DNA from: a virus
Length of the DNA: 49,576 nt
IMG/VR virus record: IMGVR_UViG_3300009034_000060
Location: 1 to 49,576 of that record
Direction: 5' to 3' (one strand)
Shown here: piece after piece, positions 1-49,576 of the stretch
Numbering within the stretch: position 1 is the stretch's first letter
Layout of the letters: each line of letters begins with the position of its first letter
Program-made: the position numbers and the translations under genes
The notes under the pieces: generated by a model
Told to the model about the DNA's origin: nothing
The model's database searches: none
What the model saw: only the letters and a program-made list of their open reading frames with translations

Positions 1-119
1 TCATTATTATCTTCAATTAACGACCACTTATTTGCGGTAGAAGAATATCTTATTTCTCCCTCAATATATTTACCGTCATTCTCCCAGTAATATCGGATTC
101 TATCCCCATTTGATAATTC
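1..119. repeat. Terminal direct repeat, left copy
   Basis: These 119 bases are identical to 49458-49576. A single exact terminal overlap is what is left when a circular molecule is written as a linear contig, so position 1 follows position 49457. The overlap lies inside a coding sequence, which fits an assembly overlap better than a biological long terminal repeat. Confidence 0.95.
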
Positions 120-161
120 AACTTTGGTTTTATCTTCGTTGATTATTGTTATATTTTTCAA
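1..161 (-). CDS. Small hypothetical protein, N-terminal part (gene crosses the contig junction)
   Basis: Reading from a TTG at 161 and continuing across the circular junction to a TAA at 49373 gives an 81-residue protein. It starts LKNITIINEDKTKVELSNGD and has a middle rich in aromatic and acidic residues. The TTG overlaps the TGA of the upstream gene (158-478) as TTGA, and an AAGGA motif lies about 6 bases upstream, so coupled translation is likely. The frame is open right across the join, which supports a circular genome. No family was recognised. Its last 88 bases overlap, in another frame, the zinc-ribbon gene ending at 49165, so its C-terminus is less certain than its start. Confidence 0.6.
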   Translation of the reverse strand, partial: MKNITIINEDKTKVELSNGDRIRYYWENDGKYIEGEIRYSSTANKWSLIEDNN

Positions 162-478
162 TTCAATTCCTTCAATGCCTGCTGTAATTCTGATTTATAA
201 ATATAATATTTATGCAGCGCATCCTCTTCATCTGAAGCAGTTACTATTTTCTTCGCCACATCCACGACTTTCTCTAGTTTCTGATTCCGGCTGTGTTCGT
301 GCGTTAGTTTCTCGGCTAAGTAATTGTTGTTCTTCTTGAGGAGTTCGAAAATTATTTTTTCGGCTTCAGCTATATTTTTTTCACAGTAAATACATTCTTG
401 CATTTCTTCAATACTATTATGGCTGTGTTCTACTGAATAGCAAAAACCTTTTAATATCTTTCTTACTTCTTCGTTCAT
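158..478 (-). CDS. Hypothetical early protein, 106 aa
   Basis: Starts MNEEVRKILKGF, and two more small genes here (3154-3528 and 11156-11278) start with the same MNEE. The start overlaps the stop of the upstream gene (475) by four bases and the stop overlaps the next TTG start, so it is part of a tightly packed operon. A CIYC pair lies near residue 30, followed by a charged, probably alpha-helical C-terminal half with lysine and glutamate runs. No domain was recognised. It may be a small DNA-binding or regulatory protein, but that is only a guess from composition. Confidence 0.75.
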   Translation of the reverse strand: MNEEVRKILKGFCYSVEHSHNSIEEMQECIYCEKNIAEAEKIIFELLKKNNNYLAEKLTHEHSRNQKLEKVVDVAKKIVTASDEEDALHKYYIYKSELQQALKELN

Positions 479-714
479 TTCGGCACCTCCTCAAAAAGTT
501 TCCACAATAAATTTAAACATTTATTTAAGTCTCTCTTACATTTTTTTATATCTATCTCCTCGCAGCACCTGTCACATTCGGTATGTCCTGTACAATAAAT
601 AGTGCTATGTATTATTGCCTTCGCCTTAGCTTTGAATTCTTTTTTCATTTTAATATCTCCCTGATTACGATTTTTACCCTCTCCGGTTTCCCGCCATCTT
701 ATTTTGTCTATCAT
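475..714 (-). CDS. Small cysteine-rich hypothetical protein
   Basis: The frame from 714 encodes 79 residues. An internal ATG at 648 (MKKEFKAKAKAII) follows a GGGAGA motif 8 bases upstream and may be the real start, giving 57 residues. The ATG at 714 also has an AAGGAG motif, so both starts are possible. The cysteines at CTGHTECDRCCEEID and KKC suggest a small metal-binding protein. Its first codons overlap the 39-residue membrane peptide gene (674-793) in another frame. Function unknown. Confidence 0.65.
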   Translation of the reverse strand: MIDKIRWRETGEGKNRNQGDIKMKKEFKAKAKAIIHSTIYCTGHTECDRCCEEIDIKKCKRDLNKCLNLLWKLFEEVPK

Positions 715-793
715 TTTTTCCCGCTCCTTTCTTCATTACTATTACCGCCCAAATTACCGCTGCTATTGTTAATGTGATAAGTCCGAATAACAT
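674..793 (-). CDS. Single-pass membrane micro-protein, 39 aa
   Basis: A short frame starts at ATG 793. It encodes one hydrophobic segment (LFGLITLTIAAVIWAVIVM) followed by a basic tail, KKGAGKNDRQNKMAGNRRG. The N-out/C-in layout and length resemble many unannotated phage membrane peptides. It lies between the methyltransferase-like gene and the cysteine-rich gene and overlaps the latter. The ribosome site is weak (CTGATGAA). The clean membrane segment with a positive tail is the main support; function unknown. Confidence 0.5.
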   Translation of the reverse strand: MLFGLITLTIAAVIWAVIVMKKGAGKNDRQNKMAGNRRG

Positions 794-801
794 TTCATCA
801 G

Positions 802-1296
802 TTATGTATGGTCTTTAAATTTCATAAAGCACATCCAGTGAGTATTTGACAATTTCCCACTCTGGTGTCCAAATAACGGTTTTTTATCAATTAAATTCAA
901 TATACGAGCAACTGGTATTTCCGTTTCATTCCACTTAAAAATCAATATACCATATAACTCTAAAACTCTCATACATTCTGAAAATCCTGCTCTTATATCT
1001 TCTTCCCAACCAGGAATTAAAACTCCATATTTTTTAGCCATCCAACTATCTTTACCTAAAGTTTCTAAATGTGGTGGATCAAAAACAACTAATTTAAACA
1101 TATTATTTTCAAAAGGTAATCTTCTGAAATCATATTGAGTGTCGGGATTTATTTCTAATTTTCTACCATCACACAAAACGTGGTTTTCTTTTCTTATATC
1201 ATTGAAAAGAACAAATGGATTATCTTTATTAAACCAAAACATTTTACTTCCACAACACACATCTAATATTAATTTTTTATCTGTTATCATAATCAA
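802..1296 (-). CDS. SAM-dependent methyltransferase-like protein (DPPH motif)
   Basis: This 164-residue protein has a glycine-containing SAM-binding motif I near the start (LILDVCCGSKMFWF) and a motif IV-like FDPPHL near residue 93. That resembles the DPPY catalytic motif of amino-methyltransferases with His in place of Tyr. Similar short phage proteins are annotated as class I methyltransferases. The target could be DNA adenine or cytosine amino groups, but no target-recognition domain is visible. A second ATG two codons in is also possible. It is directly downstream of the cytosine-5 methyltransferase, so the two probably serve a common role such as protecting phage DNA from host restriction. 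Confidence 0.75.
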   Translation of the reverse strand: MIMITDKKLILDVCCGSKMFWFNKDNPFVLFNDIRKENHVLCDGRKLEINPDTQYDFRRLPFENNMFKLVVFDPPHLETLGKDSWMAKKYGVLIPGWEEDIRAGFSECMRVLELYGILIFKWNETEIPVARILNLIDKKPLFGHQSGKLSNTHWMCFMKFKDHT

Positions 1297-1341
1297 AATT
1301 ATGTATTGCTTTCACTTCTTTTCCGCAATCCTGCGATACTG

Positions 1342-1989
1342 TCATAAAAATAAATCCGGCTGCTCACATTCTATCTGCCTGTTCTCTATCTTTGCCTTGG
1401 CGCATTCTAATATGTGTTTGCCGAGTTCAGGGTTAACCATATTACGCATTACTTTTCTTTTGTTATTTATATCGCTATCTTTTATATTAAAACCATAAAC
1501 AGTTTCAGTCCCCACTATATCACTATGAATACGGTCGCTTTTAATATTGAAGTCAATTATATCAAAATTACTCCAAAATATATGACGATGTATTTCTTTT
1601 CCAGGAATTAACAAGTCATAGTAAGGTCTTACGTTTTCCACTACCCAGCAAGTATTTATCGGAGCAAAATGTTTTAATAATATAATTTCTTGATATAATG
1701 CCATATCGGGATATAATGCTTCATATTGTCCTCTATGTACACCGCAGCGCCTTATATCTGAATGTGTGGGGCAAGGGACACTACTCCAGATAAAATCATA
1801 TTCCTTGTAATGCTGCAATAAATATTCATGCGCATCTGTAACTATAACCTTATCTTCTGGAAAGAAATCCTGGTATATCGCTGCAATTTCAGTATTTATC
1901 TCAACCGCAGTAACCTCAACATCTTTCCAGAGTTTCCGATTTCCGCCTATTCCTGCATATAGATTGCAAACTTTTAATTTATTTTTCAT
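1342..1989 (-). CDS. dcm-like: DNA (cytosine-5-)methyltransferase
   Basis: This 215-residue protein has the key C5-methyltransferase motifs: motif I-like CNLYAGIGGNRKLW at the start, catalytic motif IV SSVPCPTHS near residue 71, and motif VI VVENVRPYY near residue 117. It is shorter than typical bacterial enzymes (over 300 residues), with a reduced C-terminal target-recognition region, as is common for phage orphan enzymes. No cognate restriction endonuclease lies nearby. It would methylate phage DNA to resist host restriction. Its ATG overlaps the stop of a 23-codon leader frame (1986-2057), suggesting coupled translation. Confidence 0.88.
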   Translation of the reverse strand: MKNKLKVCNLYAGIGGNRKLWKDVEVTAVEINTEIAAIYQDFFPEDKVIVTDAHEYLLQHYKEYDFIWSSVPCPTHSDIRRCGVHRGQYEALYPDMALYQEIILLKHFAPINTCWVVENVRPYYDLLIPGKEIHRHIFWSNFDIIDFNIKSDRIHSDIVGTETVYGFNIKDSDINNKRKVMRNMVNPELGKHILECAKAKIENRQIECEQPDLFL

Positions 1990-2057
1990 ACCGTCCCAGC
2001 GTTATCGCGGTTCCTTTCAGCGCCCATGTGTTCCAGCGTAATCCTGCTTTCTCTCAT
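1986..2057 (-). CDS. Putative leader micro-ORF, 23 aa
   Basis: ATG at 2057 follows a GGAAGGCGG ribosome site and encodes MRESRITLEHMGAERNRDNA plus three residues. The stop TGA shares bases with the ATG of the cytosine methyltransferase. The segment around its start (AGAGGAAGGCGGATGAGA) resembles the start of leader repeat A found at 2393 and 10347. It could be a coupling leader or the remnant of a lost gene; a functional product is not established. Confidence 0.35.
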   Translation of the reverse strand: MRESRITLEHMGAERNRDNAGTV

Positions 2058-2074
2058 CCGCCTTCCTCTAAAAG

Positions 2075-2365
2075 CTAAAAATTTGTTGCTATCCAACACA
2101 TTTTGTTTTGTATAATACCTGGTTTTTTCCCTATTTGTATATCCCCCCAATCGTAAAGTTCATTCATCCAATTATCAAATTCTTCTACATCTTCAACATA
2201 TTTGAATCCTTCTGCAATTTCTTCTAAAATATCTATTTGTGCTTCATAACATTCTAATTCCTTAATTCTTTTTGAAACTTCCTTTCCTATTTCTTGAATA
2301 GTCATTTCTTCATTATACTTGTTCCAAATATCTTTTAAATCTAATTTATGTAACCAATGTGCCAT
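2075..2365 (-). CDS. Hypothetical phage protein, 96 aa
   Basis: Acidic, mostly helical protein starting MAHWLHKLDLKDIWNKYNEE, with a conserved-looking ELYDWGDI segment near residue 70 and a C-terminal CWIATNF. Similar small proteins with an LYDWGD/A core occur in phage early regions, but no function is known to me. A strong AGGAGG ribosome site precedes ATG 2365. The upstream 16-codon frame (2346-2396) runs over that site, so translation may be coupled. Confidence 0.8.
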   Translation of the reverse strand: MAHWLHKLDLKDIWNKYNEEMTIQEIGKEVSKRIKELECYEAQIDILEEIAEGFKYVEDVEEFDNWMNELYDWGDIQIGKKPGIIQNKMCWIATNF

Positions 2366-2396
2366 AATAACCTCCTTTATCTACACAATATCTCAT
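2346..2396 (-). CDS. Putative leader micro-ORF after leader repeat A, 16 aa
   Basis: Starts at the ATG that ends leader repeat A (copy 1) and encodes MRYCVDKGGYYGTLVT, running through the ribosome site of the 96-residue gene. In the second array the same leader precedes a full methyltransferase gene. This micro-ORF may therefore be what remains after loss of a gene behind leader A. Expression is not proven. Confidence 0.3.
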   Translation of the reverse strand: MRYCVDKGGYYGTLVT

Positions 2397-2430
2397 CCGC
2401 CTTCCTCTGTCCCCGTAATACGGTATTTAC
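2393..2430 (-). repeat. Leader repeat A, copy 1
   Basis: 38 bases identical to 10347-10384. On the coding strand it contains a CCGTATTACGG palindrome followed by an AGAGGAAGGCGG ribosome site and ends in ATG. Here it separates the 52-residue gene from the 16-aa leader frame. Confidence 0.9.
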
Positions 2431-2585
2431 TCAGGATTTATTTCTCTCGCAGCTAAAACTATTTCACCTACTTCCTTTATTTCTCTAGCTTTTTCCAATG
2501 CTTTTTCACTTGTCATTGCCTCTACTACAATACCACGATATTTTTTTACTGTTACATCCCATGTTTTCATTTTATTTTTTTCCAT
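2427..2585 (-). CDS. Small hypothetical protein, 52 aa
   Basis: Too short to stand out, but well supported: ATG 2585 has a GGAGGAAG ribosome site from leader repeat B, and the frame encodes MEKNKMKTWDVTVKKYRGIV followed by a helical, acidic segment ending EIVLAAREINPE. The pattern of a short beta hairpin then an amphipathic helix resembles small phage single-domain proteins. It fills the interval between leader repeats B and A; the corresponding interval in the second array carries an unrelated 104-residue gene. Confidence 0.7.
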   Translation of the reverse strand: MEKNKMKTWDVTVKKYRGIVVEAMTSEKALEKAREIKEVGEIVLAAREINPE

Positions 2586-2586
2586 C

Positions 2587-2623
2587 TCTTCCTCCTCCCT
2601 TATTCCGGCGACTGCCGACGCTA
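2587..2623 (-). repeat. Leader repeat B, copy 1
   Basis: 37 bases matching 10713-10749 with one mismatch. The coding strand carries GCGTCGGCAGTCGCCGG, which can fold as a CGGC/GCCG hairpin, followed by AAGGGAGGAGG, a near-perfect ribosome site just before the next ATG. Confidence 0.9.
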
Positions 2624-2625
2624 AA

Positions 2626-2814
2626 TTACCAATGATGTTTCATCCATATAGGCTCTATATATGGTCTAATTGCTTTTTTACTTAAATGTTTCCAACATCT
2701 TCCACAAGAAATATACTCATATCTACCATGTTCTGTCCTTACCTCCCTGTGACCTTTAAATAAACATATTATTCTATAAATCCATAAAGGCAAATATTTG
2801 GCTGTATCACTCAT
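2626..2814 (-). CDS. Small hypothetical protein with CGRC motif, 62 aa
   Basis: Starts MSDTAKYLPLWIYRIICLFK, continues GHREVRTEHGRYEYISCGRCWKH and ends KHHW. A Cys/His arrangement (C, H, CxxC) suggests a small zinc-binding fold. The start follows leader repeat C, which supplies GGAGGTG. No family was recognised. It occupies the same array slot (between leaders C and B) as the 57-residue cysteine-rich protein at 10747-10920, but the sequences are not alike. Confidence 0.75.
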   Translation of the reverse strand: MSDTAKYLPLWIYRIICLFKGHREVRTEHGRYEYISCGRCWKHLSKKAIRPYIEPIWMKHHW

Positions 2815-2821
2815 TCTCTCG

Positions 2822-2847
2822 CACCTCCTATTGCTTCACCGAGGACT
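2822..2847 (-). repeat. Leader repeat C, copy 1
   Basis: 26 bases matching 10928-10953 with one mismatch. The coding strand reads AGTCCTCGGTGAAGCAATAG then GAGGTG. In this copy the first part also encodes the last codons (SSVKQ, stop) of the upstream gene; in the other copy it lies after the stop codon. Confidence 0.88.
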
Positions 2848-3136
2848 CAAATAATTGTTCCCAACTCATATTTAATTCAGAAGATTTATGAATTAACCAA
2901 CGTACTTTGTCATAAGACCGTTTAGTCTTTAAATACATTTTATGAATTTCTGCCATACTAAAAACAGAATTTTTAGAAAATATTTCTAAAATATCTTTTT
3001 CTTCTTTTGTGAATGTTTCATATTTTATATTACTTCCTACTATACCCAATAACATATTATATCGCTTCGTCAGTCTAAATGTTTTTTTCATTGTCCCAGT
3101 TATTGTTTTTACAATTACATTGGCTTCTTTTCTCAT
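2828..3136 (-). CDS. Hypothetical protein, 102 aa
   Basis: The ATG at 3136 (MRKEANVIVKTITGTMKKTF) is preferred over an upstream GTG at 3142 because GGAGG lies 5 bases before it. The protein is basic and mostly helical. A middle segment (YETFTKEEKDILEIFSKNSV then FSMAEIHKMYLKTKRSYDKV) reads like a winged-helix or helix-turn-helix domain, with a probable recognition helix near residue 75. That would make it a small transcription regulator, but this is inferred from pattern only. Its C-terminal codons overlap leader repeat C. Confidence 0.72.
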   Translation of the reverse strand: MRKEANVIVKTITGTMKKTFRLTKRYNMLLGIVGSNIKYETFTKEEKDILEIFSKNSVFSMAEIHKMYLKTKRSYDKVRWLIHKSSELNMSWEQLFESSVKQ

Positions 3137-3141
3137 CTCCA

Positions 3142-3170
3142 CCTCCCTCCGTTTCAGCGTGTCCGACGGC
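3142..3170 (-). repeat. Leader repeat D, copy 1
   Basis: 29 bases matching 11128-11156 with two mismatches. The coding strand reads GCCGTCGGACACGCTGAAAC followed by GGAGGGAGG, the ribosome site for the next gene. In this copy the upstream gene stops inside the repeat (TGA). Confidence 0.85.
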
Positions 3171-3528
3171 GCTTCTTTAATGCTTCTTCTTCTTGATAAT
3201 AATAATTCTTTGCTCTAACCCACATATTTTTTGTAGTAGTATCTTCTAAAATTATACATGATGGGGAATTCAAATGTGTTTCATATGTTCGCTTCGCCCC
3301 ATCTATAGTATCAATTACAAAAGAAGTTGGGTCTTTATAATCTATGCCATTGGAATGTGTCTTACAATTTTGTGATATACCGACGCCATACACACAATTA
3401 CCATGTCGTATAATCAACTCATACCATATATTAAAATCGTTTTTAGCCCATATCCAATATCCTAATGTTTCTATATCTTCACTGCGGTCTAACCAATCAT
3501 CTAATATTTTTTCTATTTCTTCATTCAT
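3154..3528 (-). CDS. Hypothetical protein, 124 aa
   Basis: Starts MNEEIEKILDDWLDRSEDIE behind a strong AAGGAGG site, with an ATGA overlap to the upstream gene. It contains an aromatic-rich beta region (WIWAKNDFNIWYELIIRHGN) and ends in a very basic tail (KKRRRTR). No known domain was recognised. The basic tail suggests nucleic-acid contact. It lies between leader repeats E and D, in the slot filled by a 40-residue gene in the second array. Confidence 0.75.
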   Translation of the reverse strand: MNEEIEKILDDWLDRSEDIETLGYWIWAKNDFNIWYELIIRHGNCVYGVGISQNCKTHSNGIDYKDPTSFVIDTIDGAKRTYETHLNSPSCIILEDTTTKNMWVRAKNYYYQEEEALKKRRRTR

Positions 3529-3782
3529 TTCCCTTCCCTCCTTTCTGCGTCTGGGCGCTCACCACTATGCTGTTCCCTAGTTCGTATATATCGCAAAGCA
3601 GTTTCATGCCTTGTTTCGTCTTTATATTTATTCGCAACTGCCATTATTAATTCATAGTATTTATCTTTTAATTCTTTAATTTGTCTATCTTTTTCTCTAC
3701 ACTTTCTACATCCCAATATCTTAACTTTTGAAAATGGATGTCCTAATCCTAAACTACCCAAAAAACCACCAGTATATCTCAT
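3525..3782 (-). CDS. Hypothetical protein with CxxC and coiled-coil segment, 85 aa
   Basis: Starts MRYTGGFLGSLGLGHPFSKV. A CRKCREKDRQIKELKDKYY stretch near residues 25-43 combines a CxxC pair with a short coiled coil; the rest is charged. The ATG at 3782 has a GAGGGAGGAG site provided by the preceding 17-codon leader frame. It overlaps the next gene by four bases. Function unknown. Confidence 0.7.
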   Translation of the reverse strand: MRYTGGFLGSLGLGHPFSKVKILGCRKCREKDRQIKELKDKYYELIMAVANKYKDETRHETALRYIRTREQHSGERPDAERREGK

Positions 3783-3783
3783 C

Positions 3784-3837
3784 TCACTCCTCCCTCAGCA
3801 CGATTATGTCGGTTTTAAATTTATTTATTTCTCTCAT
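3784..3837 (-). CDS. Putative leader micro-ORF after leader repeat E, 17 aa
   Basis: ATG 3837 directly follows leader repeat E and encodes MREINKFKTDIIVLREE. Its last codons resemble the C-terminus of the upstream 128-residue protein (KADIIKLKAE). It may be the tail of a duplicated gene whose body was deleted. Expression is possible because the ribosome site is strong, but function is unlikely. Confidence 0.35.
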   Translation of the reverse strand: MREINKFKTDIIVLREE

Positions 3838-3865
3838 CCCTTTCCTCCTCTTGACTTGGGGGCTA
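3838..3865 (-). repeat. Leader repeat E, copy 1
   Basis: 28 bases identical to 11281-11308. In both copies the repeat starts with the TAG stop of the upstream gene and then reads CCCCCAAGTCAAGAGGAGGA before the next ATG. Two unrelated genes therefore end on the same repeat. Confidence 0.9.
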
Positions 3866-4258
3866 CACATTATATTCCCAAATTCCTTGTTTTCCTTTAA
3901 CCGCTATACTTTCCATTCTTTTTATATCAGATAAAAATAGTCCGTAACGTGTAGTATATTCACAATCAATTAGAGCTTGTTCCGAATCTTTTTCATATAA
4001 TTTCCCATACCCTTCTACAAATGCAGTACATATTATAGCTCCATGAACTCGAATCGAATTTTTCGTTCTTATTAAATTTTCCATACTTAAATAATCATAG
4101 GTAGCCGATACCCATTCGTCGTCCCACTTCATTCCAGCATGAATACCGATTCTCTGACCCAACAAACTCCCAAATCTATCGTGTGTTCTTGTTTCTATGG
4201 TTTTCCAGCCCATTGCTATAAACCAAGCCCAGGGTTGCCAAAGTGTAATTATCTTCAT
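3863..4258 (-). CDS. ASCH-domain protein
   Basis: This 131-residue protein has the ASCH/PUA-like signature at its start: MKIITLWQPWAWFIAMGWKT followed by IETR, matching the family pattern GxKxxExR. Further on it has the expected strands and a late TAFVEGYGKLYE. ASCH domains bind RNA or modified nucleosides, and some have nuclease or deaminase-like activity; they are common in phages. It would act in the cytoplasm on nucleic acids or nucleotides; the substrate is unknown. It ends in leader repeat E. The start has AAAAGGAGGGCGGGCG upstream. Confidence 0.85.
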   Translation of the reverse strand: MKIITLWQPWAWFIAMGWKTIETRTHDRFGSLLGQRIGIHAGMKWDDEWVSATYDYLSMENLIRTKNSIRVHGAIICTAFVEGYGKLYEKDSEQALIDCEYTTRYGLFLSDIKRMESIAVKGKQGIWEYNV

Positions 4259-4279
4259 CGCCCGCCCTCCTTTTCTCTA

Positions 4280-4666
4280 CTACTCCGCCTTTAGTTTTAT
4301 TATGTCGGCTTTGCTTATTGCTTCAGCTAAAATATTCTCATAACCGCTGACTAATACATCTTTATCTGCTTTTGAAGTATCGTTATATACTATTTTGGCT
4401 TGTACTATTAAATCTTTACCAATTACCTTTTTTATTTTATCTTTATCAATCTCAATCCTCTCCGCTATCGCTGTGGCTAATCTCCTCCGTCCTCTGTCTG
4501 TTCCAATACCGTTCCTATAATTATCAACATCTTTTTCTATCACCTTCTCAATCTCATTCGCTAATTTCATGGCTCTTGATTGCCTTAACTGCCTTGAACA
4601 TTCGAGTCTTTTTTCTTCTCGTCTTTCTTTCATATCATCTATCTCATCTTGATATTTCTCTTTCAT
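4280..4666 (-). CDS. Hypothetical highly charged protein, 128 aa
   Basis: Begins with a strongly charged helical segment (MKEKYQDEIDDMKERREEKR, probable coiled coil), followed by a region with alternating helices and ending SKADIIKLKAE. It overlaps a small membrane-peptide gene (4663-4761) by an ATGA junction and has an AAGGAGGAGG site. No domain was recognised. The short frame at 3784-3837 resembles its C-terminus. Confidence 0.75.
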   Translation of the reverse strand: MKEKYQDEIDDMKERREEKRLECSRQLRQSRAMKLANEIEKVIEKDVDNYRNGIGTDRGRRRLATAIAERIEIDKDKIKKVIGKDLIVQAKIVYNDTSKADKDVLVSGYENILAEAISKADIIKLKAE

Positions 4667-4761
4667 GGCTGCCTCCTCCTTTTCAACCGTCTTTTCATAT
4701 ACACAAAATATATCAATGCTATCAATAATAATAAATCGTGGATTATTTCCCGGACGGACAT
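4663..4761 (-). CDS. Single-pass membrane micro-protein, 32 aa
   Basis: ATG 4761 (AAGGA about 9 bases upstream) encodes MSVREIIHDLLLLIALIYFV then YMKRRLKRRRQP: one hydrophobic helix and a very basic cytoplasmic-type tail. It overlaps the end of the HNH gene and its stop overlaps the next ATG. It has the same design as the membrane peptides at 674-793 and 12959-13114. Function unknown. Confidence 0.55.
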   Translation of the reverse strand: MSVREIIHDLLLLIALIYFVYMKRRLKRRRQP

Positions 4762-5090
4762 TTTAGTATTTCCTTAAACTGCTTTATTATATCTTCAAGT
4801 TCATACGGCTGCCACTTCTTAATTTGTAATGACTTAGCTTTTAGCCTGTCATATTCCTTATCGCCTAATTTATGCCGGAAAAATACCTCCGCTTCTTCAG
4901 GGTGATCCTCAAAGTAGCTATGTTCCACTCTAGTTAGTATATATCCGTTCTTGATGTCATATCTAGTGCTATGATTCCAGCGGGGGCGGATATGGTGTGC
5001 GTCTACTGTCTTGTCGTCTGGTTTATAGCCGTTTATCACCCGGATAACGGCAATCCATAATTTGTCGGCTTTTTTGCGGAGGTTAGTCAT
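4743..5090 (-). CDS. HNH-type endonuclease-like protein
   Basis: 115 residues containing an HNH-like core: VDAHHIRPRWNHSTRYDIKN, followed by GYILTRVEHSYFEDHPEEAE. The AHH, the N of the DIKNGYIL turn and a later EH fit a beta-beta-alpha-metal fold related to NinG/HNH proteins. The zinc-binding cysteines of larger HNH enzymes are missing. It could be a homing endonuclease or a recombination endonuclease. It sits between an exported or membrane protein gene and the membrane peptide gene. Confidence 0.7.
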   Translation of the reverse strand: MTNLRKKADKLWIAVIRVINGYKPDDKTVDAHHIRPRWNHSTRYDIKNGYILTRVEHSYFEDHPEEAEVFFRHKLGDKEYDRLKAKSLQIKKWQPYELEDIIKQFKEILKCPSGK

Positions 5091-5098
5091 TATATTTA

Positions 5099-5377
5099 TT
5101 ATTCCTCCACCGCAACAATCATATAGTGATGTTTCTCATACCCATACATTTTTATAGCATCTACGCTTCTCATTATTCTATAGGTTTTCCCTCCATAATT
5201 AATAAAATTCGGTATTTCATATTTTATTGGATTTAAAGTAAAAGGTTCAATATCACAATATTGTGGCGTTGGTATAAGTTGAATAATATATTTATCTATT
5301 ATTCTATCTAATTTCTCATAAATACACAATGTTGAAATTACTATAAGAATGGCTAATATTATTGTTTGTGTTTTCAT
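5099..5377 (-). CDS. Membrane-anchored hypothetical protein, 92 aa
   Basis: An N-terminal hydrophobic segment (TIILAILIVISTLCIY, residues 4-19) is followed by a soluble domain of about 70 residues rich in Tyr and Ile. It is probably a signal anchor with the domain in the periplasm. AGGAGGT precedes the ATG. No family was recognised. Confidence 0.7.
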   Translation of the reverse strand: MKTQTIILAILIVISTLCIYEKLDRIIDKYIIQLIPTPQYCDIEPFTLNPIKYEIPNFINYGGKTYRIMRSVDAIKMYGYEKHHYMIVAVEE

Positions 5378-5396
5378 CTTTTACCTCCTGTTTCCT

Positions 5397-6179
5397 TCAC
5401 TTCCCCTCTACTTCGGAAACACCTAAATTTAATTGCTTATTATCCATCACCTTTTCGTCTGACATTGCGATAACACTATTATAGCCATTGTCGACTGAAT
5501 CATATTTGTCAATCCAGTATTGCTCTCTTTCAGTTAAATATTTTTTATCATTTGTTTTTAATTCTTCTATTATTTCAAAAGTCCAGTCTGATATTTTACT
5601 TTCTCTAATAGCCGTATGAAATTTATTATCTCCTGATTGAAAAAAATGTTGATACCACCGCAACGTAAATGCCTGTGTTGTTTGCCCTATATAACACTGG
5701 TCGGTTATCTTATTTGTTATTTTATATATTTTTGATGGATATTTATCTTCATAAAAATTATTACTATTCTTTTCTCTCCATTCTTCCCTTGCAATACTAT
5801 TGCATTTTTCAGAGCAATAAGAATGGCTTCCGCCGCGCGAACCAATGTTATATTTATCAATAATTCTAAAGGTATTTTCACATTGTTCACATTTTTTATA
5901 TTCAAAAAATCCTCTTATAAATGAATCTCTATCATTGAGTTCCTGAATACGTAATAAAAAATTATTAGAATCTAAGTCTTTTGACAATACACGCATAGGA
6001 AATTGTTTGCTATATTCTTGTTCTATAAGTTTTTTTGCCTCTTTCCGACTTTCACTCATCACAAGACCCGAATAAATAGGAGGCCAAGACCAATTACTAC
6101 TATTGCCATAAATAGAAAAAGTATCATCTTCGTCGCTTTCAATTCTCTTGCCTTTTATCTGATAAAAATATTCCATCAT
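5397..6179 (-). CDS. GIY-YIG homing-type endonuclease
   Basis: 260 residues. The C-terminal half holds a GIY-YIG domain: KIYKITNKITDQCYIGQTTQ at about residues 150-170 (the usual GIYxI/YIG pair appears as KIYKI and CYIGQT), a conserved Arg in FTLRWYQHF and a catalytic Glu in LTEREQYWIDKY near residue 218. Ahead of it lies a zinc finger (CEQCENTF ... YCSEKCNS). The N-terminal 90 residues may be a DNA-binding region. No intron or intein is visible around it, so it is probably a free-standing mobile endonuclease inserted between early genes. Confidence 0.85.
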   Translation of the reverse strand: MMEYFYQIKGKRIESDEDDTFSIYGNSSNWSWPPIYSGLVMSESRKEAKKLIEQEYSKQFPMRVLSKDLDSNNFLLRIQELNDRDSFIRGFFEYKKCEQCENTFRIIDKYNIGSRGGSHSYCSEKCNSIAREEWREKNSNNFYEDKYPSKIYKITNKITDQCYIGQTTQAFTLRWYQHFFQSGDNKFHTAIRESKISDWTFEIIEELKTNDKKYLTEREQYWIDKYDSVDNGYNSVIAMSDEKVMDNKQLNLGVSEVEGK

Positions 6180-6219
6180 TTCACTTCCCCTATAACATAG
6201 TTTACGTAGTTGAACAAAT

Positions 6220-6435
6220 CTATATGCCTAACCTTCTACATAAGCGCCTTATTTGATATTCGTATTCTTCCGGGGTTAAGTTCAATGGCCTAAGTTTTCT
6301 TTTTTCTTCTTCGTATTCAAAATATTTATCCATGTGTCCTTCCGCATATAATTCATTTACTTTTTCTAGTGCCCTAACTTTTTCGTTAGCCTCTATTAAT
6401 CCTAATTCAAATTTATTAAAGCAATTCTTCTTCAT
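6220..6435 (-). CDS. Hypothetical helical protein, 71 aa
   Basis: Helical, charged protein starting MKKNCFNKFELGLIEANEKV, with a likely coiled-coil region and basic end CRRLGI. Its start lies within the last codons of the primase-helicase gene, so translation is coupled to it. That association hints at a role in replication, but no domain was recognised. Confidence 0.7.
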   Translation of the reverse strand: MKKNCFNKFELGLIEANEKVRALEKVNELYAEGHMDKYFEYEEEKRKLRPLNLTPEEYEYQIRRLCRRLGI

Positions 6436-8083
6436 ATTCCCAACTATACTTTTTATTATTCCTTTCTGAAAATAAATAAAATCTTTTGCTTACAATATCA
6501 AACATCAAATGTATATCTATTTCCTGTTTCCCCCGGAATCTATTTTTTAATATACTGACTTTCGTATCAAAATTTTCTTCTTTCTTCATTCGGACAACAC
6601 GGAAAACATTATCAGCCCTATTAGTTATGTCAATACTTCCGCCTATGTCCTGCTTTTTAAGTTCGCCTATATATTTTCGGGGATGCGCGACAATATGAAC
6701 ATGGGAACGAAACGATAATGCAAAATCTTTTAATCTGCCGACAAATTCGCTTTGCTTTCTATAGTAATCCCGGTCAATACCCTCGTACATTGTTGTCATA
6801 AGATTATCTACATAAAATATTTTACATCCATACCTTCTTGCTGCGTATTCAAAAACCCTCAATATATCTTCCGTTGTAGACGCCTGCATTGAATCGTATA
6901 AAAAAAACTTATTCATATACCAATCTCTAAGTTTCGCTTTTATATGCTTTCTGATATAATATGACGGCGGGCTTTTAAAACTATCTATTTCAATATTATT
7001 TAAACCCGCCATTTGCAATTCTATCCAATATCTGAAAAGTGCTGCCGGGAGTTCTCCACTATAGGCACATATCTGATAGTTCTGCTCAATGCTCTCAATC
7101 ATTATCTGACCCAATATTGTAGACTTACCACTTCCATTCTCGCCAGTCCATATACTTATCTCTCCAGGCATAGCGCCGCCTATTTCATTATCTATCCCGG
7201 AAAGCCCTATTTTTATTTTTTCGGCGTTTTTAATATCAAAAGTCTCTACATCCGCAAGCCTTAATAATTCTCTTATTTTAACTTCTCTTGCGTTATTTAC
7301 CAGTTCTAGCACTTTATCCTTACCGTCACCCTGTAAGCACTCATTTGCGTCTTTAAAGCCTGTATATACTATACTACAGCGCCATTCCCCAAGCCGTTTA
7401 ATAAGTTTATATTGCATTTTCTTCCCAGCTTCGTCATTATCAGCCCATATTATTATTGACTTAAATTTCTCCAGCCAATTCCAGCATAAGTCTATACAAG
7501 TCAAATCCTCCGATCCGCTGGGTACGCTTACGGAATTTTTTATCCCGACTTCATCTAGTGATAGTTTATCCAATTCACCCTCAACTATTATCAAAGGGAA
7601 TTTCGGATCGCAATTATCCATTCCCCAAAATACAGGCTTACCGCCCTTTTCCCGCCATTGTTTTTTATCCAGTGTCCGGTATTTGATTAGCACTAATTCG
7701 CCTTTTTCAAAATATGGGAATACTATAGTATTATTTTTTTCCCCAATCTTCATATTAGTATATGTCTGCTTTGATATACAGCGATTCTTGAAATACTGTT
7801 CTATTTTTGTTGACGGCATTTTCGCTTTTACTTTCGGCTTGATATAATTGTCTTTGCCGTTTATTTCCGAAAAATCAGAAAGCAACTTATAGAATGTGCC
7901 GGACTTACCGCAGTTGCCTCTCTTGCAGTTGAATGTTCGGCTTACTTCATTTAAAGCAAATGTTTCTTTGTCTTTGCCATTTTCTCCTCCCTTGCAATAT
8001 GGACAGTATTTCGGCACGATTTCATCACCTTTTAATTTGAAATCCGGGAAATATTTATCAGCGAATTCTTTAGGTGTTATCAT
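6416..8083 (-). CDS. Bifunctional primase-helicase (T7 gp4/Twinkle type)
   Basis: 555 residues with the full layout. A zinc-binding primase module has CPYC (27-30) and CKRGNC (53-58). A Toprim domain has IIVEGELDKLSL (glutamate near 168) and IIWADNDEAGK (aspartates near 215-217). A RecA-like helicase has Walker A GENGSGKST near 314-322, Walker B KIFYVDNL near 421-428 and a downstream VAHPRK motif. It unwinds DNA and makes primers at the phage fork. With no phage DNA polymerase found, it probably works with the host replicase. The next gene upstream resembles a replication initiator or loader, with which it overlaps by four bases. Confidence 0.93.
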   Translation of the reverse strand: MITPKEFADKYFPDFKLKGDEIVPKYCPYCKGGENGKDKETFALNEVSRTFNCKRGNCGKSGTFYKLLSDFSEINGKDNYIKPKVKAKMPSTKIEQYFKNRCISKQTYTNMKIGEKNNTIVFPYFEKGELVLIKYRTLDKKQWREKGGKPVFWGMDNCDPKFPLIIVEGELDKLSLDEVGIKNSVSVPSGSEDLTCIDLCWNWLEKFKSIIIWADNDEAGKKMQYKLIKRLGEWRCSIVYTGFKDANECLQGDGKDKVLELVNNAREVKIRELLRLADVETFDIKNAEKIKIGLSGIDNEIGGAMPGEISIWTGENGSGKSTILGQIMIESIEQNYQICAYSGELPAALFRYWIELQMAGLNNIEIDSFKSPPSYYIRKHIKAKLRDWYMNKFFLYDSMQASTTEDILRVFEYAARRYGCKIFYVDNLMTTMYEGIDRDYYRKQSEFVGRLKDFALSFRSHVHIVAHPRKYIGELKKQDIGGSIDITNRADNVFRVVRMKKEENFDTKVSILKNRFRGKQEIDIHLMFDIVSKRFYLFSERNNKKYSWEYEEELL

Positions 8084-8718
8084 TTATATATCTTTCTAGG
8101 GGCATATCCGTCTTGTTTAGGTTTTTCTTTTATCCATGTCCTTACCGCTGCTTTCCAGTCTTTCATCTTGTTTTTGCCTATCTTCCAACCTACAGCCGTA
8201 TAATGGTTATACCATTTCTCCGCATCAATATTATACTTCTTTTCCGATATGTAATCTTTAACTTGTTGTAAGGCTGGCGGTATATTCTTATCATTCTTAT
8301 CATTCTTATCATTCTTGTATGTTACCATTGGTTTACCAGTGGTTTGCCATTGGTTTACCACTGGTTTACCATTTTTCTGTTTTTCCATTTGATATAATTC
8401 CCATTGATTGACGGTAACTAGAGTAAAATGTGTCATATTTTGGGTTGTAAGATTTCCTATACTTTCTAATTTTTTCAAGCGATTGTATGCACTCCGCCAT
8501 TTCTGTCTTGTTTTTACCCCTGCCCGTTTACTGCCCCAGATGAACTGTCCAGGCAGTAAATGTACTTGCGTTTCGCCTTTGCCTGTCTTTATACTTATCC
8601 ATTCTTCTTTATGGCTTGATCTCACTAAACAATATATCCATATCTGTAATAATGTGGGATTTTTGAATATTCTTGTATCTATTATCCTTCTCCATAGTTT
8701 TATATAGCCTCGGTTCAT
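8080..8718 (-). CDS. Replication initiator / helicase-loader-like protein
   Basis: 212 residues from ATG 8718 (MNRGYIKLWRRIIDTRIFKN); an ATG eight codons earlier is open, but the NRGYIKLWRRI start matches the usual beginning of phage O/DnaD-like initiator proteins. An N-terminal winged-helix region (PGQFIWGSKRAGVKTRQKWR) is followed by a low-complexity linker and a C-terminal segment (YNHYTAVGWKIGKNKMKDWK, AAVRTW) typical of this family. The linker contains three 9-base direct repeats encoding NDK. It is adjacent to the primase-helicase and fits loading that helicase at the origin. Confidence 0.8.
   Translation of the reverse strand: MNRGYIKLWRRIIDTRIFKNPTLLQIWIYCLVRSSHKEEWISIKTGKGETQVHLLPGQFIWGSKRAGVKTRQKWRSAYNRLKKLESIGNLTTQNMTHFTLVTVNQWELYQMEKQKNGKPVVNQWQTTGKPMVTYKNDKNDKNDKNIPPALQQVKDYISEKKYNIDAEKWYNHYTAVGWKIGKNKMKDWKAAVRTWIKEKPKQDGYAPRKIYK
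8290..8322 (+). repeat. 9-bp tandem repeat inside the initiator gene
   Basis: The unit CTTATCATT recurs about three times and encodes the NDK NDK NDK linker on the minus strand. Next to it, two GGTTTACCA-type repeats encode GKPV/GKPM. Simple slippage-type linker expansion; iterated sequence inside initiator genes can also form the phage origin. Confidence 0.7.
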
Positions 8719-8719
8719 A

Positions 8720-9058
8720 TTATGTAATATTTCTCCACCCATTGGGAAACATCTTTTTTAATTCTTCATAACATTCCTTACATAATATCTTGTCTTGCAA
8801 TGCAGGAATTATATACTTTTTCCATTCCGAATCAGGAACCATAAACATATCCGGCCATTGCTGCCCGCACAAACCGCATAAATTCGGTGCTAATATATAT
8901 GGTATGGCAGGCAATCCCTTAATATCATCATTATTGCAATCACAACTAATTAATTGCCCCATACAATTCGGGCATCGTTCCATATCGCAACCGTCTTGAT
9001 GTATTTCACCTTCCTTAACTTCGCAATCGTGGCAATCCCAACTTTCCCATTTTTTCAT
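8720..9058 (-). CDS. Zinc-finger-rich hypothetical protein, 112 aa
   Basis: The start at ATG 9058 (MKKWESWDCHDCEVKEGEIH) is chosen because a perfect GGAGGT lies 4 bases upstream. Cysteine pairs CHDC, CPNC, CDC, CGLCG and CKEC could bind two or three zinc ions. It resembles small phage zinc-knuckle proteins of unknown role. It is the first complete gene after the promoter at 9206-9235 and the structured leader. Confidence 0.75.
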   Translation of the reverse strand: MKKWESWDCHDCEVKEGEIHQDGCDMERCPNCMGQLISCDCNNDDIKGLPAIPYILAPNLCGLCGQQWPDMFMVPDSEWKKYIIPALQDKILCKECYEELKKMFPNGWRNIT

Positions 9059-9059
9059 A

Positions 9060-9182
9060 TTAACCTCCATAATAAAAATGCCCGGCATGGCTGAACGAGG
9101 GCATATTTAGATATGACCTACCACACCGGGCAATAAGATTTAACTCACAAAGTCTGTTTGATTTTTTTGAACCCTCGTTCAT
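9060..9182 (-). CDS. Putative leader peptide ORF inside structured leader, 40 aa
   Basis: An open frame starts at ATG 9182 (MNEGSKKSNRLCELNLIARC), ends at the GGAGGT of the zinc protein gene and closes with TAA at 9060-9062. It overlaps the pseudoknot leader PK1 completely. An AGAGG motif lies 12 bases upstream, a poor distance. If translated, the ribosome would melt the RNA structure, so it could be a regulatory leader peptide. The second copy of the element does not keep this frame, which argues against a conserved peptide. Confidence 0.25.
   Translation of the reverse strand: MNEGSKKSNRLCELNLIARCGRSYLNMPSFSHAGHFYYGG
9079..9181 (-). ncRNA. Pseudoknot leader RNA, copy 1 (PK1)
   Basis: Two interleaved helices are visible on the transcript. 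P1 pairs 9172-9181 with 9092-9101 (TGAACGAGGG with CCCTCGTTCA, 10 bp). P2 pairs 9126-9132 with 9079-9085 (TGCCCGG with CCGGGCA, 7 bp, extendable by G-U pairs to about 11). The arms alternate, giving an H-type pseudoknot. The 3' arm of P2 is followed by TTTTTATT, so P2 alone would look like an intrinsic terminator. The element starts about 18 bases after the predicted transcription start. A second copy with compensatory changes lies at 18537-18616. Confidence 0.7.
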
Positions 9183-9205
9183 TTTTTTTGCTTACCTCTG
9201 GCTAT

Positions 9206-9235
9206 ATTATACTATTATTCCATTAAAAATGTCAA
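9206..9235 (-). promoter_or_regulatory. Strong sigma-70-type promoter for the replication block
   Basis: On the minus strand TTGACA (9235-9230) is separated by 18 bases from TATAAT (9211-9206), both perfect consensus hexamers. Transcription would start near 9199 and run through PK1 into the zinc protein, initiator and primase-helicase genes. The segment just upstream (AATCTC ... GAGATT, 9236-9270) is an imperfect inverted repeat that overlaps the -35 region and follows the methyltransferase stop. Confidence 0.85.
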
Positions 9236-9270
9236 ATCTCATAGGGCTAACTTGCCTTGCCGAGATTCTT

Positions 9271-10350
9271 TCATAAATCAAAATATCTATCCTTCAATCT
9301 TGTCTTTAAACTCATATCCAAATATTCTTTTTTAATATCTATACCAATATATTTTCTGCCTAATTTTCTTGCTACTTTACCAGTAGTTCCGGATCCATGA
9401 AAGGGGTCTAAAATAATGCCTGGCCGGAATCCTGCATTACATCCACAATTTGTATATCCTTTTTCTTTTCTATCTATTACCAATCTCGTTCTTTTTCCTC
9501 CTTTTTTAGCATCTGGGCTTGAACCTAATGCGGGTATCCACTTTCCTTTTGTCTCCTCAATTATTTTTTCTCTTGCTTTGCCACATTTTCTACAAACAAA
9601 TTTCGGGCACCCTGCTTTTATAGGTGTTTCGCATAGTTCTTCGGGGTAGACAGCGAAGTGGGAGTCGGGGAATGGCTTTGTATTTATTTTCCAGATACAG
9701 CGCTTATTTCTCTTTTTATCTTCGCTGTATCTTACTGCTTGCATAGAATATTGACCAGTCAATATCTTGCCTGATTTTGGTGGGACCGGATTATCTGCTC
9801 TTTTATCTACTTCTGCCCAATATGAATATTCCCTTTGCTGTTCAAAATAATATTTTTTATTCTTCACAAAAAAACATACATCTTCAAAATTAACAGTAAA
9901 TCTATCATTTGCACTATCTGGCATAGCATTAGGCTTTTCCCATTCAATTCTATTCCTTAATATCCACCCTCTATCTATCATTCTAATTCTAAAGCGGTCC
10001 GGAATACACAATAGGCATTTGTCGTATTTGCCCTTCGTAGATTGATTTTTTAATACTCTCGCATTTGCCTGTTCACTTCCGGTCCCGCCATAGGCATCTC
10101 CTAAATTTATAAAGCAAGTTCCGGTCGGTTTTAATACTCTCCTTACTCTATCAAATACATTGCAAAGTTTTATAATATATGTTTTAAAGTCCGGTTCATT
10201 ACCAATCTGCCCGGATATTCCATAATCCCTCAATCCCCAATATGGCGGTGAAGTCATTACACAATCAACATAATTATCTGGTAATGTTTCTAGAACATCA
10301 AAAACATCTCCGCAATATAAAGTTATGTCTTTATCTTCGTAATGTTTCAT
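9271..10350 (-). CDS. Site-specific DNA methyltransferase (N4-cytosine/N6-adenine)
   Basis: 359 residues with motif IV near the start (DCVMTSPPYWGLRDYG, residues about 30-45) and motif I near the end (ILDPFHGSGTTGKVARKLG, then YIGIDI). This order is the beta class of amino-methyltransferases. Between them lie a target-recognition region and a four-cysteine zinc site (FVCRKCGKAR ... NCGCNAG). SPPY is compatible with N4-cytosine or N6-adenine methylation. No partner nuclease is present, so a protective orphan enzyme is likely. It starts directly behind leader repeat A, copy 2. Confidence 0.92.
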   Translation of the reverse strand: MKHYEDKDITLYCGDVFDVLETLPDNYVDCVMTSPPYWGLRDYGISGQIGNEPDFKTYIIKLCNVFDRVRRVLKPTGTCFINLGDAYGGTGSEQANARVLKNQSTKGKYDKCLLCIPDRFRIRMIDRGWILRNRIEWEKPNAMPDSANDRFTVNFEDVCFFVKNKKYYFEQQREYSYWAEVDKRADNPVPPKSGKILTGQYSMQAVRYSEDKKRNKRCIWKINTKPFPDSHFAVYPEELCETPIKAGCPKFVCRKCGKAREKIIEETKGKWIPALGSSPDAKKGGKRTRLVIDRKEKGYTNCGCNAGFRPGIILDPFHGSGTTGKVARKLGRKYIGIDIKKEYLDMSLKTRLKDRYFDL

Positions 10351-10384
10351 CCGCCTTCCTCTGTCCCCGTAATACGGTATTTAC
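10347..10384 (-). repeat. Leader repeat A, copy 2
   Basis: Identical to 2393-2430 over 38 bases, including the palindrome, the GGAAGGCGG ribosome site and the ATG, which here starts the DNA methyltransferase. Confidence 0.9.
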
Positions 10385-10395
10385 GAGGGGCTAAG

Positions 10396-10710
10396 TTATC
10401 CTGCTTCACACAATTCAGATAATATTAAAGCCGATATAGCTTCTTTTTCTTCGTGCTTCGGCTCAAAACTCCCCATAAATGCTTTTAAATATTTCAATGC
10501 CTTATTTTTAAAATCTTCCGATAAATCTTTTTTGAGATTTAGTTCGCCTCCATTAAAAAAAAGATTAGAAAACAGTGCATTGTATTCTGTATGTCCGCCA
10601 TAAAACCCTCTCTCTTTTGCTTCAGCTAATAATTTTTCATCTGTTTTTAATGTAGAAAAAGCAATTTGTAAACCATTCAATTCTGGAAAATCATATTCTT
10701 TTAAATTCAT
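10396..10710 (-). CDS. Hypothetical protein, 104 aa
   Basis: Starts MNLKEYDFPELNGLQIAFST behind the AGGAGG site of leader repeat B and ends SELCEAG. It is mostly helical, with an FYGGHTEYNALFSNLFFNGG segment in the middle. A similar layout is seen in phage proteins of unknown function; no domain was recognised. It lies between leader repeats B and A, where the first array has a 52-residue gene. Confidence 0.75.
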   Translation of the reverse strand: MNLKEYDFPELNGLQIAFSTLKTDEKLLAEAKERGFYGGHTEYNALFSNLFFNGGELNLKKDLSEDFKNKALKYLKAFMGSFEPKHEEKEAISALILSELCEAG

Positions 10711-10712
10711 TA

Positions 10713-10749
10713 TCTTCCTCCTCTCTTATTCCGGCGACTGCCGACGCTA
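10713..10749 (-). repeat. Leader repeat B, copy 2
   Basis: Matches 2587-2623 with one mismatch, keeping the CGGC/GCCG hairpin and the AGAGAGGAGG ribosome site. The upstream small gene stops on its first bases (TAG). Confidence 0.9.
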
Positions 10750-10920
10750 CTCAATATTTTCCGTAGCACATCTACAGCAATTCATACATATATTTTCGTA
10801 GTCAAATTCAGCGTCTGTATGAAAAGTTGCCTCAGATTCATGTATGCCAGAACATTTATCACAAATAAAATCTGCCTCAACTTCCATATAACATCTATCA
10901 CAAATTTCTACTACTCTCAT
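10747..10920 (-). CDS. Small zinc-finger-like protein, 57 aa
   Basis: ATG 10920 encodes MRVVEICDRCYMEVEADFIC and continues with DKC, CMNCCRC and ATENIE before TAG at 10747. Three CxxC pairs make a compact zinc-binding fold very likely. Its ribosome site is GAAGAAGG, downstream of leader repeat C. The coding call rests on the CxxC pattern and on tight packing between leader repeats. Confidence 0.7.
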   Translation of the reverse strand: MRVVEICDRCYMEVEADFICDKCSGIHESEATFHTDAEFDYENICMNCCRCATENIE

Positions 10921-10927
10921 CCTTCTT

Positions 10928-10953
10928 CACCTCCTATTGCTTCACCGGGGACT
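10928..10953 (-). repeat. Leader repeat C, copy 2
   Basis: Matches 2822-2847 with one mismatch. Here the upstream gene has already stopped (GAT GAA TAA), so the CCCGGTGAAGCAATAG portion is not coding, unlike copy 1. Confidence 0.88.
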
Positions 10954-11123
10954 TATTCATCTATACTTAATTCCATTATTTCAACAGCAATATCTAATGC
11001 CTTATTCGCTATATCATCTATCGACACTACTGGAATTTTATTGCTTTCTTGTGCTGAACATAATCTAGCAAGTTGAATTGCCCTTATATCTAAAATTGCC
11101 CGCCTTAATACTTTTTTGTCCAT
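10953..11123 (-). CDS. Small hypothetical helical protein, 56 aa
   Basis: ATG 11123 has GGAGGGAGG from leader repeat D upstream and encodes MDKKVLRRAILDIRAIQLAR, ending IAVEIMELSIDE. It looks like two to three amphipathic helices, as in small regulators or toxin/antitoxin-like peptides; no family was recognised. It occupies the slot between leaders D and C. Confidence 0.65.
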   Translation of the reverse strand: MDKKVLRRAILDIRAIQLARLCSAQESNKIPVVSIDDIANKALDIAVEIMELSIDE

Positions 11124-11127
11124 TTAT

Positions 11128-11156
11128 CCTCCCTCCGTTCTAGCGTGTCCGACGGC
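11128..11156 (-). repeat. Leader repeat D, copy 2
   Basis: Matches 3142-3170 with two mismatches. The upstream 40-residue gene stops (TAG) on its first bases. Confidence 0.85.
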
Positions 11157-11278
11157 TAAATTTTTTCTTCCCGTGCTTTTACGCAAGCGTCTATAATTTC
11201 ATCTAATTCGCAGACCGCAAATCCACCACTTTCTATTTCATTTAAAATTATTTCTGTTCTACTCATTTCTTCATTCAT
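11156..11278 (-). CDS. Small acidic protein, 40 aa
   Basis: ATG 11278 sits behind GAGGAGGAAAGGGAA of leader repeat E and encodes MNEEMSRTEIILNEIESGGF then AVCELDEIIDACVKAREEKI. It is predicted to be helical and acidic. The first four residues match those of the genes at 158-478 and 3154-3528, possibly because the ribosome-site region was copied together with the first codons. Confidence 0.65.
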   Translation of the reverse strand: MNEEMSRTEIILNEIESGGFAVCELDEIIDACVKAREEKI

Positions 11279-11280
11279 TT

Positions 11281-11308
11281 CCCTTTCCTCCTCTTGACTT
11301 GGGGGCTA
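11281..11308 (-). repeat. Leader repeat E, copy 2
   Basis: Identical to 3838-3865 over 28 bases. It contains the TAG stop of the upstream 116-residue gene. Confidence 0.9.
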
Positions 11309-11656
11309 AATAAATTTCTCAATATATTCCAACGGGTTTTCATATAAAACCATTTTTTGTAAATGATATTGCCAACTTTCAAGAAATTCAACTTCCCATC
11401 CGTGGTGATTATTTAATTCACAGTGAGCATATTTTCCTTTATCGGTATCTAGTATTGGTGAACCGTCATAATTACATACTTCTTTCTTCCCCCAAAAAGC
11501 CCTTGCGAAATCATGTGAAAATAAAAATCCACCCACTGCATAAGGTTGTGTTGACATCCATTCGTACATATAATTCCAACCCGTATGTTTAAATTCCCAT
11601 CCATTTTTTCTCGCTTTATCTATTACTTTTCTTAATATTTCAGCTTTCTCTTTCAT
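11306..11656 (-). CDS. Conserved phage protein of unknown function, 116 aa
   Basis: Starts MKEKAEILRKVIDKARKNGW; the middle GGFLFSHDFARAFWGKKEVC is a pattern I associate with small phage proteins found in early regions. The C-terminal half is rich in Trp, Tyr and His. Function unknown. It is overlapped by the preceding 51-residue gene (stop TGA at 11653) and ends in leader repeat E. Confidence 0.78.
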   Translation of the reverse strand: MKEKAEILRKVIDKARKNGWEFKHTGWNYMYEWMSTQPYAVGGFLFSHDFARAFWGKKEVCNYDGSPILDTDKGKYAHCELNNHHGWEVEFLESWQYHLQKMVLYENPLEYIEKFI

Positions 11657-11808
11657 CCTTCCGCCTCCTCTGCTCTCAATAATTCCTTAATATATTCTAA
11701 TGATAAAATTATATAATTGTTTCCACAATTGTCTGTATCTACTAGAACATTTAAGTCCGTACCGTCTATCTCTATATCTTCGTTTGGTATCGTTCGCCAT
11801 TTACTCAT
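11653..11808 (-). CDS. Small hypothetical protein, 51 aa
   Basis: ATG 11808 overlaps the upstream stop (ATGA) and encodes MSKWRTIPNEDIEIDGTDLN, then VLVDTDNCGN and a helix ending RAEEAEG. The frame closes with TGA overlapping the next ATG. Coding potential is supported by the four-base overlaps on both sides and by a beta-then-helix pattern. Function unknown. Confidence 0.65.
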   Translation of the reverse strand: MSKWRTIPNEDIEIDGTDLNVLVDTDNCGNNYIILSLEYIKELLRAEEAEG

Positions 11809-12215
11809 TTAGATTCCTTTGCTCTTATATATTCGATAAATTTTCGTAAGACTTCTATCGCTTTTTCTTTACATTCATCCATATTTTCACATAAAAAAGT
11901 TTTATGTTGAGGAAGTGTTGTTGTTAATAAATACTTACCTTTTTCTTCATAGCCACATGAAAATAATCTTATTTTTCCTACAAAACCATATTCAAAACCG
12001 TATTGCCCTTCTTTCCATTCAATCTTTTTTAATTTCTCTTTCACTCCCTCCTTAACTCTGGTATTCCACGCCTCAACAACTAATTCATGCGTTTCTCTTT
12101 CAATATGGCAGCCGCAAGTTAAACAATATATTTCATAGGAATCAGTATCAGCGTCATAACCGCAGTCGTTAGGTTTTCCCTTGCATAGCGGGCAAAGTTT
12201 TAATTTCGCTTTCAC
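11805..12215 (-). CDS. Lar-like restriction alleviation / zinc-ribbon protein
   Basis: The first 55 residues read KLKLCPLCKGKPNDCGYD ... YCLTCGCHIERETHELVVEA followed by WNTR. This is the CPxCG ... CxxC ... A..AWNxR pattern of the Lar family of restriction alleviation proteins. Those proteins protect unmodified phage DNA, for example by modulating type I restriction enzymes. The C-terminal 80 residues are an extra unknown domain. It is next to two DNA methyltransferase genes, which fits an anti-restriction role. Confidence 0.75.
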   Translation of the reverse strand: MKAKLKLCPLCKGKPNDCGYDADTDSYEIYCLTCGCHIERETHELVVEAWNTRVKEGVKEKLKKIEWKEGQYGFEYGFVGKIRLFSCGYEEKGKYLLTTTLPQHKTFLCENMDECKEKAIEVLRKFIEYIRAKESK

Positions 12216-12224
12216 GCTTCCTCC

Positions 12225-12962
12225 TTACTTTTTAACAATCTTAATTATTCTACTTTTAACCATTGTCCCGCTTGTCTTAAAAGTTCCCTTGTCGTTTTCA
12301 TAAATTACTGCATTAGTATCTTTAAGAAACTGTCTGAAATTCACAGATGTTTTATTGTCTCTAAAAAATGGGCTTTCGCTTATGATAGCTACCATTATTC
12401 CGCCAGATACCAAGCATGAATAAGCATGGAGTGCGTGTTGAATATCTTGTTGTTTTGTAAATGGGGGGTTCATAATTATTCTATCATATTTCATACCGGT
12501 ATTCATAAAGTCATCACATATAACATTTGCATAGTGTTTTTCCCTTAATTTATTTGCAAATATTTCATTTTTCTCTATAAGTGTAATATCCCTCATATTA
12601 TCTATCTCGTCTGCAATGGCACCTAATCCGGCACTTGGTTCCAATACGCTACAATCGTCTGTAATTTCAGCCATCTCAACTACTTTTATTGCAAGTTCTC
12701 TTGGGGTTTCAAAAAATTGATTATCTTTTTTTAAATCAATTCTTTCCCCTGTGTCTAATATTTTATTAAATAGTTCCTGCGGGTTTGTATCAAAAATATG
12801 CCCCTTCTGTTTTCTATTCCATTTACCCCCGATGCCAGTTAGACATTTATTGACTTTCATATAAATATCTCTATCTAATTGCCCTTGAGGCAAATAAACG
12901 ACATTACCTTCAATTCTACACTTTCCTAAAATTTCTTTAATTTCTTGTTCAATCACATTCAT
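12225..12962 (-). CDS. DNA adenine-N6 methyltransferase-like protein
   Basis: 245 residues. Motif I is CSVLEPSAGLGAIADE near residue 105 and motif IV is DRIIMNPPFTKQQDIQHALH near residue 160, with catalytic NPPF typical of gamma-type N6-adenine enzymes. The N-terminal 85 residues (QGQLDRDIYMKVNKCLTGIG) are a separate module often seen in phage versions of this enzyme. It is the third clear DNA methyltransferase of the genome and has no nuclease partner. The start overlaps the stop of the 51-residue membrane protein. Confidence 0.87.
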   Translation of the reverse strand: MNVIEQEIKEILGKCRIEGNVVYLPQGQLDRDIYMKVNKCLTGIGGKWNRKQKGHIFDTNPQELFNKILDTGERIDLKKDNQFFETPRELAIKVVEMAEITDDCSVLEPSAGLGAIADEIDNMRDITLIEKNEIFANKLREKHYANVICDDFMNTGMKYDRIIMNPPFTKQQDIQHALHAYSCLVSGGIMVAIISESPFFRDNKTSVNFRQFLKDTNAVIYENDKGTFKTSGTMVKSRIIKIVKK

Positions 12963-13114
12963 TTTATCCTCCTCACCTGCTCCAAATATATTATCTTCTT
13001 CCGCAACTTCTTTATCAAGGTATTTTTTCGGCGATCCTCAATGTTTATTTTTTCGACAGACATTAAGACCATGCCGAATAAAGCTCCTACGCAAAAACTT
13101 GCTACTATATCCAT
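12959..13114 (-). CDS. Small membrane protein, 51 aa
   Basis: ATG 13114 encodes MDIVASFCVGALFGMVLMSV, one N-terminal membrane helix, followed by a strongly basic tail (DRRKNTLIKKLRKKIIYLEQ). The stop TGA overlaps the ATG of the adenine methyltransferase. The ribosome site is poor, so translation may depend on the HNH gene that ends just before. It has the same design as the other short membrane peptides here. Confidence 0.55.
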   Translation of the reverse strand: MDIVASFCVGALFGMVLMSVEKINIEDRRKNTLIKKLRKKIIYLEQVRRIK

Positions 13115-13115
13115 T

Positions 13116-13694
13116 CTAGATATGCTTCCATGTACTGTAATTAATTATACACCCTATCGTCGTTTTTGCAACCCCATATTTTTCTGCTATTTTTCTATGT
13201 GACATTTCCGGATTATCCTTTCTTGTTTGTCTTATTCCTATTATTTTCCTTCTAGTCAGTCTGGAATTACAGTTTGCCTCACCTTGTAAGTGTATTTTTA
13301 TATGTATTTTACGTTCTATAAATATGCAATTATTAATGATGTAATTTCCATTATTATTTTTCCTATGTATGCATGGTGTTTTCATTAAATATGCTTTATC
13401 CCTGAACCACAATTTTTTAATTTGTTCCTTAGTAATTAAACATTTGATTCCTTTATTATAATAGGAATCACCAGTTTTTTTACATCTTGTTTTAATGTAA
13501 GATAATAATATAGACCACGGATACTTTAATTTATATCGTTTGTTGATTTCTCTGATTTTTTCTTTATTTTCTTGGCGGTATTGTTTTATGCATTCTTTAC
13601 AAACATAGCGTTTTCCGTCTTTTTTTATTTTATCATTATTAAATTCTGCAATCGGTAAGATTCGCTTACACTTAGTACATCTTTTAGTTTTCAT
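13116..13694 (-). CDS. HNH homing endonuclease with C-terminal HTH
   Basis: 192 residues in three parts. The N-terminal zinc ribbon is CTKCKRILPIAEFN ... VCKECIKQYRQ. The HNH core is PCIHRKNNNGNYIINNCIFI followed by ERKIHIKIH. The C-terminal helix-turn-helix is MSHRKIAEKYGVAKTTIGCI near residues 165-185. This architecture is typical of free-standing phage homing endonucleases that bind a long target. It is AT-richer than its neighbours, as expected for a mobile insertion between the coiled-coil protein and the methyltransferase genes. The upstream leader (13695-13731) resembles the leader before the 9058 start. Confidence 0.88.
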   Translation of the reverse strand: MKTKRCTKCKRILPIAEFNNDKIKKDGKRYVCKECIKQYRQENKEKIREINKRYKLKYPWSILLSYIKTRCKKTGDSYYNKGIKCLITKEQIKKLWFRDKAYLMKTPCIHRKNNNGNYIINNCIFIERKIHIKIHLQGEANCNSRLTRRKIIGIRQTRKDNPEMSHRKIAEKYGVAKTTIGCIINYSTWKHI

Positions 13695-13731
13695 TCATAC
13701 CTCCATATAAAGTGCCCGGCAGGGGGGCGGG

Positions 13732-13992
13732 TCATAGGCCTGCATGTTTAGCGTTCCAAAACGACGATTCTTCAATTTTTATCTCCGCATCTAATTCCTG
13801 CTTCATACGTTTAGCTTTATCTAAAATCATTTCTTTGTCTTTGATTTTGCAAGTCATTCCTAAGCGTTCACGTTTTAATACAGCTACCTCATGCTCTATT
13901 TCGCCTAAGTCACGTATCATTATCTTTAAATCTCTGCGTAATTTATCTACGTTATTGCCTATCTCTGATGATGTTCTGTTATCTTGTGGCAT
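13732..13992 (-). CDS. Coiled-coil hypothetical protein, 86 aa
   Basis: Starts MPQDNRTSSEIGNNVDKLRR and is almost wholly helical with heptad spacing (LRRDLKIMIRDLGEIEHEVA). It ends WNAKHAGL. It lies in the recombination operon directly downstream of a 95-residue protein. No known family was recognised; it could act as an assembly or adaptor protein. Confidence 0.72.
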   Translation of the reverse strand: MPQDNRTSSEIGNNVDKLRRDLKIMIRDLGEIEHEVAVLKRERLGMTCKIKDKEMILDKAKRMKQELDAEIKIEESSFWNAKHAGL

Positions 13993-14001
13993 GATTGCTC
14001 C

Positions 14002-14289
14002 TTATTTTTTAATCAAATGACTTTCTGTTTTCTTGCACTTTTGTTTCAATTTAATAAGTAGCTTTTCGTGTACCTCCTTAAATGTCTGTCCTTCAATAAT
14101 AGTTCCGCCGCCTAAACTTTCGGCATAGTATATGGCTACCCTTGTACTGGGTTTTTCTGGAGTGCTTTCGTCTTTATAAAACGAATACTCTATCGTTATA
14201 CTGATTACAGGGTCTTTTAATTTTAATGTTTCTTCTATCTTTTTATACCAATTCAATATATCTATAGGTCGTCTTGATTTCTTTTTCAT
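14002..14289 (-). CDS. Hypothetical protein, 95 aa
   Basis: Start chosen at ATG 14289 (MKKKSRRPIDILNWYKKIEE) because GAGGA lies 5 bases upstream; an upstream ATG ten codons earlier lacks this. A basic N-terminus leads into alternating strands (SITIEYSFYKDEST, TRVAIYYAES) and a final basic helix. No family was recognised. Position suggests a role with the recombination proteins. Confidence 0.72.
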   Translation of the reverse strand: MKKKSRRPIDILNWYKKIEETLKLKDPVISITIEYSFYKDESTPEKPSTRVAIYYAESLGGGTIIEGQTFKEVHEKLLIKLKQKCKKTESHLIKK

Positions 14290-14296
14290 GCTGTCC

Positions 14297-14974
14297 TCAC
14301 TTCTCAATAAACAAAACACCCGGTATTATCTCGCCTGCTTTTTTATGTTCCCGGGCCCGGCCATTTAGTACCGTTTCATTTCCTGCAATCAAATTCAAAT
14401 CACCTGTCTTTAAGGCGTGTTCTGCTAGTTTTCTTATATCTTTAACTTGCGCCTTGTAAGTGAATCTAACAGAACGATTATCTACCTTTAAATCAACTTT
14501 TTCAATTACCGGGGCGGGCACAAATACTTCTTCTGCCTGTTCCCTCAAAGATTCCGCTTTATCTTCATTGCCTTTTTCTTCCGCTTTCTTAGCGCGTTCT
14601 TCGAGTATCTTCCTCTGGCGTTCTTCCTCTGCCCTTGCTTTTTCCTGTAGCTTACGTTCCTCTGCAAGGCGTTTATCTTCCTCTTTACGTATAAACACCT
14701 TCATTGAGCTAGTTATCGTGTCCTGTGCCTGTTTTAAGCGTGCCAGGGGCGGATTAAACAGGTCTTGTACTGCCTGTTTTGCCTTATTTATAGGATCTAC
14801 TATGCTTTTACGCTTTGCGTCTATTTCCTTGTATTTATCGCTTATTATCTTTTTGTGTCCGTCCGCAGCCTCCAATTGCACTTGATTTACTATGGCAAAA
14901 TCGTTATAATTATTTGCCAGTGCTCCCGCTTTTTCTACCAATTGCCTATCTTCTTGTGTAATTTCTGTCTGCAT
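14297..14974 (-). CDS. Coiled-coil recombination-module protein
   Basis: 225 residues. The N-terminal third (NNYNDFAIVNQVQLEAADGH ... KRKSIVDPINKAKQAVQDLF) matches a pattern common in phage proteins encoded next to Bet/RecT and exonuclease genes. It is followed by a long charged coiled coil (KEEDKRLAEERKLQEKARAE) and a small C-terminal domain. Its role is unknown; nuclease inhibition or an accessory to single-strand annealing has been proposed for similar proteins. It follows the exonuclease gene by one base. Confidence 0.75.
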   Translation of the reverse strand: MQTEITQEDRQLVEKAGALANNYNDFAIVNQVQLEAADGHKKIISDKYKEIDAKRKSIVDPINKAKQAVQDLFNPPLARLKQAQDTITSSMKVFIRKEEDKRLAEERKLQEKARAEEERQRKILEERAKKAEEKGNEDKAESLREQAEEVFVPAPVIEKVDLKVDNRSVRFTYKAQVKDIRKLAEHALKTGDLNLIAGNETVLNGRAREHKKAGEIIPGVLFIEK

Positions 14975-14975
14975 T

Positions 14976-15590
14976 TTATTCTCCTTTCTTAATATATCCG
15001 TTATTTAATTTCCACCCATAAGTAGTCAGCATACTTTTGAATACATTTACATCTGACTTCTCTTTGTATGGTACTCTTTTATATGTACCGTCCTCTTTCA
15101 ACTGTACTGCTACTCTGTTTTTGATTTTCTGCTTATTTTCGTCCGCCAGTATTTTATATCCCGCCAACTGTAGGCCCACTGATTTCCCTAGAGTAGTTAC
15201 AGATTTTATGTCGGGCAAAGTCATCAACCCACGTTCTAATACTATTCTGTCTGGCGTTCCGCAGAAGTTCCACGCCTTTGAATAGTGTGACTTTTCTATT
15301 TCTAATATTTCTACCTCCCATTCTTTTAGATACTTTTTCCAGCCCTCAAGATACGGGATTATAGCCTTATCGACTGTCGCATAATTCAATATCCCCCTAT
15401 CGTGATATTCGCAAGCCGTATGTACCGCTTTACCGAATTTCATAGCCCTTTCAAGCGTCAACGGATTTATGAAGTTTACAAAATCACTTAATCCATTTTC
15501 AGCCAATACCTGCGTTACGGATATTTTTACTTTACCCGCAACCGCATACTCGTGATTTTCAGGATTCAGTATTATTTTCATTTTCTTCAC
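14976..15590 (-). CDS. PD-(D/E)XK exonuclease
   Basis: 204 residues with the RecB/lambda-exonuclease-type core: GKAVHTACEYHD near residue 53, then FCGTPDRIVLERGLMTLPDI followed by KSVTT (catalytic D ... DIK, residues about 110-130), then the LQLAGYKIL helix (QxxxY). It would resect double-strand ends so that the neighbouring Bet protein can anneal strands. The GTG at 15590 and an ATG three codons later are both possible starts. It overlaps the end of the annealing protein gene by 32 bases. Confidence 0.85.
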   Translation of the reverse strand: MKKMKIILNPENHEYAVAGKVKISVTQVLAENGLSDFVNFINPLTLERAMKFGKAVHTACEYHDRGILNYATVDKAIIPYLEGWKKYLKEWEVEILEIEKSHYSKAWNFCGTPDRIVLERGLMTLPDIKSVTTLGKSVGLQLAGYKILADENKQKIKNRVAVQLKEDGTYKRVPYKEKSDVNVFKSMLTTYGWKLNNGYIKKGE

Positions 15591-16290
15591 TGAAGCAGCC
15601 TTCGGGTATGCCTTCGTCTGTCGCCGTATCTATTTTTTCGGGCAGCTCAACTTCGGGTTTCATTGATATCGCTTCGGCTTCAATTACCGGTGCCTCTGAT
15701 ATCCTTTCAGCTTCATCTTTATCATATATCCCGCCGAATCCAAACGCCTCTCTCGCTCCCTGTATCTTTGTTTTATGCCTTAACATTCTTTTGGTATGAC
15801 TATCCCATGGAGTAGGAAAAGATTTTCCGCCATTAAAACATTCGTCAAGATATTCCCGCACAATTACTTTACTATCGTCTTTTTTTTCTATGTGTATCTC
15901 CATCCACGCCGGGCAGGGTTTCGCTCCCTTTATATCAACCATATCATCAGATACTACATAGTAATGCGTTTTATAGCTGGGATGGGTTGTCATAAGTTTA
16001 TTCCATCCGTCTGTCGCAACAACAGGGATAATCCCGCCGCCCTTTGTGTCGGGATAAGCGTAAATCTCCTTTAGCAACGGATTCAGCTTATACGCATTTG
16101 CCACTATGATAAACGATATAAACTCCTCGTCTGTGATTGTCCGTGTCTTGCCGTTCTTCATCTTCATGTCTTTGATTACAGTTGCTTTTAATGTCTTTTT
16201 AAGCGAATCAGCATTAACCTGCAATCTTTCAGCTAAATGCTCTAGTGCATTTTTAGCCTTTACGATCTCATTCTTCTTTTTCTCAACCAT
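15559..16290 (-). CDS. bet: Single-strand annealing protein, Bet/RecT family
   Basis: 243 residues from ATG 16290, which has AAGGAGGT 7 bases upstream; an in-frame ATG six codons earlier overlaps that site. The Bet core is clear: ITDEEFISFIIVANAYKLNP followed by LLKEIYAYPDTKGGGIIPVV and ATDGWNKLMTTHP. The acidic C-terminal tail is typical and probably recruits host single-strand-binding protein. With the exonuclease it forms a Red-like recombination pair, used for replication-coupled recombination and for making concatemers. Confidence 0.92.
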   Translation of the reverse strand: MVEKKKNEIVKAKNALEHLAERLQVNADSLKKTLKATVIKDMKMKNGKTRTITDEEFISFIIVANAYKLNPLLKEIYAYPDTKGGGIIPVVATDGWNKLMTTHPSYKTHYYVVSDDMVDIKGAKPCPAWMEIHIEKKDDSKVIVREYLDECFNGGKSFPTPWDSHTKRMLRHKTKIQGAREAFGFGGIYDKDEAERISEAPVIEAEAISMKPEVELPEKIDTATDEGIPEGCFSEENENNTES

Positions 16291-16378
16291 TTTCTTTACC
16301 TCCTTCATCTTTAATCAACACTCCTATAGCCTTACATATATCATTAAATACCTGGTCATCTTTCTCCTCATCAGTCAT
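16283..16378 (-). CDS. Small acidic protein, 31 aa
   Basis: ATG 16378 has GAAGGGAAAG directly upstream and encodes MTDEEKDDQVFNDICKAIGV then LIKDEGGKENG. A longer in-frame version from 16474 overlaps the zinc protein gene by about 100 bases and is less likely. It overlaps the Bet start and may serve mainly to couple its translation. Confidence 0.5.
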   Translation of the reverse strand: MTDEEKDDQVFNDICKAIGVLIKDEGGKENG

Positions 16379-16610
16379 CTTTCCCTTCCCCGCCACACTC
16401 TGAACAGTAGCCGTGTTCTTCATTAAAAATCTGAAAACTACCCATGTCACTATAACCATCAGCGTGCCATTCATGCCCGCAATCCCGGCATTTGAGTTTT
16501 ATCTGTTCGGGTGTCATTGTTTTTTCTGCGTAATCCACGTTAGACCTCCTTTCATTTTCAAGCATAACCTTTTTAATCAATTCTATTCTTGACATTTTCT
16601 TGGTGTTCAT
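16371..16610 (-). CDS. Zinc-binding hypothetical protein
   Basis: The open frame from 16610 gives 79 residues, but the GTG at 16538 (VDYAEKTMTPEQIKLKCRDC) has a perfect AGGAGGT five bases upstream and is the stronger start, giving 55 residues. CRDCGHEWHADGY and CSECGG form a two-CxxC zinc ribbon with a final acidic tail. It resembles zinc-ribbon proteins with a CGHEW motif. Function unknown; nucleic-acid binding is plausible. Confidence 0.72.
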   Translation of the reverse strand: MNTKKMSRIELIKKVMLENERRSNVDYAEKTMTPEQIKLKCRDCGHEWHADGYSDMGSFQIFNEEHGYCSECGGEGKDD

Positions 16611-16881
16611 CCGCCGTTTCTATCTTCGTATTAAACCCCACGTCAGTTGTTATAAAAATACCTTGTTTTTCGTATTCATAGTAAGATATTATCAGTCCCG
16701 AACCCTGCCTCATTGCGTGGTTGTTGGCTATCTTGCAGTCGTTTTCAATGTCGCCCCATTCGCCGTTTAAATGCTTTGTGATAGAATCAACCACAAAAAA
16801 GCATCTGCCGATATGGTTTTCTTTCCACTCATTTACGCCTTTGCTGGCGATTAGTTCACCACTTTCGAATTTGTTTGTCAT
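16573..16881 (-). CDS. Conserved plasmid/phage protein of unknown function, 102 aa
   Basis: Recognisable pattern: FESGELIASKGVNEW, then HLNGEWGDIENDCKIANNHA and a late FITTDVGFNTKIET. This matches a family of small proteins found on phages and plasmids with the core GdWGdl..d...N..al. No activity is known to me. A clean AAGGAGAT ribosome site precedes ATG 16881. Confidence 0.8.
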   Translation of the reverse strand: MTNKFESGELIASKGVNEWKENHIGRCFFVVDSITKHLNGEWGDIENDCKIANNHAMRQGSGLIISYYEYEKQGIFITTDVGFNTKIETADEHQENVKNRID

Positions 16882-16882
16882 T

Positions 16883-17107
16883 TTATCTCCTTAATTCCTC
16901 ATATACTGCGATACTACCATCCCATTCTTTGAAAATAAATTTTATTGCTGTATCTGGTATGTCTGATATTAAAAATTCTGAACCATAATCTGTATCTACT
17001 ATTCTTCCAAAAGGAAAGTCTACTAGTATTGCAGGTTTAAAATTTTTTATTTTATCTCTTTTAATAAACCCCTTTTTATCAACCAATAAAATACTTATTC
17101 CATTCAT
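16883..17107 (-). CDS. Small beta-rich protein, paralogue 1 (74 aa)
   Basis: Starts MNGISILLVDKKGFIKRDKI and contains ILVDFPFGRIVDTDYGSEF. It aligns by eye with the next gene upstream: shared pattern (I)xxLLxDxKGFI, then a strand and GxIxDTxxG. It is probably a tandem duplicate. Strands dominate the pattern. Function unknown. Confidence 0.75.
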   Translation of the reverse strand: MNGISILLVDKKGFIKRDKIKNFKPAILVDFPFGRIVDTDYGSEFLISDIPDTAIKFIFKEWDGSIAVYEELRR

Positions 17108-17111
17108 TTAA

Positions 17112-17339
17112 TTACCTCTCTAAATATAATAAAACTTTTGCGCCATAAGTATTTTCAATTTCTTTTTTATAGTCAAATAAAATCCTTTTTTCTGAACAAC
17201 GTATATTCCCATGTTCTGTGTCAAACATAATACCGCCATTCTTTAATATGGCGACATATAAAACTTCTCTAAATTCTATTATTGTGGTTTCGTATATAAA
17301 ACCTTTTCTATCCCTCAATAACACTTTTATTCTATCCAT
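17112..17339 (-). CDS. Small beta-rich protein, paralogue 2 (75 aa)
   Basis: ATG 17339 (MDRIKVLLRDRKGFIYETTI) is chosen because AAAGGAGAT lies five bases upstream; an earlier in-frame ATG lies in the hairpin region. NGGIMFDTEHGNIRC corresponds to GRIVDTDYGSEF of its neighbour. The two genes are separated by four bases. Confidence 0.75.
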   Translation of the reverse strand: MDRIKVLLRDRKGFIYETTIIEFREVLYVAILKNGGIMFDTEHGNIRCSEKRILFDYKKEIENTYGAKVLLYLER

Positions 17340-17358
17340 TTTATCTCCTTTCAAAAGC

Positions 17359-17411
17359 CCCGCCAACCGCAACGACCACTTGCGTGGTAGAAGGCACTCG
17401 ATTGGCGGGGA
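17359..17411 (-). other. Strong intergenic hairpin
   Basis: CCCCGCCAA (17359-17367) pairs with TTGGCGGGG (17403-17411), nine base pairs, and the loop holds a second small hairpin ACCAC/GTGGT. On the transcript it lies between the 64-residue zinc protein and the 75-residue paralogue, with CTTTTG after the stem. The U-run is too short for a sure terminator. It may be an RNA-stability or partial-termination element. Confidence 0.6.
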
Positions 17412-17420
17412 GGTTGTTAA

Positions 17421-17615
17421 TTATAAATCTTCTAAATATTCTTCTCCTGCATTACAATATGGACAGTATTCATATTCCCAAGGATAACCTCCGGGATATT
17501 CTGATTTTCTAGTAATACCTACTTTGGAATGCTTAAATATTTTGCCGCATTTTTCGCATTTAACTTTCCAATCTTCTGGAAATTTTTCTGTCATAATATC
17601 TGGTTTGTTTTCCAT
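17421..17615 (-). CDS. Zinc-ribbon protein, 64 aa
   Basis: ATG 17615 (MENKPDIMTEKFPEDWKVKC) has AAAGGAGG 7 bases upstream; an earlier in-frame ATG belongs to the leader. CEKCGKIF and CPYCNAG make a four-cysteine zinc ribbon, and the tail is acidic (EEYLEDL). It is the first gene after the promoter at 17673-17701, so it should be made early and abundantly. Function unknown. Confidence 0.75.
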   Translation of the reverse strand: MENKPDIMTEKFPEDWKVKCEKCGKIFKHSKVGITRKSEYPGGYPWEYEYCPYCNAGEEYLEDL

Positions 17616-17672
17616 TGCGTGCCTCCTTTTTTCGTGCCTTCTAATTACCTTCACTTTGTGCCTTCATACCTA

Positions 17673-17701
17673 TTTATAGCATAAAAAAACTAATCCGTCA
17701 A
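17673..17701 (-). promoter_or_regulatory. Sigma-70-type promoter for the recombination/early block
   Basis: Minus strand TTGACG (17701-17696), 17-base spacer, TATAAA (17678-17673). The start would be near 17666. The early transcript begins with two GAAGGCAC repeats (17659-17666, 17635-17642 on the complementary strand), and the same motif in opposite orientation is found in the hairpin at about 17391. Upstream lies a pair of GTCAGT direct repeats (about 17729 and 17750) that could be a regulator site. Confidence 0.75.
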
Positions 17702-17802
17702 CCCCTTTTAGCAATGTTGTGGCTTTTTGTCAGTAAATAGGCGAATTAAGTCAGTCTTTTCTTACCTTTAATGAAACTTATCGCTTGAATTATAGTATAA
17801 TA

Positions 17803-17838
17803 ATAAAAAAAAGCGGGAAGAAATTCATCCTCCCGCTT
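17803..17838 (-). terminator. Rho-independent terminator
   Basis: On the minus strand AAGCGGGA (17838-17831) pairs with TCCCGCTT (17818-17811), with a 12-base loop, followed by a run of T. It directly follows the stop of the exported-protein gene at 17860 and isolates the downstream early block. Confidence 0.92.
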
Positions 17839-17859
17839 AATGTAGATTGAAATAACTAA

Positions 17860-18432
17860 CTATTTCTTTAAGCCATAATAGAAAATAGGAATATTGACTT
17901 CAAGATGATTGAATGTTTTCGTTTTTTTATAAGCATGCTTGAAGTTCATAGACTTAACATAAAATTTTACATTAAATCTTTCTATATTCAAACTAAAACC
18001 TACATTTAAAATATTTTTAGCTATGTCTGGTCGGTAAACTAAATACCCCCTATCTGCCTCATACTCAACGTAGATAGAAAATACTTTTTCTGGTTTTATA
18101 TATAGTCTTAATCCTTTCGTGGATTGCGTGAATCCTAAAAACGAAGATTCCTCATTCATCCTTGACTTATAGAAACAATCTACTCCTACTCCGGCATAAA
18201 CTATACTGCCAGATAACACAATTGTAGCTAACAGTGAAATTATTTTTTTCATATTTTCCCCTTTCTTTAATTCCGCCTCTTTAATGGCGTTGCTATAATT
18301 TCCAAAAAATTTTCTGTAAGTAGAATAACTCGGCATATCTGGGTGGGTGTTTAAATCTTTTTGGGTAGGTACTCGTTTGTGCGAATGGTAAAACGCTTTC
18401 AGAAATGCAATCAACTTTTTCTTACTGAACAT
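17860..18432 (-). CDS. Fusion of a homing-endonuclease-associated DNA-binding repeat with an exported barrel-like protein
   Basis: The full frame of 190 residues starts behind AAGGAGGAAT. Residues 1-60 (KRVPTQKDLNTHPDMPSYST then YRKFFGNYSNAIKEAEL) match the homing-endonuclease-associated repeat that binds DNA. At residue 61 begins a textbook Sec signal peptide, MKKIISLLATIVLSGSIVYA, and a beta-rich mature part. The internal ATG (18252) has its own strong site, AAAGGGGA five bases away, so a separate 130-residue exported product is likely. The mature part has alternating strands (FSIYVEYEADRGYLVYRPDI), as in small outer-membrane barrels. A cytoplasmic DNA-binding domain fused ahead of a signal peptide is hard to explain as one protein; two overlapping products or a recent recombination accident are likelier. 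Confidence 0.75.
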   Translation of the reverse strand: MFSKKKLIAFLKAFYHSHKRVPTQKDLNTHPDMPSYSTYRKFFGNYSNAIKEAELKKGENMKKIISLLATIVLSGSIVYAGVGVDCFYKSRMNEESSFLGFTQSTKGLRLYIKPEKVFSIYVEYEADRGYLVYRPDIAKNILNVGFSLNIERFNVKFYVKSMNFKHAYKKTKTFNHLEVNIPIFYYGLKK

Positions 18433-18536
18433 AATTCCTCCTTTTCTTTCTGCAACCTACATTGGAAAATAATAATCAGGAATTTAAGAAAGTCAAGGGG
18501 CAAAGTAAAGTAGTGGAAAAAGGTCAGTATATAAAA

Positions 18537-18616
18537 GCCCGTGCATCGCCTCGCCAACAGCTAAGAAGGGTAGACAACACACGGGCAAGTCTCTTTTTTA
18601 ATTTTTGCTGTTGGCG
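18537..18616 (-). ncRNA. Pseudoknot leader RNA, copy 2 (PK2)
   Basis: P1 pairs 18607-18616 with 18552-18561 (CGCCAACAGC with GCTGTTGGCG, 10 bp). P2 pairs 18580-18586 with 18537-18543 (GCCCGTG with CACGGGC, 7 bp, extended by wobble pairs). The arm order and lengths match PK1. Loop landmarks (AGACTT before P2, GTGTG after its 5' arm, ATGC before its 3' arm, a T-run after it) are shared, while P1 has an entirely different but still perfectly paired sequence. It begins about 7 bases after the predicted start of the promoter at 18630-18658. Confidence 0.7.
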
Positions 18617-18629
18617 TAATCATAAGTAT

Positions 18630-18658
18630 ATCTTACAAAAAAATAAAAATTATGTCAA
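18630..18658 (-). promoter_or_regulatory. Sigma-70-type promoter upstream of PK2
   Basis: Minus strand TTGACA (18658-18653), 17-base spacer, TAAGAT (18635-18630). The -35 hexamer overlaps the stop codon region of the VRR-NUC gene. It would transcribe PK2 and the exported fusion gene up to the terminator at 17803-17838. Confidence 0.7.
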
Positions 18659-19083
18659 ATTAGGTCTTTTAAAATTAATTTTCCGATATTTTCGTCACGG
18701 ATTAAATAATATTTGTAAATTTCAGGAAGGGAATCTCTAAAAATCTTTTGCCCTTTTGTGAGTTTTGCGTTGGCGGTTTTAACTTCGATAAACACTAACC
18801 CTGATTTTGTTAAAGTAGATATGTCCGGGAAGTTACGTAAGTTTTTATTAATTACTAATCCGAAAAATTTAAAACATTTTCTACAGCGAATTTTATAGCG
18901 ATATTTAACATTAAAAGCAATCACGCCATTGCTTTTAAGGTAGTTCAATAGGTTATTAACGATTCTATCGTGCTCTAAAGTCGCCTGACGTATCTTATTT
19001 CTTCTGGTTTGTTCCTTGCGGGTTATAGGGAGTTTAACTTTTTTCTGCTTTAACTGCTTAAATGCTTTTTCTGTGAACTTCAC
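18655..19083 (-). CDS. VRR-NUC-type nuclease
   Basis: 142 residues. The core reads NFPDISTLTKSGLVFIEVKT followed by ANAKLTKGQKIFRDSL. This is the D ... ExK ... LTxxQ pattern of VRR-NUC/PD-(D/E)XK nucleases (residues about 84-118), related to Holliday-junction resolvases and FAN1-type nucleases. A CRKC pair lies upstream. It may resolve recombination or packaging intermediates, acting after the Bet/exonuclease pair. Its start overlaps the endolysin stop by four bases. Confidence 0.85.
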   Translation of the reverse strand: MKFTEKAFKQLKQKKVKLPITRKEQTRRNKIRQATLEHDRIVNNLLNYLKSNGVIAFNVKYRYKIRCRKCFKFFGLVINKNLRNFPDISTLTKSGLVFIEVKTANAKLTKGQKIFRDSLPEIYKYYLIRDENIGKLILKDLI

Positions 19084-19604
19084 GCTCTATTAAGGTATTT
19101 ATCCAAGTCGGGTATTTCTTTTATAGCAGTTTCAATCGTATAGTATTTATCATCTATAGTAACCAGACGTTCCCCTATATGCTTTTTTGAAGGTAAAGAT
19201 AAATGTATAAATTGGGGAATAGCAATATTCTCACTATTTAGATAAATTATACACTGCCCGAAACTATACGGAAATAATTTATTGATATAATAATGAGCAT
19301 TCCAAAGGAAAAAGTTATCATAATAAAAACAGAAGTCTTCCGCAGCTTTTTTATTATCAAATAAATGTTCGCTTGTTTCGGTCCCGCCTATGATAAAATT
19401 TAATTCAATACTGCGTTTCCCTGAAAGTATTCGTATAGGTATATGATTACATTTATCCCGCAGGACTTCGTTTATTTTACACATATAAAATATTTTGAGT
19501 TTATCTAGTTCGGTAAGTTTTATCTCCGCAGCCATATCCAGGTGTTCATCTGATACGCAGAACTCTTTATATGAAAAATGGTCGGTTGCTATGTGATCTC
19601 TCAT
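19080..19604 (-). CDS. M15-family peptidase endolysin
   Basis: 174 residues. DHFSYKEFCVSDEH at the start, PIRILSGKRSIELNFIIGGT and SEHLFDNKKAAEDFCF in the middle, and QFIHLSL later match peptidase M15A (D-Ala-D-Ala carboxypeptidase type). The zinc ligands would be His in SEHL, Asp in AAED and His in FIHLS. It cleaves peptidoglycan stem peptides at lysis. It has no signal peptide, so it needs a holin or membrane peptide; candidates are the short membrane genes just upstream. Confidence 0.83.
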   Translation of the reverse strand: MRDHIATDHFSYKEFCVSDEHLDMAAEIKLTELDKLKIFYMCKINEVLRDKCNHIPIRILSGKRSIELNFIIGGTETSEHLFDNKKAAEDFCFYYDNFFLWNAHYYINKLFPYSFGQCIIYLNSENIAIPQFIHLSLPSKKHIGERLVTIDDKYYTIETAIKEIPDLDKYLNRA

Positions 19605-19605
19605 T

Positions 19606-19677
19606 TTACGAACTCAAAACACAAACAACTATAACTGTGGATATTATAAGAAAAATAGTAAAAATTATTTCAATCAT
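19606..19677 (-). CDS. Membrane micro-peptide next to endolysin, 23 aa
   Basis: ATG 19677, with GGGGAG 8-10 bases upstream, encodes MIEIIFTIFLIISTVIVVCV then LSS: almost entirely one membrane helix. The start overlaps the stop of the upstream exported protein. Position beside the endolysin makes a small holin-like or release-controlling role possible, but this is inference. Confidence 0.5.
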   Translation of the reverse strand: MIEIIFTIFLIISTVIVVCVLSS

Positions 19678-20096
19678 TTATCAAGCTCCCCTGCCAATCC
19701 TATATAAAATACTACCATATTTTTTCTGTCATATAATGCCCTGCCTACCGAAATACCTGCCACAAATGGCATGGGAAGCCTGTAATGTAGCCCTATTTTG
19801 CCACACAATGCCTCCAGATTGGCTGATATGCCTATATTAAGGTAGTCGGTAGTCTGATTAGCCATAAATCCTATATCAAGGCTTAAAAGGCCATCGTAGT
19901 CCAATACAGATACCAAACAACCTCCATACATATCCGAAAAGTCATATTCAAAGAATATCGGTAATTTGAACTTACTTAACCCGATTTGTACTTCCTCTGT
20001 GGTTTCCAAACTCATACAATATGCCGATTCAATCCAATCTCCTAATGGAAGTATTAACGTGCCTGTAATCAATAAAGATAAAATTAGCTTTTTCAT
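19674..20096 (-). CDS. Exported barrel-like protein, 140 aa
   Basis: N-terminal signal peptide (MKKLILSLLITGTLILPLGD, cleavage perhaps after SAYC or nearby), then a beta-rich mature domain (LSKFKLPIFFEYDFSDMYGG, LNIGISANLEALCGKIGLHY). This resembles a small outer-membrane or periplasmic barrel and has the same style as the 17860-18252 product. It sits in the lysis cluster. Possible roles are outer-membrane disruption or superinfection exclusion; nothing in the sequence decides. Confidence 0.72.
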   Translation of the reverse strand: MKKLILSLLITGTLILPLGDWIESAYCMSLETTEEVQIGLSKFKLPIFFEYDFSDMYGGCLVSVLDYDGLLSLDIGFMANQTTDYLNIGISANLEALCGKIGLHYRLPMPFVAGISVGRALYDRKNMVVFYIGLAGELDK

Positions 20097-20491
20097 TTCT
20101 CTCCCTCCATAATTTTCACATTCTTCACAACCATTTCCGGGTCGTGATATATCGCCTCTAATAATTTTCTAAACCGTTCCTGCGAATTGTCCGCCTGCTG
20201 TGTAAGTATGGCTCTTATTAATTTCTGCTGTCTGCCACGCCCGAAGCTATGTATTATCTGCTGTGTTATTATAACAATAATTAGGAAAGCATTCAAGAGT
20301 ATCATCAATAAAGTATCGTTATTTACGGTATTCTCGCCGATAGTTTTGTTTATTAAAGCAGCCGTCGCCTCGACTTTCTCCGCAACCTGATATTTATTTT
20401 TGCCGAATAAATCCACGCCGAACATTTTGAACCCGCAGGCGGAAGTTGACAGACAGAATAATAAGATTAAAAAAATGTATGATTTTTTCAT
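20093..20491 (-). CDS. Lipoprotein-like membrane protein, 132 aa
   Basis: Signal sequence MKKSYIFLILLFCLSTSAC with a possible lipobox (TSAC), then a second membrane segment LLMILLNAFLIIVIITQQII at about residues 61-80 and a basic cytoplasmic-type tail (RGRQQKLIRAILTQQ). Combination of a lipid anchor and a membrane helix in a lysis cluster could mark a spanin-like component, but the topology is unusual. Ribosome site AAGGAG. Confidence 0.68.
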   Translation of the reverse strand: MKKSYIFLILLFCLSTSACGFKMFGVDLFGKNKYQVAEKVEATAALINKTIGENTVNNDTLLMILLNAFLIIVIITQQIIHSFGRGRQQKLIRAILTQQADNSQERFRKLLEAIYHDPEMVVKNVKIMEGEK

Positions 20492-20703
20492 TTCTTTATT
20501 CTTCTCCTTATAAACTGAATTGACCGGATAAGATTATCTACTTTCAGCCTGACTAATATTATATTATCCATAAGTTTTTTCGTGTTTTCCTCGCTTAATA
20601 AATCCCGGACTTCAATTGCTTTTTCTTCCACGTTTTCAAGTATTATGTCAATTTCCTTTTTTAATGAAATGTTTTTAAAGAAATTAATTATCGCTTTTAT
20701 CAT
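20488..20703 (-). CDS. Helical hypothetical protein, 71 aa
   Basis: MIKAIINFFKNISLKKEIDI followed by a long charged helix with heptad-like spacing and a basic end (FIRRRIKK). It overlaps the lipoprotein-like gene by four bases. It could contact the membrane through its amphipathic N-terminus. No family was recognised. Confidence 0.65.
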   Translation of the reverse strand: MIKAIINFFKNISLKKEIDIILENVEEKAIEVRDLLSEENTKKLMDNIILVRLKVDNLIRSIQFIRRRIKK

Positions 20704-20717
20704 CTTTTTTGCCTCCG

Positions 20718-20894
20718 TTATCGTTCTTCAGTTTCCAACCAACCTCTTACCTTATTAAGAGAATCTTTTACATTAAATATTTCTGTCTGTTTTTCATATT
20801 TCTTCTCACCTTTTTTCATTCTGTTTATCCGTTTTATTTTTTCATTGGCTGAATATTCTATTAAGAAAAATGCGTCAAGAACTTTTTCTTTCAT
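20718..20894 (-). CDS. Small charged protein, 58 aa
   Basis: ATG 20894 overlaps the previous stop (ATGA). The product is MKEKVLDAFFLIEYSANEKI then a basic segment and FNVKDSLNKVRGWLETEER. The gene ends at TAA 20718. It is supported by the overlap and by helical, charged composition. Function unknown. Confidence 0.6.
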   Translation of the reverse strand: MKEKVLDAFFLIEYSANEKIKRINRMKKGEKKYEKQTEIFNVKDSLNKVRGWLETEER

Positions 20895-21094
20895 CTTCCG
20901 AAAAATATCTTGTCTATTCCTAACCCCGATATTATCAATCCGAATATTATTTTAAACCAGTTCTGATTATTTTTTATCACTTTCATTTCCCCCTCAATGT
21001 TATACAGCTTTTTAAAATAATGATTCTGCCCCCGCTTTATGCTGTCCAGTTCATCACGGAGATATTTATGGTAATTATGGTTGTCATGTTTCAT
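20891..21094 (-). CDS. XhlA/holin-accessory-like protein, 67 aa
   Basis: A charged N-terminal coiled coil (YLRDELDSIKRGQNHYFKKL) is followed by a single C-terminal membrane helix (WFKIIFGLIISGLGIDKIFF). This matches the layout of haemolysin XhlA-like proteins that work with a holin and endolysin. Position near the endolysin agrees. Identification is by architecture only. Confidence 0.7.
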   Translation of the reverse strand: MKHDNHNYHKYLRDELDSIKRGQNHYFKKLYNIEGEMKVIKNNQNWFKIIFGLIISGLGIDKIFFGR

Positions 21095-21119
21095 ATTAAG
21101 ATGATTATAAGTAGCTTTT

Positions 21120-21479
21120 TCATTTAATCAACAAATCTATTATAATCTGCTTCAATTCATCTAAAGAACCAGCATCTAATATATTCTGTCTTAATATTTC
21201 ATTTTCTGTTGTCTTTTTATCCAGTATATAAGTGTTAATGTCTTTAGCATTGTGATTGGCTACTACATTGTCAATTATTGTCTTTTCCGATACGGATAAC
21301 TCTTTATTACAATGTATAATCATTTTTTCTTGTGATTTCATAACTGTTACGCCTTCAATTTCTGGTATTTCGGCTTGCAGTTCATCCCTTAATTGAACTG
21401 GAAGGACATCTGTTTTCTTATAATTATAATCAAACCCCAACAGAAAAAATAACGGTATCAATAAAAATAATTTTTTCAT
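21120..21479 (-). CDS. Exported hypothetical protein, 119 aa
   Basis: N-terminal signal-like segment MKKLFLLIPLFFLLGFDYNY, then an alpha/beta mature domain (EIEGVTVMKSQEKMIIHCNK). No lipobox is clear. It is encoded between the tail-associated exported protein and the XhlA-like gene and is probably periplasmic. No family was recognised. Confidence 0.7.
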   Translation of the reverse strand: MKKLFLLIPLFFLLGFDYNYKKTDVLPVQLRDELQAEIPEIEGVTVMKSQEKMIIHCNKELSVSEKTIIDNVVANHNAKDINTYILDKKTTENEILRQNILDAGSLDELKQIIIDLLIK

Positions 21480-21488
21480 ATATTCTCC

Positions 21489-22586
21489 TTATTTAAAATA
21501 CCCTATAATTGCCCACCTGCAAACAGTAACTGGAGCAGTATCAGAATACCATTCAAGTTGCTCGTTATCATCAATAGGGCAACTAAATTGCTCTATTAAA
21601 TATGTATTACCAGATGCTGTTTTGAACATAGAAGAATTGGTTGCTCCTTTTTTTCTGAAGTATATTGAACGAGTTGCGGTATGCAAATTATAAATATGAA
21701 TTATAACAGCCTTTGCACCATCAGGTACCCCGGCATCCGTTGAATAAAATACTGTATATGAAGTCGGTGGTGAAGTAGAATCCACATCGGCGTTATAGGC
21801 TCTATCGAGCATGTGTGGATAATCTCCGTCTAATGTCCCCGCCACCGTCACCGTAGAATCGCTATCACTGAAATTAGCGTCGCCTTCCACTACGATAGCC
21901 GTGAAAGTCGTTTGATTATTATTAAAATGCCAATCTCCTGTAATTACTTCATCGTCTGCTTTCGTGCAATCCCCTGCCCCTGCTGGAGTATTCCATATCG
22001 GTACTGTGCCAGTTTCCAAATATTGCCCAGCAGTGCCTGATGAAAGAGCAACCCATTTAGTTCCATTATAGTACATGAGGTCGCCTGCTTTTGACCCTAT
22101 TCCCATTAAGGCAGTGGTTATATTAACGGAGGCTATGTCAAGTTGGAAAGCAGTGCTATCACTCTTTGTGGCGGATAAAAATGTATTTGTAGAATCCACT
22201 CCATCCCACCTGTCGCTATCATAAGCCTTCCATGATGGTGTTGTCAAATTTACTTGAAAATACGTGCTGTCGTGGGAATCTAGTGTATCAGCGTTTAATC
22301 CACTCCCACTTCCGGCACCGGAAATATTAGTTACAGGTAAAACTAAAGAATAAGAAGAAACATAGAGATTATATGTAGACGTAGAAACTCCCCCAACTTG
22401 AAAGGAATTTCTTACTCTAACACTCTCATGTATCCCATCAGTTGTACTATGTTCTATTGCAAAAGCAGTTCTGGCAGAATTAAAATCATCTTTAGCTGAA
22501 CCAGTAGGAACTGCTAGAGGCCAACCTGCGAATCCTATGGTTTTGAAAGAAAGAAAAAAAAGTAAAATAAATATAAGTTTTTTCAT
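21489..22586 (-). CDS. Exported fibre-like protein, 365 aa
   Basis: Begins with a clear Sec signal peptide (MKKLIFILLFFLSFKTIGFA then GWPL). The mature part reads like a phage tail fibre: LNADTLDSHDSTYFQVN, DRWDGVDSTNTFLSA, GTAGQYLETGTVPIWNTPAG and a beta-rich C-terminal domain. It is encoded directly after tail genes, as expected for a receptor-binding protein. Virion proteins fold in the cytoplasm, so a signal peptide is unexpected. Alternatives are a surface-displayed adhesin or a non-cleaved hydrophobic N-terminus used for virion attachment. Confidence 0.82.
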   Translation of the reverse strand: MKKLIFILLFFLSFKTIGFAGWPLAVPTGSAKDDFNSARTAFAIEHSTTDGIHESVRVRNSFQVGGVSTSTYNLYVSSYSLVLPVTNISGAGSGSGLNADTLDSHDSTYFQVNLTTPSWKAYDSDRWDGVDSTNTFLSATKSDSTAFQLDIASVNITTALMGIGSKAGDLMYYNGTKWVALSSGTAGQYLETGTVPIWNTPAGAGDCTKADDEVITGDWHFNNNQTTFTAIVVEGDANFSDSDSTVTVAGTLDGDYPHMLDRAYNADVDSTSPPTSYTVFYSTDAGVPDGAKAVIIHIYNLHTATRSIYFRKKGATNSSMFKTASGNTYLIEQFSCPIDDNEQLEWYSDTAPVTVCRWAIIGYFK

Positions 22587-23198
22587 CTACTTAACTCCCT
22601 TAAATAATTTGGCGGAAAAAAAAGTATTTACATTGCCTGTTAAATTTATAGACGTGATATTTGAGGATGTGTTCGACCATTTACCAACCATATTATTTAT
22701 GAGGAAATTATCCTCAGTACTATGTATTCCAGAATATTTTGCGATAATTGCTCGTGGTTGTCCTGTTTTCGCTCCGATCCAACATTCAATCAAATGTTGC
22801 TGTACATGAGTTGTAAAGCGTATTTGCGTATCCGCTGTGGTATAGTATACAGCATGTTCAGCTACTGCTCCGAGTCTACCAGATTGGTGAATAATAGTGG
22901 AGTAATTATTGCCAGAATCAGCATTGAAACGAAGTTCTATAGTTGCGGTTGCGGTTGCTATACCGTTAATAATTAAATGATAAAACAAATCCGTATCACC
23001 ATCCAATCCAGTGAACGATCCCAAACTTGTACGACTTCCGACTAGCTTCAAATAAGTGCTCTCTAATGCAGCATCTTTTAACGGCGGTGCTCCCGAATCG
23101 CCATTAGCCATTGCAGTATGGTTTGCGTGCATTTGATTAAGTTTTGTGGAACTAACTGGTTTTTCTTCAAAAGCCCAACTAACATCCGTCCAAGTCAT
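22587..23198 (-). CDS. Tail/baseplate-associated protein, 203 aa
   Basis: Starts MTWTDVSWAFEEKPVSSTKL and continues NQMHANHTAMANG, the usual beginning of phage tail proteins that follow baseplate genes. Many glycine/serine-rich strands follow, with no signal peptide. It directly abuts the exported fibre-like gene (the stop touches the next start) and is likely its virion partner. Confidence 0.78.
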   Translation of the reverse strand: MTWTDVSWAFEEKPVSSTKLNQMHANHTAMANGDSGAPPLKDAALESTYLKLVGSRTSLGSFTGLDGDTDLFYHLIINGIATATATIELRFNADSGNNYSTIIHQSGRLGAVAEHAVYYTTADTQIRFTTHVQQHLIECWIGAKTGQPRAIIAKYSGIHSTEDNFLINNMVGKWSNTSSNITSINLTGNVNTFFSAKLFKGVK

Positions 23199-23206
23199 AT
23201 AACCTC

Positions 23207-24427
23207 CTAAATTAAAGCATAATCGGAATCATCTAGTCCGATATTTGCGTTATCTAATTCTGACCATCTGAAATATATTGTAAGAAATCCATAAATCATT
23301 CCTTTGCCATCCATTGGTTGGAATGATATTTTTTTAATTTTCAAATACTGACTAGACCATCCTAAAAAGGATAAAGTCGAAATTAAACAGATACCAAGCT
23401 CAAGTTTAAGTGTTTCTAAAGTACCGGAAAAAGAAAATTCCTCATAAGGATCCTTAGTTTTCGCAAGTTTTCTTTCAGCGAAATTAGTAGCGGACCCGGA
23501 ATCATGGTGCCATACATAACCAGCTTCATCGGTATCATAGACGCCATAATTGGTCTGCGAAGCAGTATCCTGTACCGTAACCGAACCATCCCAAACCTTA
23601 GTGGAAGGGGTATATCCATAACTCACAAGATACTTATTGATAACATCTGAACGTTTGAAATCTATAGACGGGATTTCTGTAATTTTGTTAGAGTTAAAAG
23701 TTTCGGGTGTTCCTGAAATTTCTTCAAGCCACATTGAGCATACTACCTTCCCTTCCCCATCAACATAGATGGTCGAATTCGTAAGGAAGGCAATTTTTTT
23801 TAAGGCTCCTTTTATGGAACTACCTTTAAATTCTGCTTTTAAATTATATCCAATTGAGGCGCAAGTTGTTTTCCATTCAGCCCATTTAGTGTAATCTATA
23901 TCTGGATTTGAAGCATCTGCTGTGGAGGAAAGCCCTCCATAAGTAGTTAGGATGCTCCAGACCATATCCGCAGGATTCCAGACGCTTGTATAAAAATCTA
24001 ACGGGCTACCGGAAGTTCCTAAAATCTTTTCAAAAGTGTAGCCTGCTTTATCCCTGAAAACCAACGTTACATTAACTCCGCTATAACTTACGTCTTCAAG
24101 TCGGCCTCTGAATAAATAGTATGCCCCGTCTCCCCATGTAAGGTTATCCCATAAACGATTATCCCACAATCCCATACCGAACCCTATTCTTACTGAACCT
24201 TCCTTTGTTATCCAGGAGGATTTATTGGCTTTGATAGTATTAAAAGTTCCGTCTGTATTGCTTAGTGTGATAGAGATATTCCCTGCAACAATATAGTCAG
24301 CATCTCTGGATATAGGAGAAACAGAGGCAACATAATGGCTATAATCTGTTCCATTAAAAATAAAATAGACTTTCGGTTCGGATTCCTGTGCTTCAAGTTG
24401 GCTTTTTATATAAGCAGAAATAGCCAT
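23207..24427 (-). CDS. Baseplate/tail hub protein, 406 aa
   Basis: The N-terminal domain (YFIFNGTDYSHYVASVSPIS, IVAGNISITLSNTDGTFNTI) and the middle (IYVDGEGKVVCSMWLEEISG) resemble hub-type tail proteins of siphoviruses encoded after the tape measure and distal tail genes. Length and place agree. It probably caps the tail tube and carries the fibres. Confidence 0.78.
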   Translation of the reverse strand: MAISAYIKSQLEAQESEPKVYFIFNGTDYSHYVASVSPISRDADYIVAGNISITLSNTDGTFNTIKANKSSWITKEGSVRIGFGMGLWDNRLWDNLTWGDGAYYLFRGRLEDVSYSGVNVTLVFRDKAGYTFEKILGTSGSPLDFYTSVWNPADMVWSILTTYGGLSSTADASNPDIDYTKWAEWKTTCASIGYNLKAEFKGSSIKGALKKIAFLTNSTIYVDGEGKVVCSMWLEEISGTPETFNSNKITEIPSIDFKRSDVINKYLVSYGYTPSTKVWDGSVTVQDTASQTNYGVYDTDEAGYVWHHDSGSATNFAERKLAKTKDPYEEFSFSGTLETLKLELGICLISTLSFLGWSSQYLKIKKISFQPMDGKGMIYGFLTIYFRWSELDNANIGLDDSDYALI

Positions 24428-24792
24428 TATACTTGCTCCAGATACAAAGTTCCTTTAAAGAAAGTTTCCCATTCTATGCCTGAGAACTCAAGTAAAGGGC
24501 GTTCTGTGTTAACAATCTTAATACTGTATTTTGTGGCGGGTGAATTGACTAAATCTGGATAGAAATCTAACAAGGTAATAGAATCCCACCATGTATTAAT
24601 TTGGTCGCTTTTGTACTGTTCAAGAAAAACAATAGGAATTTCCCATGAAAGTTTTTTGAAATATTTATAAACATATAATGATCCATCAATAGCTCTTTGA
24701 GTTACTCGCCTAAAAACATCGGGTTTACGATAACCCAATGAAGGGTCAAATTCTATTTCCGTGCTAGTATAAACTAACTTCATTACAGCCAT
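24427..24792 (-). CDS. Distal tail-like protein, 121 aa
   Basis: Starts MAVMKLVYTSTEIEFDPSLG, beta-rich, ending LEFSGIEWETFFKGTLYLEQ. The gene lies between tape measure and hub, the usual place of a small distal tail protein. It overlaps both neighbours by a base or so. Recognition is from order and fold pattern. Confidence 0.7.
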   Translation of the reverse strand: MAVMKLVYTSTEIEFDPSLGYRKPDVFRRVTQRAIDGSLYVYKYFKKLSWEIPIVFLEQYKSDQINTWWDSITLLDFYPDLVNSPATKYSIKIVNTERPLLEFSGIEWETFFKGTLYLEQV

Positions 24793-26603
24793 TATACTTG
24801 TACCACTGTTTCCATTTTACCTTCCCGTGCCAAGAGTTTGAACGCATCAAAAATCTTAGTTTCAACAATATCTTTAATCTGAGACGGACTGGCTTGTCTG
24901 AAATCCTCAAGAGTTGTAACTCCGGGAAGTTGGATATTTATATTTGATATATTTATCCCGCCAGTTCTCCCTAATTTATTCAACGGTATAACCGCTTCCG
25001 GCCCGGCTTCACCTACTATCCCAAGAGTTGGTTTAGTTACTATTCCACCCTCAGCGAATTTAGCGATAGCCGCTGAAGCTGCCGCCGCTGCCGCTAACCC
25101 AAGAACAAGTCCAACAAAGGGTATCCCAGCATAAGCACTTACAGATTTCGCTCCTGCTTCTGAGGTAGACGTGGCTTTAGTTAAAAGGGATTCCTCTATT
25201 TTCTTAGCCATTATTTTTTCAATAACACTTGAAGTTGTATTGAGTATGCCTGTCATTAAATGTTTATGAATATTAGCCATGTCTTTTTCACCCGAAGCCA
25301 TCATCTTGAAAGCTCCAACAAAATTAGTTGCGATACCGCTTGCGACTTCTTGATTTATTGTGGCCAATTCTTCGGCCCTTAATTTGGAGGCATCAAATTG
25401 TTCTATTTCGGCTTGTGCTCTTAATTCTCTTTGTTCCTGTTCCAAATCCCATAACATGCTTTGGAGTTCAATAAAATGTTCTGTCTTTGCTTCACCTGTT
25501 TCTTTCAATAATTCGAGCTCAGCTTCAGCCTCGGCAATCCTATCTTGAAGCGTAATTTCCCCGATTTTAATTTTATATTCCCTGAGTGCATCTGCATATT
25601 TCTTACTTTCTTCCAGTGCTTTTTCTTCATTCTTTACTATCGTGTCGGTTTTCTTTTTATGCACACCGGCGGAATATCCCCATCCGTCAACTTCGCCTTT
25701 AGTCATTTTTTCAGAGGATTCAGCAATTTCCTCAAATGCTTTCTTTGCCGTTTCCGTCATCTTTGCAGAAGAATCCCTTGATATTTCTACTAATTTTTTC
25801 CAATCCCGATTCCATATAGCAACCAGAATTTTCGTCCCTGTGACTAAAGAATTAACAGCTAGTGATATCGCCGAAGCAACACCGACCGTTACCTTCTGAA
25901 CCAAAGGCAATATAGGTTTTATTGCTTCTATTATATCTATGATACCGGGGATAAGTGCTTCACCGATTTTTTCGGAAACATCGCCTATAAGATTACGGAA
26001 TTGGATTAATGGCCCGGTTCCTTTCTTTGCTACCGCTTCGGCTTGCCCGCCGAAGCGTTTTTCAAGTTCACCTAAAACATAATCAAAACCTTCCGCTTCA
26101 AATGTGGTAGCATCAAGTTGAACTCCGTATCTTTGTAACATCATTAAGTTACCAGCAGCAGCTTTACCCAAATCGGTTGCAGCAGCTACAACATCTTTAC
26201 CCATAGCCGTAGCCCAATCAAGAGTCGCCTCTGTAGCACCTTCAAGTTGTTCTGGCATGACTCCCAATTGTAATAACATAGCTTGAGCAGCTATAATTTG
26301 TTCATCACCGAATTTGGTAACTTTTTGAAGAGCAGCAGCATGGTCGGTAATTTGTTTCGTTACTTCTTCGTTTTCAATGCCGAGAGTTCTTAGAACAGCA
26401 TTAAGTTTTGCAATAGCTTCTTCTTGTTTACCGTAGGCTTTAATTACAGTGGATATGGCCTTAGTAACCCCAGCAGCCATTATAAGATGTGGTAATGTGA
26501 TAAGTTTTTTGACAGAACCCTTTATCTTCTCACCCATAGTTTTAACTTGGGCTGAAGCCTGATCTTTAGCTTTAATTACAATTTCTAAAACATTTTTTGC
26601 CAT
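24792..26603 (-). CDS. Tail tape measure protein, 603 aa
   Basis: N-terminal MAKNVLEIVIKAKDQASAQV is typical. A long helical body (KAYGKQEEAIAKLNAVLRTL ... VKKGTGPLIQFRNLIGDVSE) includes coiled-coil segments and hydrophobic stretches (VGLVLGLAAAAAASAAIAKF). The C-terminal GIVGEAGPEAVIPLNKLG motif is nearly universal in tape measures. At about 1.5 angstrom per residue the tail would be roughly 90 nm long (inference). A terminator-like hairpin precedes the gene, probably lowering its expression relative to the tube protein. Confidence 0.95.
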   Translation of the reverse strand: MAKNVLEIVIKAKDQASAQVKTMGEKIKGSVKKLITLPHLIMAAGVTKAISTVIKAYGKQEEAIAKLNAVLRTLGIENEEVTKQITDHAAALQKVTKFGDEQIIAAQAMLLQLGVMPEQLEGATEATLDWATAMGKDVVAAATDLGKAAAGNLMMLQRYGVQLDATTFEAEGFDYVLGELEKRFGGQAEAVAKKGTGPLIQFRNLIGDVSEKIGEALIPGIIDIIEAIKPILPLVQKVTVGVASAISLAVNSLVTGTKILVAIWNRDWKKLVEISRDSSAKMTETAKKAFEEIAESSEKMTKGEVDGWGYSAGVHKKKTDTIVKNEEKALEESKKYADALREYKIKIGEITLQDRIAEAEAELELLKETGEAKTEHFIELQSMLWDLEQEQRELRAQAEIEQFDASKLRAEELATINQEVASGIATNFVGAFKMMASGEKDMANIHKHLMTGILNTTSSVIEKIMAKKIEESLLTKATSTSEAGAKSVSAYAGIPFVGLVLGLAAAAAASAAIAKFAEGGIVTKPTLGIVGEAGPEAVIPLNKLGRTGGINISNINIQLPGVTTLEDFRQASPSQIKDIVETKIFDAFKLLAREGKMETVVQV

Positions 26604-26613
26604 CTATTCTCCT

Positions 26614-26658
26614 AAAAATAAAACCCGACCTCTTGCTACAAAAAAACAAGAAGTCGGG
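26614..26658 (-). terminator. Terminator-like hairpin between tail tube and tape measure
   Basis: Minus strand CCCGACTTCTTG (26658-26647) pairs with CAAGAGGTCGGG (26635-26624), one G-U pair, followed by TTTTATTTTT. It lies about 10 bases upstream of the tape measure ATG. It fits partial termination between the abundant tube protein and the rare tape measure. No tail-assembly chaperone gene is found in this gap. Confidence 0.88.
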
Positions 26659-26705
26659 CTTCCTTCTGCCTCCACTCAACTTCCAATATTTAATTTTTTT
26701 AAAAA

Positions 26706-28109
26706 CTAAGGCGCTAAAGTATTGTTTGATAAAAATAATTTAAACGGATACTTCGCCGTAGAATCATATTTTATTTTCATTGTCGCGCCCACAACAATAC
26801 GTCCCGGTCCCGCCACGTTTATTGGATATGCCGTAAAACGAACACGTGGAAAATAAAACGCAAACCAGTAATCATGGTCGCCGGTTATCGCTGCGCCTCT
26901 GAAATATAACAGCATTTCCTTAGTAGTCCAGCCGTCATAATAAGCCCATTCGGTTGTATCGTCAACGATCATTGTCGGTGATAATGTTCCGACCCTGTAC
27001 GCATCGGCATCTATTCTGCCGATATCTTTTGAGTTATTAAGTAATGGTATAGGAATGAGTCCATTCTCAAGAGTCATACTCAGAGTCTCAATTTTATTGC
27101 TTGCACTGAAAACTTCAAAAGTATCATCAACAGCAGGCGCTGTTATAAGAGTATCTTCAAAAGTCAGTATATCCGCTGTATTTGATTTAATTTTTACAAT
27201 CTGGTCTTTACCTGTACCGGTCTTAATCCAGCATAAATCACCGATATGAGCATTCGCTGTAAATGCTCCGGTATCGGTTAGAGTCGTTGTAGAACCCGCT
27301 GTTGCTACGCCGGTTACAGCGCTTCCTAATGCTATTACTGACTGGTTCCACCGGAAGGGTTCCGTATCTGGCATAGTCGGGGTTGTATCGGCTAATAAAG
27401 TAAAACCCTTACCTATTAAAGAAGCGGTGAGTTTGAGTATCTTATCGCCTACTCCATAGGAAAAAGCCAACGTATTTGCCACACATCCATTATATTGAAA
27501 GGCAGGTGTTGCCCCTGCTAAGTCCCGGTGAATTTCAAATGTATATGGCGGTAATACGCAGTTCTCTGGGCCTGTTCGGATTTCGTATCTGGAAACTGTG
27601 GTTGGAGTCGCCGACCACGCTGCTACTGTAATTGTGGTTTCAGTATTATCCGTTATAATTCTCCAGTCCCCGGCACCAGGGCCAGCATAAATATGTACCC
27701 ATCTTCCTATATGTTCATCAATCGTCCATGCTTGTGTGCCGTCTGTCAAAGTCGTGGCATCCCCCGCCGTTGCAATAGAATCGTATAATCTTATCTTTGA
27801 TTGCGGTGTGAATACATGAGTATAGCTTCCAGTATTATTAGTCGTTATGGGAGCGCCATTCCAGCTACGCATAAAATAACTCAATGCTGCCGGGTGGACT
27901 TCGGTAACGATATCGCCTGCCACAGTATTTCCACCCTCATAACTGACTGGTTCATCTCGTCTAGCGTTTTGTGCTGTAGAAATGAGTTCTTCAATACTTT
28001 TACTAAGGGTCTCGCTGACTATTTTAAGGTAATCAGTCGCCCCTACCGGAGTCCCCCAAATTACTTCTTTGGCTATACCCGCATGACTAAGTTGTCCGTG
28101 TGCTCCCAT
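26706..28109 (-). CDS. Major tail tube protein with two inserted beta domains, 467 aa
   Basis: The start (HAGIAKEVIWGTPVGATDYL followed by KIVSETLSKSIEEL) matches phage tail tube proteins. The protein is far longer than simple tubes because two related beta-rich segments are inserted, residues about 111-180 (IATAGDATTLTDGTQAWTID ... RYEIRTG) and 266-336 (VATAGSTTTLTDTGAFTANA ... TFEVFSA). A third relative lies in the capsid protein (34130-36652). These may decorate the tail surface. The gene lies upstream of the tape measure, as expected. Confidence 0.87.
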   Translation of the reverse strand: MGAHGQLSHAGIAKEVIWGTPVGATDYLKIVSETLSKSIEELISTAQNARRDEPVSYEGGNTVAGDIVTEVHPAALSYFMRSWNGAPITTNNTGSYTHVFTPQSKIRLYDSIATAGDATTLTDGTQAWTIDEHIGRWVHIYAGPGAGDWRIITDNTETTITVAAWSATPTTVSRYEIRTGPENCVLPPYTFEIHRDLAGATPAFQYNGCVANTLAFSYGVGDKILKLTASLIGKGFTLLADTTPTMPDTEPFRWNQSVIALGSAVTGVATAGSTTTLTDTGAFTANAHIGDLCWIKTGTGKDQIVKIKSNTADILTFEDTLITAPAVDDTFEVFSASNKIETLSMTLENGLIPIPLLNNSKDIGRIDADAYRVGTLSPTMIVDDTTEWAYYDGWTTKEMLLYFRGAAITGDHDYWFAFYFPRVRFTAYPINVAGPGRIVVGATMKIKYDSTAKYPFKLFLSNNTLAP

Positions 28110-28291
28110 TATTTACCTCCCTTATCTTTTACGATTTTAGTTTTCTTTTCTTTAACTTCCTTTATTTCTTTTCCCAAGCCCTGACTAATAAGTTGATTAC
28201 CCAGCTCCTCGTTCACAATTAGTATATCGTCTTTCTTTACTAAACCCTGGTCAGGTAAAATCCTGTTATCGCCTATCCATTTTATTTTCAC
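28109..28291 (-). CDS. Small connector-region protein, paralogue 1 (60 aa)
   Basis: MKIKWIGDNRILPDQGLVKK then DDILIVNEELGNQLISQGLG and a lysine-rich tail. The N-terminal 45 residues match those of the next gene upstream (KIRWLAETRVLPGIGHVREG). Similar small proteins occur between connector and tube genes in siphoviruses; role unknown. Confidence 0.75.
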   Translation of the reverse strand: MKIKWIGDNRILPDQGLVKKDDILIVNEELGNQLISQGLGKEIKEVKEKKTKIVKDKGGK

Positions 28292-28304
28292 TTTGGCCTC
28301 CCGT

Positions 28305-28508
28305 TTATTTTTTAGTCGATTTTCTTCTTGTATTTTTCTTCGCTTTCGGCTTGACTAAAACAGTCGATTTTTCTTCCTCGACTTTTTCCGCTTGATTCTT
28401 TTCTATAAGTCCTAATCCTGTTTCGGTATTAACATTTAAAATCAAACCTTCCCTAACATGTCCTATTCCCGGCAATACTCTTGTTTCTGCTAACCATCTT
28501 ATTTTCAT
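28305..28508 (-). CDS. Small connector-region protein, paralogue 2 (67 aa)
   Basis: MKIRWLAETRVLPGIGHVRE followed by GLILNVNTETGLGLIEKNQA and a very basic tail (KPKAKKNTRRKSTKK). It is a tandem duplicate of the gene at 28109-28291, with different tails. The basic C-terminus might contact DNA at the portal vertex (inference). Confidence 0.75.
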   Translation of the reverse strand: MKIRWLAETRVLPGIGHVREGLILNVNTETGLGLIEKNQAEKVEEEKSTVLVKPKAKKNTRRKSTKK

Positions 28509-28517
28509 AAAATCCTC

Positions 28518-28964
28518 CTAATACTGTATCTCGCTTTGCACTTCCAATAAAATTTCACAGTAATGGCAAAGCACACTTCCGAACATTCGCAATTCCGATA
28601 TAGTAACTTTCGGCGGTTCGGACATAACTACAACTCCGTCTAAATCCGGCAACGCCCTGAATGTATTACAAACAGTTTCGTTAAAATCTTCAAAAGTGAT
28701 CTGCGATGAATTAGCGTCATCGAATCCATAAAAATGTCTTAACACAAAAGCATAAGTTCTGTAATTCGTTCTTGATGTCCCTTCTTCCTCGTCAGCGTCC
28801 CGCATCTGCATTACCCAGCCGTCGATCTTGTTTGCAGAAGTTTTAAATAAACTTATAAAATCAGCCCATTGTGAGGCATAGCGTTCTCTGTTATAGACTT
28901 TCCCTATTCCGGTAACTCCCGATAGCACTGTTTTTATCTTCGTTCTTATCGTCGATAAACTCAT
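28518..28964 (-). CDS. Tail terminator-like protein, 148 aa
   Basis: Starts MSLSTIRTKIKTVLSGVTGI and contains a YRTYAFVLRHFYGFDDANSS segment. Size, order (after the HK97 gp10-like gene, before the tube) and alternating helix/strand pattern fit a tail terminator or neck protein. It overlaps the previous gene by four bases. Confidence 0.72.
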   Translation of the reverse strand: MSLSTIRTKIKTVLSGVTGIGKVYNRERYASQWADFISLFKTSANKIDGWVMQMRDADEEEGTSRTNYRTYAFVLRHFYGFDDANSSQITFEDFNETVCNTFRALPDLDGVVVMSEPPKVTISELRMFGSVLCHYCEILLEVQSEIQY

Positions 28965-29479
28965 CCGCCCAGCCTTTTGACTATTCTGTCTCTGGCTTCG
29001 CCTAGAAGTTTCAAAATCGTACCCTGCTCCTGCTTAAAAGTATTTTCAAACATCTTCCAGCCCTTTGTATGGGGCGGAGCAAATCCCCTGTTCTTAATCG
29101 CCCGGGCTATCAAAAAAACCGACTGTCTTATGCTTCTGCCTTCTTTCGGTGATATCCCTTTCTTAACAAACCAGTTTTCTAAAGCTTCGAAATTAGGCCA
29201 TTTACCTGTTTGCCTGCCATGTTCTATTGGTAAAGCATATTTAGACGGTGTTCCCACTCTGCCATAAATTTCTAATGCCTTGCCCTCGATAGCAGTTGTA
29301 ATCGAGTTACCTAAATCCTGCTGAAATACCGGTGTCTTTTCAAAGACCTTTCCGTGTAAGTGCATTACACTGGCTTCAAGAGATTTCCGCATTTCCGTCT
29401 CATAAACTTCCGGCGCACGTTTTGCGAGCTTCCAGAAGTCGCCTTTAAATGAAGTCGTAATCGAAAAAGGCTGTCCCAT
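28961..29479 (-). CDS. HK97 gp10-like head-tail protein, 172 aa
   Basis: SFKGDFWKLAKRAPEVYETE at the start, a middle VFEKTPVFQQDLGNSITTAI and YALPIEHGRQTGKWPNFEAL are typical of HK97 gp10-type connector or tail-completion proteins, which have the T/P..G.L..SI ... Y...iE.G pattern. It is placed correctly between the adaptor and terminator genes. Confidence 0.83.
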   Translation of the reverse strand: MGQPFSITTSFKGDFWKLAKRAPEVYETEMRKSLEASVMHLHGKVFEKTPVFQQDLGNSITTAIEGKALEIYGRVGTPSKYALPIEHGRQTGKWPNFEALENWFVKKGISPKEGRSIRQSVFLIARAIKNRGFAPPHTKGWKMFENTFKQEQGTILKLLGEARDRIVKRLGG

Positions 29480-30163
29480 CTATCTAAAATCGGGATCGTG
29501 CGTTAAATGCCTGCCATTCCATAAAAAGCCCGTATCAAATTCTTTTATCATAACAGCTGCTTTCATCGGTTCTCGTTCGAATACATGGTCTAAATATTTC
29601 TTTAGATGTTCTTTTGCCCTTGCAGCATACATATCTGTTTTTGTTCTGTAAGTCACGACGTCAGCCCCAATCGTAGAATCGCTATGCTGTGCGTATCTGT
29701 TAGCCATAGCCATGAGACACAATGAGGCAGCTAGATAACAAAACACTTGCTCATCATCGGCGTATACAGTAGAGGTTGATCCATTCACCGTATGTGGTGC
29801 TGTATATCTCAAAATAAATGTCTGTGCTGCGGAAGGTGTGTCTTTTAAAAACCGGAGTTTTTTCCCGCTTTCGGTTTCATGTATTATCCAATCTTCAAAA
29901 GGAAGATACTCGGGTATCTGATATCCCGCCGGGTATTCGATATCTCCTATCACTCCAGAGAATTCCTCGATCCAATCCGAAGGTAAAGAATAATCATAGT
30001 TGCCGTCGCCTGAATATTCTTTGACCTTTTTAAGCGGTCTGTCTTTGCTATACGTTGACAATGCTGAAGTTATGAAACCATCTACCTCATTGCTTTTCAG
30101 AATATCCGCATCATCCTGAATAATCTCATCTACTATTGCGTTAAATGTACTCAGGTTGCTCAT
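29480..30163 (-). CDS. Head-tail adaptor-like protein, 227 aa
   Basis: A helical N-terminus (MSNLSTFNAIVDEIIQDDAD), a beta core (VKEYSGDGNYDYSLPSDWIE, FILRYTAPHTVNG) and a late helical part with conserved AASLCLMAMANRYAQHSDST resemble phage adaptor proteins that bind the portal ring. It directly follows the fibre-like genes in the head-to-tail order. Confidence 0.72.
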   Translation of the reverse strand: MSNLSTFNAIVDEIIQDDADILKSNEVDGFITSALSTYSKDRPLKKVKEYSGDGNYDYSLPSDWIEEFSGVIGDIEYPAGYQIPEYLPFEDWIIHETESGKKLRFLKDTPSAAQTFILRYTAPHTVNGSTSTVYADDEQVFCYLAASLCLMAMANRYAQHSDSTIGADVVTYRTKTDMYAARAKEHLKKYLDHVFEREPMKAAVMIKEFDTGFLWNGRHLTHDPDFR

Positions 30164-30192
30164 CTATCTAATTACTAGCATAATACTCAGCG

Positions 30193-32232
30193 TTACATCT
30201 TTATAATGTTCAAATGTCCATTTCTAGGGGTTACGCTCTGGCCAGCCGCATCTGTATTCCTAATCCATACCTCAACAGTATCCCCAGCGGAAAAAGTAAC
30301 TAAACCCGACATACTCACACTGTGGTAGGTTCCTATATCATTGATTTCTTGAGAAAGAAAAATTCCCAGATTTCCATCCAATGGTTGTGCATTATTCTTG
30401 AAAATAGCCATTTGATAATTTTGAGTTTTGGCTGTTGCACACATAGAAAGAGTACAAACAACAAAATAATCTCCTCCTGTAATAATTTCTATATGGTCTT
30501 CTACTACAGAAGGAGTAACTCCATAAAATGGTGAAGTGTCTTTAAATACTGTTATTTGATAAAACTTATTTTGAGTTGTAAGAGTAATTGCAGTTGTATT
30601 TGTACTGCAAGAAATCCCGCCACGAATATGGTTATAAACATTTAAAGTCTGCCATCCAGAACCGTCTGTTTTATTAGTGCTGGATGTTGAAAAATATACT
30701 TGATTATCTTCAGTGTCATAGTATAAAGAACCTTCAGGCATATTGTCTTTAGGTGGTGCAGAAATAGGATTAAGATTTAAAACATCCTTAATTTTTACAG
30801 TGGTAGAAACAGCACTTACATTAAACGAAATATTTCCGCCTGTTTTACCATTTGCTATACAGACATCATCCCCATCACAACCTAATTCCCTTGTTCCATC
30901 GCCAAAAGAAAGTCGGGTTCCAGCAATGTTAAAATCAGTTGAAACTCTTACTGCATATTCTGTTGGTCGCCAACTCAAAACTGCTTTTTCACTCGACCCC
31001 GTGAAAACAAAACTTGAAGCTAAAACTTTGTAATCGGAAGCATCTACGTCGCCTGTAAAGATTGCTCCCGTTGAACGGATTATACCATTTACATCCAATC
31101 TATATGAGGGCGCTGTTGTGCTTATGCCGACATTACCGCTTGAAGCCTCGCCAAATAATAATATCCCCTCATTGCCCAATTCAATATCGCAATCTGCACT
31201 ATTTCCTAATTCAAGTTTATCTTGTATATCATCCTCAGTTGCGTAAATAAAAGATAGACCTCCGGCTAAAAGTCTTGATTTATCGCCTGCGTTAAATTCC
31301 CAGTAAGTATCAGCATCACCCACATGATAGAGTTTTTGTGCTGTGCCCAAATCACCAGATACCTCGGTCGTAGTTGAAATAGTTATTTTACTAGAACCGT
31401 AACTTAAATTCTCAGTCGTTCCAAGATATAATTCATTTCCCTGAGCATGGACATCTCCAGCAGTAAAAATATTTTTCGGACGATTTGCTCCACTAACTCC
31501 TATATCACAAGCATTATCATATACAAACGCAACTACCTGGCTATGTATATCAAGAACACCTGTCAATACCGGGGATGTATTATCATCATCAACTGAAATT
31601 CTTAAATAAGGATCGGCTCCCTGAACAAGATGCAATTCGGCTTCTTCCTCTACTCCGCCGTCATCCCCTCGGAGATACAGACTTCTTGAATTGACATTAG
31701 TTCCCGTATTGTCTAATATCGCATCTCCAGTTGAAATAATACCTGTAGACCTAACTATTCCATTTACGTCTAATCTATAACTTGGCGTGTCGGTAGATAT
31801 ACCTATATCTCCACCCTGTTGAAATGTCATTACACAAGAAGTAGATGTGGAGTAATCATAAACACATAAATCTTCTGTATTTGCTTTCCTGACTATACTC
31901 CAACGATTTGCTACCCCTGATCTAAAAAGGAGGCTAGTAACACTATCAGCAGGAGCTGAAAATAAAATTGATGTGCTACTATCAGGATCTATAACTTCAA
32001 GGAACCCATCATAGACACTTAATTTATGACTTGGGGCAATAGTCCCGACACCAACTCTGTGATTTACGGAATTAACAAATAGAGAATTGGTATCTACAGT
32101 TAAATTTTTATTTAAAATCAGGTTGCCCTGCATAGTATCGCCGGATTTATCTAAACGGTTGGTTTCAGAATATCTTGCAAAAAGATTATTAACGCAGAAT
32201 AAGAGGCATATTGCAACTATATATTTTTTCAT
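30193..32232 (-). CDS. Exported large fibre-like protein with C1q-like C-terminus, 679 aa
   Basis: The signal peptide MKKYIVAICLLFCVNNLFA is followed by fibre repeats: LDKSGDTMQGNLILN, then VGVGTIAPSHKLSV, IGISTDTPSYRLDVNGIVRS and VGISTTAPSYRLDVNGIIRS. A late EGSLYYDTEDNQVYFST module is shared with the fibre at 46888-48381. The last 130 residues (FVVCTLSMCATAKTQNYQMA ... VTFSAGDTVEVWIRN) look like a C1q/TNF-like trimeric receptor-binding domain. The large size and tail-fibre motifs argue for a virion or surface adhesin role; the signal peptide indicates export. Confidence 0.82.
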   Translation of the reverse strand: MKKYIVAICLLFCVNNLFARYSETNRLDKSGDTMQGNLILNKNLTVDTNSLFVNSVNHRVGVGTIAPSHKLSVYDGFLEVIDPDSSTSILFSAPADSVTSLLFRSGVANRWSIVRKANTEDLCVYDYSTSTSCVMTFQQGGDIGISTDTPSYRLDVNGIVRSTGIISTGDAILDNTGTNVNSRSLYLRGDDGGVEEEAELHLVQGADPYLRISVDDDNTSPVLTGVLDIHSQVVAFVYDNACDIGVSGANRPKNIFTAGDVHAQGNELYLGTTENLSYGSSKITISTTTEVSGDLGTAQKLYHVGDADTYWEFNAGDKSRLLAGGLSFIYATEDDIQDKLELGNSADCDIELGNEGILLFGEASSGNVGISTTAPSYRLDVNGIIRSTGAIFTGDVDASDYKVLASSFVFTGSSEKAVLSWRPTEYAVRVSTDFNIAGTRLSFGDGTRELGCDGDDVCIANGKTGGNISFNVSAVSTTVKIKDVLNLNPISAPPKDNMPEGSLYYDTEDNQVYFSTSSTNKTDGSGWQTLNVYNHIRGGISCSTNTTAITLTTQNKFYQITVFKDTSPFYGVTPSVVEDHIEIITGGDYFVVCTLSMCATAKTQNYQMAIFKNNAQPLDGNLGIFLSQEINDIGTYHSVSMSGLVTFSAGDTVEVWIRNTDAAGQSVTPRNGHLNIIKM

Positions 32233-32241
32233 AATATTCTC

Positions 32242-32724
32242 CTACTTCACGCCGTTCAGAGTCCATTCAAGAGTAGTCCCGGAAGTCAATGCGGAAACAT
32301 TAAATGTGACTGAACTGGATGTCGGGATAGGGAATGGATTATCTTGTGCTCTATTTTTAAATATATATAAAGTATCTGAAAATCCTCCTGTGGCTACAAT
32401 GGTGGCATCGCCACTGCAATTAAAGGCATAGTAGCTTAGATTAAAAGCAGTATCAGAAATCAATCCCGTGGATGATGTTTTTCCAACATTTACCGCAAGA
32501 GTTTTATCTTTCAGATAACTTGAAATAACAGTTGTAGTTCCGCCATTAACAGAAGTGGCAGAAGTTTTAATCATTCCCAAACTAGCGTCATAAACATCAT
32601 CAAGTATATCTTGCACATCATAATCCGTCGTGGTTGCTGTCTGCGTTGAACCTGTTGAATCCGTCCAAGTCAAGCCTAGCGTTGGTATGGATATTAGTAT
32701 TAAAATTAAAAGAATTTTCCTCAT
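32242..32724 (-). CDS. Exported fibre-associated protein, 160 aa
   Basis: Signal peptide MRKILLILILISIPTLGLTW, then DYDVQDILDDVYDASLGMIK and a beta-rich end, TFNVSALTSGTTLEWTLNGV. It resembles small tail-fibre-associated proteins and lies between two exported fibre-like genes. Export is predicted from the N-terminus. Confidence 0.72.
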   Translation of the reverse strand: MRKILLILILISIPTLGLTWTDSTGSTQTATTTDYDVQDILDDVYDASLGMIKTSATSVNGGTTTVISSYLKDKTLAVNVGKTSSTGLISDTAFNLSYYAFNCSGDATIVATGGFSDTLYIFKNRAQDNPFPIPTSSSVTFNVSALTSGTTLEWTLNGVK

Positions 32725-32737
32725 GTTCTCCCTCCGA

Positions 32738-33109
32738 TTATTTACAAAAAATATTTGCTGAGAATGTTACTTTAGGGGTAGCCGTTCCAGCTACTGTGTA
32801 AACTATTCTCAAATATCCGATCCAACCTTTTTGTGCATGGCTCAAAAATCTTGCTGGCAATGTTCCTAAATCTGAGGCTGTAATTTGTTCTTCTTTGAAT
32901 ACTGTCCACCATCTAGCGTCAGTTTTTGTAGCATCAGGACAACATTGAAGCGATACATCTAATGTGGGTGTGCCTGAAAAGGCAGTGACTTCAAGGGCTA
33001 TCATGGCGTATTCGTAAGAACGTGCGTTGATATAATTAGACGAGCCCGAACCCTCACTGCGTTGAGCCGAAGCCAGTATCGGTTGGTCGGTAGGTTGTTT
33101 ATATGACAT
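32738..33109 (-). CDS. Tail-associated beta-rich protein, 123 aa
   Basis: Start ATG 33109 (MSYKQPTDQPILASAQRSEG) with GGGAGGAAAT immediately upstream; a frame opening four codons earlier is possible. No signal peptide. The beta-rich interior (YEYAMIALEVTAFSGTPTLD, GWIGYLRIVYTVAGTATPKV) resembles decoration or head-fibre proteins. It is the one non-exported member of this fibre cluster. Confidence 0.7.
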   Translation of the reverse strand: MSYKQPTDQPILASAQRSEGSGSSNYINARSYEYAMIALEVTAFSGTPTLDVSLQCCPDATKTDARWWTVFKEEQITASDLGTLPARFLSHAQKGWIGYLRIVYTVAGTATPKVTFSANIFCK

Positions 33110-33123
33110 ATTTCCTCCCATAA

Positions 33124-33158
33124 AGATTAGCCCCGCCCTAAGAACGGGGCATTAATCT
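33124..33158 (-). other. Intergenic hairpin
   Basis: AGATTA plus GCCCCG on the transcript pairs with CGGGGC plus TAATCT (33124-33158), 12 base pairs with a 2-base bulge. No U-run follows, so it may be an RNA-processing or stability element between the exported 302-residue protein and the 123-residue tail-associated protein. Confidence 0.65.
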
Positions 33159-33161
33159 AAA

Positions 33162-34070
33162 TTATCTTACAGTCCAACTGATAACTCGCCAATTATTATT
33201 TGCACTATCATTAACAAGCCAGATACAATCTTTGTTTGACGTTGAAGTCACACTTGTCGTTCCGTCAACTGTATCTGAAGAATCACCATTAGGAGCGACT
33301 GTTAATGTCTTGCCTTCCGTGACAAAATTTTCAAAGATGACCATTTGACCTGAAGTTATGCTAGTCGAAACTGGCATTGTAAAAGTCGCTTCGGTTGTTT
33401 TTGTCATTCTGATTATTTTGCCAATATCGGCACTCGTGACAGTATAACTGTCTGTTTTAGCAACAAAATCAAATGCTATGTTTTCAGCATTTACATTCCC
33501 GACTGCATCGGTGATGGAGATATCTCCACTCCCCGCTTTTATTTGTCCAGCAACATCAAGCGTAGTTCCCACACCAAGTGTCGTTCCCACACTTGCAGAT
33601 TTTGTTATAGTAGCAGTATCAAATGTAACATCATCGGAAGTCTGCACCGCTTGATCCATTGCATAACATTCTACTTGTCCCTGGCCAGTATTAATTGTTG
33701 TAACTGTTACCGTATCGAACGTAACATCGTCAGTAGTTCTTACAGCCTGGTCCATCTGATATATTTCAGTCTCAGCTATTCCTGACGTGATTGTTCCGCA
33801 AGTCAAAAGATTCGTAGACGTAACAGACGAACCCGTAATCAATCCCGACGAAGTTAATGCTGCATTAACTGTCGTTGCACCATCTAGCCGAGTAGGACCA
33901 TCCACCTCAGCGGTACCAGGAACATAGATATCTCCTGCCCCGGGAGTAACGTCAGCAGTAGCTTTCTGTGCTTCAGTTGCAGTCGTAATACCGTTTGGTG
34001 AATCGGATGTAGCGATAACGAACACAGAGGATAGCATAATTATGCCAATTCCCAAAATAAGTTTTTTCAT
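33162..34070 (-). CDS. Exported fibre-like repeat protein, 302 aa
   Basis: Signal peptide MKKLILGIGIIMLSSVFVIA. Two repeats of the pattern YxMDQAVxTxDDVTFDT occur near residues 105 and 140, a motif typical of phage tail fibres, followed by a beta-rich domain with GKIIRMTKTTEATFTMPVST. It lies directly downstream of the capsid gene behind a terminator-like hairpin, so its expression is probably lower. It forms part of the exported fibre cluster. Confidence 0.8.
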   Translation of the reverse strand: MKKLILGIGIIMLSSVFVIATSDSPNGITTATEAQKATADVTPGAGDIYVPGTAEVDGPTRLDGATTVNAALTSSGLITGSSVTSTNLLTCGTITSGIAETEIYQMDQAVRTTDDVTFDTVTVTTINTGQGQVECYAMDQAVQTSDDVTFDTATITKSASVGTTLGVGTTLDVAGQIKAGSGDISITDAVGNVNAENIAFDFVAKTDSYTVTSADIGKIIRMTKTTEATFTMPVSTSITSGQMVIFENFVTEGKTLTVAPNGDSSDTVDGTTSVTSTSNKDCIWLVNDSANNNWRVISWTVR

Positions 34071-34082
34071 TTTTAACCTCCT

Positions 34083-34117
34083 ATAAAAGGGGGAAACAAG
34101 GATTACTCATTTCCCCC
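34083..34117 (-). terminator. Terminator-like hairpin after the capsid gene
   Basis: Minus strand GGGGGAAA (34117-34110) pairs with TTTCCCCC (34096-34089), followed by TTTTATAG. It immediately follows the capsid stop and would reduce read-through from the most abundant structural gene into the fibre-like genes. Confidence 0.85.
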
Positions 34118-34129
34118 TAGTTAACCTAA

Positions 34130-36652
34130 TTATACTGAAGTACCTTCGTTTGCGTAGATGCCTTTATTCTCAATGATTTCCAGTCCATATTCAAATCTCA
34201 CTTTATAGCGGATTCTGTCATTCGTGAATACTTCACCGAGAGCTGGCTGATCCTGCAATACAAGTACCGGTGTCCTCTGGTTATCCACATACCCGACTTC
34301 TATCATGTCAATCTGTGTCTTATCCGCTGTCAAATACCAGTAATACTGGTAAGTGGAACCAGCGATATAAGGACAATAGATCGGTTTCAAATCCCTGTGG
34401 ATATTTATTTCATTCTCATTATTATCAAAACGTTTCTCACTCTTTAACGCATCAATTATGTGCTGAAGTTTTGAACCGTAGATAATATATTTAGCTTCCA
34501 ATCCAACTTGCTCATCATCATTCTTCGCTGTAGAAATTTCATATTTAGTTGTAGCGTCGGGTTGTGTAGTAATTGCAGCAAAGGTCAATTTAGTTGCCGT
34601 ATTACTAGCGATAAGAGACATTTGTCCTGCTCCTGTTCCATAAACCAATCGCACATAATAACCTGCAAACTCGTTTACAGTCCAAGCTTTCGATGAATCA
34701 GAAAGAGTCGTGGTTGCATAATCACCATCTGCTGTTCCAGAATCCTGCGCTGCGCCTCTTTCTTTCTGTTCACGTATCCCCGTCTTTGCTGTAGTTATAT
34801 TATCATAACCACAAGCACTAGTGGAATAGTTTCCAAAAAGCGTAGAGAATACAGTTGAATTTGTCGGCGTATATGTGCCATTCGCTAGAAGCAAACTAGC
34901 AACATCTCTCTCAAGAGTTCTTCTTGAAGCCCTGCCTATCATTGAAGGAATGCGTCTTACTAAATTTAAGTCGTCATTCTTCAAAGTTTTCCTGCTTACG
35001 CTTACATACCCGCCTTTGGTTGCCGGCGTATAGGTCGCTTCCTCGTCCTTCGGCTCATAAAGATCGACATATGCTGCGTCTTCCGTTATAGCCGGAAGGG
35101 TAGAATACCCGCCCCACTTCACTCTCTCTTGCTGTTTGAAATTTGTCACAGGTACTTCTGTAACAATGGGGTCAAACGCAAAAGGTTTTACTTTAAACTC
35201 TTTTACGAGTTTGCGAGTCATAGACGTACCTAAAGCATAAGTAAAATCAGCGGTAGTTATCGCTTCGGTAAGCCTCCTTGTATGGGTCATTCTGTCAATA
35301 TTGCCAGTTATATTCGGGTCTTCTGGGTGTGCAACACGATATGCTTCTTTCAAGCTAGTGAATCCGGGAATATTCTTCATATTCTCAGGTACTTCAGCGT
35401 CGTCATCTACCATTTTGTCCATTGCAACCTGAAATTTGTCTCCCTCATCCAGAGTAACTTCAACACGACTCTGCCCAAGTCCTTTGACATTACCGGACTC
35501 GGAAAGTTTTGCTAATACATCTTTTTCAATCTTGATTGCTTCCTGTAGTTCATCTTTCTTGAAGATTTTATCAGCAAACTGTTTTCTGATTTTTTCTTTT
35601 ACCGGTTCAAGCAGCTTTGCTTCCGCAAGAACTTCGGAAAGAATCGCCTGACTTTTCGCCAGTGCATTTTCTCTCTCCATCTTCGCTATTGCTTCTTTCA
35701 TCTCCTTCATTTCCTTTGAATCTTCTTTCTTTTCTTCCGGCTTCTCTTCTTTCTTCTCTTCTGGTTTTTCGTCTTTCTTTTCCTCTTCAGACGCTTGTGT
35801 TTTTGCGGGATAAGGATATCCGTACTTTTTTAATCTGGCTGATAAGTCTTTCAGAACAGCCAGTGCTTTAGCGTCTTTCACAAGTTTAAGAAGTTTTTCT
35901 ATTGCGTCAGCAACAAAACCTTCTTTTAAAATCTCCTCCACCTTGCCATCAGCGACAGCGGTTTCCATAAGAACTACAAACTGTTCATCTGTGACATTTT
36001 CAGAATCAATGCCTTCCACTAGGTCGGCGTGTTTCTCTTTCAACATTTCAATCAGTTTCTTAATGAAATTCATCTCATTTCCTCCTTCATTCATACTTGC
36101 AACCAATCGTAAGAATCCGCCTCCGGCAGCCTCGTTTGTTACGGGGTCAGCCGAAGTCAAATTATTTATTTCTAATACTCTATCTATTTCTCTACCATTA
36201 GAGATTTCTCTTTCCACTTTTCCGCCACCGTCAATGGATATACCCAACATTTTTTCTTTCCCGTGTTCCCAAGTTTCTTTCAGGAAATCTTTTAACCATT
36301 GCGCAGTCGCATGAAATGTTCCCAATACACCTTCCTTAACTTCCCCGTTTTCATCTTTAAAATTTCCATATCGGATATTGTCATACCATCCAGCAAGATT
36401 TTTTACGAAACCCTGTGGCATAGTACTGCGGGCAAATTCAGGAAGATGGTTAAAGACTTTGCCTTTGAATTCATAAGCAAAGGCTTTCAAATTCTCAAAA
36501 AGCGGTAATGCTTTCTTGAGAACCTCTTTAGAATAAAACTTGTTGTTCTTAGACAGACCAGGCTGAATGATTACAACGTCCCATTCCCTACCTTCTTTGT
36601 CTTTAGACTCAACAAGTCGGAACACACTAGAAGTTTTAATAGAATTTTTCAT
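34130..36652 (-). CDS. Fused prohead protease, scaffold and major capsid protein, 840 aa
   Basis: Residues 1-190 match a prohead protease: VVIIQPGLSKNNKFYSKEVL, HLPEFARSTMPQGFVKNLAG, MLGISIDGGGKV and SADPVTNEAAGGGFLRLVAS. Residues about 270-420 are a charged scaffold with EEKK/EKPEEKK repeats. From about 430 the HK97-type capsid core begins (VEVTLDEGDKFQVAMDKMVD and later VPVTNFKQQERVKWGGYSTL), interrupted near 635-710 by the beta domain also present in the tail tube protein. An internal ATG at 36073 (MNFIKKLIEMLKEK) has AAGGAGG 7 bases upstream, so a separate 647-residue scaffold-capsid product is likely. The outer start at 36652 has no ribosome site and a terminator-like hairpin just before it. 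Confidence 0.88.
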   Translation of the reverse strand: MKNSIKTSSVFRLVESKDKEGREWDVVIIQPGLSKNNKFYSKEVLKKALPLFENLKAFAYEFKGKVFNHLPEFARSTMPQGFVKNLAGWYDNIRYGNFKDENGEVKEGVLGTFHATAQWLKDFLKETWEHGKEKMLGISIDGGGKVEREISNGREIDRVLEINNLTSADPVTNEAAGGGFLRLVASMNEGGNEMNFIKKLIEMLKEKHADLVEGIDSENVTDEQFVVLMETAVADGKVEEILKEGFVADAIEKLLKLVKDAKALAVLKDLSARLKKYGYPYPAKTQASEEEKKDEKPEEKKEEKPEEKKEDSKEMKEMKEAIAKMERENALAKSQAILSEVLAEAKLLEPVKEKIRKQFADKIFKKDELQEAIKIEKDVLAKLSESGNVKGLGQSRVEVTLDEGDKFQVAMDKMVDDDAEVPENMKNIPGFTSLKEAYRVAHPEDPNITGNIDRMTHTRRLTEAITTADFTYALGTSMTRKLVKEFKVKPFAFDPIVTEVPVTNFKQQERVKWGGYSTLPAITEDAAYVDLYEPKDEEATYTPATKGGYVSVSRKTLKNDDLNLVRRIPSMIGRASRRTLERDVASLLLANGTYTPTNSTVFSTLFGNYSTSACGYDNITTAKTGIREQKERGAAQDSGTADGDYATTTLSDSSKAWTVNEFAGYYVRLVYGTGAGQMSLIASNTATKLTFAAITTQPDATTKYEISTAKNDDEQVGLEAKYIIYGSKLQHIIDALKSEKRFDNNENEINIHRDLKPIYCPYIAGSTYQYYWYLTADKTQIDMIEVGYVDNQRTPVLVLQDQPALGEVFTNDRIRYKVRFEYGLEIIENKGIYANEGTSV
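36071..36073 (-). promoter_or_regulatory. Internal translation start for scaffold-capsid product
   Basis: This ATG lies inside the protease-capsid frame. AAGGAGG is placed 7 bases upstream, the best ribosome site in the gene. It would make the capsid precursor without the protease, which would set a low protease to high capsid ratio. Confidence 0.7.
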
Positions 36653-36656
36653 AGAT

Positions 36657-36715
36657 AAAAATAGCCAGCAAAATCAATGTTGACTTCGCTGGCTACTTTA
36701 AAATTTGGCTGGCTA
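36657..36715 (-). promoter_or_regulatory. Attenuator-like leader of the capsid gene
   Basis: Minus strand GCTGGCTA (36669-36662) is followed by TTTTT. It can pair with TAGCCAGC at 36695-36688 or with an identical copy at 36715-36708, so two alternative hairpins compete. CTTCG further upstream can also pair with CGAAG between them. The structure sits between promoter and start codon, as an attenuator would. Confidence 0.65.
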
Positions 36716-36760
36716 ATGTCTAATATTTAATTTTTACGAAGGCTAATATATTACTTAAAT

Positions 36761-36789
36761 ATAATAACAAATAAAAAACAATTTGTCAA
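36761..36789 (-). promoter_or_regulatory. Strong sigma-70-type promoter of the capsid block
   Basis: Minus strand TTGACA (36789-36784), 17-base spacer, TATTAT (36766-36761). It lies right after the stop codon of the phosphoesterase-like gene (36794) and about 110 bases before the capsid start. Confidence 0.82.
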
Positions 36790-36793
36790 GTCC

Positions 36794-38455
36794 CTAACTG
36801 TTCAGCACAAGTTTTCCACTATGAGTCTTAATAAGTTTATAAGTACGTTCCCCGCATTTAAGTTCAATTGGGAATTCCGAATCTTCAATGTCAAATCCTT
36901 CAGTTAGTTTTTTGCCAGGCAGAATCCCTTTTGAAAATACCCATATTTCGGAAGCCGGATCGGTTCTTCTCATTACCCAACGTCCTTTTAATTTTTTCCC
37001 TTTAAACTCAAAATGCGAAAACATCGGTGTATCTTCTATCCAATTAACTTGGCCTGAATCTATTATTTCCATGTATGCTGGAATCTGTTCATTTGGATTT
37101 CCATATTTTAAGCCACCCTTATTACCCGTATATAAATTCTCCCACTGATCTAACCATGCCTTTTGACCTGTTTTAAATTTAGCGAAAGTTTCTTTTGTTT
37201 CGATGCGAGTTCCTTTCTTGTCTTCAACCAGATATTTTTTATCTAATTGTTTTAAAACTTTTATTTCTTTGAGTTCAGCGTCTTTCGCCGGGATACTCCC
37301 CTCAAAGTTTAACCATTCTTTCGGTTCTTTTCTTTCTGGAGTTTCAAGAGTCGCCTGCTTGCGTCTGGCATTTACACTCTCTTCAACTAATGGGTTGCCC
37401 CATGATTTACCACCGTATAAATTCCATTCATCAGGAAACTCCTCTCCAATATCTATTAATAAATCATGGTGCGAATCGCTTGCTGGTAGCTCTCGCACAA
37501 CCTTCGGCCCCATCCACCAGTGAAAACGAATCATAAATTTTCCTGTCTTTTCTCTCAATGATTCTTTAATTTCTATCGGTCTTGCTTTTATTTCTTTACG
37601 TTCAACCAAATCATTGAAAGCCAAATCAAGACGTTTCATTCTTTCTTTTGGTTTCAAGCCTTTCGCCCACCAGCGATATTCTTCTTTAATCTTTTCTTCC
37701 CATTCTGGCGGTAATGCTTTCTCTCCCTCTTTCGGGATATAATCTTTTTTAGTTCTGCCACGTTTGGAAATGATATAGGGTAACTGTTCTTCTGTCATCC
37801 ATGTTTGCCACTGTACGCCAGCTTTCGGAGGTTTCTTCCATTCGGGTCTTACCCCAAGCAGACGTTCGACCATTCGCCCTTTAAAATATTTCATATCCAA
37901 AAAGAATTCTTTGAAGAAAGGTTTCTGTACTCCGGGATATGTCAACCCTTCGTCCATAGTTATAAATGTTCCCCACTCAAATTTTGTGGCGCCCACCGAC
38001 TCTGGTGGGTATGCAACTTCTCTGATGTTTAACCAAATCAAAGGCTGACTGGCTTTCGGAACTATTACTGCTTTCTTTGTCGGGTCCATGTCTGGCCGGA
38101 ACTTGCCTTTCTCTAATAACACTTTATTCCATTTCTTACCCTTTTCAATTGTATCAACTTCTTCTGTAATGAGTCCAGCAGGGGCATTCAGAATTGTTTC
38201 ACCTTCTAGATTCCCGTTTTGTTTTCTTCTGAAATCCAAATGAACAGACTTGCCTCTGAAATGATTCACCATGATAGCATAGTCTTTCGGGTAATCTTTC
38301 GGGTCTCTTCGTTTGCCACGTTTAACCGCTTCGGCTTCGGCAAGATGTAGCAACTCCACAGGCGGGTCAAAATGCTCTCGTTCAATATCTTCTGCTAACC
38401 ATTTATAAAATTCTAGTAGTTCTTTTTGGCGTTTGAGTTCTTTTATTTCTATCAT
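36794..38455 (-). CDS. Tandem LigD-phosphoesterase-like protein, 553 aa
   Basis: Two repeats of a DNA 3'-phosphoesterase-like fold can be traced. Repeat 1 has YAIMVNHFRGKSVHLDFRRK (His65, His72, Asp74, Arg76), WLNIREVAYPPESVG and FFLDMKYFKGRMVERLL. Repeat 2 has FHWWMGPKVVRELPASDSHH then DLLID, WLNFEGSIPAKDAEL and HFEFKGKKLKGRWVMRR, ending WVFSKG. These correspond to the H..HxDxR, FEGxIP and KLKGxWxLVR motifs of the phosphoesterase domain of bacterial/archaeal ligase D. That domain trims 3' ends before sealing. The gene overlaps the upstream ligase gene by four bases (a coupled operon). Catalysis is unproven and the spacing of the first His pair is one residue longer than usual. Confidence 0.65.
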   Translation of the reverse strand: MIEIKELKRQKELLEFYKWLAEDIEREHFDPPVELLHLAEAEAVKRGKRRDPKDYPKDYAIMVNHFRGKSVHLDFRRKQNGNLEGETILNAPAGLITEEVDTIEKGKKWNKVLLEKGKFRPDMDPTKKAVIVPKASQPLIWLNIREVAYPPESVGATKFEWGTFITMDEGLTYPGVQKPFFKEFFLDMKYFKGRMVERLLGVRPEWKKPPKAGVQWQTWMTEEQLPYIISKRGRTKKDYIPKEGEKALPPEWEEKIKEEYRWWAKGLKPKERMKRLDLAFNDLVERKEIKARPIEIKESLREKTGKFMIRFHWWMGPKVVRELPASDSHHDLLIDIGEEFPDEWNLYGGKSWGNPLVEESVNARRKQATLETPERKEPKEWLNFEGSIPAKDAELKEIKVLKQLDKKYLVEDKKGTRIETKETFAKFKTGQKAWLDQWENLYTGNKGGLKYGNPNEQIPAYMEIIDSGQVNWIEDTPMFSHFEFKGKKLKGRWVMRRTDPASEIWVFSKGILPGKKLTEGFDIEDSEFPIELKCGERTYKLIKTHSGKLVLNS

Positions 38456-41100
38456 TTTATTGCTCTCCTGATTTCCGCCTCATCTGCATTGTGATGTTCT
38501 TGCATAAACTCAATATATTTTTCTATGCTTTCAATTGAATCTATTTCGGAATATTCGGGCGTTAGACTTTCATATAAAGTTTCGCCTTCTTTAGTTATAC
38601 GTTTGACTTGTAAAACTTTATTTTTCCTAGCACGATTTAGAACATCAGTAATAGTATCGGTTTCTTTTGGTACTGCCATTTCAACGTTTTCCAAAACAAT
38701 AAATCTTGGCGCCCATGCCGATACCGAAACCGTTCCTGTCTTTTCATCTTTAATAAAATTAAATGTCTCAAACTCAATAGCGATCGTTTCGCCAACATCA
38801 AGTTTTGTGTCCGTATTAAAACTTTTCCCGACTTCAATTAGTTCTTCGCCTTTGACTTCAGCAAGATTCTTTTCTTCAACATTGTAATCTTCCGGGTCTA
38901 TACCGTATCTGTAATTAAATATCGTCGGTACTTTGGTTGTAATACGTTCAATAACTTTACCGAATATCATTGCATTATTGTGGAACTTAATCCAGCCATC
39001 TCTTGACCTGCCGTCAAGGTAATATTTAGAATCTGATTTTTTGCCAACGTTCCCCTCACTGGCTATTTTCCACCTGACTTCTTCGGTATGTTTACGAAGT
39101 TCTTTTTCAGAATGTGATAATAAATTCGGCACAAGATTATATTTCTTTTTCAAGTCGGGCACATCCCATGTGGATTGTGGTATACCTATTTTCTTTAGAG
39201 CTTCCTGTCTAGCACTTTCAGTTTCTTTATGTAAATCCTTTCCGTCAAGATATAAAATTGTATAGACATTAGAAACTAAATTAGAATCATCCGCTGGAGT
39301 TTTAGCGTGAATGTATCCGGCCGTTGCTTCACGAGGCCGATGAGATTTATTGTCCCACGCTTCAAGTTCCGCTTCAATAAGTATCTGTTTAAAATTAAGA
39401 TTCCATATTTGTTCCTGATGCTGCGGAAGTCTATCGGTTATCAGTTCGCCATCCTCACTCCAGATTTCTATTTTCTTTTTCGGTTTATCGGCAAATACTA
39501 GAATCCGCATTCCATCATATTTCTTTGAAGAGAAAATTCCGTTCTTATAATCTTCCGGCATAAACAAGGAAACAAAAAAATCTACTGTCATCCTCTCATT
39601 CGGTTTAGCTGCTCTGGTCGGTTTCATTCCCTGATAAAACCTGAACATTCTAATCTTATCTTCTACCCTAGAGTCTTTCATCATCTTTAAAACATCTTTC
39701 TCAGTTGCACGGGGTTCCTGTTCCTGTAGAGCCATTTTCAAAAGTTCTCTTTCGGATGGCGGAATCATTTCTACTTTAAGTCTCGCCAGAGGGACATAGT
39801 TCGTAAACTTGCCTTCGGGTTCTGGAACAAGATGGGGTAAACTTTCTTTGTCTTTGGGCAACATCGACCGTAGCCTAAAATCAAGTACATTCAAAAGCCT
39901 TGAACACTGTGGGCATTTTTCATTTGGTTCTAAATTTACCCAAATATCATTATCGGTTCCGTACCCTGAAACTGCTGTGCCACCTGTCAATGCAAGAAAT
40001 GGGTCTTTTAAATAAAAATCTTTATCCCAATATTTTATAGCATCTTTCAAAAATGATTTCCCTTTGACGTCTTCTTTGAGTTTAAGCATATCCAGTTCTT
40101 CTTTCGGTCTGTGTTCAAGCCCACGTTCTTTCATCAAATCAAGAATTAAAAGATGCGCATTTATTACAAGTTCGTCATCTTTCCGTTTGCCTCTCTGTTC
40201 AAAGATTTCATGTATCTCCGCATGTCTCTGGATAAGTTCCATATCGGAAAGTTCAGATAAAACTTTAGCATCAAATCTTTCTGGTTTAAAATCGGATTCT
40301 TTTAAATCTTCTCGATTTCCAAATACTCCATCATTCATAGATTCAACAAAATGTGATTTTACCCTAGGTATAAAATCCCGAACTTTATATTGATACTGGT
40401 TATCTTTCTTTTCTGGGGAATCTAACCGTATATATCCTATCTCCTTTTTATCGTCTAATACCGAATAGAAATTACCCACAATAAATTTTTTCTCAAGTAA
40501 TATTTCTTTACCTTTTGCGATTCTTTCAAGGGATTCTGAAACACCTGTTAATTTGATATATTTTTTGACAATCTTATCAAATGCTTTTAAGTATAATTCT
40601 TTCGGATTGTCTTTCCAGTTCTCAGGGTGGAATTCTTGTTTGCCCCGTTTAAGGATTTCTTTTAATGCGGGAATAGTAAATTTATTTAGTATTTCAGATT
40701 CGGAATATTTGAATTTACCCGTATCTTTCAAAGTAGAAATCCAACTTCCGAATATTCTCCAGTCATCCGCCAGTTGGTCGTTTCGCATCTCCTCTGGCTT
40801 GTATGGTAATACTGCTTCTTTCAATCCAAATTTCCTCTTGAGTTCTGGCGATATATTCGGATTTGAATTATCACCAAATTTTTTAGCCGCTTCCCCATCT
40901 TTAATTTCCTTTGCAGAATCTATATCATGCCATCCATCACCAGTAGTTGCCCATTTTTTTAAACATCCCTCACAAAACCAAGCATGTGCCCGTCCCTCCG
41001 CCCACAAAATTTCATACATAGGAGTTTTACTGCATAACATACAAGTATCATGTCTATGTTTTGCTTCTTTAAGTGGTAATGTATAACAACAAATTCTCAT
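38452..41100 (-). CDS. ATP-dependent ligase with nucleotidyltransferase-like region, 882 aa
   Basis: Start ATG 41100 (MRICCYTLPLKEAKHRHDTC) has GGGAGG 8-10 bases upstream; a longer frame overlaps the minor head gene. A zinc region has CMLC and CEGC (about 20-46). A polymerase-beta-like nucleotidyltransferase signature is LTGGTAVSGYGTDNDIWV (371-388, with DxD). The adenylation domain has motif I SSKKYDGMR (Lys527), motif III-like ILIEAELEAW (Glu578) and motif IV-like RDGWIKF (701-706, Asp instead of Glu). An OB-fold-like end contains DVGETIAIEFETF and SAWAPRFIVL. These are the marks of an ATP-dependent DNA (or RNA) ligase. Together with the downstream phosphoesterase-like protein it resembles a split ligase D, but it is encoded between head genes. 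Confidence 0.72.
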   Translation of the reverse strand: MRICCYTLPLKEAKHRHDTCMLCSKTPMYEILWAEGRAHAWFCEGCLKKWATTGDGWHDIDSAKEIKDGEAAKKFGDNSNPNISPELKRKFGLKEAVLPYKPEEMRNDQLADDWRIFGSWISTLKDTGKFKYSESEILNKFTIPALKEILKRGKQEFHPENWKDNPKELYLKAFDKIVKKYIKLTGVSESLERIAKGKEILLEKKFIVGNFYSVLDDKKEIGYIRLDSPEKKDNQYQYKVRDFIPRVKSHFVESMNDGVFGNREDLKESDFKPERFDAKVLSELSDMELIQRHAEIHEIFEQRGKRKDDELVINAHLLILDLMKERGLEHRPKEELDMLKLKEDVKGKSFLKDAIKYWDKDFYLKDPFLALTGGTAVSGYGTDNDIWVNLEPNEKCPQCSRLLNVLDFRLRSMLPKDKESLPHLVPEPEGKFTNYVPLARLKVEMIPPSERELLKMALQEQEPRATEKDVLKMMKDSRVEDKIRMFRFYQGMKPTRAAKPNERMTVDFFVSLFMPEDYKNGIFSSKKYDGMRILVFADKPKKKIEIWSEDGELITDRLPQHQEQIWNLNFKQILIEAELEAWDNKSHRPREATAGYIHAKTPADDSNLVSNVYTILYLDGKDLHKETESARQEALKKIGIPQSTWDVPDLKKKYNLVPNLLSHSEKELRKHTEEVRWKIASEGNVGKKSDSKYYLDGRSRDGWIKFHNNAMIFGKVIERITTKVPTIFNYRYGIDPEDYNVEEKNLAEVKGEELIEVGKSFNTDTKLDVGETIAIEFETFNFIKDEKTGTVSVSAWAPRFIVLENVEMAVPKETDTITDVLNRARKNKVLQVKRITKEGETLYESLTPEYSEIDSIESIEKYIEFMQEHHNADEAEIRRAIK

Positions 41101-41966
41101 TACGCAAACCTCCCTAAAAACGGCACGCTTGCGCACTCGCAGCCCACCGTATTCTCCGCGCTTCCAGCCGGATCACGTGGGTGCATAAGTTCTTCGCCAG
41201 ACACAATGAACGGGTCATCAACTTTCTGCACCTGGTCGTGTGCTGCGCGATGGTCTATAATCTGTCCTGAGATAGGAGAACGTCTTGGAGTTTTCCTCGG
41301 TTCACCCGGACCACGTACTCTTTCACTTTGCGTTGTTACCCAGCGTTTCATCAAATCCGGTACTTGTTCTTTAGCCTGGTTCATGCGTGCCTGATTCGCC
41401 ATAGAATATACTCGATTGACTTCTGTTCTTACAATGCGTTCTGTTCTCCATGTAACACCCTTCTTTTCTTTTACTTTAAAAACCTCTTTATCAATCTTTT
41501 TCATTGCCTGCCATTGGGTTTCTTTGCCAAGTATAGCATTATTGAGTCTCACTGATATCTTATTAAACATATCCCTTTCTAAATCAAGTATCATATCTGC
41601 CGCGTAGCCCTGAGTTATAACCAATAGCTCATCGCTAAGAAGCGGTAAGGCGGTCACTATTTTAGCCGCCTCCAGTGGCTCATCCGCAAGTTTTATACCC
41701 AGTTCCCATGATTTGCCCATTTGTTCATTCGTAAGTCCTTGTAATTCTGTCCTATATCGCCTGATCCTTGCAGTTAGTTCATCTTTTATTCTAGGCAAAT
41801 AAGCTGCGTCCCAGCCTTCAGCAGTTGCAATTGCATTTCTGATATCTCTTCGTACCATTTTAGTAAAATGTAAGGCCTTGCGTGCAGTCTCTTTATTTAG
41901 CTTTTCTGCCTGCTTTAGAAGCGCATTCGTTCTTTTAATAAAAGCGTTACGTTCTCTTACTGGCAC
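41100..41966 (-). CDS. Minor head protein (SPP1 gp7 / Mu gpF type), 288 aa
   Basis: N-terminal helical region, then VTWRTERIVRTEVNRVYSMA and a C-terminal HRAAHDQVQKVDDPFIVSGE with MHPRDPAGSAENTVGCECAS. The PRDP ... CxC ending is typical of the Mu F/gp7 family, which sits inside the head near the portal. It follows the portal gene (20-base overlap), as in SPP1-like phages. Confidence 0.87.
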   Translation of the reverse strand: MPVRERNAFIKRTNALLKQAEKLNKETARKALHFTKMVRRDIRNAIATAEGWDAAYLPRIKDELTARIRRYRTELQGLTNEQMGKSWELGIKLADEPLEAAKIVTALPLLSDELLVITQGYAADMILDLERDMFNKISVRLNNAILGKETQWQAMKKIDKEVFKVKEKKGVTWRTERIVRTEVNRVYSMANQARMNQAKEQVPDLMKRWVTTQSERVRGPGEPRKTPRRSPISGQIIDHRAAHDQVQKVDDPFIVSGEELMHPRDPAGSAENTVGCECASVPFLGRFA

Positions 41967-43437
41967 TTTCTTTTACCTCATCAATAGCTTTCTTCAAATT
42001 AGACTGGTTATAATCCTCAACGGATTTCTTTAATAGTTCTTCTTTAATCTTTTCTTTTTCTGCCGGAGAAACTTCCGCACCTAATTGTGATAACAGAAAC
42101 GCATATACTTTGCTTGCGGTATCATCGGAAATCCATTCCTGTTCGGTAGCGACTTGCAAAGAAGTTGTAACCGATACCAATGCAGTAGCCATTTCCGCAA
42201 CGTCTTTGCCTACAAGTCGGGGCAAGTTAATAGTAAATTTTTTATTAACATCTTTCGGAAGAACTCCGTGAATAACTTTCTGGTCTATAACGAATCTGAA
42301 TATATGCGATACCATATACTTAAAATACTTCTGTCTGGATTTGAGCATTTTAAAAGCCGGAGTCCCCATCTCCAGGGCCGTTGCTCTCGTTATGCCTTCA
42401 CCGCCAGCAAACCAATGCGGTGGAAGTCCTGCCCCGCCGAGTATATGATTTCTGAAAAGTCTTGCTTCGTTTGATGCGTCGGCAGATTCCAGTTTCGGGG
42501 TGGCAGCCTGCCATTTTACTTTCTCGTTGTGAGCTCTCATTGAACCGGGTTTAGGTATCTTCTGATTTCTTATCCATTCATCTATCTGTTCATTATTTAA
42601 TCCTTGAAGTTCAATGTCCCATAAGAAGCTATTCAGTAAATGTGCCCTTTCTCCCCTGTTAAACAAAAACCTTTCGTAAGCATCTATCCAGTCGGCTAAT
42701 GCCAATAAATCACTTCTACCTCTTAAAGCATTAGAAACTTTGTTTATAGCGAAATTAAAACATTCTCCTATCCACAATCCATAAGTCTCGCTTTTCGGGT
42801 CGTTGTCAATGTTAATAGTCTTATAAGTTCTGGATTCAACCCCGAGCCCCTCAGCTCCTCTGGTTTTTATTTCAACAATTTCTTCAACGTTATCAGGATT
42901 AGGAACAACTTTCCAGACTAAAGACGGGTCAAGATACCCCATACGGACATGTCCGTTTTCAGGATTCACGAATACGGGATAAAACTGCTCACCATAAATT
43001 CCCAGTTCCTTAATCTTCTGTTCTTGTTTTAAATCCCACAGATTAACCGGGTCGTTCCAGAATTCGTCTAATACTTCTTTAACTCTTTTATCTTCGGCTT
43101 CATAAGTCAGGCCTTCGCCTATAACAAAATCTTTTGTCATCTCAATTATACGATGCGCTATGGGATTGCGGTCGTACAGATACCAGGCTATTTCCAGCAT
43201 GCGCTCATGTTTTACCGGCAGTAAATCTCTGTCAACAACTCTTGCAGTCAGGGGTCGCCAATAAATATCGTCTTTATGCCGTTCGTAGGCAGGTATACTT
43301 TCCTGAATCTTTTTATCAACATAATTACCGGCAAGTTCGAGACGGTCGCCCTTAACCAGTTTATTATTCAGATAAACTAATTGCTGTTTTTTCGAATCCC
43401 ATTTAACCTTTTTCCCATCAAGTATAATATTATCCAT
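41947..43437 (-). CDS. Portal protein, 496 aa
   Basis: Recognisable portal pattern: AHRIIEMTKDFVIGEGLTYE, DLKQEQKIKELGIYGEQFYP, ALRGRSDLLALADWIDAYER and a late GGAGLPPHWFAGGEGITRAT. Dodecameric portal rings drive packaging and join head and tail. The order TerL, portal, minor head is standard. Confidence 0.92.
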   Translation of the reverse strand: MDNIILDGKKVKWDSKKQQLVYLNNKLVKGDRLELAGNYVDKKIQESIPAYERHKDDIYWRPLTARVVDRDLLPVKHERMLEIAWYLYDRNPIAHRIIEMTKDFVIGEGLTYEAEDKRVKEVLDEFWNDPVNLWDLKQEQKIKELGIYGEQFYPVFVNPENGHVRMGYLDPSLVWKVVPNPDNVEEIVEIKTRGAEGLGVESRTYKTINIDNDPKSETYGLWIGECFNFAINKVSNALRGRSDLLALADWIDAYERFLFNRGERAHLLNSFLWDIELQGLNNEQIDEWIRNQKIPKPGSMRAHNEKVKWQAATPKLESADASNEARLFRNHILGGAGLPPHWFAGGEGITRATALEMGTPAFKMLKSRQKYFKYMVSHIFRFVIDQKVIHGVLPKDVNKKFTINLPRLVGKDVAEMATALVSVTTSLQVATEQEWISDDTASKVYAFLLSQLGAEVSPAEKEKIKEELLKKSVEDYNQSNLKKAIDEVKESASKRT

Positions 43438-43447
43438 CCTATCTCCT

Positions 43448-45250
43448 TTAAATCAACGACCTTCGCTGGTATATATAATCTTCTTCATCTTCCTGATAAT
43501 TGGAATCTGCCTCAGAATCCAGCCCGCCACAAGCCGGCAGTATTGTTTCTTCTTTCATACAATGATACACCGCACCGGCCACACCATCAGCAATATCTTT
43601 TGTAGCGCCTTTCTTATGGTCTACTTTCTTTCCGGAAACCAGTTCAAGATTTTTTAATTCATTCTCAAGAACTCTATTATGGTATGTTTCTACATTGCCT
43701 AGGTATATCTGTTCTTTCAATGTATCCTGGACTTCTTTATTGACGTTTAAAAACTCCGCTTCCAACCCTTTCTTTTTCAGCGGCTGATACAAACTCACTG
43801 CTAGGTATGTATCATAAGAAACTTTTTTTATTGTGGGGAATCTATCTAATATCAGCAATAAGAATTCCTTAACCCGTTCATAGTCTATCTCGCCTTCTTT
43901 AACTCTAAACCTGTGAGCTAGATCGGATATAACTCTATCTCCCACTCTATGTGCTAAACCAATACCAAACCCGCAATTGTTAACCGCCGGATCGAGATGT
44001 AAATAATAATCAAATTCCATATTGCCTTTAAAAAATTCTTTAAATGAACCGTCTTGATTAATCGGATTAACCATGCCTTTAGTTTTACCACGTTCAAACA
44101 TTACTGGAATTTTTTCGGGGTCACGATAATATGCTTCCAGAGACTGAGAAGGTCTGGCCCCGAAATCACGCCAGAATGCTTCGGGATTCTTCTTCAACTC
44201 TTTCTGCATGAACGCACAATCAAACGGCAGGTTGGGATTCATCTCCCATGTCGGCAGCCAGAAGCCCAACATTCCATCTATCTTGAAACAATCCTGAAAC
44301 AACCTCATTATCTTGTCTTCGGTATGTATTGGGGAAGATATTGAAATAACTTTGCCTTCACCTTTAAAAGGCGCAACCGAATGAGTTAGAGCTTCGTATA
44401 CGGCATCACCGGAAGAACGGCCTTGACTATCAGTAAATCTCGCTATCTCATCAAATAGAACAAGTTTCGGCAACAATCCTACTAAACTGGAACTATTACT
44501 ATGTCCCGATCTTATTTTAATATTATTCTCAAATTCTACTGTGAATTCCGTATCGGAGGGTTTTCGACTCTGGTAAAAGGGTGAATTGTTTATAATACTC
44601 TTTGTTGAAGCGAATATCGTATCCCGGGCCTGGTCTCTGTTGGTAGCAACATTAATTAAAAATATCTCTTTGCCTTTAGGGAATCCGTAATATTCGCAAG
44701 GATCGCCTTTATTCCATAACTCTTTTTCTTCGATACAAGTTATAACCCCTGCAAGTGTAGTCTTGCCGGATTTCATCCCGCAATTCAATGCGAGTTCGTT
44801 GTATGTCTTTCCCTCTTCCCAGTTAGTTTTCTTTTCTTCACGGAGTTTATTTAGTTTATCTTTTTCTTCATCGGTAAGTTCCAATGAATAAAATGCCTTT
44901 AAGATAAGTTTCTGCATGGGGAATAATTTTATATTAAGAAATCGGGAGTGTTCAACAAAGTCTATCGGATTAATATCAACTTCATCTGTATTCCTTACCC
45001 GCCTCTCCCAGCGTTTCTTCTGTGCGTCCTGATACCTCTGGTCTATCTTCTCAAGTATATCTAACGGGATATCCATTTTCTTCCATCTGGCTACTGTCTG
45101 GCGGGACCGGATATTATATTTATCCATTAACTCATCCCATGTCATCTCTTTTGCGTCTTTTTGAAATGAGAGTATTGTCTTCCACCAGCGTAATTTCCGC
45201 CGGTTCTTAACTAATACTTTATATCCTTTGGGTCTGCCTCGTTTTCTCAT
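43448..45250 (-). CDS. terL: Terminase large subunit with N-terminal HTH, 600 aa
   Basis: ATPase Walker A NCGMKSGKTTLAG near residue 160, Walker B PKLVLFDEIAR near 263, and a nuclease domain with DYYLHLDPAVNNCGFGIGLA, IKKVSYDTYLAV and ATKDIADGVAGAVYH (acidic residues for metal binding). The N-terminal 70 residues contain MTWDELMDKYNIRSRQTVAR, a helix-turn-helix that may replace a separate small terminase, which was not found. It packages DNA into the procapsid through the portal. Confidence 0.94.
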   Translation of the reverse strand: MRKRGRPKGYKVLVKNRRKLRWWKTILSFQKDAKEMTWDELMDKYNIRSRQTVARWKKMDIPLDILEKIDQRYQDAQKKRWERRVRNTDEVDINPIDFVEHSRFLNIKLFPMQKLILKAFYSLELTDEEKDKLNKLREEKKTNWEEGKTYNELALNCGMKSGKTTLAGVITCIEEKELWNKGDPCEYYGFPKGKEIFLINVATNRDQARDTIFASTKSIINNSPFYQSRKPSDTEFTVEFENNIKIRSGHSNSSSLVGLLPKLVLFDEIARFTDSQGRSSGDAVYEALTHSVAPFKGEGKVISISSPIHTEDKIMRLFQDCFKIDGMLGFWLPTWEMNPNLPFDCAFMQKELKKNPEAFWRDFGARPSQSLEAYYRDPEKIPVMFERGKTKGMVNPINQDGSFKEFFKGNMEFDYYLHLDPAVNNCGFGIGLAHRVGDRVISDLAHRFRVKEGEIDYERVKEFLLLILDRFPTIKKVSYDTYLAVSLYQPLKKKGLEAEFLNVNKEVQDTLKEQIYLGNVETYHNRVLENELKNLELVSGKKVDHKKGATKDIADGVAGAVYHCMKEETILPACGGLDSEADSNYQEDEEDYIYQRRSLI

Positions 45251-45444
45251 TTATCCTCACAACATTCACATGACATAAAATTTACTGCATACCATTTACC
45301 ATTCATATATTGGTTGAGTTGAGGTCTGGAGTCATAAACGATAGAAAAGATATCATTCTCTTTCGGTTTTCTTTTATACCAATTAAAAAATTTAAGATTT
45401 AATATTTTTAACGCAACTTTATTTTTTATTTCTTGTAATGCCAT
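45247..45444 (-). CDS. Small hypothetical protein, 65 aa
   Basis: MALQEIKNKVALKILNLKFF then KRKPKENDIFSIVYDSRPQL and a C-terminal CECCEDK. It overlaps the terminase start by four bases. It could be a small zinc protein or terminase partner; not recognised. Confidence 0.68.
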   Translation of the reverse strand: MALQEIKNKVALKILNLKFFNWYKRKPKENDIFSIVYDSRPQLNQYMNGKWYAVNFMSCECCEDK

Positions 45445-45447
45445 TTC

Positions 45448-45600
45448 TCATTTACTAATTTCTGAAGCTATCGCTTTCTGTATCTCATATGCCGGCATCT
45501 CAAAGAACTTCTCGCCTCTCTTCCCAATTAATTTGAAAACTACCATGACTTTATCATCTTCATTCGTGTAAACTTCTTCAATTTCAAGTTTTTCTTTCAT
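45448..45600 (-). CDS. Small hypothetical protein, 50 aa
   Basis: ATG 45600 with AAAGGAGG 6 bases upstream encodes MKEKLEIEEVYTNEDDKVMV then VFKLIGKRGEKFFEMPAYEI and QKAIASEISK. A beta then helix layout. It lies upstream of the terminase genes and downstream of the non-coding region at 45601-45972. Function unknown. Confidence 0.7.
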   Translation of the reverse strand: MKEKLEIEEVYTNEDDKVMVVFKLIGKRGEKFFEMPAYEIQKAIASEISK

Positions 45601-45662
45601 GTTAGCCTCCTTTAGTTCTTTTTCACCATTAATTTCACCATATATTATAATCTAATATCGTA

Positions 45663-45797
45663 CTATCGCTGGAAAGTGTCCAACACAACATTTTCAGATA
45701 TTTTTTTTCTAACTTTATCCTCAATAAGATTATCATTTGCCCTGATTTCACTCACAAAGTTAACATAATAACTATTATCGGACGCTATATGTTGCAT
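45663..45797 (-). CDS. Possible short gene or gene remnant, 44 aa
   Basis: ATG 45797 encodes MQHIASDNSYYVNFVSEIRA then NDNLIEDKVRKKISENVVLD and TFQR. The same frame is open upstream to about residue -15 (YRRQNTHEFLDDS). The composition looks protein-like, but there is no ribosome site at the ATG, so it may be the tail of a degraded gene. Confidence 0.3.
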   Translation of the reverse strand: MQHIASDNSYYVNFVSEIRANDNLIEDKVRKKISENVVLDTFQR

Positions 45798-45798
45798 A

Positions 45799-45837
45799 CT
45801 ATCGTCGAGAAATTCATGAGTGTTTTGTCGTCGATAG
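45799..45837. repeat. Imperfect inverted repeat
   Basis: CTATCGTCGA (45799-45808) and TCGTCGATAG (45828-45837) form an inverted repeat with one mismatch in ten and a 19-base loop. A related ACTATCG motif recurs at 45662-45668. It could be an operator or a packaging signal element. Confidence 0.5.
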
Positions 45838-45880
45838 AATTAAATTTATAGGCTGAAAAAAGAAATTGCTTTTGCTTGAT

Positions 45881-45952
45881 ACTCTAACATTTCAAATATC
45901 TCTAACATCTATAACTATTCTAACTTCTCCAACAATTCTAAAATAATAACTA
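45881..45952 (+). repeat. Four 18-bp iterons
   Basis: CTCTAACAT (45881), CTCTAACAT (45899), TTCTAACTT (45917) and TTCTAAAAT (45935) are spaced by exactly 18 bases. Spacing close to multiples of a helical turn is typical of binding arrays for initiator or packaging proteins. One frame on the minus strand would encode a short VRIV-type repeat peptide (21 codons), so a coding origin is not excluded. Confidence 0.6.
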
Positions 45953-45972
45953 TACATGCTTAATCTTCTTTT

Positions 45973-46170
45973 TTATTGAGAGTCAACAAAATGAGCTAGA
46001 AAACCAATCAATATTCCTATGTATATATAAAACGCACACTGTATGAAGCCAGGAAATTCTTTTATCATAAAATCTAATATTATTTTCCCATGATAACGGA
46101 ATCTTACTCCAATACAAGAATGAGTAGCATAGGATGAACATAAGTCTTTTAATTTAATCTTTCTTTTCAA
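45973..46170 (-). CDS. Small membrane protein, 65 aa
   Basis: Probable TTG start at 46170 within the end of the upstream gene. C-terminal hydrophobic segment (FIQCAFYIYIGILIGFLAHF) preceded by a basic domain with two cysteines. Ribosome site weak (GGAG about 12 bases upstream). Could be a holin-like or anchoring protein; function unknown. Confidence 0.5.
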   Translation of the reverse strand: MKRKIKLKDLCSSYATHSCIGVRFRYHGKIILDFMIKEFPGFIQCAFYIYIGILIGFLAHFVDSQ

Positions 46171-46384
46171 TTGATGTTTTTACTCCGTGCCCACAACATG
46201 CTGAACTATAGCCTTTAAGATATCCTATACAGCTATCATATCCTTCTACTGTAGGTTTCTGTCCACATCTTATGCAATGTCTTTCATTATCTTTGTTATA
46301 TATCTCGCCGGTATCTGAATAAATCCATTGTAACAGGAAAGGCTCATATTTTATGAGATGCCCTCTGGAGAATGAAGTAATCAT
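46154..46384 (-). CDS. Conserved phage zinc protein (RGH...CCGHG family), 76 aa
   Basis: FSRGHLIKYEPFLLQWIYSD then TGE ... CIRCGQKPTVEGYDSCIGYL and CCGHG. I recognise this pattern from a widely distributed phage/bacterial family with four or more zinc-binding cysteines and the CCGHG end. Function not known to me. It overlaps its neighbours by a few bases. Confidence 0.8.
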   Translation of the reverse strand: MITSFSRGHLIKYEPFLLQWIYSDTGEIYNKDNERHCIRCGQKPTVEGYDSCIGYLKGYSSACCGHGVKTSIEKKD

Positions 46385-46578
46385 CTTATCTTCTTGATAT
46401 CAGTTTCTATTGACTCTTCGGCATAGAGTAAAGGCAAAGTAGCTTCTTGAAAGGAAGAGTAGGGATAACATATTTTATTCTCTTTGCCTACAACTAACAT
46501 GTAGTTCTCATAGAATAAAGCCTTGTAATCTTTATCATTAAAATATTTCTCTTCTCCACTGTTAAGTATTATAAGCAT
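46381..46578 (-). CDS. Small hypothetical protein, 65 aa
   Basis: MLIILNSGEEKYFNDKDYKA then LFYENYMLVVGKENKICYPY, ending in a helix. It overlaps the next start by four bases. Mixed alpha/beta fold; not recognised. Confidence 0.68.
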   Translation of the reverse strand: MLIILNSGEEKYFNDKDYKALFYENYMLVVGKENKICYPYSSFQEATLPLLYAEESIETDIKKIR

Positions 46579-46579
46579 T

Positions 46580-46867
46580 TTATTCTCCGGGTAAGGTAGC
46601 CCAAAAGGCTTCTACTTCATTCTTTAATTCTATCCAATCGTTCTTTAGAGTTTCTTTTTCTTGTATAGTGAAAGGCTTGAAATACATTTGTTCATTCCCG
46701 TGAATTGTCCAATGGCCGAACCGGTAGATGTCTGATATCCTTTCCATTTTACTCGTCAAAGTCTTAATCTGTTGCAGTGTTTCATGGATCTGTTCAAAAT
46801 TTATTTCAGCGAATACTGGAAGAACTAAAAATATTATTGCCAAACAAATTAAAATTATCTTTCTCAT
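46580..46867 (-). CDS. Exported hypothetical protein, 95 aa
   Basis: Start ATG 46867 (AAAGGAG 6 bases upstream) gives a clear signal peptide MRKIILICLAIIFLVLPVFA followed by a helical mature domain (INFEQIHETLQQIKTLTSKM). It is a likely periplasmic protein next to an exported fibre-like gene. An earlier frame start nine codons upstream has no ribosome site. Confidence 0.72.
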   Translation of the reverse strand: MRKIILICLAIIFLVLPVFAEINFEQIHETLQQIKTLTSKMERISDIYRFGHWTIHGNEQMYFKPFTIQEKETLKNDWIELKNEVEAFWATLPGE

Positions 46868-46887
46868 ATATACTCCTTTAAACTCCT

Positions 46888-48381
46888 TTACCAAACTGAT
46901 TTCCAGCTTTGGGTGCTTGTTACTGTTTCTGTTGATATATATAAAGTATTATCATCCGTATTGTAAAATAAACTGCCCTCATTATATCCTGAGGAGGGTA
47001 ATGTATTTGAAGATTGCGGATATAATCCGCCAGAAACTTGAGTATGCGTCGAAAGAAGAATTCCAGTTATCCCATGGTCAAATGTCGCAGAAGTAGAATA
47101 GCCTACTCTAAAAGTGGCGGGAATCTCAGTTGTGGTGGCATCAGGAGTTCCATCTGTCGCACTTACCAATGCCCACATATCAAAATAATGTTGCGCACTA
47201 CAATCCGCATTATCTCTTTCCCCTATAACTACAAAAGAAGCATCATTAGTATCCGCATTTTCTCTATTAGCTATAATTATTGTAGGTGAAAGATAATCGT
47301 TAAAATGTGTCATTCCTGTAAATCCTAATGCATGAGAAAGCATCAGTACATTAGTATCAGAGGCGACATACTTGAGAAAATACATATGAAGAAAATCGTC
47401 TTGTATACCATTTGGAACATAAATAAATTTTACATCGTAAGAGGAACCAAAAGAAAACGCCCTATCATCAAGAACAGAATTATTATAACCTGCAATTAAT
47501 AACCTATCATTCAAATATGTCCATTTATCTACATATAACCCATAAGATTGTGACCCATATAATCCAAGTAATGCTTCTGACGGTTCATTACCAGTAGCAC
47601 CTGTGATAGATGAATCAAATTTAATTGGATGATTGTCTTCTACTCCTCCAGTTGAACTTTTATTTATTATAAAACGGTCTTTTGCTTCTGTTAATAATAT
47701 TTTTAATAAACCATCAGAATTAGTTGTCATTGTAGAAACATTGTTAATTCCAAAATCCGCCATATCCAAATCACTTGTTGCTGTCCCTATCCATCCCCCC
47801 CCGGCAGGTGGAGAACTTACCTGCACCGTTCCGTCAGCCCATATTATTTTCGTTACGCCTTCCACAGAACTCGACGTCTGTAAATCATATGCGCCTAGAT
47901 CAATAGAACCTGTCATCGTTCCGCCAGATTTCTGTAAATAAGTGGCCGCAGCGCTTGATTTTGTCAAACAAGTTGAAGTCGCTATTGATATATCCGAAAA
48001 TTTATTATCCAAAAAGTCCTGCTGGTAATAAGTCGCAGTAGCGGATGATTTTGAAAGATAGGGAAGCACTGCCGAAGTTGTTGCGGCTGCTACTTCTGTG
48101 TCTGTTGCGTAATCAGACCCATTGACACCGTCTAATAATTCACTATCTGCTGCTTTTGCAGTTTTTTGGAGATAAGTTGCTGCCGCCGAACTCTTTTGAA
48201 GATAAGTAGCAGTAATTGAAGAAACGTTTAAATATTTAGAAGCATCAAAAACATTCGTAACCGAAACTGTGGCATCCGTATCATCAATACTTATACTGAC
48301 GGATACATCATCGGACGCATATAACTGTGTGCATAACAATAAAAATATGGATAAAAAATAGAGAAAAACAGTTTTTTTCAT
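46888..48381 (-). CDS. Exported fibre-like repeat protein, 497 aa
   Basis: The signal peptide MKKTVFLYFLSIFLLLCTQL YA is followed by at least four copies of the SSAAATYLQK type repeat (about 20 residues each), a known design of phage tail fibres. Next come GGTMTGSIDLGAYDLQ and, near the end, EGSLFYNTDDNTLYISTETV, similar to the fibre at 30193-32232. The middle carries a globular region with many Asp/Asn turns. It is the first large gene of block 1. Export is predicted, so the product may be displayed on the infected cell. Confidence 0.82.
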   Translation of the reverse strand: MKKTVFLYFLSIFLLLCTQLYASDDVSVSISIDDTDATVSVTNVFDASKYLNVSSITATYLQKSSAAATYLQKTAKAADSELLDGVNGSDYATDTEVAAATTSAVLPYLSKSSATATYYQQDFLDNKFSDISIATSTCLTKSSAAATYLQKSGGTMTGSIDLGAYDLQTSSSVEGVTKIIWADGTVQVSSPPAGGGWIGTATSDLDMADFGINNVSTMTTNSDGLLKILLTEAKDRFIINKSSTGGVEDNHPIKFDSSITGATGNEPSEALLGLYGSQSYGLYVDKWTYLNDRLLIAGYNNSVLDDRAFSFGSSYDVKFIYVPNGIQDDFLHMYFLKYVASDTNVLMLSHALGFTGMTHFNDYLSPTIIIANRENADTNDASFVVIGERDNADCSAQHYFDMWALVSATDGTPDATTTEIPATFRVGYSTSATFDHGITGILLSTHTQVSGGLYPQSSNTLPSSGYNEGSLFYNTDDNTLYISTETVTSTQSWKSVW

Positions 48382-48773
48382 TCTGTTCTAATTGTAATAT
48401 CTTCTAAGAATTCCATCGAACCGCTATCGAATGTTCTTATTCTGCCTTCGGCATTCCTGTACTGCATATCATAATAATAGGAACCCACTCGAGAGGCTGT
48501 TTCTGTGCTGTATATGATAAAAGATGTTTCCCCGTTAGTAGCATCATCATGGACTGTAATATCCTTCGTTATGAGCGCATTTGCATCCAAATCGGCTCTT
48601 GAAGTCTTCATAGTAAAAAATACTGTCCATGTCGATATATCTACGGCAGCTCCGGCACTGTCAGTAAATGTTAAAGCAAATGTATGATCGTCTCCACGAT
48701 AAAATTCATAGTCGGTAGCAAATGCAATTGAAACAAAAAATAATATAACACATAAGCTAATTAGTTTTTTCAT
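48378..48773 (-). CDS. Exported BppU-like / tail-associated protein, 131 aa
   Basis: Signal peptide MKKLISLCVILFFVSIAFA, then YEFYRGDDHTFALTFTDSAG followed by TWTVFFTMKTSRADLDANAL, and a C-terminal GSYYYDMQYRNAEGRIRTFD. The RGDxFxLxFxD ... TVxFTxK pattern is that of N-terminal baseplate domains (BppU-like) that hold fibres. Here it has a signal peptide. It overlaps the fibre-like gene by four bases and is likely its partner. Confidence 0.75.
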   Translation of the reverse strand: MKKLISLCVILFFVSIAFATDYEFYRGDDHTFALTFTDSAGAAVDISTWTVFFTMKTSRADLDANALITKDITVHDDATNGETSFIIYSTETASRVGSYYYDMQYRNAEGRIRTFDSGSMEFLEDITIRTE

Positions 48774-48970
48774 TGTTTCTGTCCTGGTTTCTGTACTAAA
48801 ATCTCCTCAAGCATTGTCTTTAATTTTTCCTGCAAGGTCTTGAGTTTACTTATCTTATCGTCTATGTCTTTCTGCAATGCTTCCATTTCAGCACGAAGTC
48901 TTACTATATCTTTTCTCTGTCTTTCAAGTTTATCAAATTTCTTTGCTTTTTGTTTGTTAGTTAAAAACAT
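48770..48970 (-). CDS. Coiled-coil protein, 66 aa
   Basis: MFLTNKQKAKKFDKLERQRK then DIVRLRAEMEALQKDIDDKI and KLKTLQEKLKTMLEEILVQK: a continuous heptad-repeat coiled coil. It overlaps the exported BppU-like gene by four bases. It may be a scaffold, chaperone or spanin-like linker; not recognised. The ATG immediately follows the TAG of the 33-residue zinc peptide. Confidence 0.7.
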   Translation of the reverse strand: MFLTNKQKAKKFDKLERQRKDIVRLRAEMEALQKDIDDKISKLKTLQEKLKTMLEEILVQKPGQKQ

Positions 48971-48971
48971 T

Positions 48972-49073
48972 CTAACTTGTCCGGCTTCGGAGTCCGCAAA
49001 CTAGGCAGTATCCGCATTTGGCGCATTTAAGGGCATTTTTCTTATTCCGGTATGAACATCTGGGACATATCAT
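48972..49073 (-). CDS. Zinc-ribbon micro-protein, 33 aa
   Basis: ATG 49073 with GAAGGAAAT about 6-8 bases upstream encodes MICPRCSYRNKKNALKCAKC followed by GYCLVCGLRSRTS: three CxxC pairs in 33 residues, a compact zinc ribbon. It is the first gene after the perfect promoter at 49117-49145. Confidence 0.72.
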   Translation of the reverse strand: MICPRCSYRNKKNALKCAKCGYCLVCGLRSRTS

Positions 49074-49116
49074 TTGGGTATTTCCTTCGCTATTGCTATC
49101 AGTTATATATATATAT

Positions 49117-49145
49117 ATTATAAATTAAAAGGGTGGACTTGTCAA
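49117..49145 (-). promoter_or_regulatory. Perfect consensus promoter of block 1
   Basis: Minus strand TTGACA (49145-49140), 17-base spacer, TATAAT (49122-49117): the exact sigma-70 consensus. A TA-dinucleotide run follows. It would transcribe the zinc micro-protein, the exported fibre-like gene and later the terminase, portal and ligase genes. Confidence 0.9.
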
Positions 49146-49164
49146 GGGGGGAGGATTAGCATTA

Positions 49165-49461
49165 TTAGCTTTTTCGTTTTTTGCATTTCCCACAGTAATG
49201 GTCAAAAAAATTATTCCCCATACAATATAACTCCTGGTCGGGCTTGTTCTTTTTTCCGCAATTATCACAGCGTCGCAGGTTGCCACGTTTGCATTTGGGG
49301 CATTCGTAATGTTTTAACTTTACTTTTTTAATTCCAGCAGTATAATTTATAAGTTCTGTAAGATAGGTTTTTTTATTTAACTTTCTCAATCTTATATCCC
49401 CAACAAAGAAATATATTTTGATTGATTCGCACTCTCCCGCCCAATATTCCCCATTTTTCAT
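49165..49461 (-). CDS. Zinc-ribbon protein, 98 aa
   Basis: ATG 49461 (MKNGEYWAGECESIKIYFFV) with GAAGAT upstream is preferred; a TTG at 49473 is an alternative. The C-terminal half has CPKCKRGNL, CDNCGKK, C (MGNNF) and CGKCKKRKS, a two-zinc ribbon, preceded by a strand-rich N-terminal part. Its first 89 bases overlap, in another frame, the gene that crosses the junction. Nucleic-acid binding is plausible. Confidence 0.68.
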   Translation of the reverse strand: MKNGEYWAGECESIKIYFFVGDIRLRKLNKKTYLTELINYTAGIKKVKLKHYECPKCKRGNLRRCDNCGKKNKPDQELYCMGNNFFDHYCGKCKKRKS

Positions 49462-49576
49462 TATTATCTTCAATTAACGACCACTTATTTGCGGTAGAAG
49501 AATATCTTATTTCTCCCTCAATATATTTACCGTCATTCTCCCAGTAATATCGGATTCTATCCCCATTTGATAATTC
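49373..49576 (-). CDS. Small hypothetical protein, C-terminal part (gene crosses the contig junction)
   Basis: Continuation of the frame that starts at 161 on the other end. The last residues, WGILGGRVRINQNIFLCWG YKIEKVK, end at TAA 49373-49375. Bases 49458-49576 duplicate positions 1-119. In this window the frame is open to the edge. Confidence 0.5.
   Translation of the reverse strand, partial: ELSNGDRIRYYWENDGKYIEGEIRYSSTANKWSLIEDNNEKWGILGGRVRINQNIFLCWGYKIEKVK
49458..49576. repeat. Terminal direct repeat, right copy
   Basis: Exact copy of bases 1-119; see the left copy. It marks the closing overlap of a circular 49,457-bp molecule. Confidence 0.95.

Follow-up and report, generated by a model that had tools for sequence, protein, structure and literature searches.

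Gene context of the locus

The window analysed here is the whole of a 49.6-kb IMG/VR virus record from an uncultured phage, whose head, tail, endolysin, primase-helicase, RecT and methylase genes lie nearly all on the minus strand. Two genes of this record, encoding a ligase and a phosphoesterase (PE) protein, sit between the portal and MuF-like genes on one side and the capsid gene on the other, and the features of this region are as follows.

43448..45250, minus strand: terminase large subunit (phrog_17415, 3e-18)
41947..43437, minus strand: portal protein (phrog_10963, 3e-52)
41100..41966, minus strand: MuF-like head morphogenesis protein (phrog_2468, 8e-23)
38452..41100, minus strand: ligase gene, 882 aa, with nucleotidyltransferase (NTase)-like region, ATP-dependent DNA ligase and OB domain
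40957..41058, minus strand: N-terminal zinc-binding-like C..C / C..C region (from sequence)
40597..40806, minus strand: N-terminal helical domain conserved in the family (family profile, E 4e-30)
39730..39999, minus strand: nucleotidyltransferase-like region, GG (385-386) and DND (395-397)
38980..39636, minus strand: ligase adenylation domain, KYDG (K539), E590, R602, EG...K (694-699), K717
38701..38967, minus strand: OB-fold domain, motif VI partly degenerate (PRFIVLENVE)
36794..38455, minus strand: PE gene, 553 aa, with two LigD-type 3'-phosphoesterase-fold units and a joining middle domain
37850..38278, minus strand: PE unit 1, invariant H65, H72, D74 and R76; Q137, W141
37622..37828, minus strand: middle domain conserved across the family, with no LigD match found
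36899..37558, minus strand: PE unit 2, some catalytic residues lost (H and HHD present, Arg absent)
34130..36652, minus strand: fusion of protease, scaffold and major capsid in one gene, immediately downstream (Phage_capsid_4, 9e-28; head maturation protease phrog_133, 1e-40)

Both reading frames, the 882-residue length of the ligase protein, the four-base overlap between the genes and all the motifs quoted in the initial annotation of this DNA are present, as is the location within the head operon, flanked by the MuF-like gene and the capsid gene. The ligase gene starts at the ATG at 41100, which is closely preceded by GGGAGG and overlaps the stop of the MuF-like gene in TAATG; an alternative GTG start at 41136 would give an 894-aa protein, and the Lys527 around which an adenylation fold was first expected is Lys539 in this longer numbering. 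The PE gene in turn starts inside the ligase stop codon (ATGA, 38452-38455), a junction of the kind typical of translational coupling. Searches of PHROGs with the ligase and PE proteins gave no useful match, and no second PF01068 ligase was found in the window besides that at 38452-41100. The window also carries three methyltransferase-like genes, at 1342-1989 (C5 cytosine), 9271-10350 (N6/N4) and 12225-12962 (RrnaAD/MTS-like).

Domains of the ligase and phosphoesterase proteins

Motifs, profile and predicted fold together identify the product of ORF 38452-41100 as an ATP-dependent DNA ligase, as had been proposed. The Pfam DNA_ligase_A_M model matches residues 532-718 (E=1e-16, 61.7 bits against a cut-off of 26.2), and adenylation motifs I and III-V are present. 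Across 36 aligned relatives E590, R602, R643, E694, G695 and K717 are invariant, while K539, D541, G542 and K699 are retained in 34-35. The AlphaFold model of the ligase and OB domains has a pLDDT of about 95 and its top PDB matches in Foldseek are DNA ligases (E=1.6e-17); within the family, 37 of 44 members score against the DNA ligase model, the best at 2e-27. The OB fold is predicted at high pLDDT, and in its motif VI PRF is retained and R-x-D-K is not conserved, a partial degeneracy because of which self-adenylation could be weak. In a quick, midpoint-rooted tree with several long branches, four LigD ligases fall together with other cellular references in a clade separate from the viral ligases, and we therefore do not call the viral enzyme LigD-derived.

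The two regions noted at the outset upstream of the adenylation domain fared less uniformly. The zinc region (C..C...C..C) is present in the window and absent from its closest relatives. In the region described as polymerase-beta-like, the G-G...D-N-D motif stands and the modelled beta-alpha-beta-alpha-beta-beta order fits the nucleotidyltransferase superfamily, but profile support is weak (best Pfam match NTP_transf_2, E 0.011, in one of 24 relatives; pol beta palm profile, E 0.028, in a single member) and the profile of the region found no match in the PDB. Across relatives the G and DxD are conserved and the third acidic residue is not. A polymerase-beta-like nucleotidyltransferase is thus a plausible identity, going by motif and predicted topology.

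Profiles match both halves of the PE protein, giving a two-repeat structure, and by these matches and its predicted fold the gene product consists of two LigD-type PE units with the PE beta-barrel, in agreement with the initial annotation except for the degeneracy of unit 2 in the clade that contains the window; the H..HWDLR of this unit is kept in some relatives. LigD_N is sub-threshold on the window protein alone (E=0.11) and matches 21 of 48 family PE members (best 1e-9), and the PE1 family profile aligns with true LigDs at their PE domain (hhalign, 97.7%, E=8e-12). The AlphaFold model of the PE protein has a pLDDT of 85, and its seven Foldseek matches in the PDB below 0.001 are all LigD-PE structures (prob 1.00). 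For neither protein, then, was an adenylation or PE fold lacking, nor were matches confined to head proteins.

In PE unit 1, H65, H72, D74 and R76 correspond to LigD H42, H48 and D50, which form the Mn triad, and R52, and are kept in 48 of 48 members. At the positions of LigD His84 and Tyr88, mutation of either of which abolishes activity of the LigD PE (PMC8656161), all 48 members present Q/E and W, with Q137 and W141 in the window. Read from the alignment, PE1 is a remodelled active site which keeps the metal site and replaces the phosphate-site pair; since this replacement extends to all members, PE1 may use another substrate or just bind DNA.

A polyprotein family at the head locus

Scans of IMG/VR and of GTDB genomes, with ANMV-1 added, gave 74 contigs including the window, a set that contains near-identical and truncated contigs; about 70 other virus or metagenome contigs, archaeal viruses included, carry the set of domains. 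A single-sequence PE scan of IMG/VR returned no matches and an alignment-based scan 58 loci, and a search of predicted folds in BFVD gave one confident match (A0A516LT18). The commonest architecture is a single ORF with the order NTase-ligase-OB-PE-MID-PE (MID, middle domain). The split pair first described is real in the window, and some relatives are likewise split at OB|PE, but many are single polyproteins. The order is rearranged to NTase-PE-ligase in L035 and L036, PE is duplicated or triplicated within the family, and MBL-fold hydrolases and Dam methylase occur in the polyproteins of 10 and 7 of 44 members respectively. Four contigs (L036, L045, L049 and L054) hold an XkdF head-maturation protease within the polyprotein ORF. 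The adenylation domain is not detectable in L045-47 and L054, which keep the remaining module, suggesting a non-enzymatic role in some members. Ku was found in none of 29 virus records, many of them fragments, as the initial annotation had it for this phage.

Other members vary further. The adenylation domain of L011, L012, L013, L020, L023 and L031 is split, at one and the same point in these six contigs, over two consecutive ORFs, the second with OB, NTase and PE. In L016, whose ligase gene is also split, the insert holds an unrelated ORF, with no Rfam group I or II intron found there. MBL-fold hydrolase-like domains form the N-termini of L033, L028 and L057, fused before NTase-ligase, and in one member (L025:4356-9251) an apparent HAD/PNK3P-type phosphatase and a 2H phosphoesterase are added to NTase-ligase-PE. 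Intein-like insertions are seen in L026 (562-885 aa), L033 (816-1175 aa), L028, L029, L037, L057 and L058; their sites include ligase motif I (L026, L033), the PE1 catalytic region (L058), the NTase region and the junction between ligase and OB, several end in HNC or HNS, and the set has Pfam LAGLIDADG and intein matches. L019:4092-8903 bears a large insert at aa ~110-700 that has a PEGA-like part and a GHCG motif of gingipain/caspase-like appearance.

The position of the window module, which had been thought unusual, is no quirk of this phage, since the head locus is the rule of the family. With head genes labelled from PHROGs-identified seeds and then by iterated profile searches, and without manual checking of every label, 59 of 74 contigs have capsid or protease genes downstream, no more than 7 kb from the module, and 38 of 74 have portal, MuF or terminase genes upstream; several contigs in which head-gene neighbours were not seen break off within the module or immediately beyond it. 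The order from portal/MuF through the module to protease/capsid is never reversed in the 74 contigs. The adjoining portals and capsids come from a number of different families, so that the link is to the head locus and not to one head lineage.

Two large PolB viruses, G024 (contig L043) and G030 (contig L057), have an extra stand-alone ligase about 49 and 91 kb from the polyprotein, and tens of kb separate the polyprotein from the polymerase gene in most of the records that carry PolB. The separate ligases and this distance argue that the polyprotein is not simply the replicative ligase. The stand-alone enzymes are ATP-dependent ligases of 547 and 582 aa, located at 77695-78195 of the L043 contig and 32733-33224 of the L057 contig.

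Known systems and proposed function

Bacterial LigD combines a ligase, a PE and a primase-type polymerase and works with Ku. The viral set resembles it in joining an ATP-dependent ligase and a PE fold in one protein and in the metal site (H/H/D and R52), but has neither Ku nor an AEP primase-type polymerase domain, for which no match was obtained, and its ligase falls outside the LigD clade. Unlike that of LigD, the viral PE has His84/Tyr88 replaced, is repeated and comes with a middle domain without LigD match, and the viral set has an added NTase-like domain and is encoded in a head operon. The initial description of a rearranged LigD, or any label of LigD homologue, is rejected on the polymerase, Ku and clade comparisons, and the differing phosphate-binding residues also set the PE apart. 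Stand-alone archaeal LigD-like PE proteins (PDB 3p43, 3p4h, 5dmp) are among the seven significant matches to the PE model; they are single small enzymes, whereas the viral PE is repeated, has an altered phosphate site and belongs to a polyprotein or two-unit protein. Phage use of end joining is exemplified by mycobacteriophages Omega and Corndog, where a phage Ku and a borrowed host LigD circularise the genome (Pitcher 2006, as cited in PMC7719229); here, in contrast, what the virus supplies is a ligase/PE protein, with no Ku. The N4 virion RNA polymerase is a giant enzyme carried in the phage particle (PMC12633501), but it serves transcription, where DNA joining by a putatively packaged protein is proposed here.

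The reading that we favour, at slightly better than an even chance, is a head-associated DNA end-healing and sealing polyprotein enclosed in the procapsid and acting on viral DNA. It starts from the folds, most of the catalytic residues, their conservation, the head-operon position and, in some relatives, the head-protease fusion, all of which are observed; what we infer is that the proteins are active enzymes, that they are in the virion and at which step they act. The intein-like insertions at ligase motif I and inside PE1, and the recruitment of further nucleic-acid enzymes (PNK3P-type phosphatase, 2H phosphoesterase, MBL-fold hydrolases, Dam methylase) into the polyproteins, also count in its favour. 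The two genes would form one virus-specific machine, which in the window is split at the translationally coupled junction. First the PE half, a metal-dependent domain of the 3'-end phosphoesterase type, would tidy the 3' ends, nucleotides may be added or filled in by the NTase-like domain, and the ligase half would self-adenylate on Lys539 and seal nicks or ends. Made with the head proteins, the polyprotein would enter the procapsid in the manner of scaffold-associated or internal proteins, and the head maturation protease would probably free or separate its parts there; these could then seal nicks or join ends of packaged or newly ejected DNA, Ku-free, the sequence not discriminating between action during packaging and after ejection. 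Judged from gene arrangement the polyprotein is probably enclosed in the procapsid: head position by itself does not prove packaging, and the idea is strengthened by the in-frame fusion of the XkdF protease in four relatives.

That fusion, together with the separate ligase of the two large relatives and a head-module position kept in nearly all of the ~70 contigs despite differing heads, argues against an intracellular repair or replication ligase with a 3'-end-processing partner, which would act on Okazaki nicks or breaks, would not be in the particle and would owe its late-operon place to an accident of gene order. Such an enzyme would account for the intact catalytic ligase motifs and for a window that has primase-helicase, RecT and methylases yet no other PF01068 ligase, and we regard it as unlikely. 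Somewhat more doubtful is a structural role, as scaffold or internal head protein, for domains that derive from enzymes, now mainly bind DNA and organise DNA or portal-proximal assembly. The often degenerate PE unit 2, the absence from PE1 of two residues essential in LigD (PMC8656161) and the loss of the adenylation domain from L045-47 and L054 would suit this role, but the near-invariance of the ligase Lys, Asp, Gly, Glu and Lys (34-36 of 36) and of the PE H/H/D/R (48 of 48) across very divergent sequences points to kept catalysis.

Very improbable in our estimate is an RNA end-healing system, of RNA ligase, 3' phosphoesterase and CCA-like nucleotidyltransferase, delivered early by the capsid to mend nuclease-cut host or viral RNAs. 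Matches to Pfam RNA_ligase in three members, mRNA_cap_enzyme in six and the NCBIfam RNase Z model in nine speak for it, as do the 2H phosphoesterase and PNK3P of one member and the fact that the LigD PE also trims ribonucleotides (PMC8656161); against it stand the DNA ligase matches in 37 of 44 members (best 2e-27), with an OB domain, and top structural matches that are DNA ligases.

Extended to the family, the DNA end-healing reading becomes the more tentative one, rather short of an even chance, of a widespread class, unrecognised until now, of tailed bacterial and archaeal viruses which would carry a Ku-free end-joining polyprotein as protease-released capsid cargo, repairing or circularising the genome at delivery. 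In that class the polyprotein would comprise nucleotidyltransferase, ligase and PE repeats, and sometimes a 3'-phosphatase, MBL hydrolase or methylase. End repair by ligase and PE is known cellular machinery, and here a related set is wired into a viral head-assembly module, in viruses associated with Bacteria as well as Archaea, sometimes with a head-protease fusion. The particles of many viruses may contain a virus-encoded kit for DNA-end repair; if packaged, it would help to explain how viruses handle nicks and ends of linear DNA on entry, and would be a source of new Ku-independent joining enzymes.

While the enzyme families are known, the architecture, the active-site variant and the head-locus wiring appear new, and we found no paper in the open-access literature describing the polyprotein. 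No NHEJ components turned up in a survey that covered about 3,000 actinobacteriophages (PMC7719229). Of 50,697 phage records, searched with divergent members as queries too, ANMV-1 alone was found to have the module; the other matches listed all fell on the fused protease domain, except for one ligase (H16). The 'ATP-dependent DNA ligase' of ANMV-1 (KP703175) has the identical NTase-ligase-OB-PE-MID-PE order in one 866-aa protein; it is annotated simply as a ligase, and the text of the ANMV-1 paper (PMC4372165) does not mention 'ligase'. Adjoining it is the product of 1913-3193, which carries the annotation 'MutT-like phage hydrolase' and resembles a portal protein. A 1166-aa 'hypothetical' cysteine-rich protein of the same virus (5868-9368) has an end resembling a MuF-type head protein.
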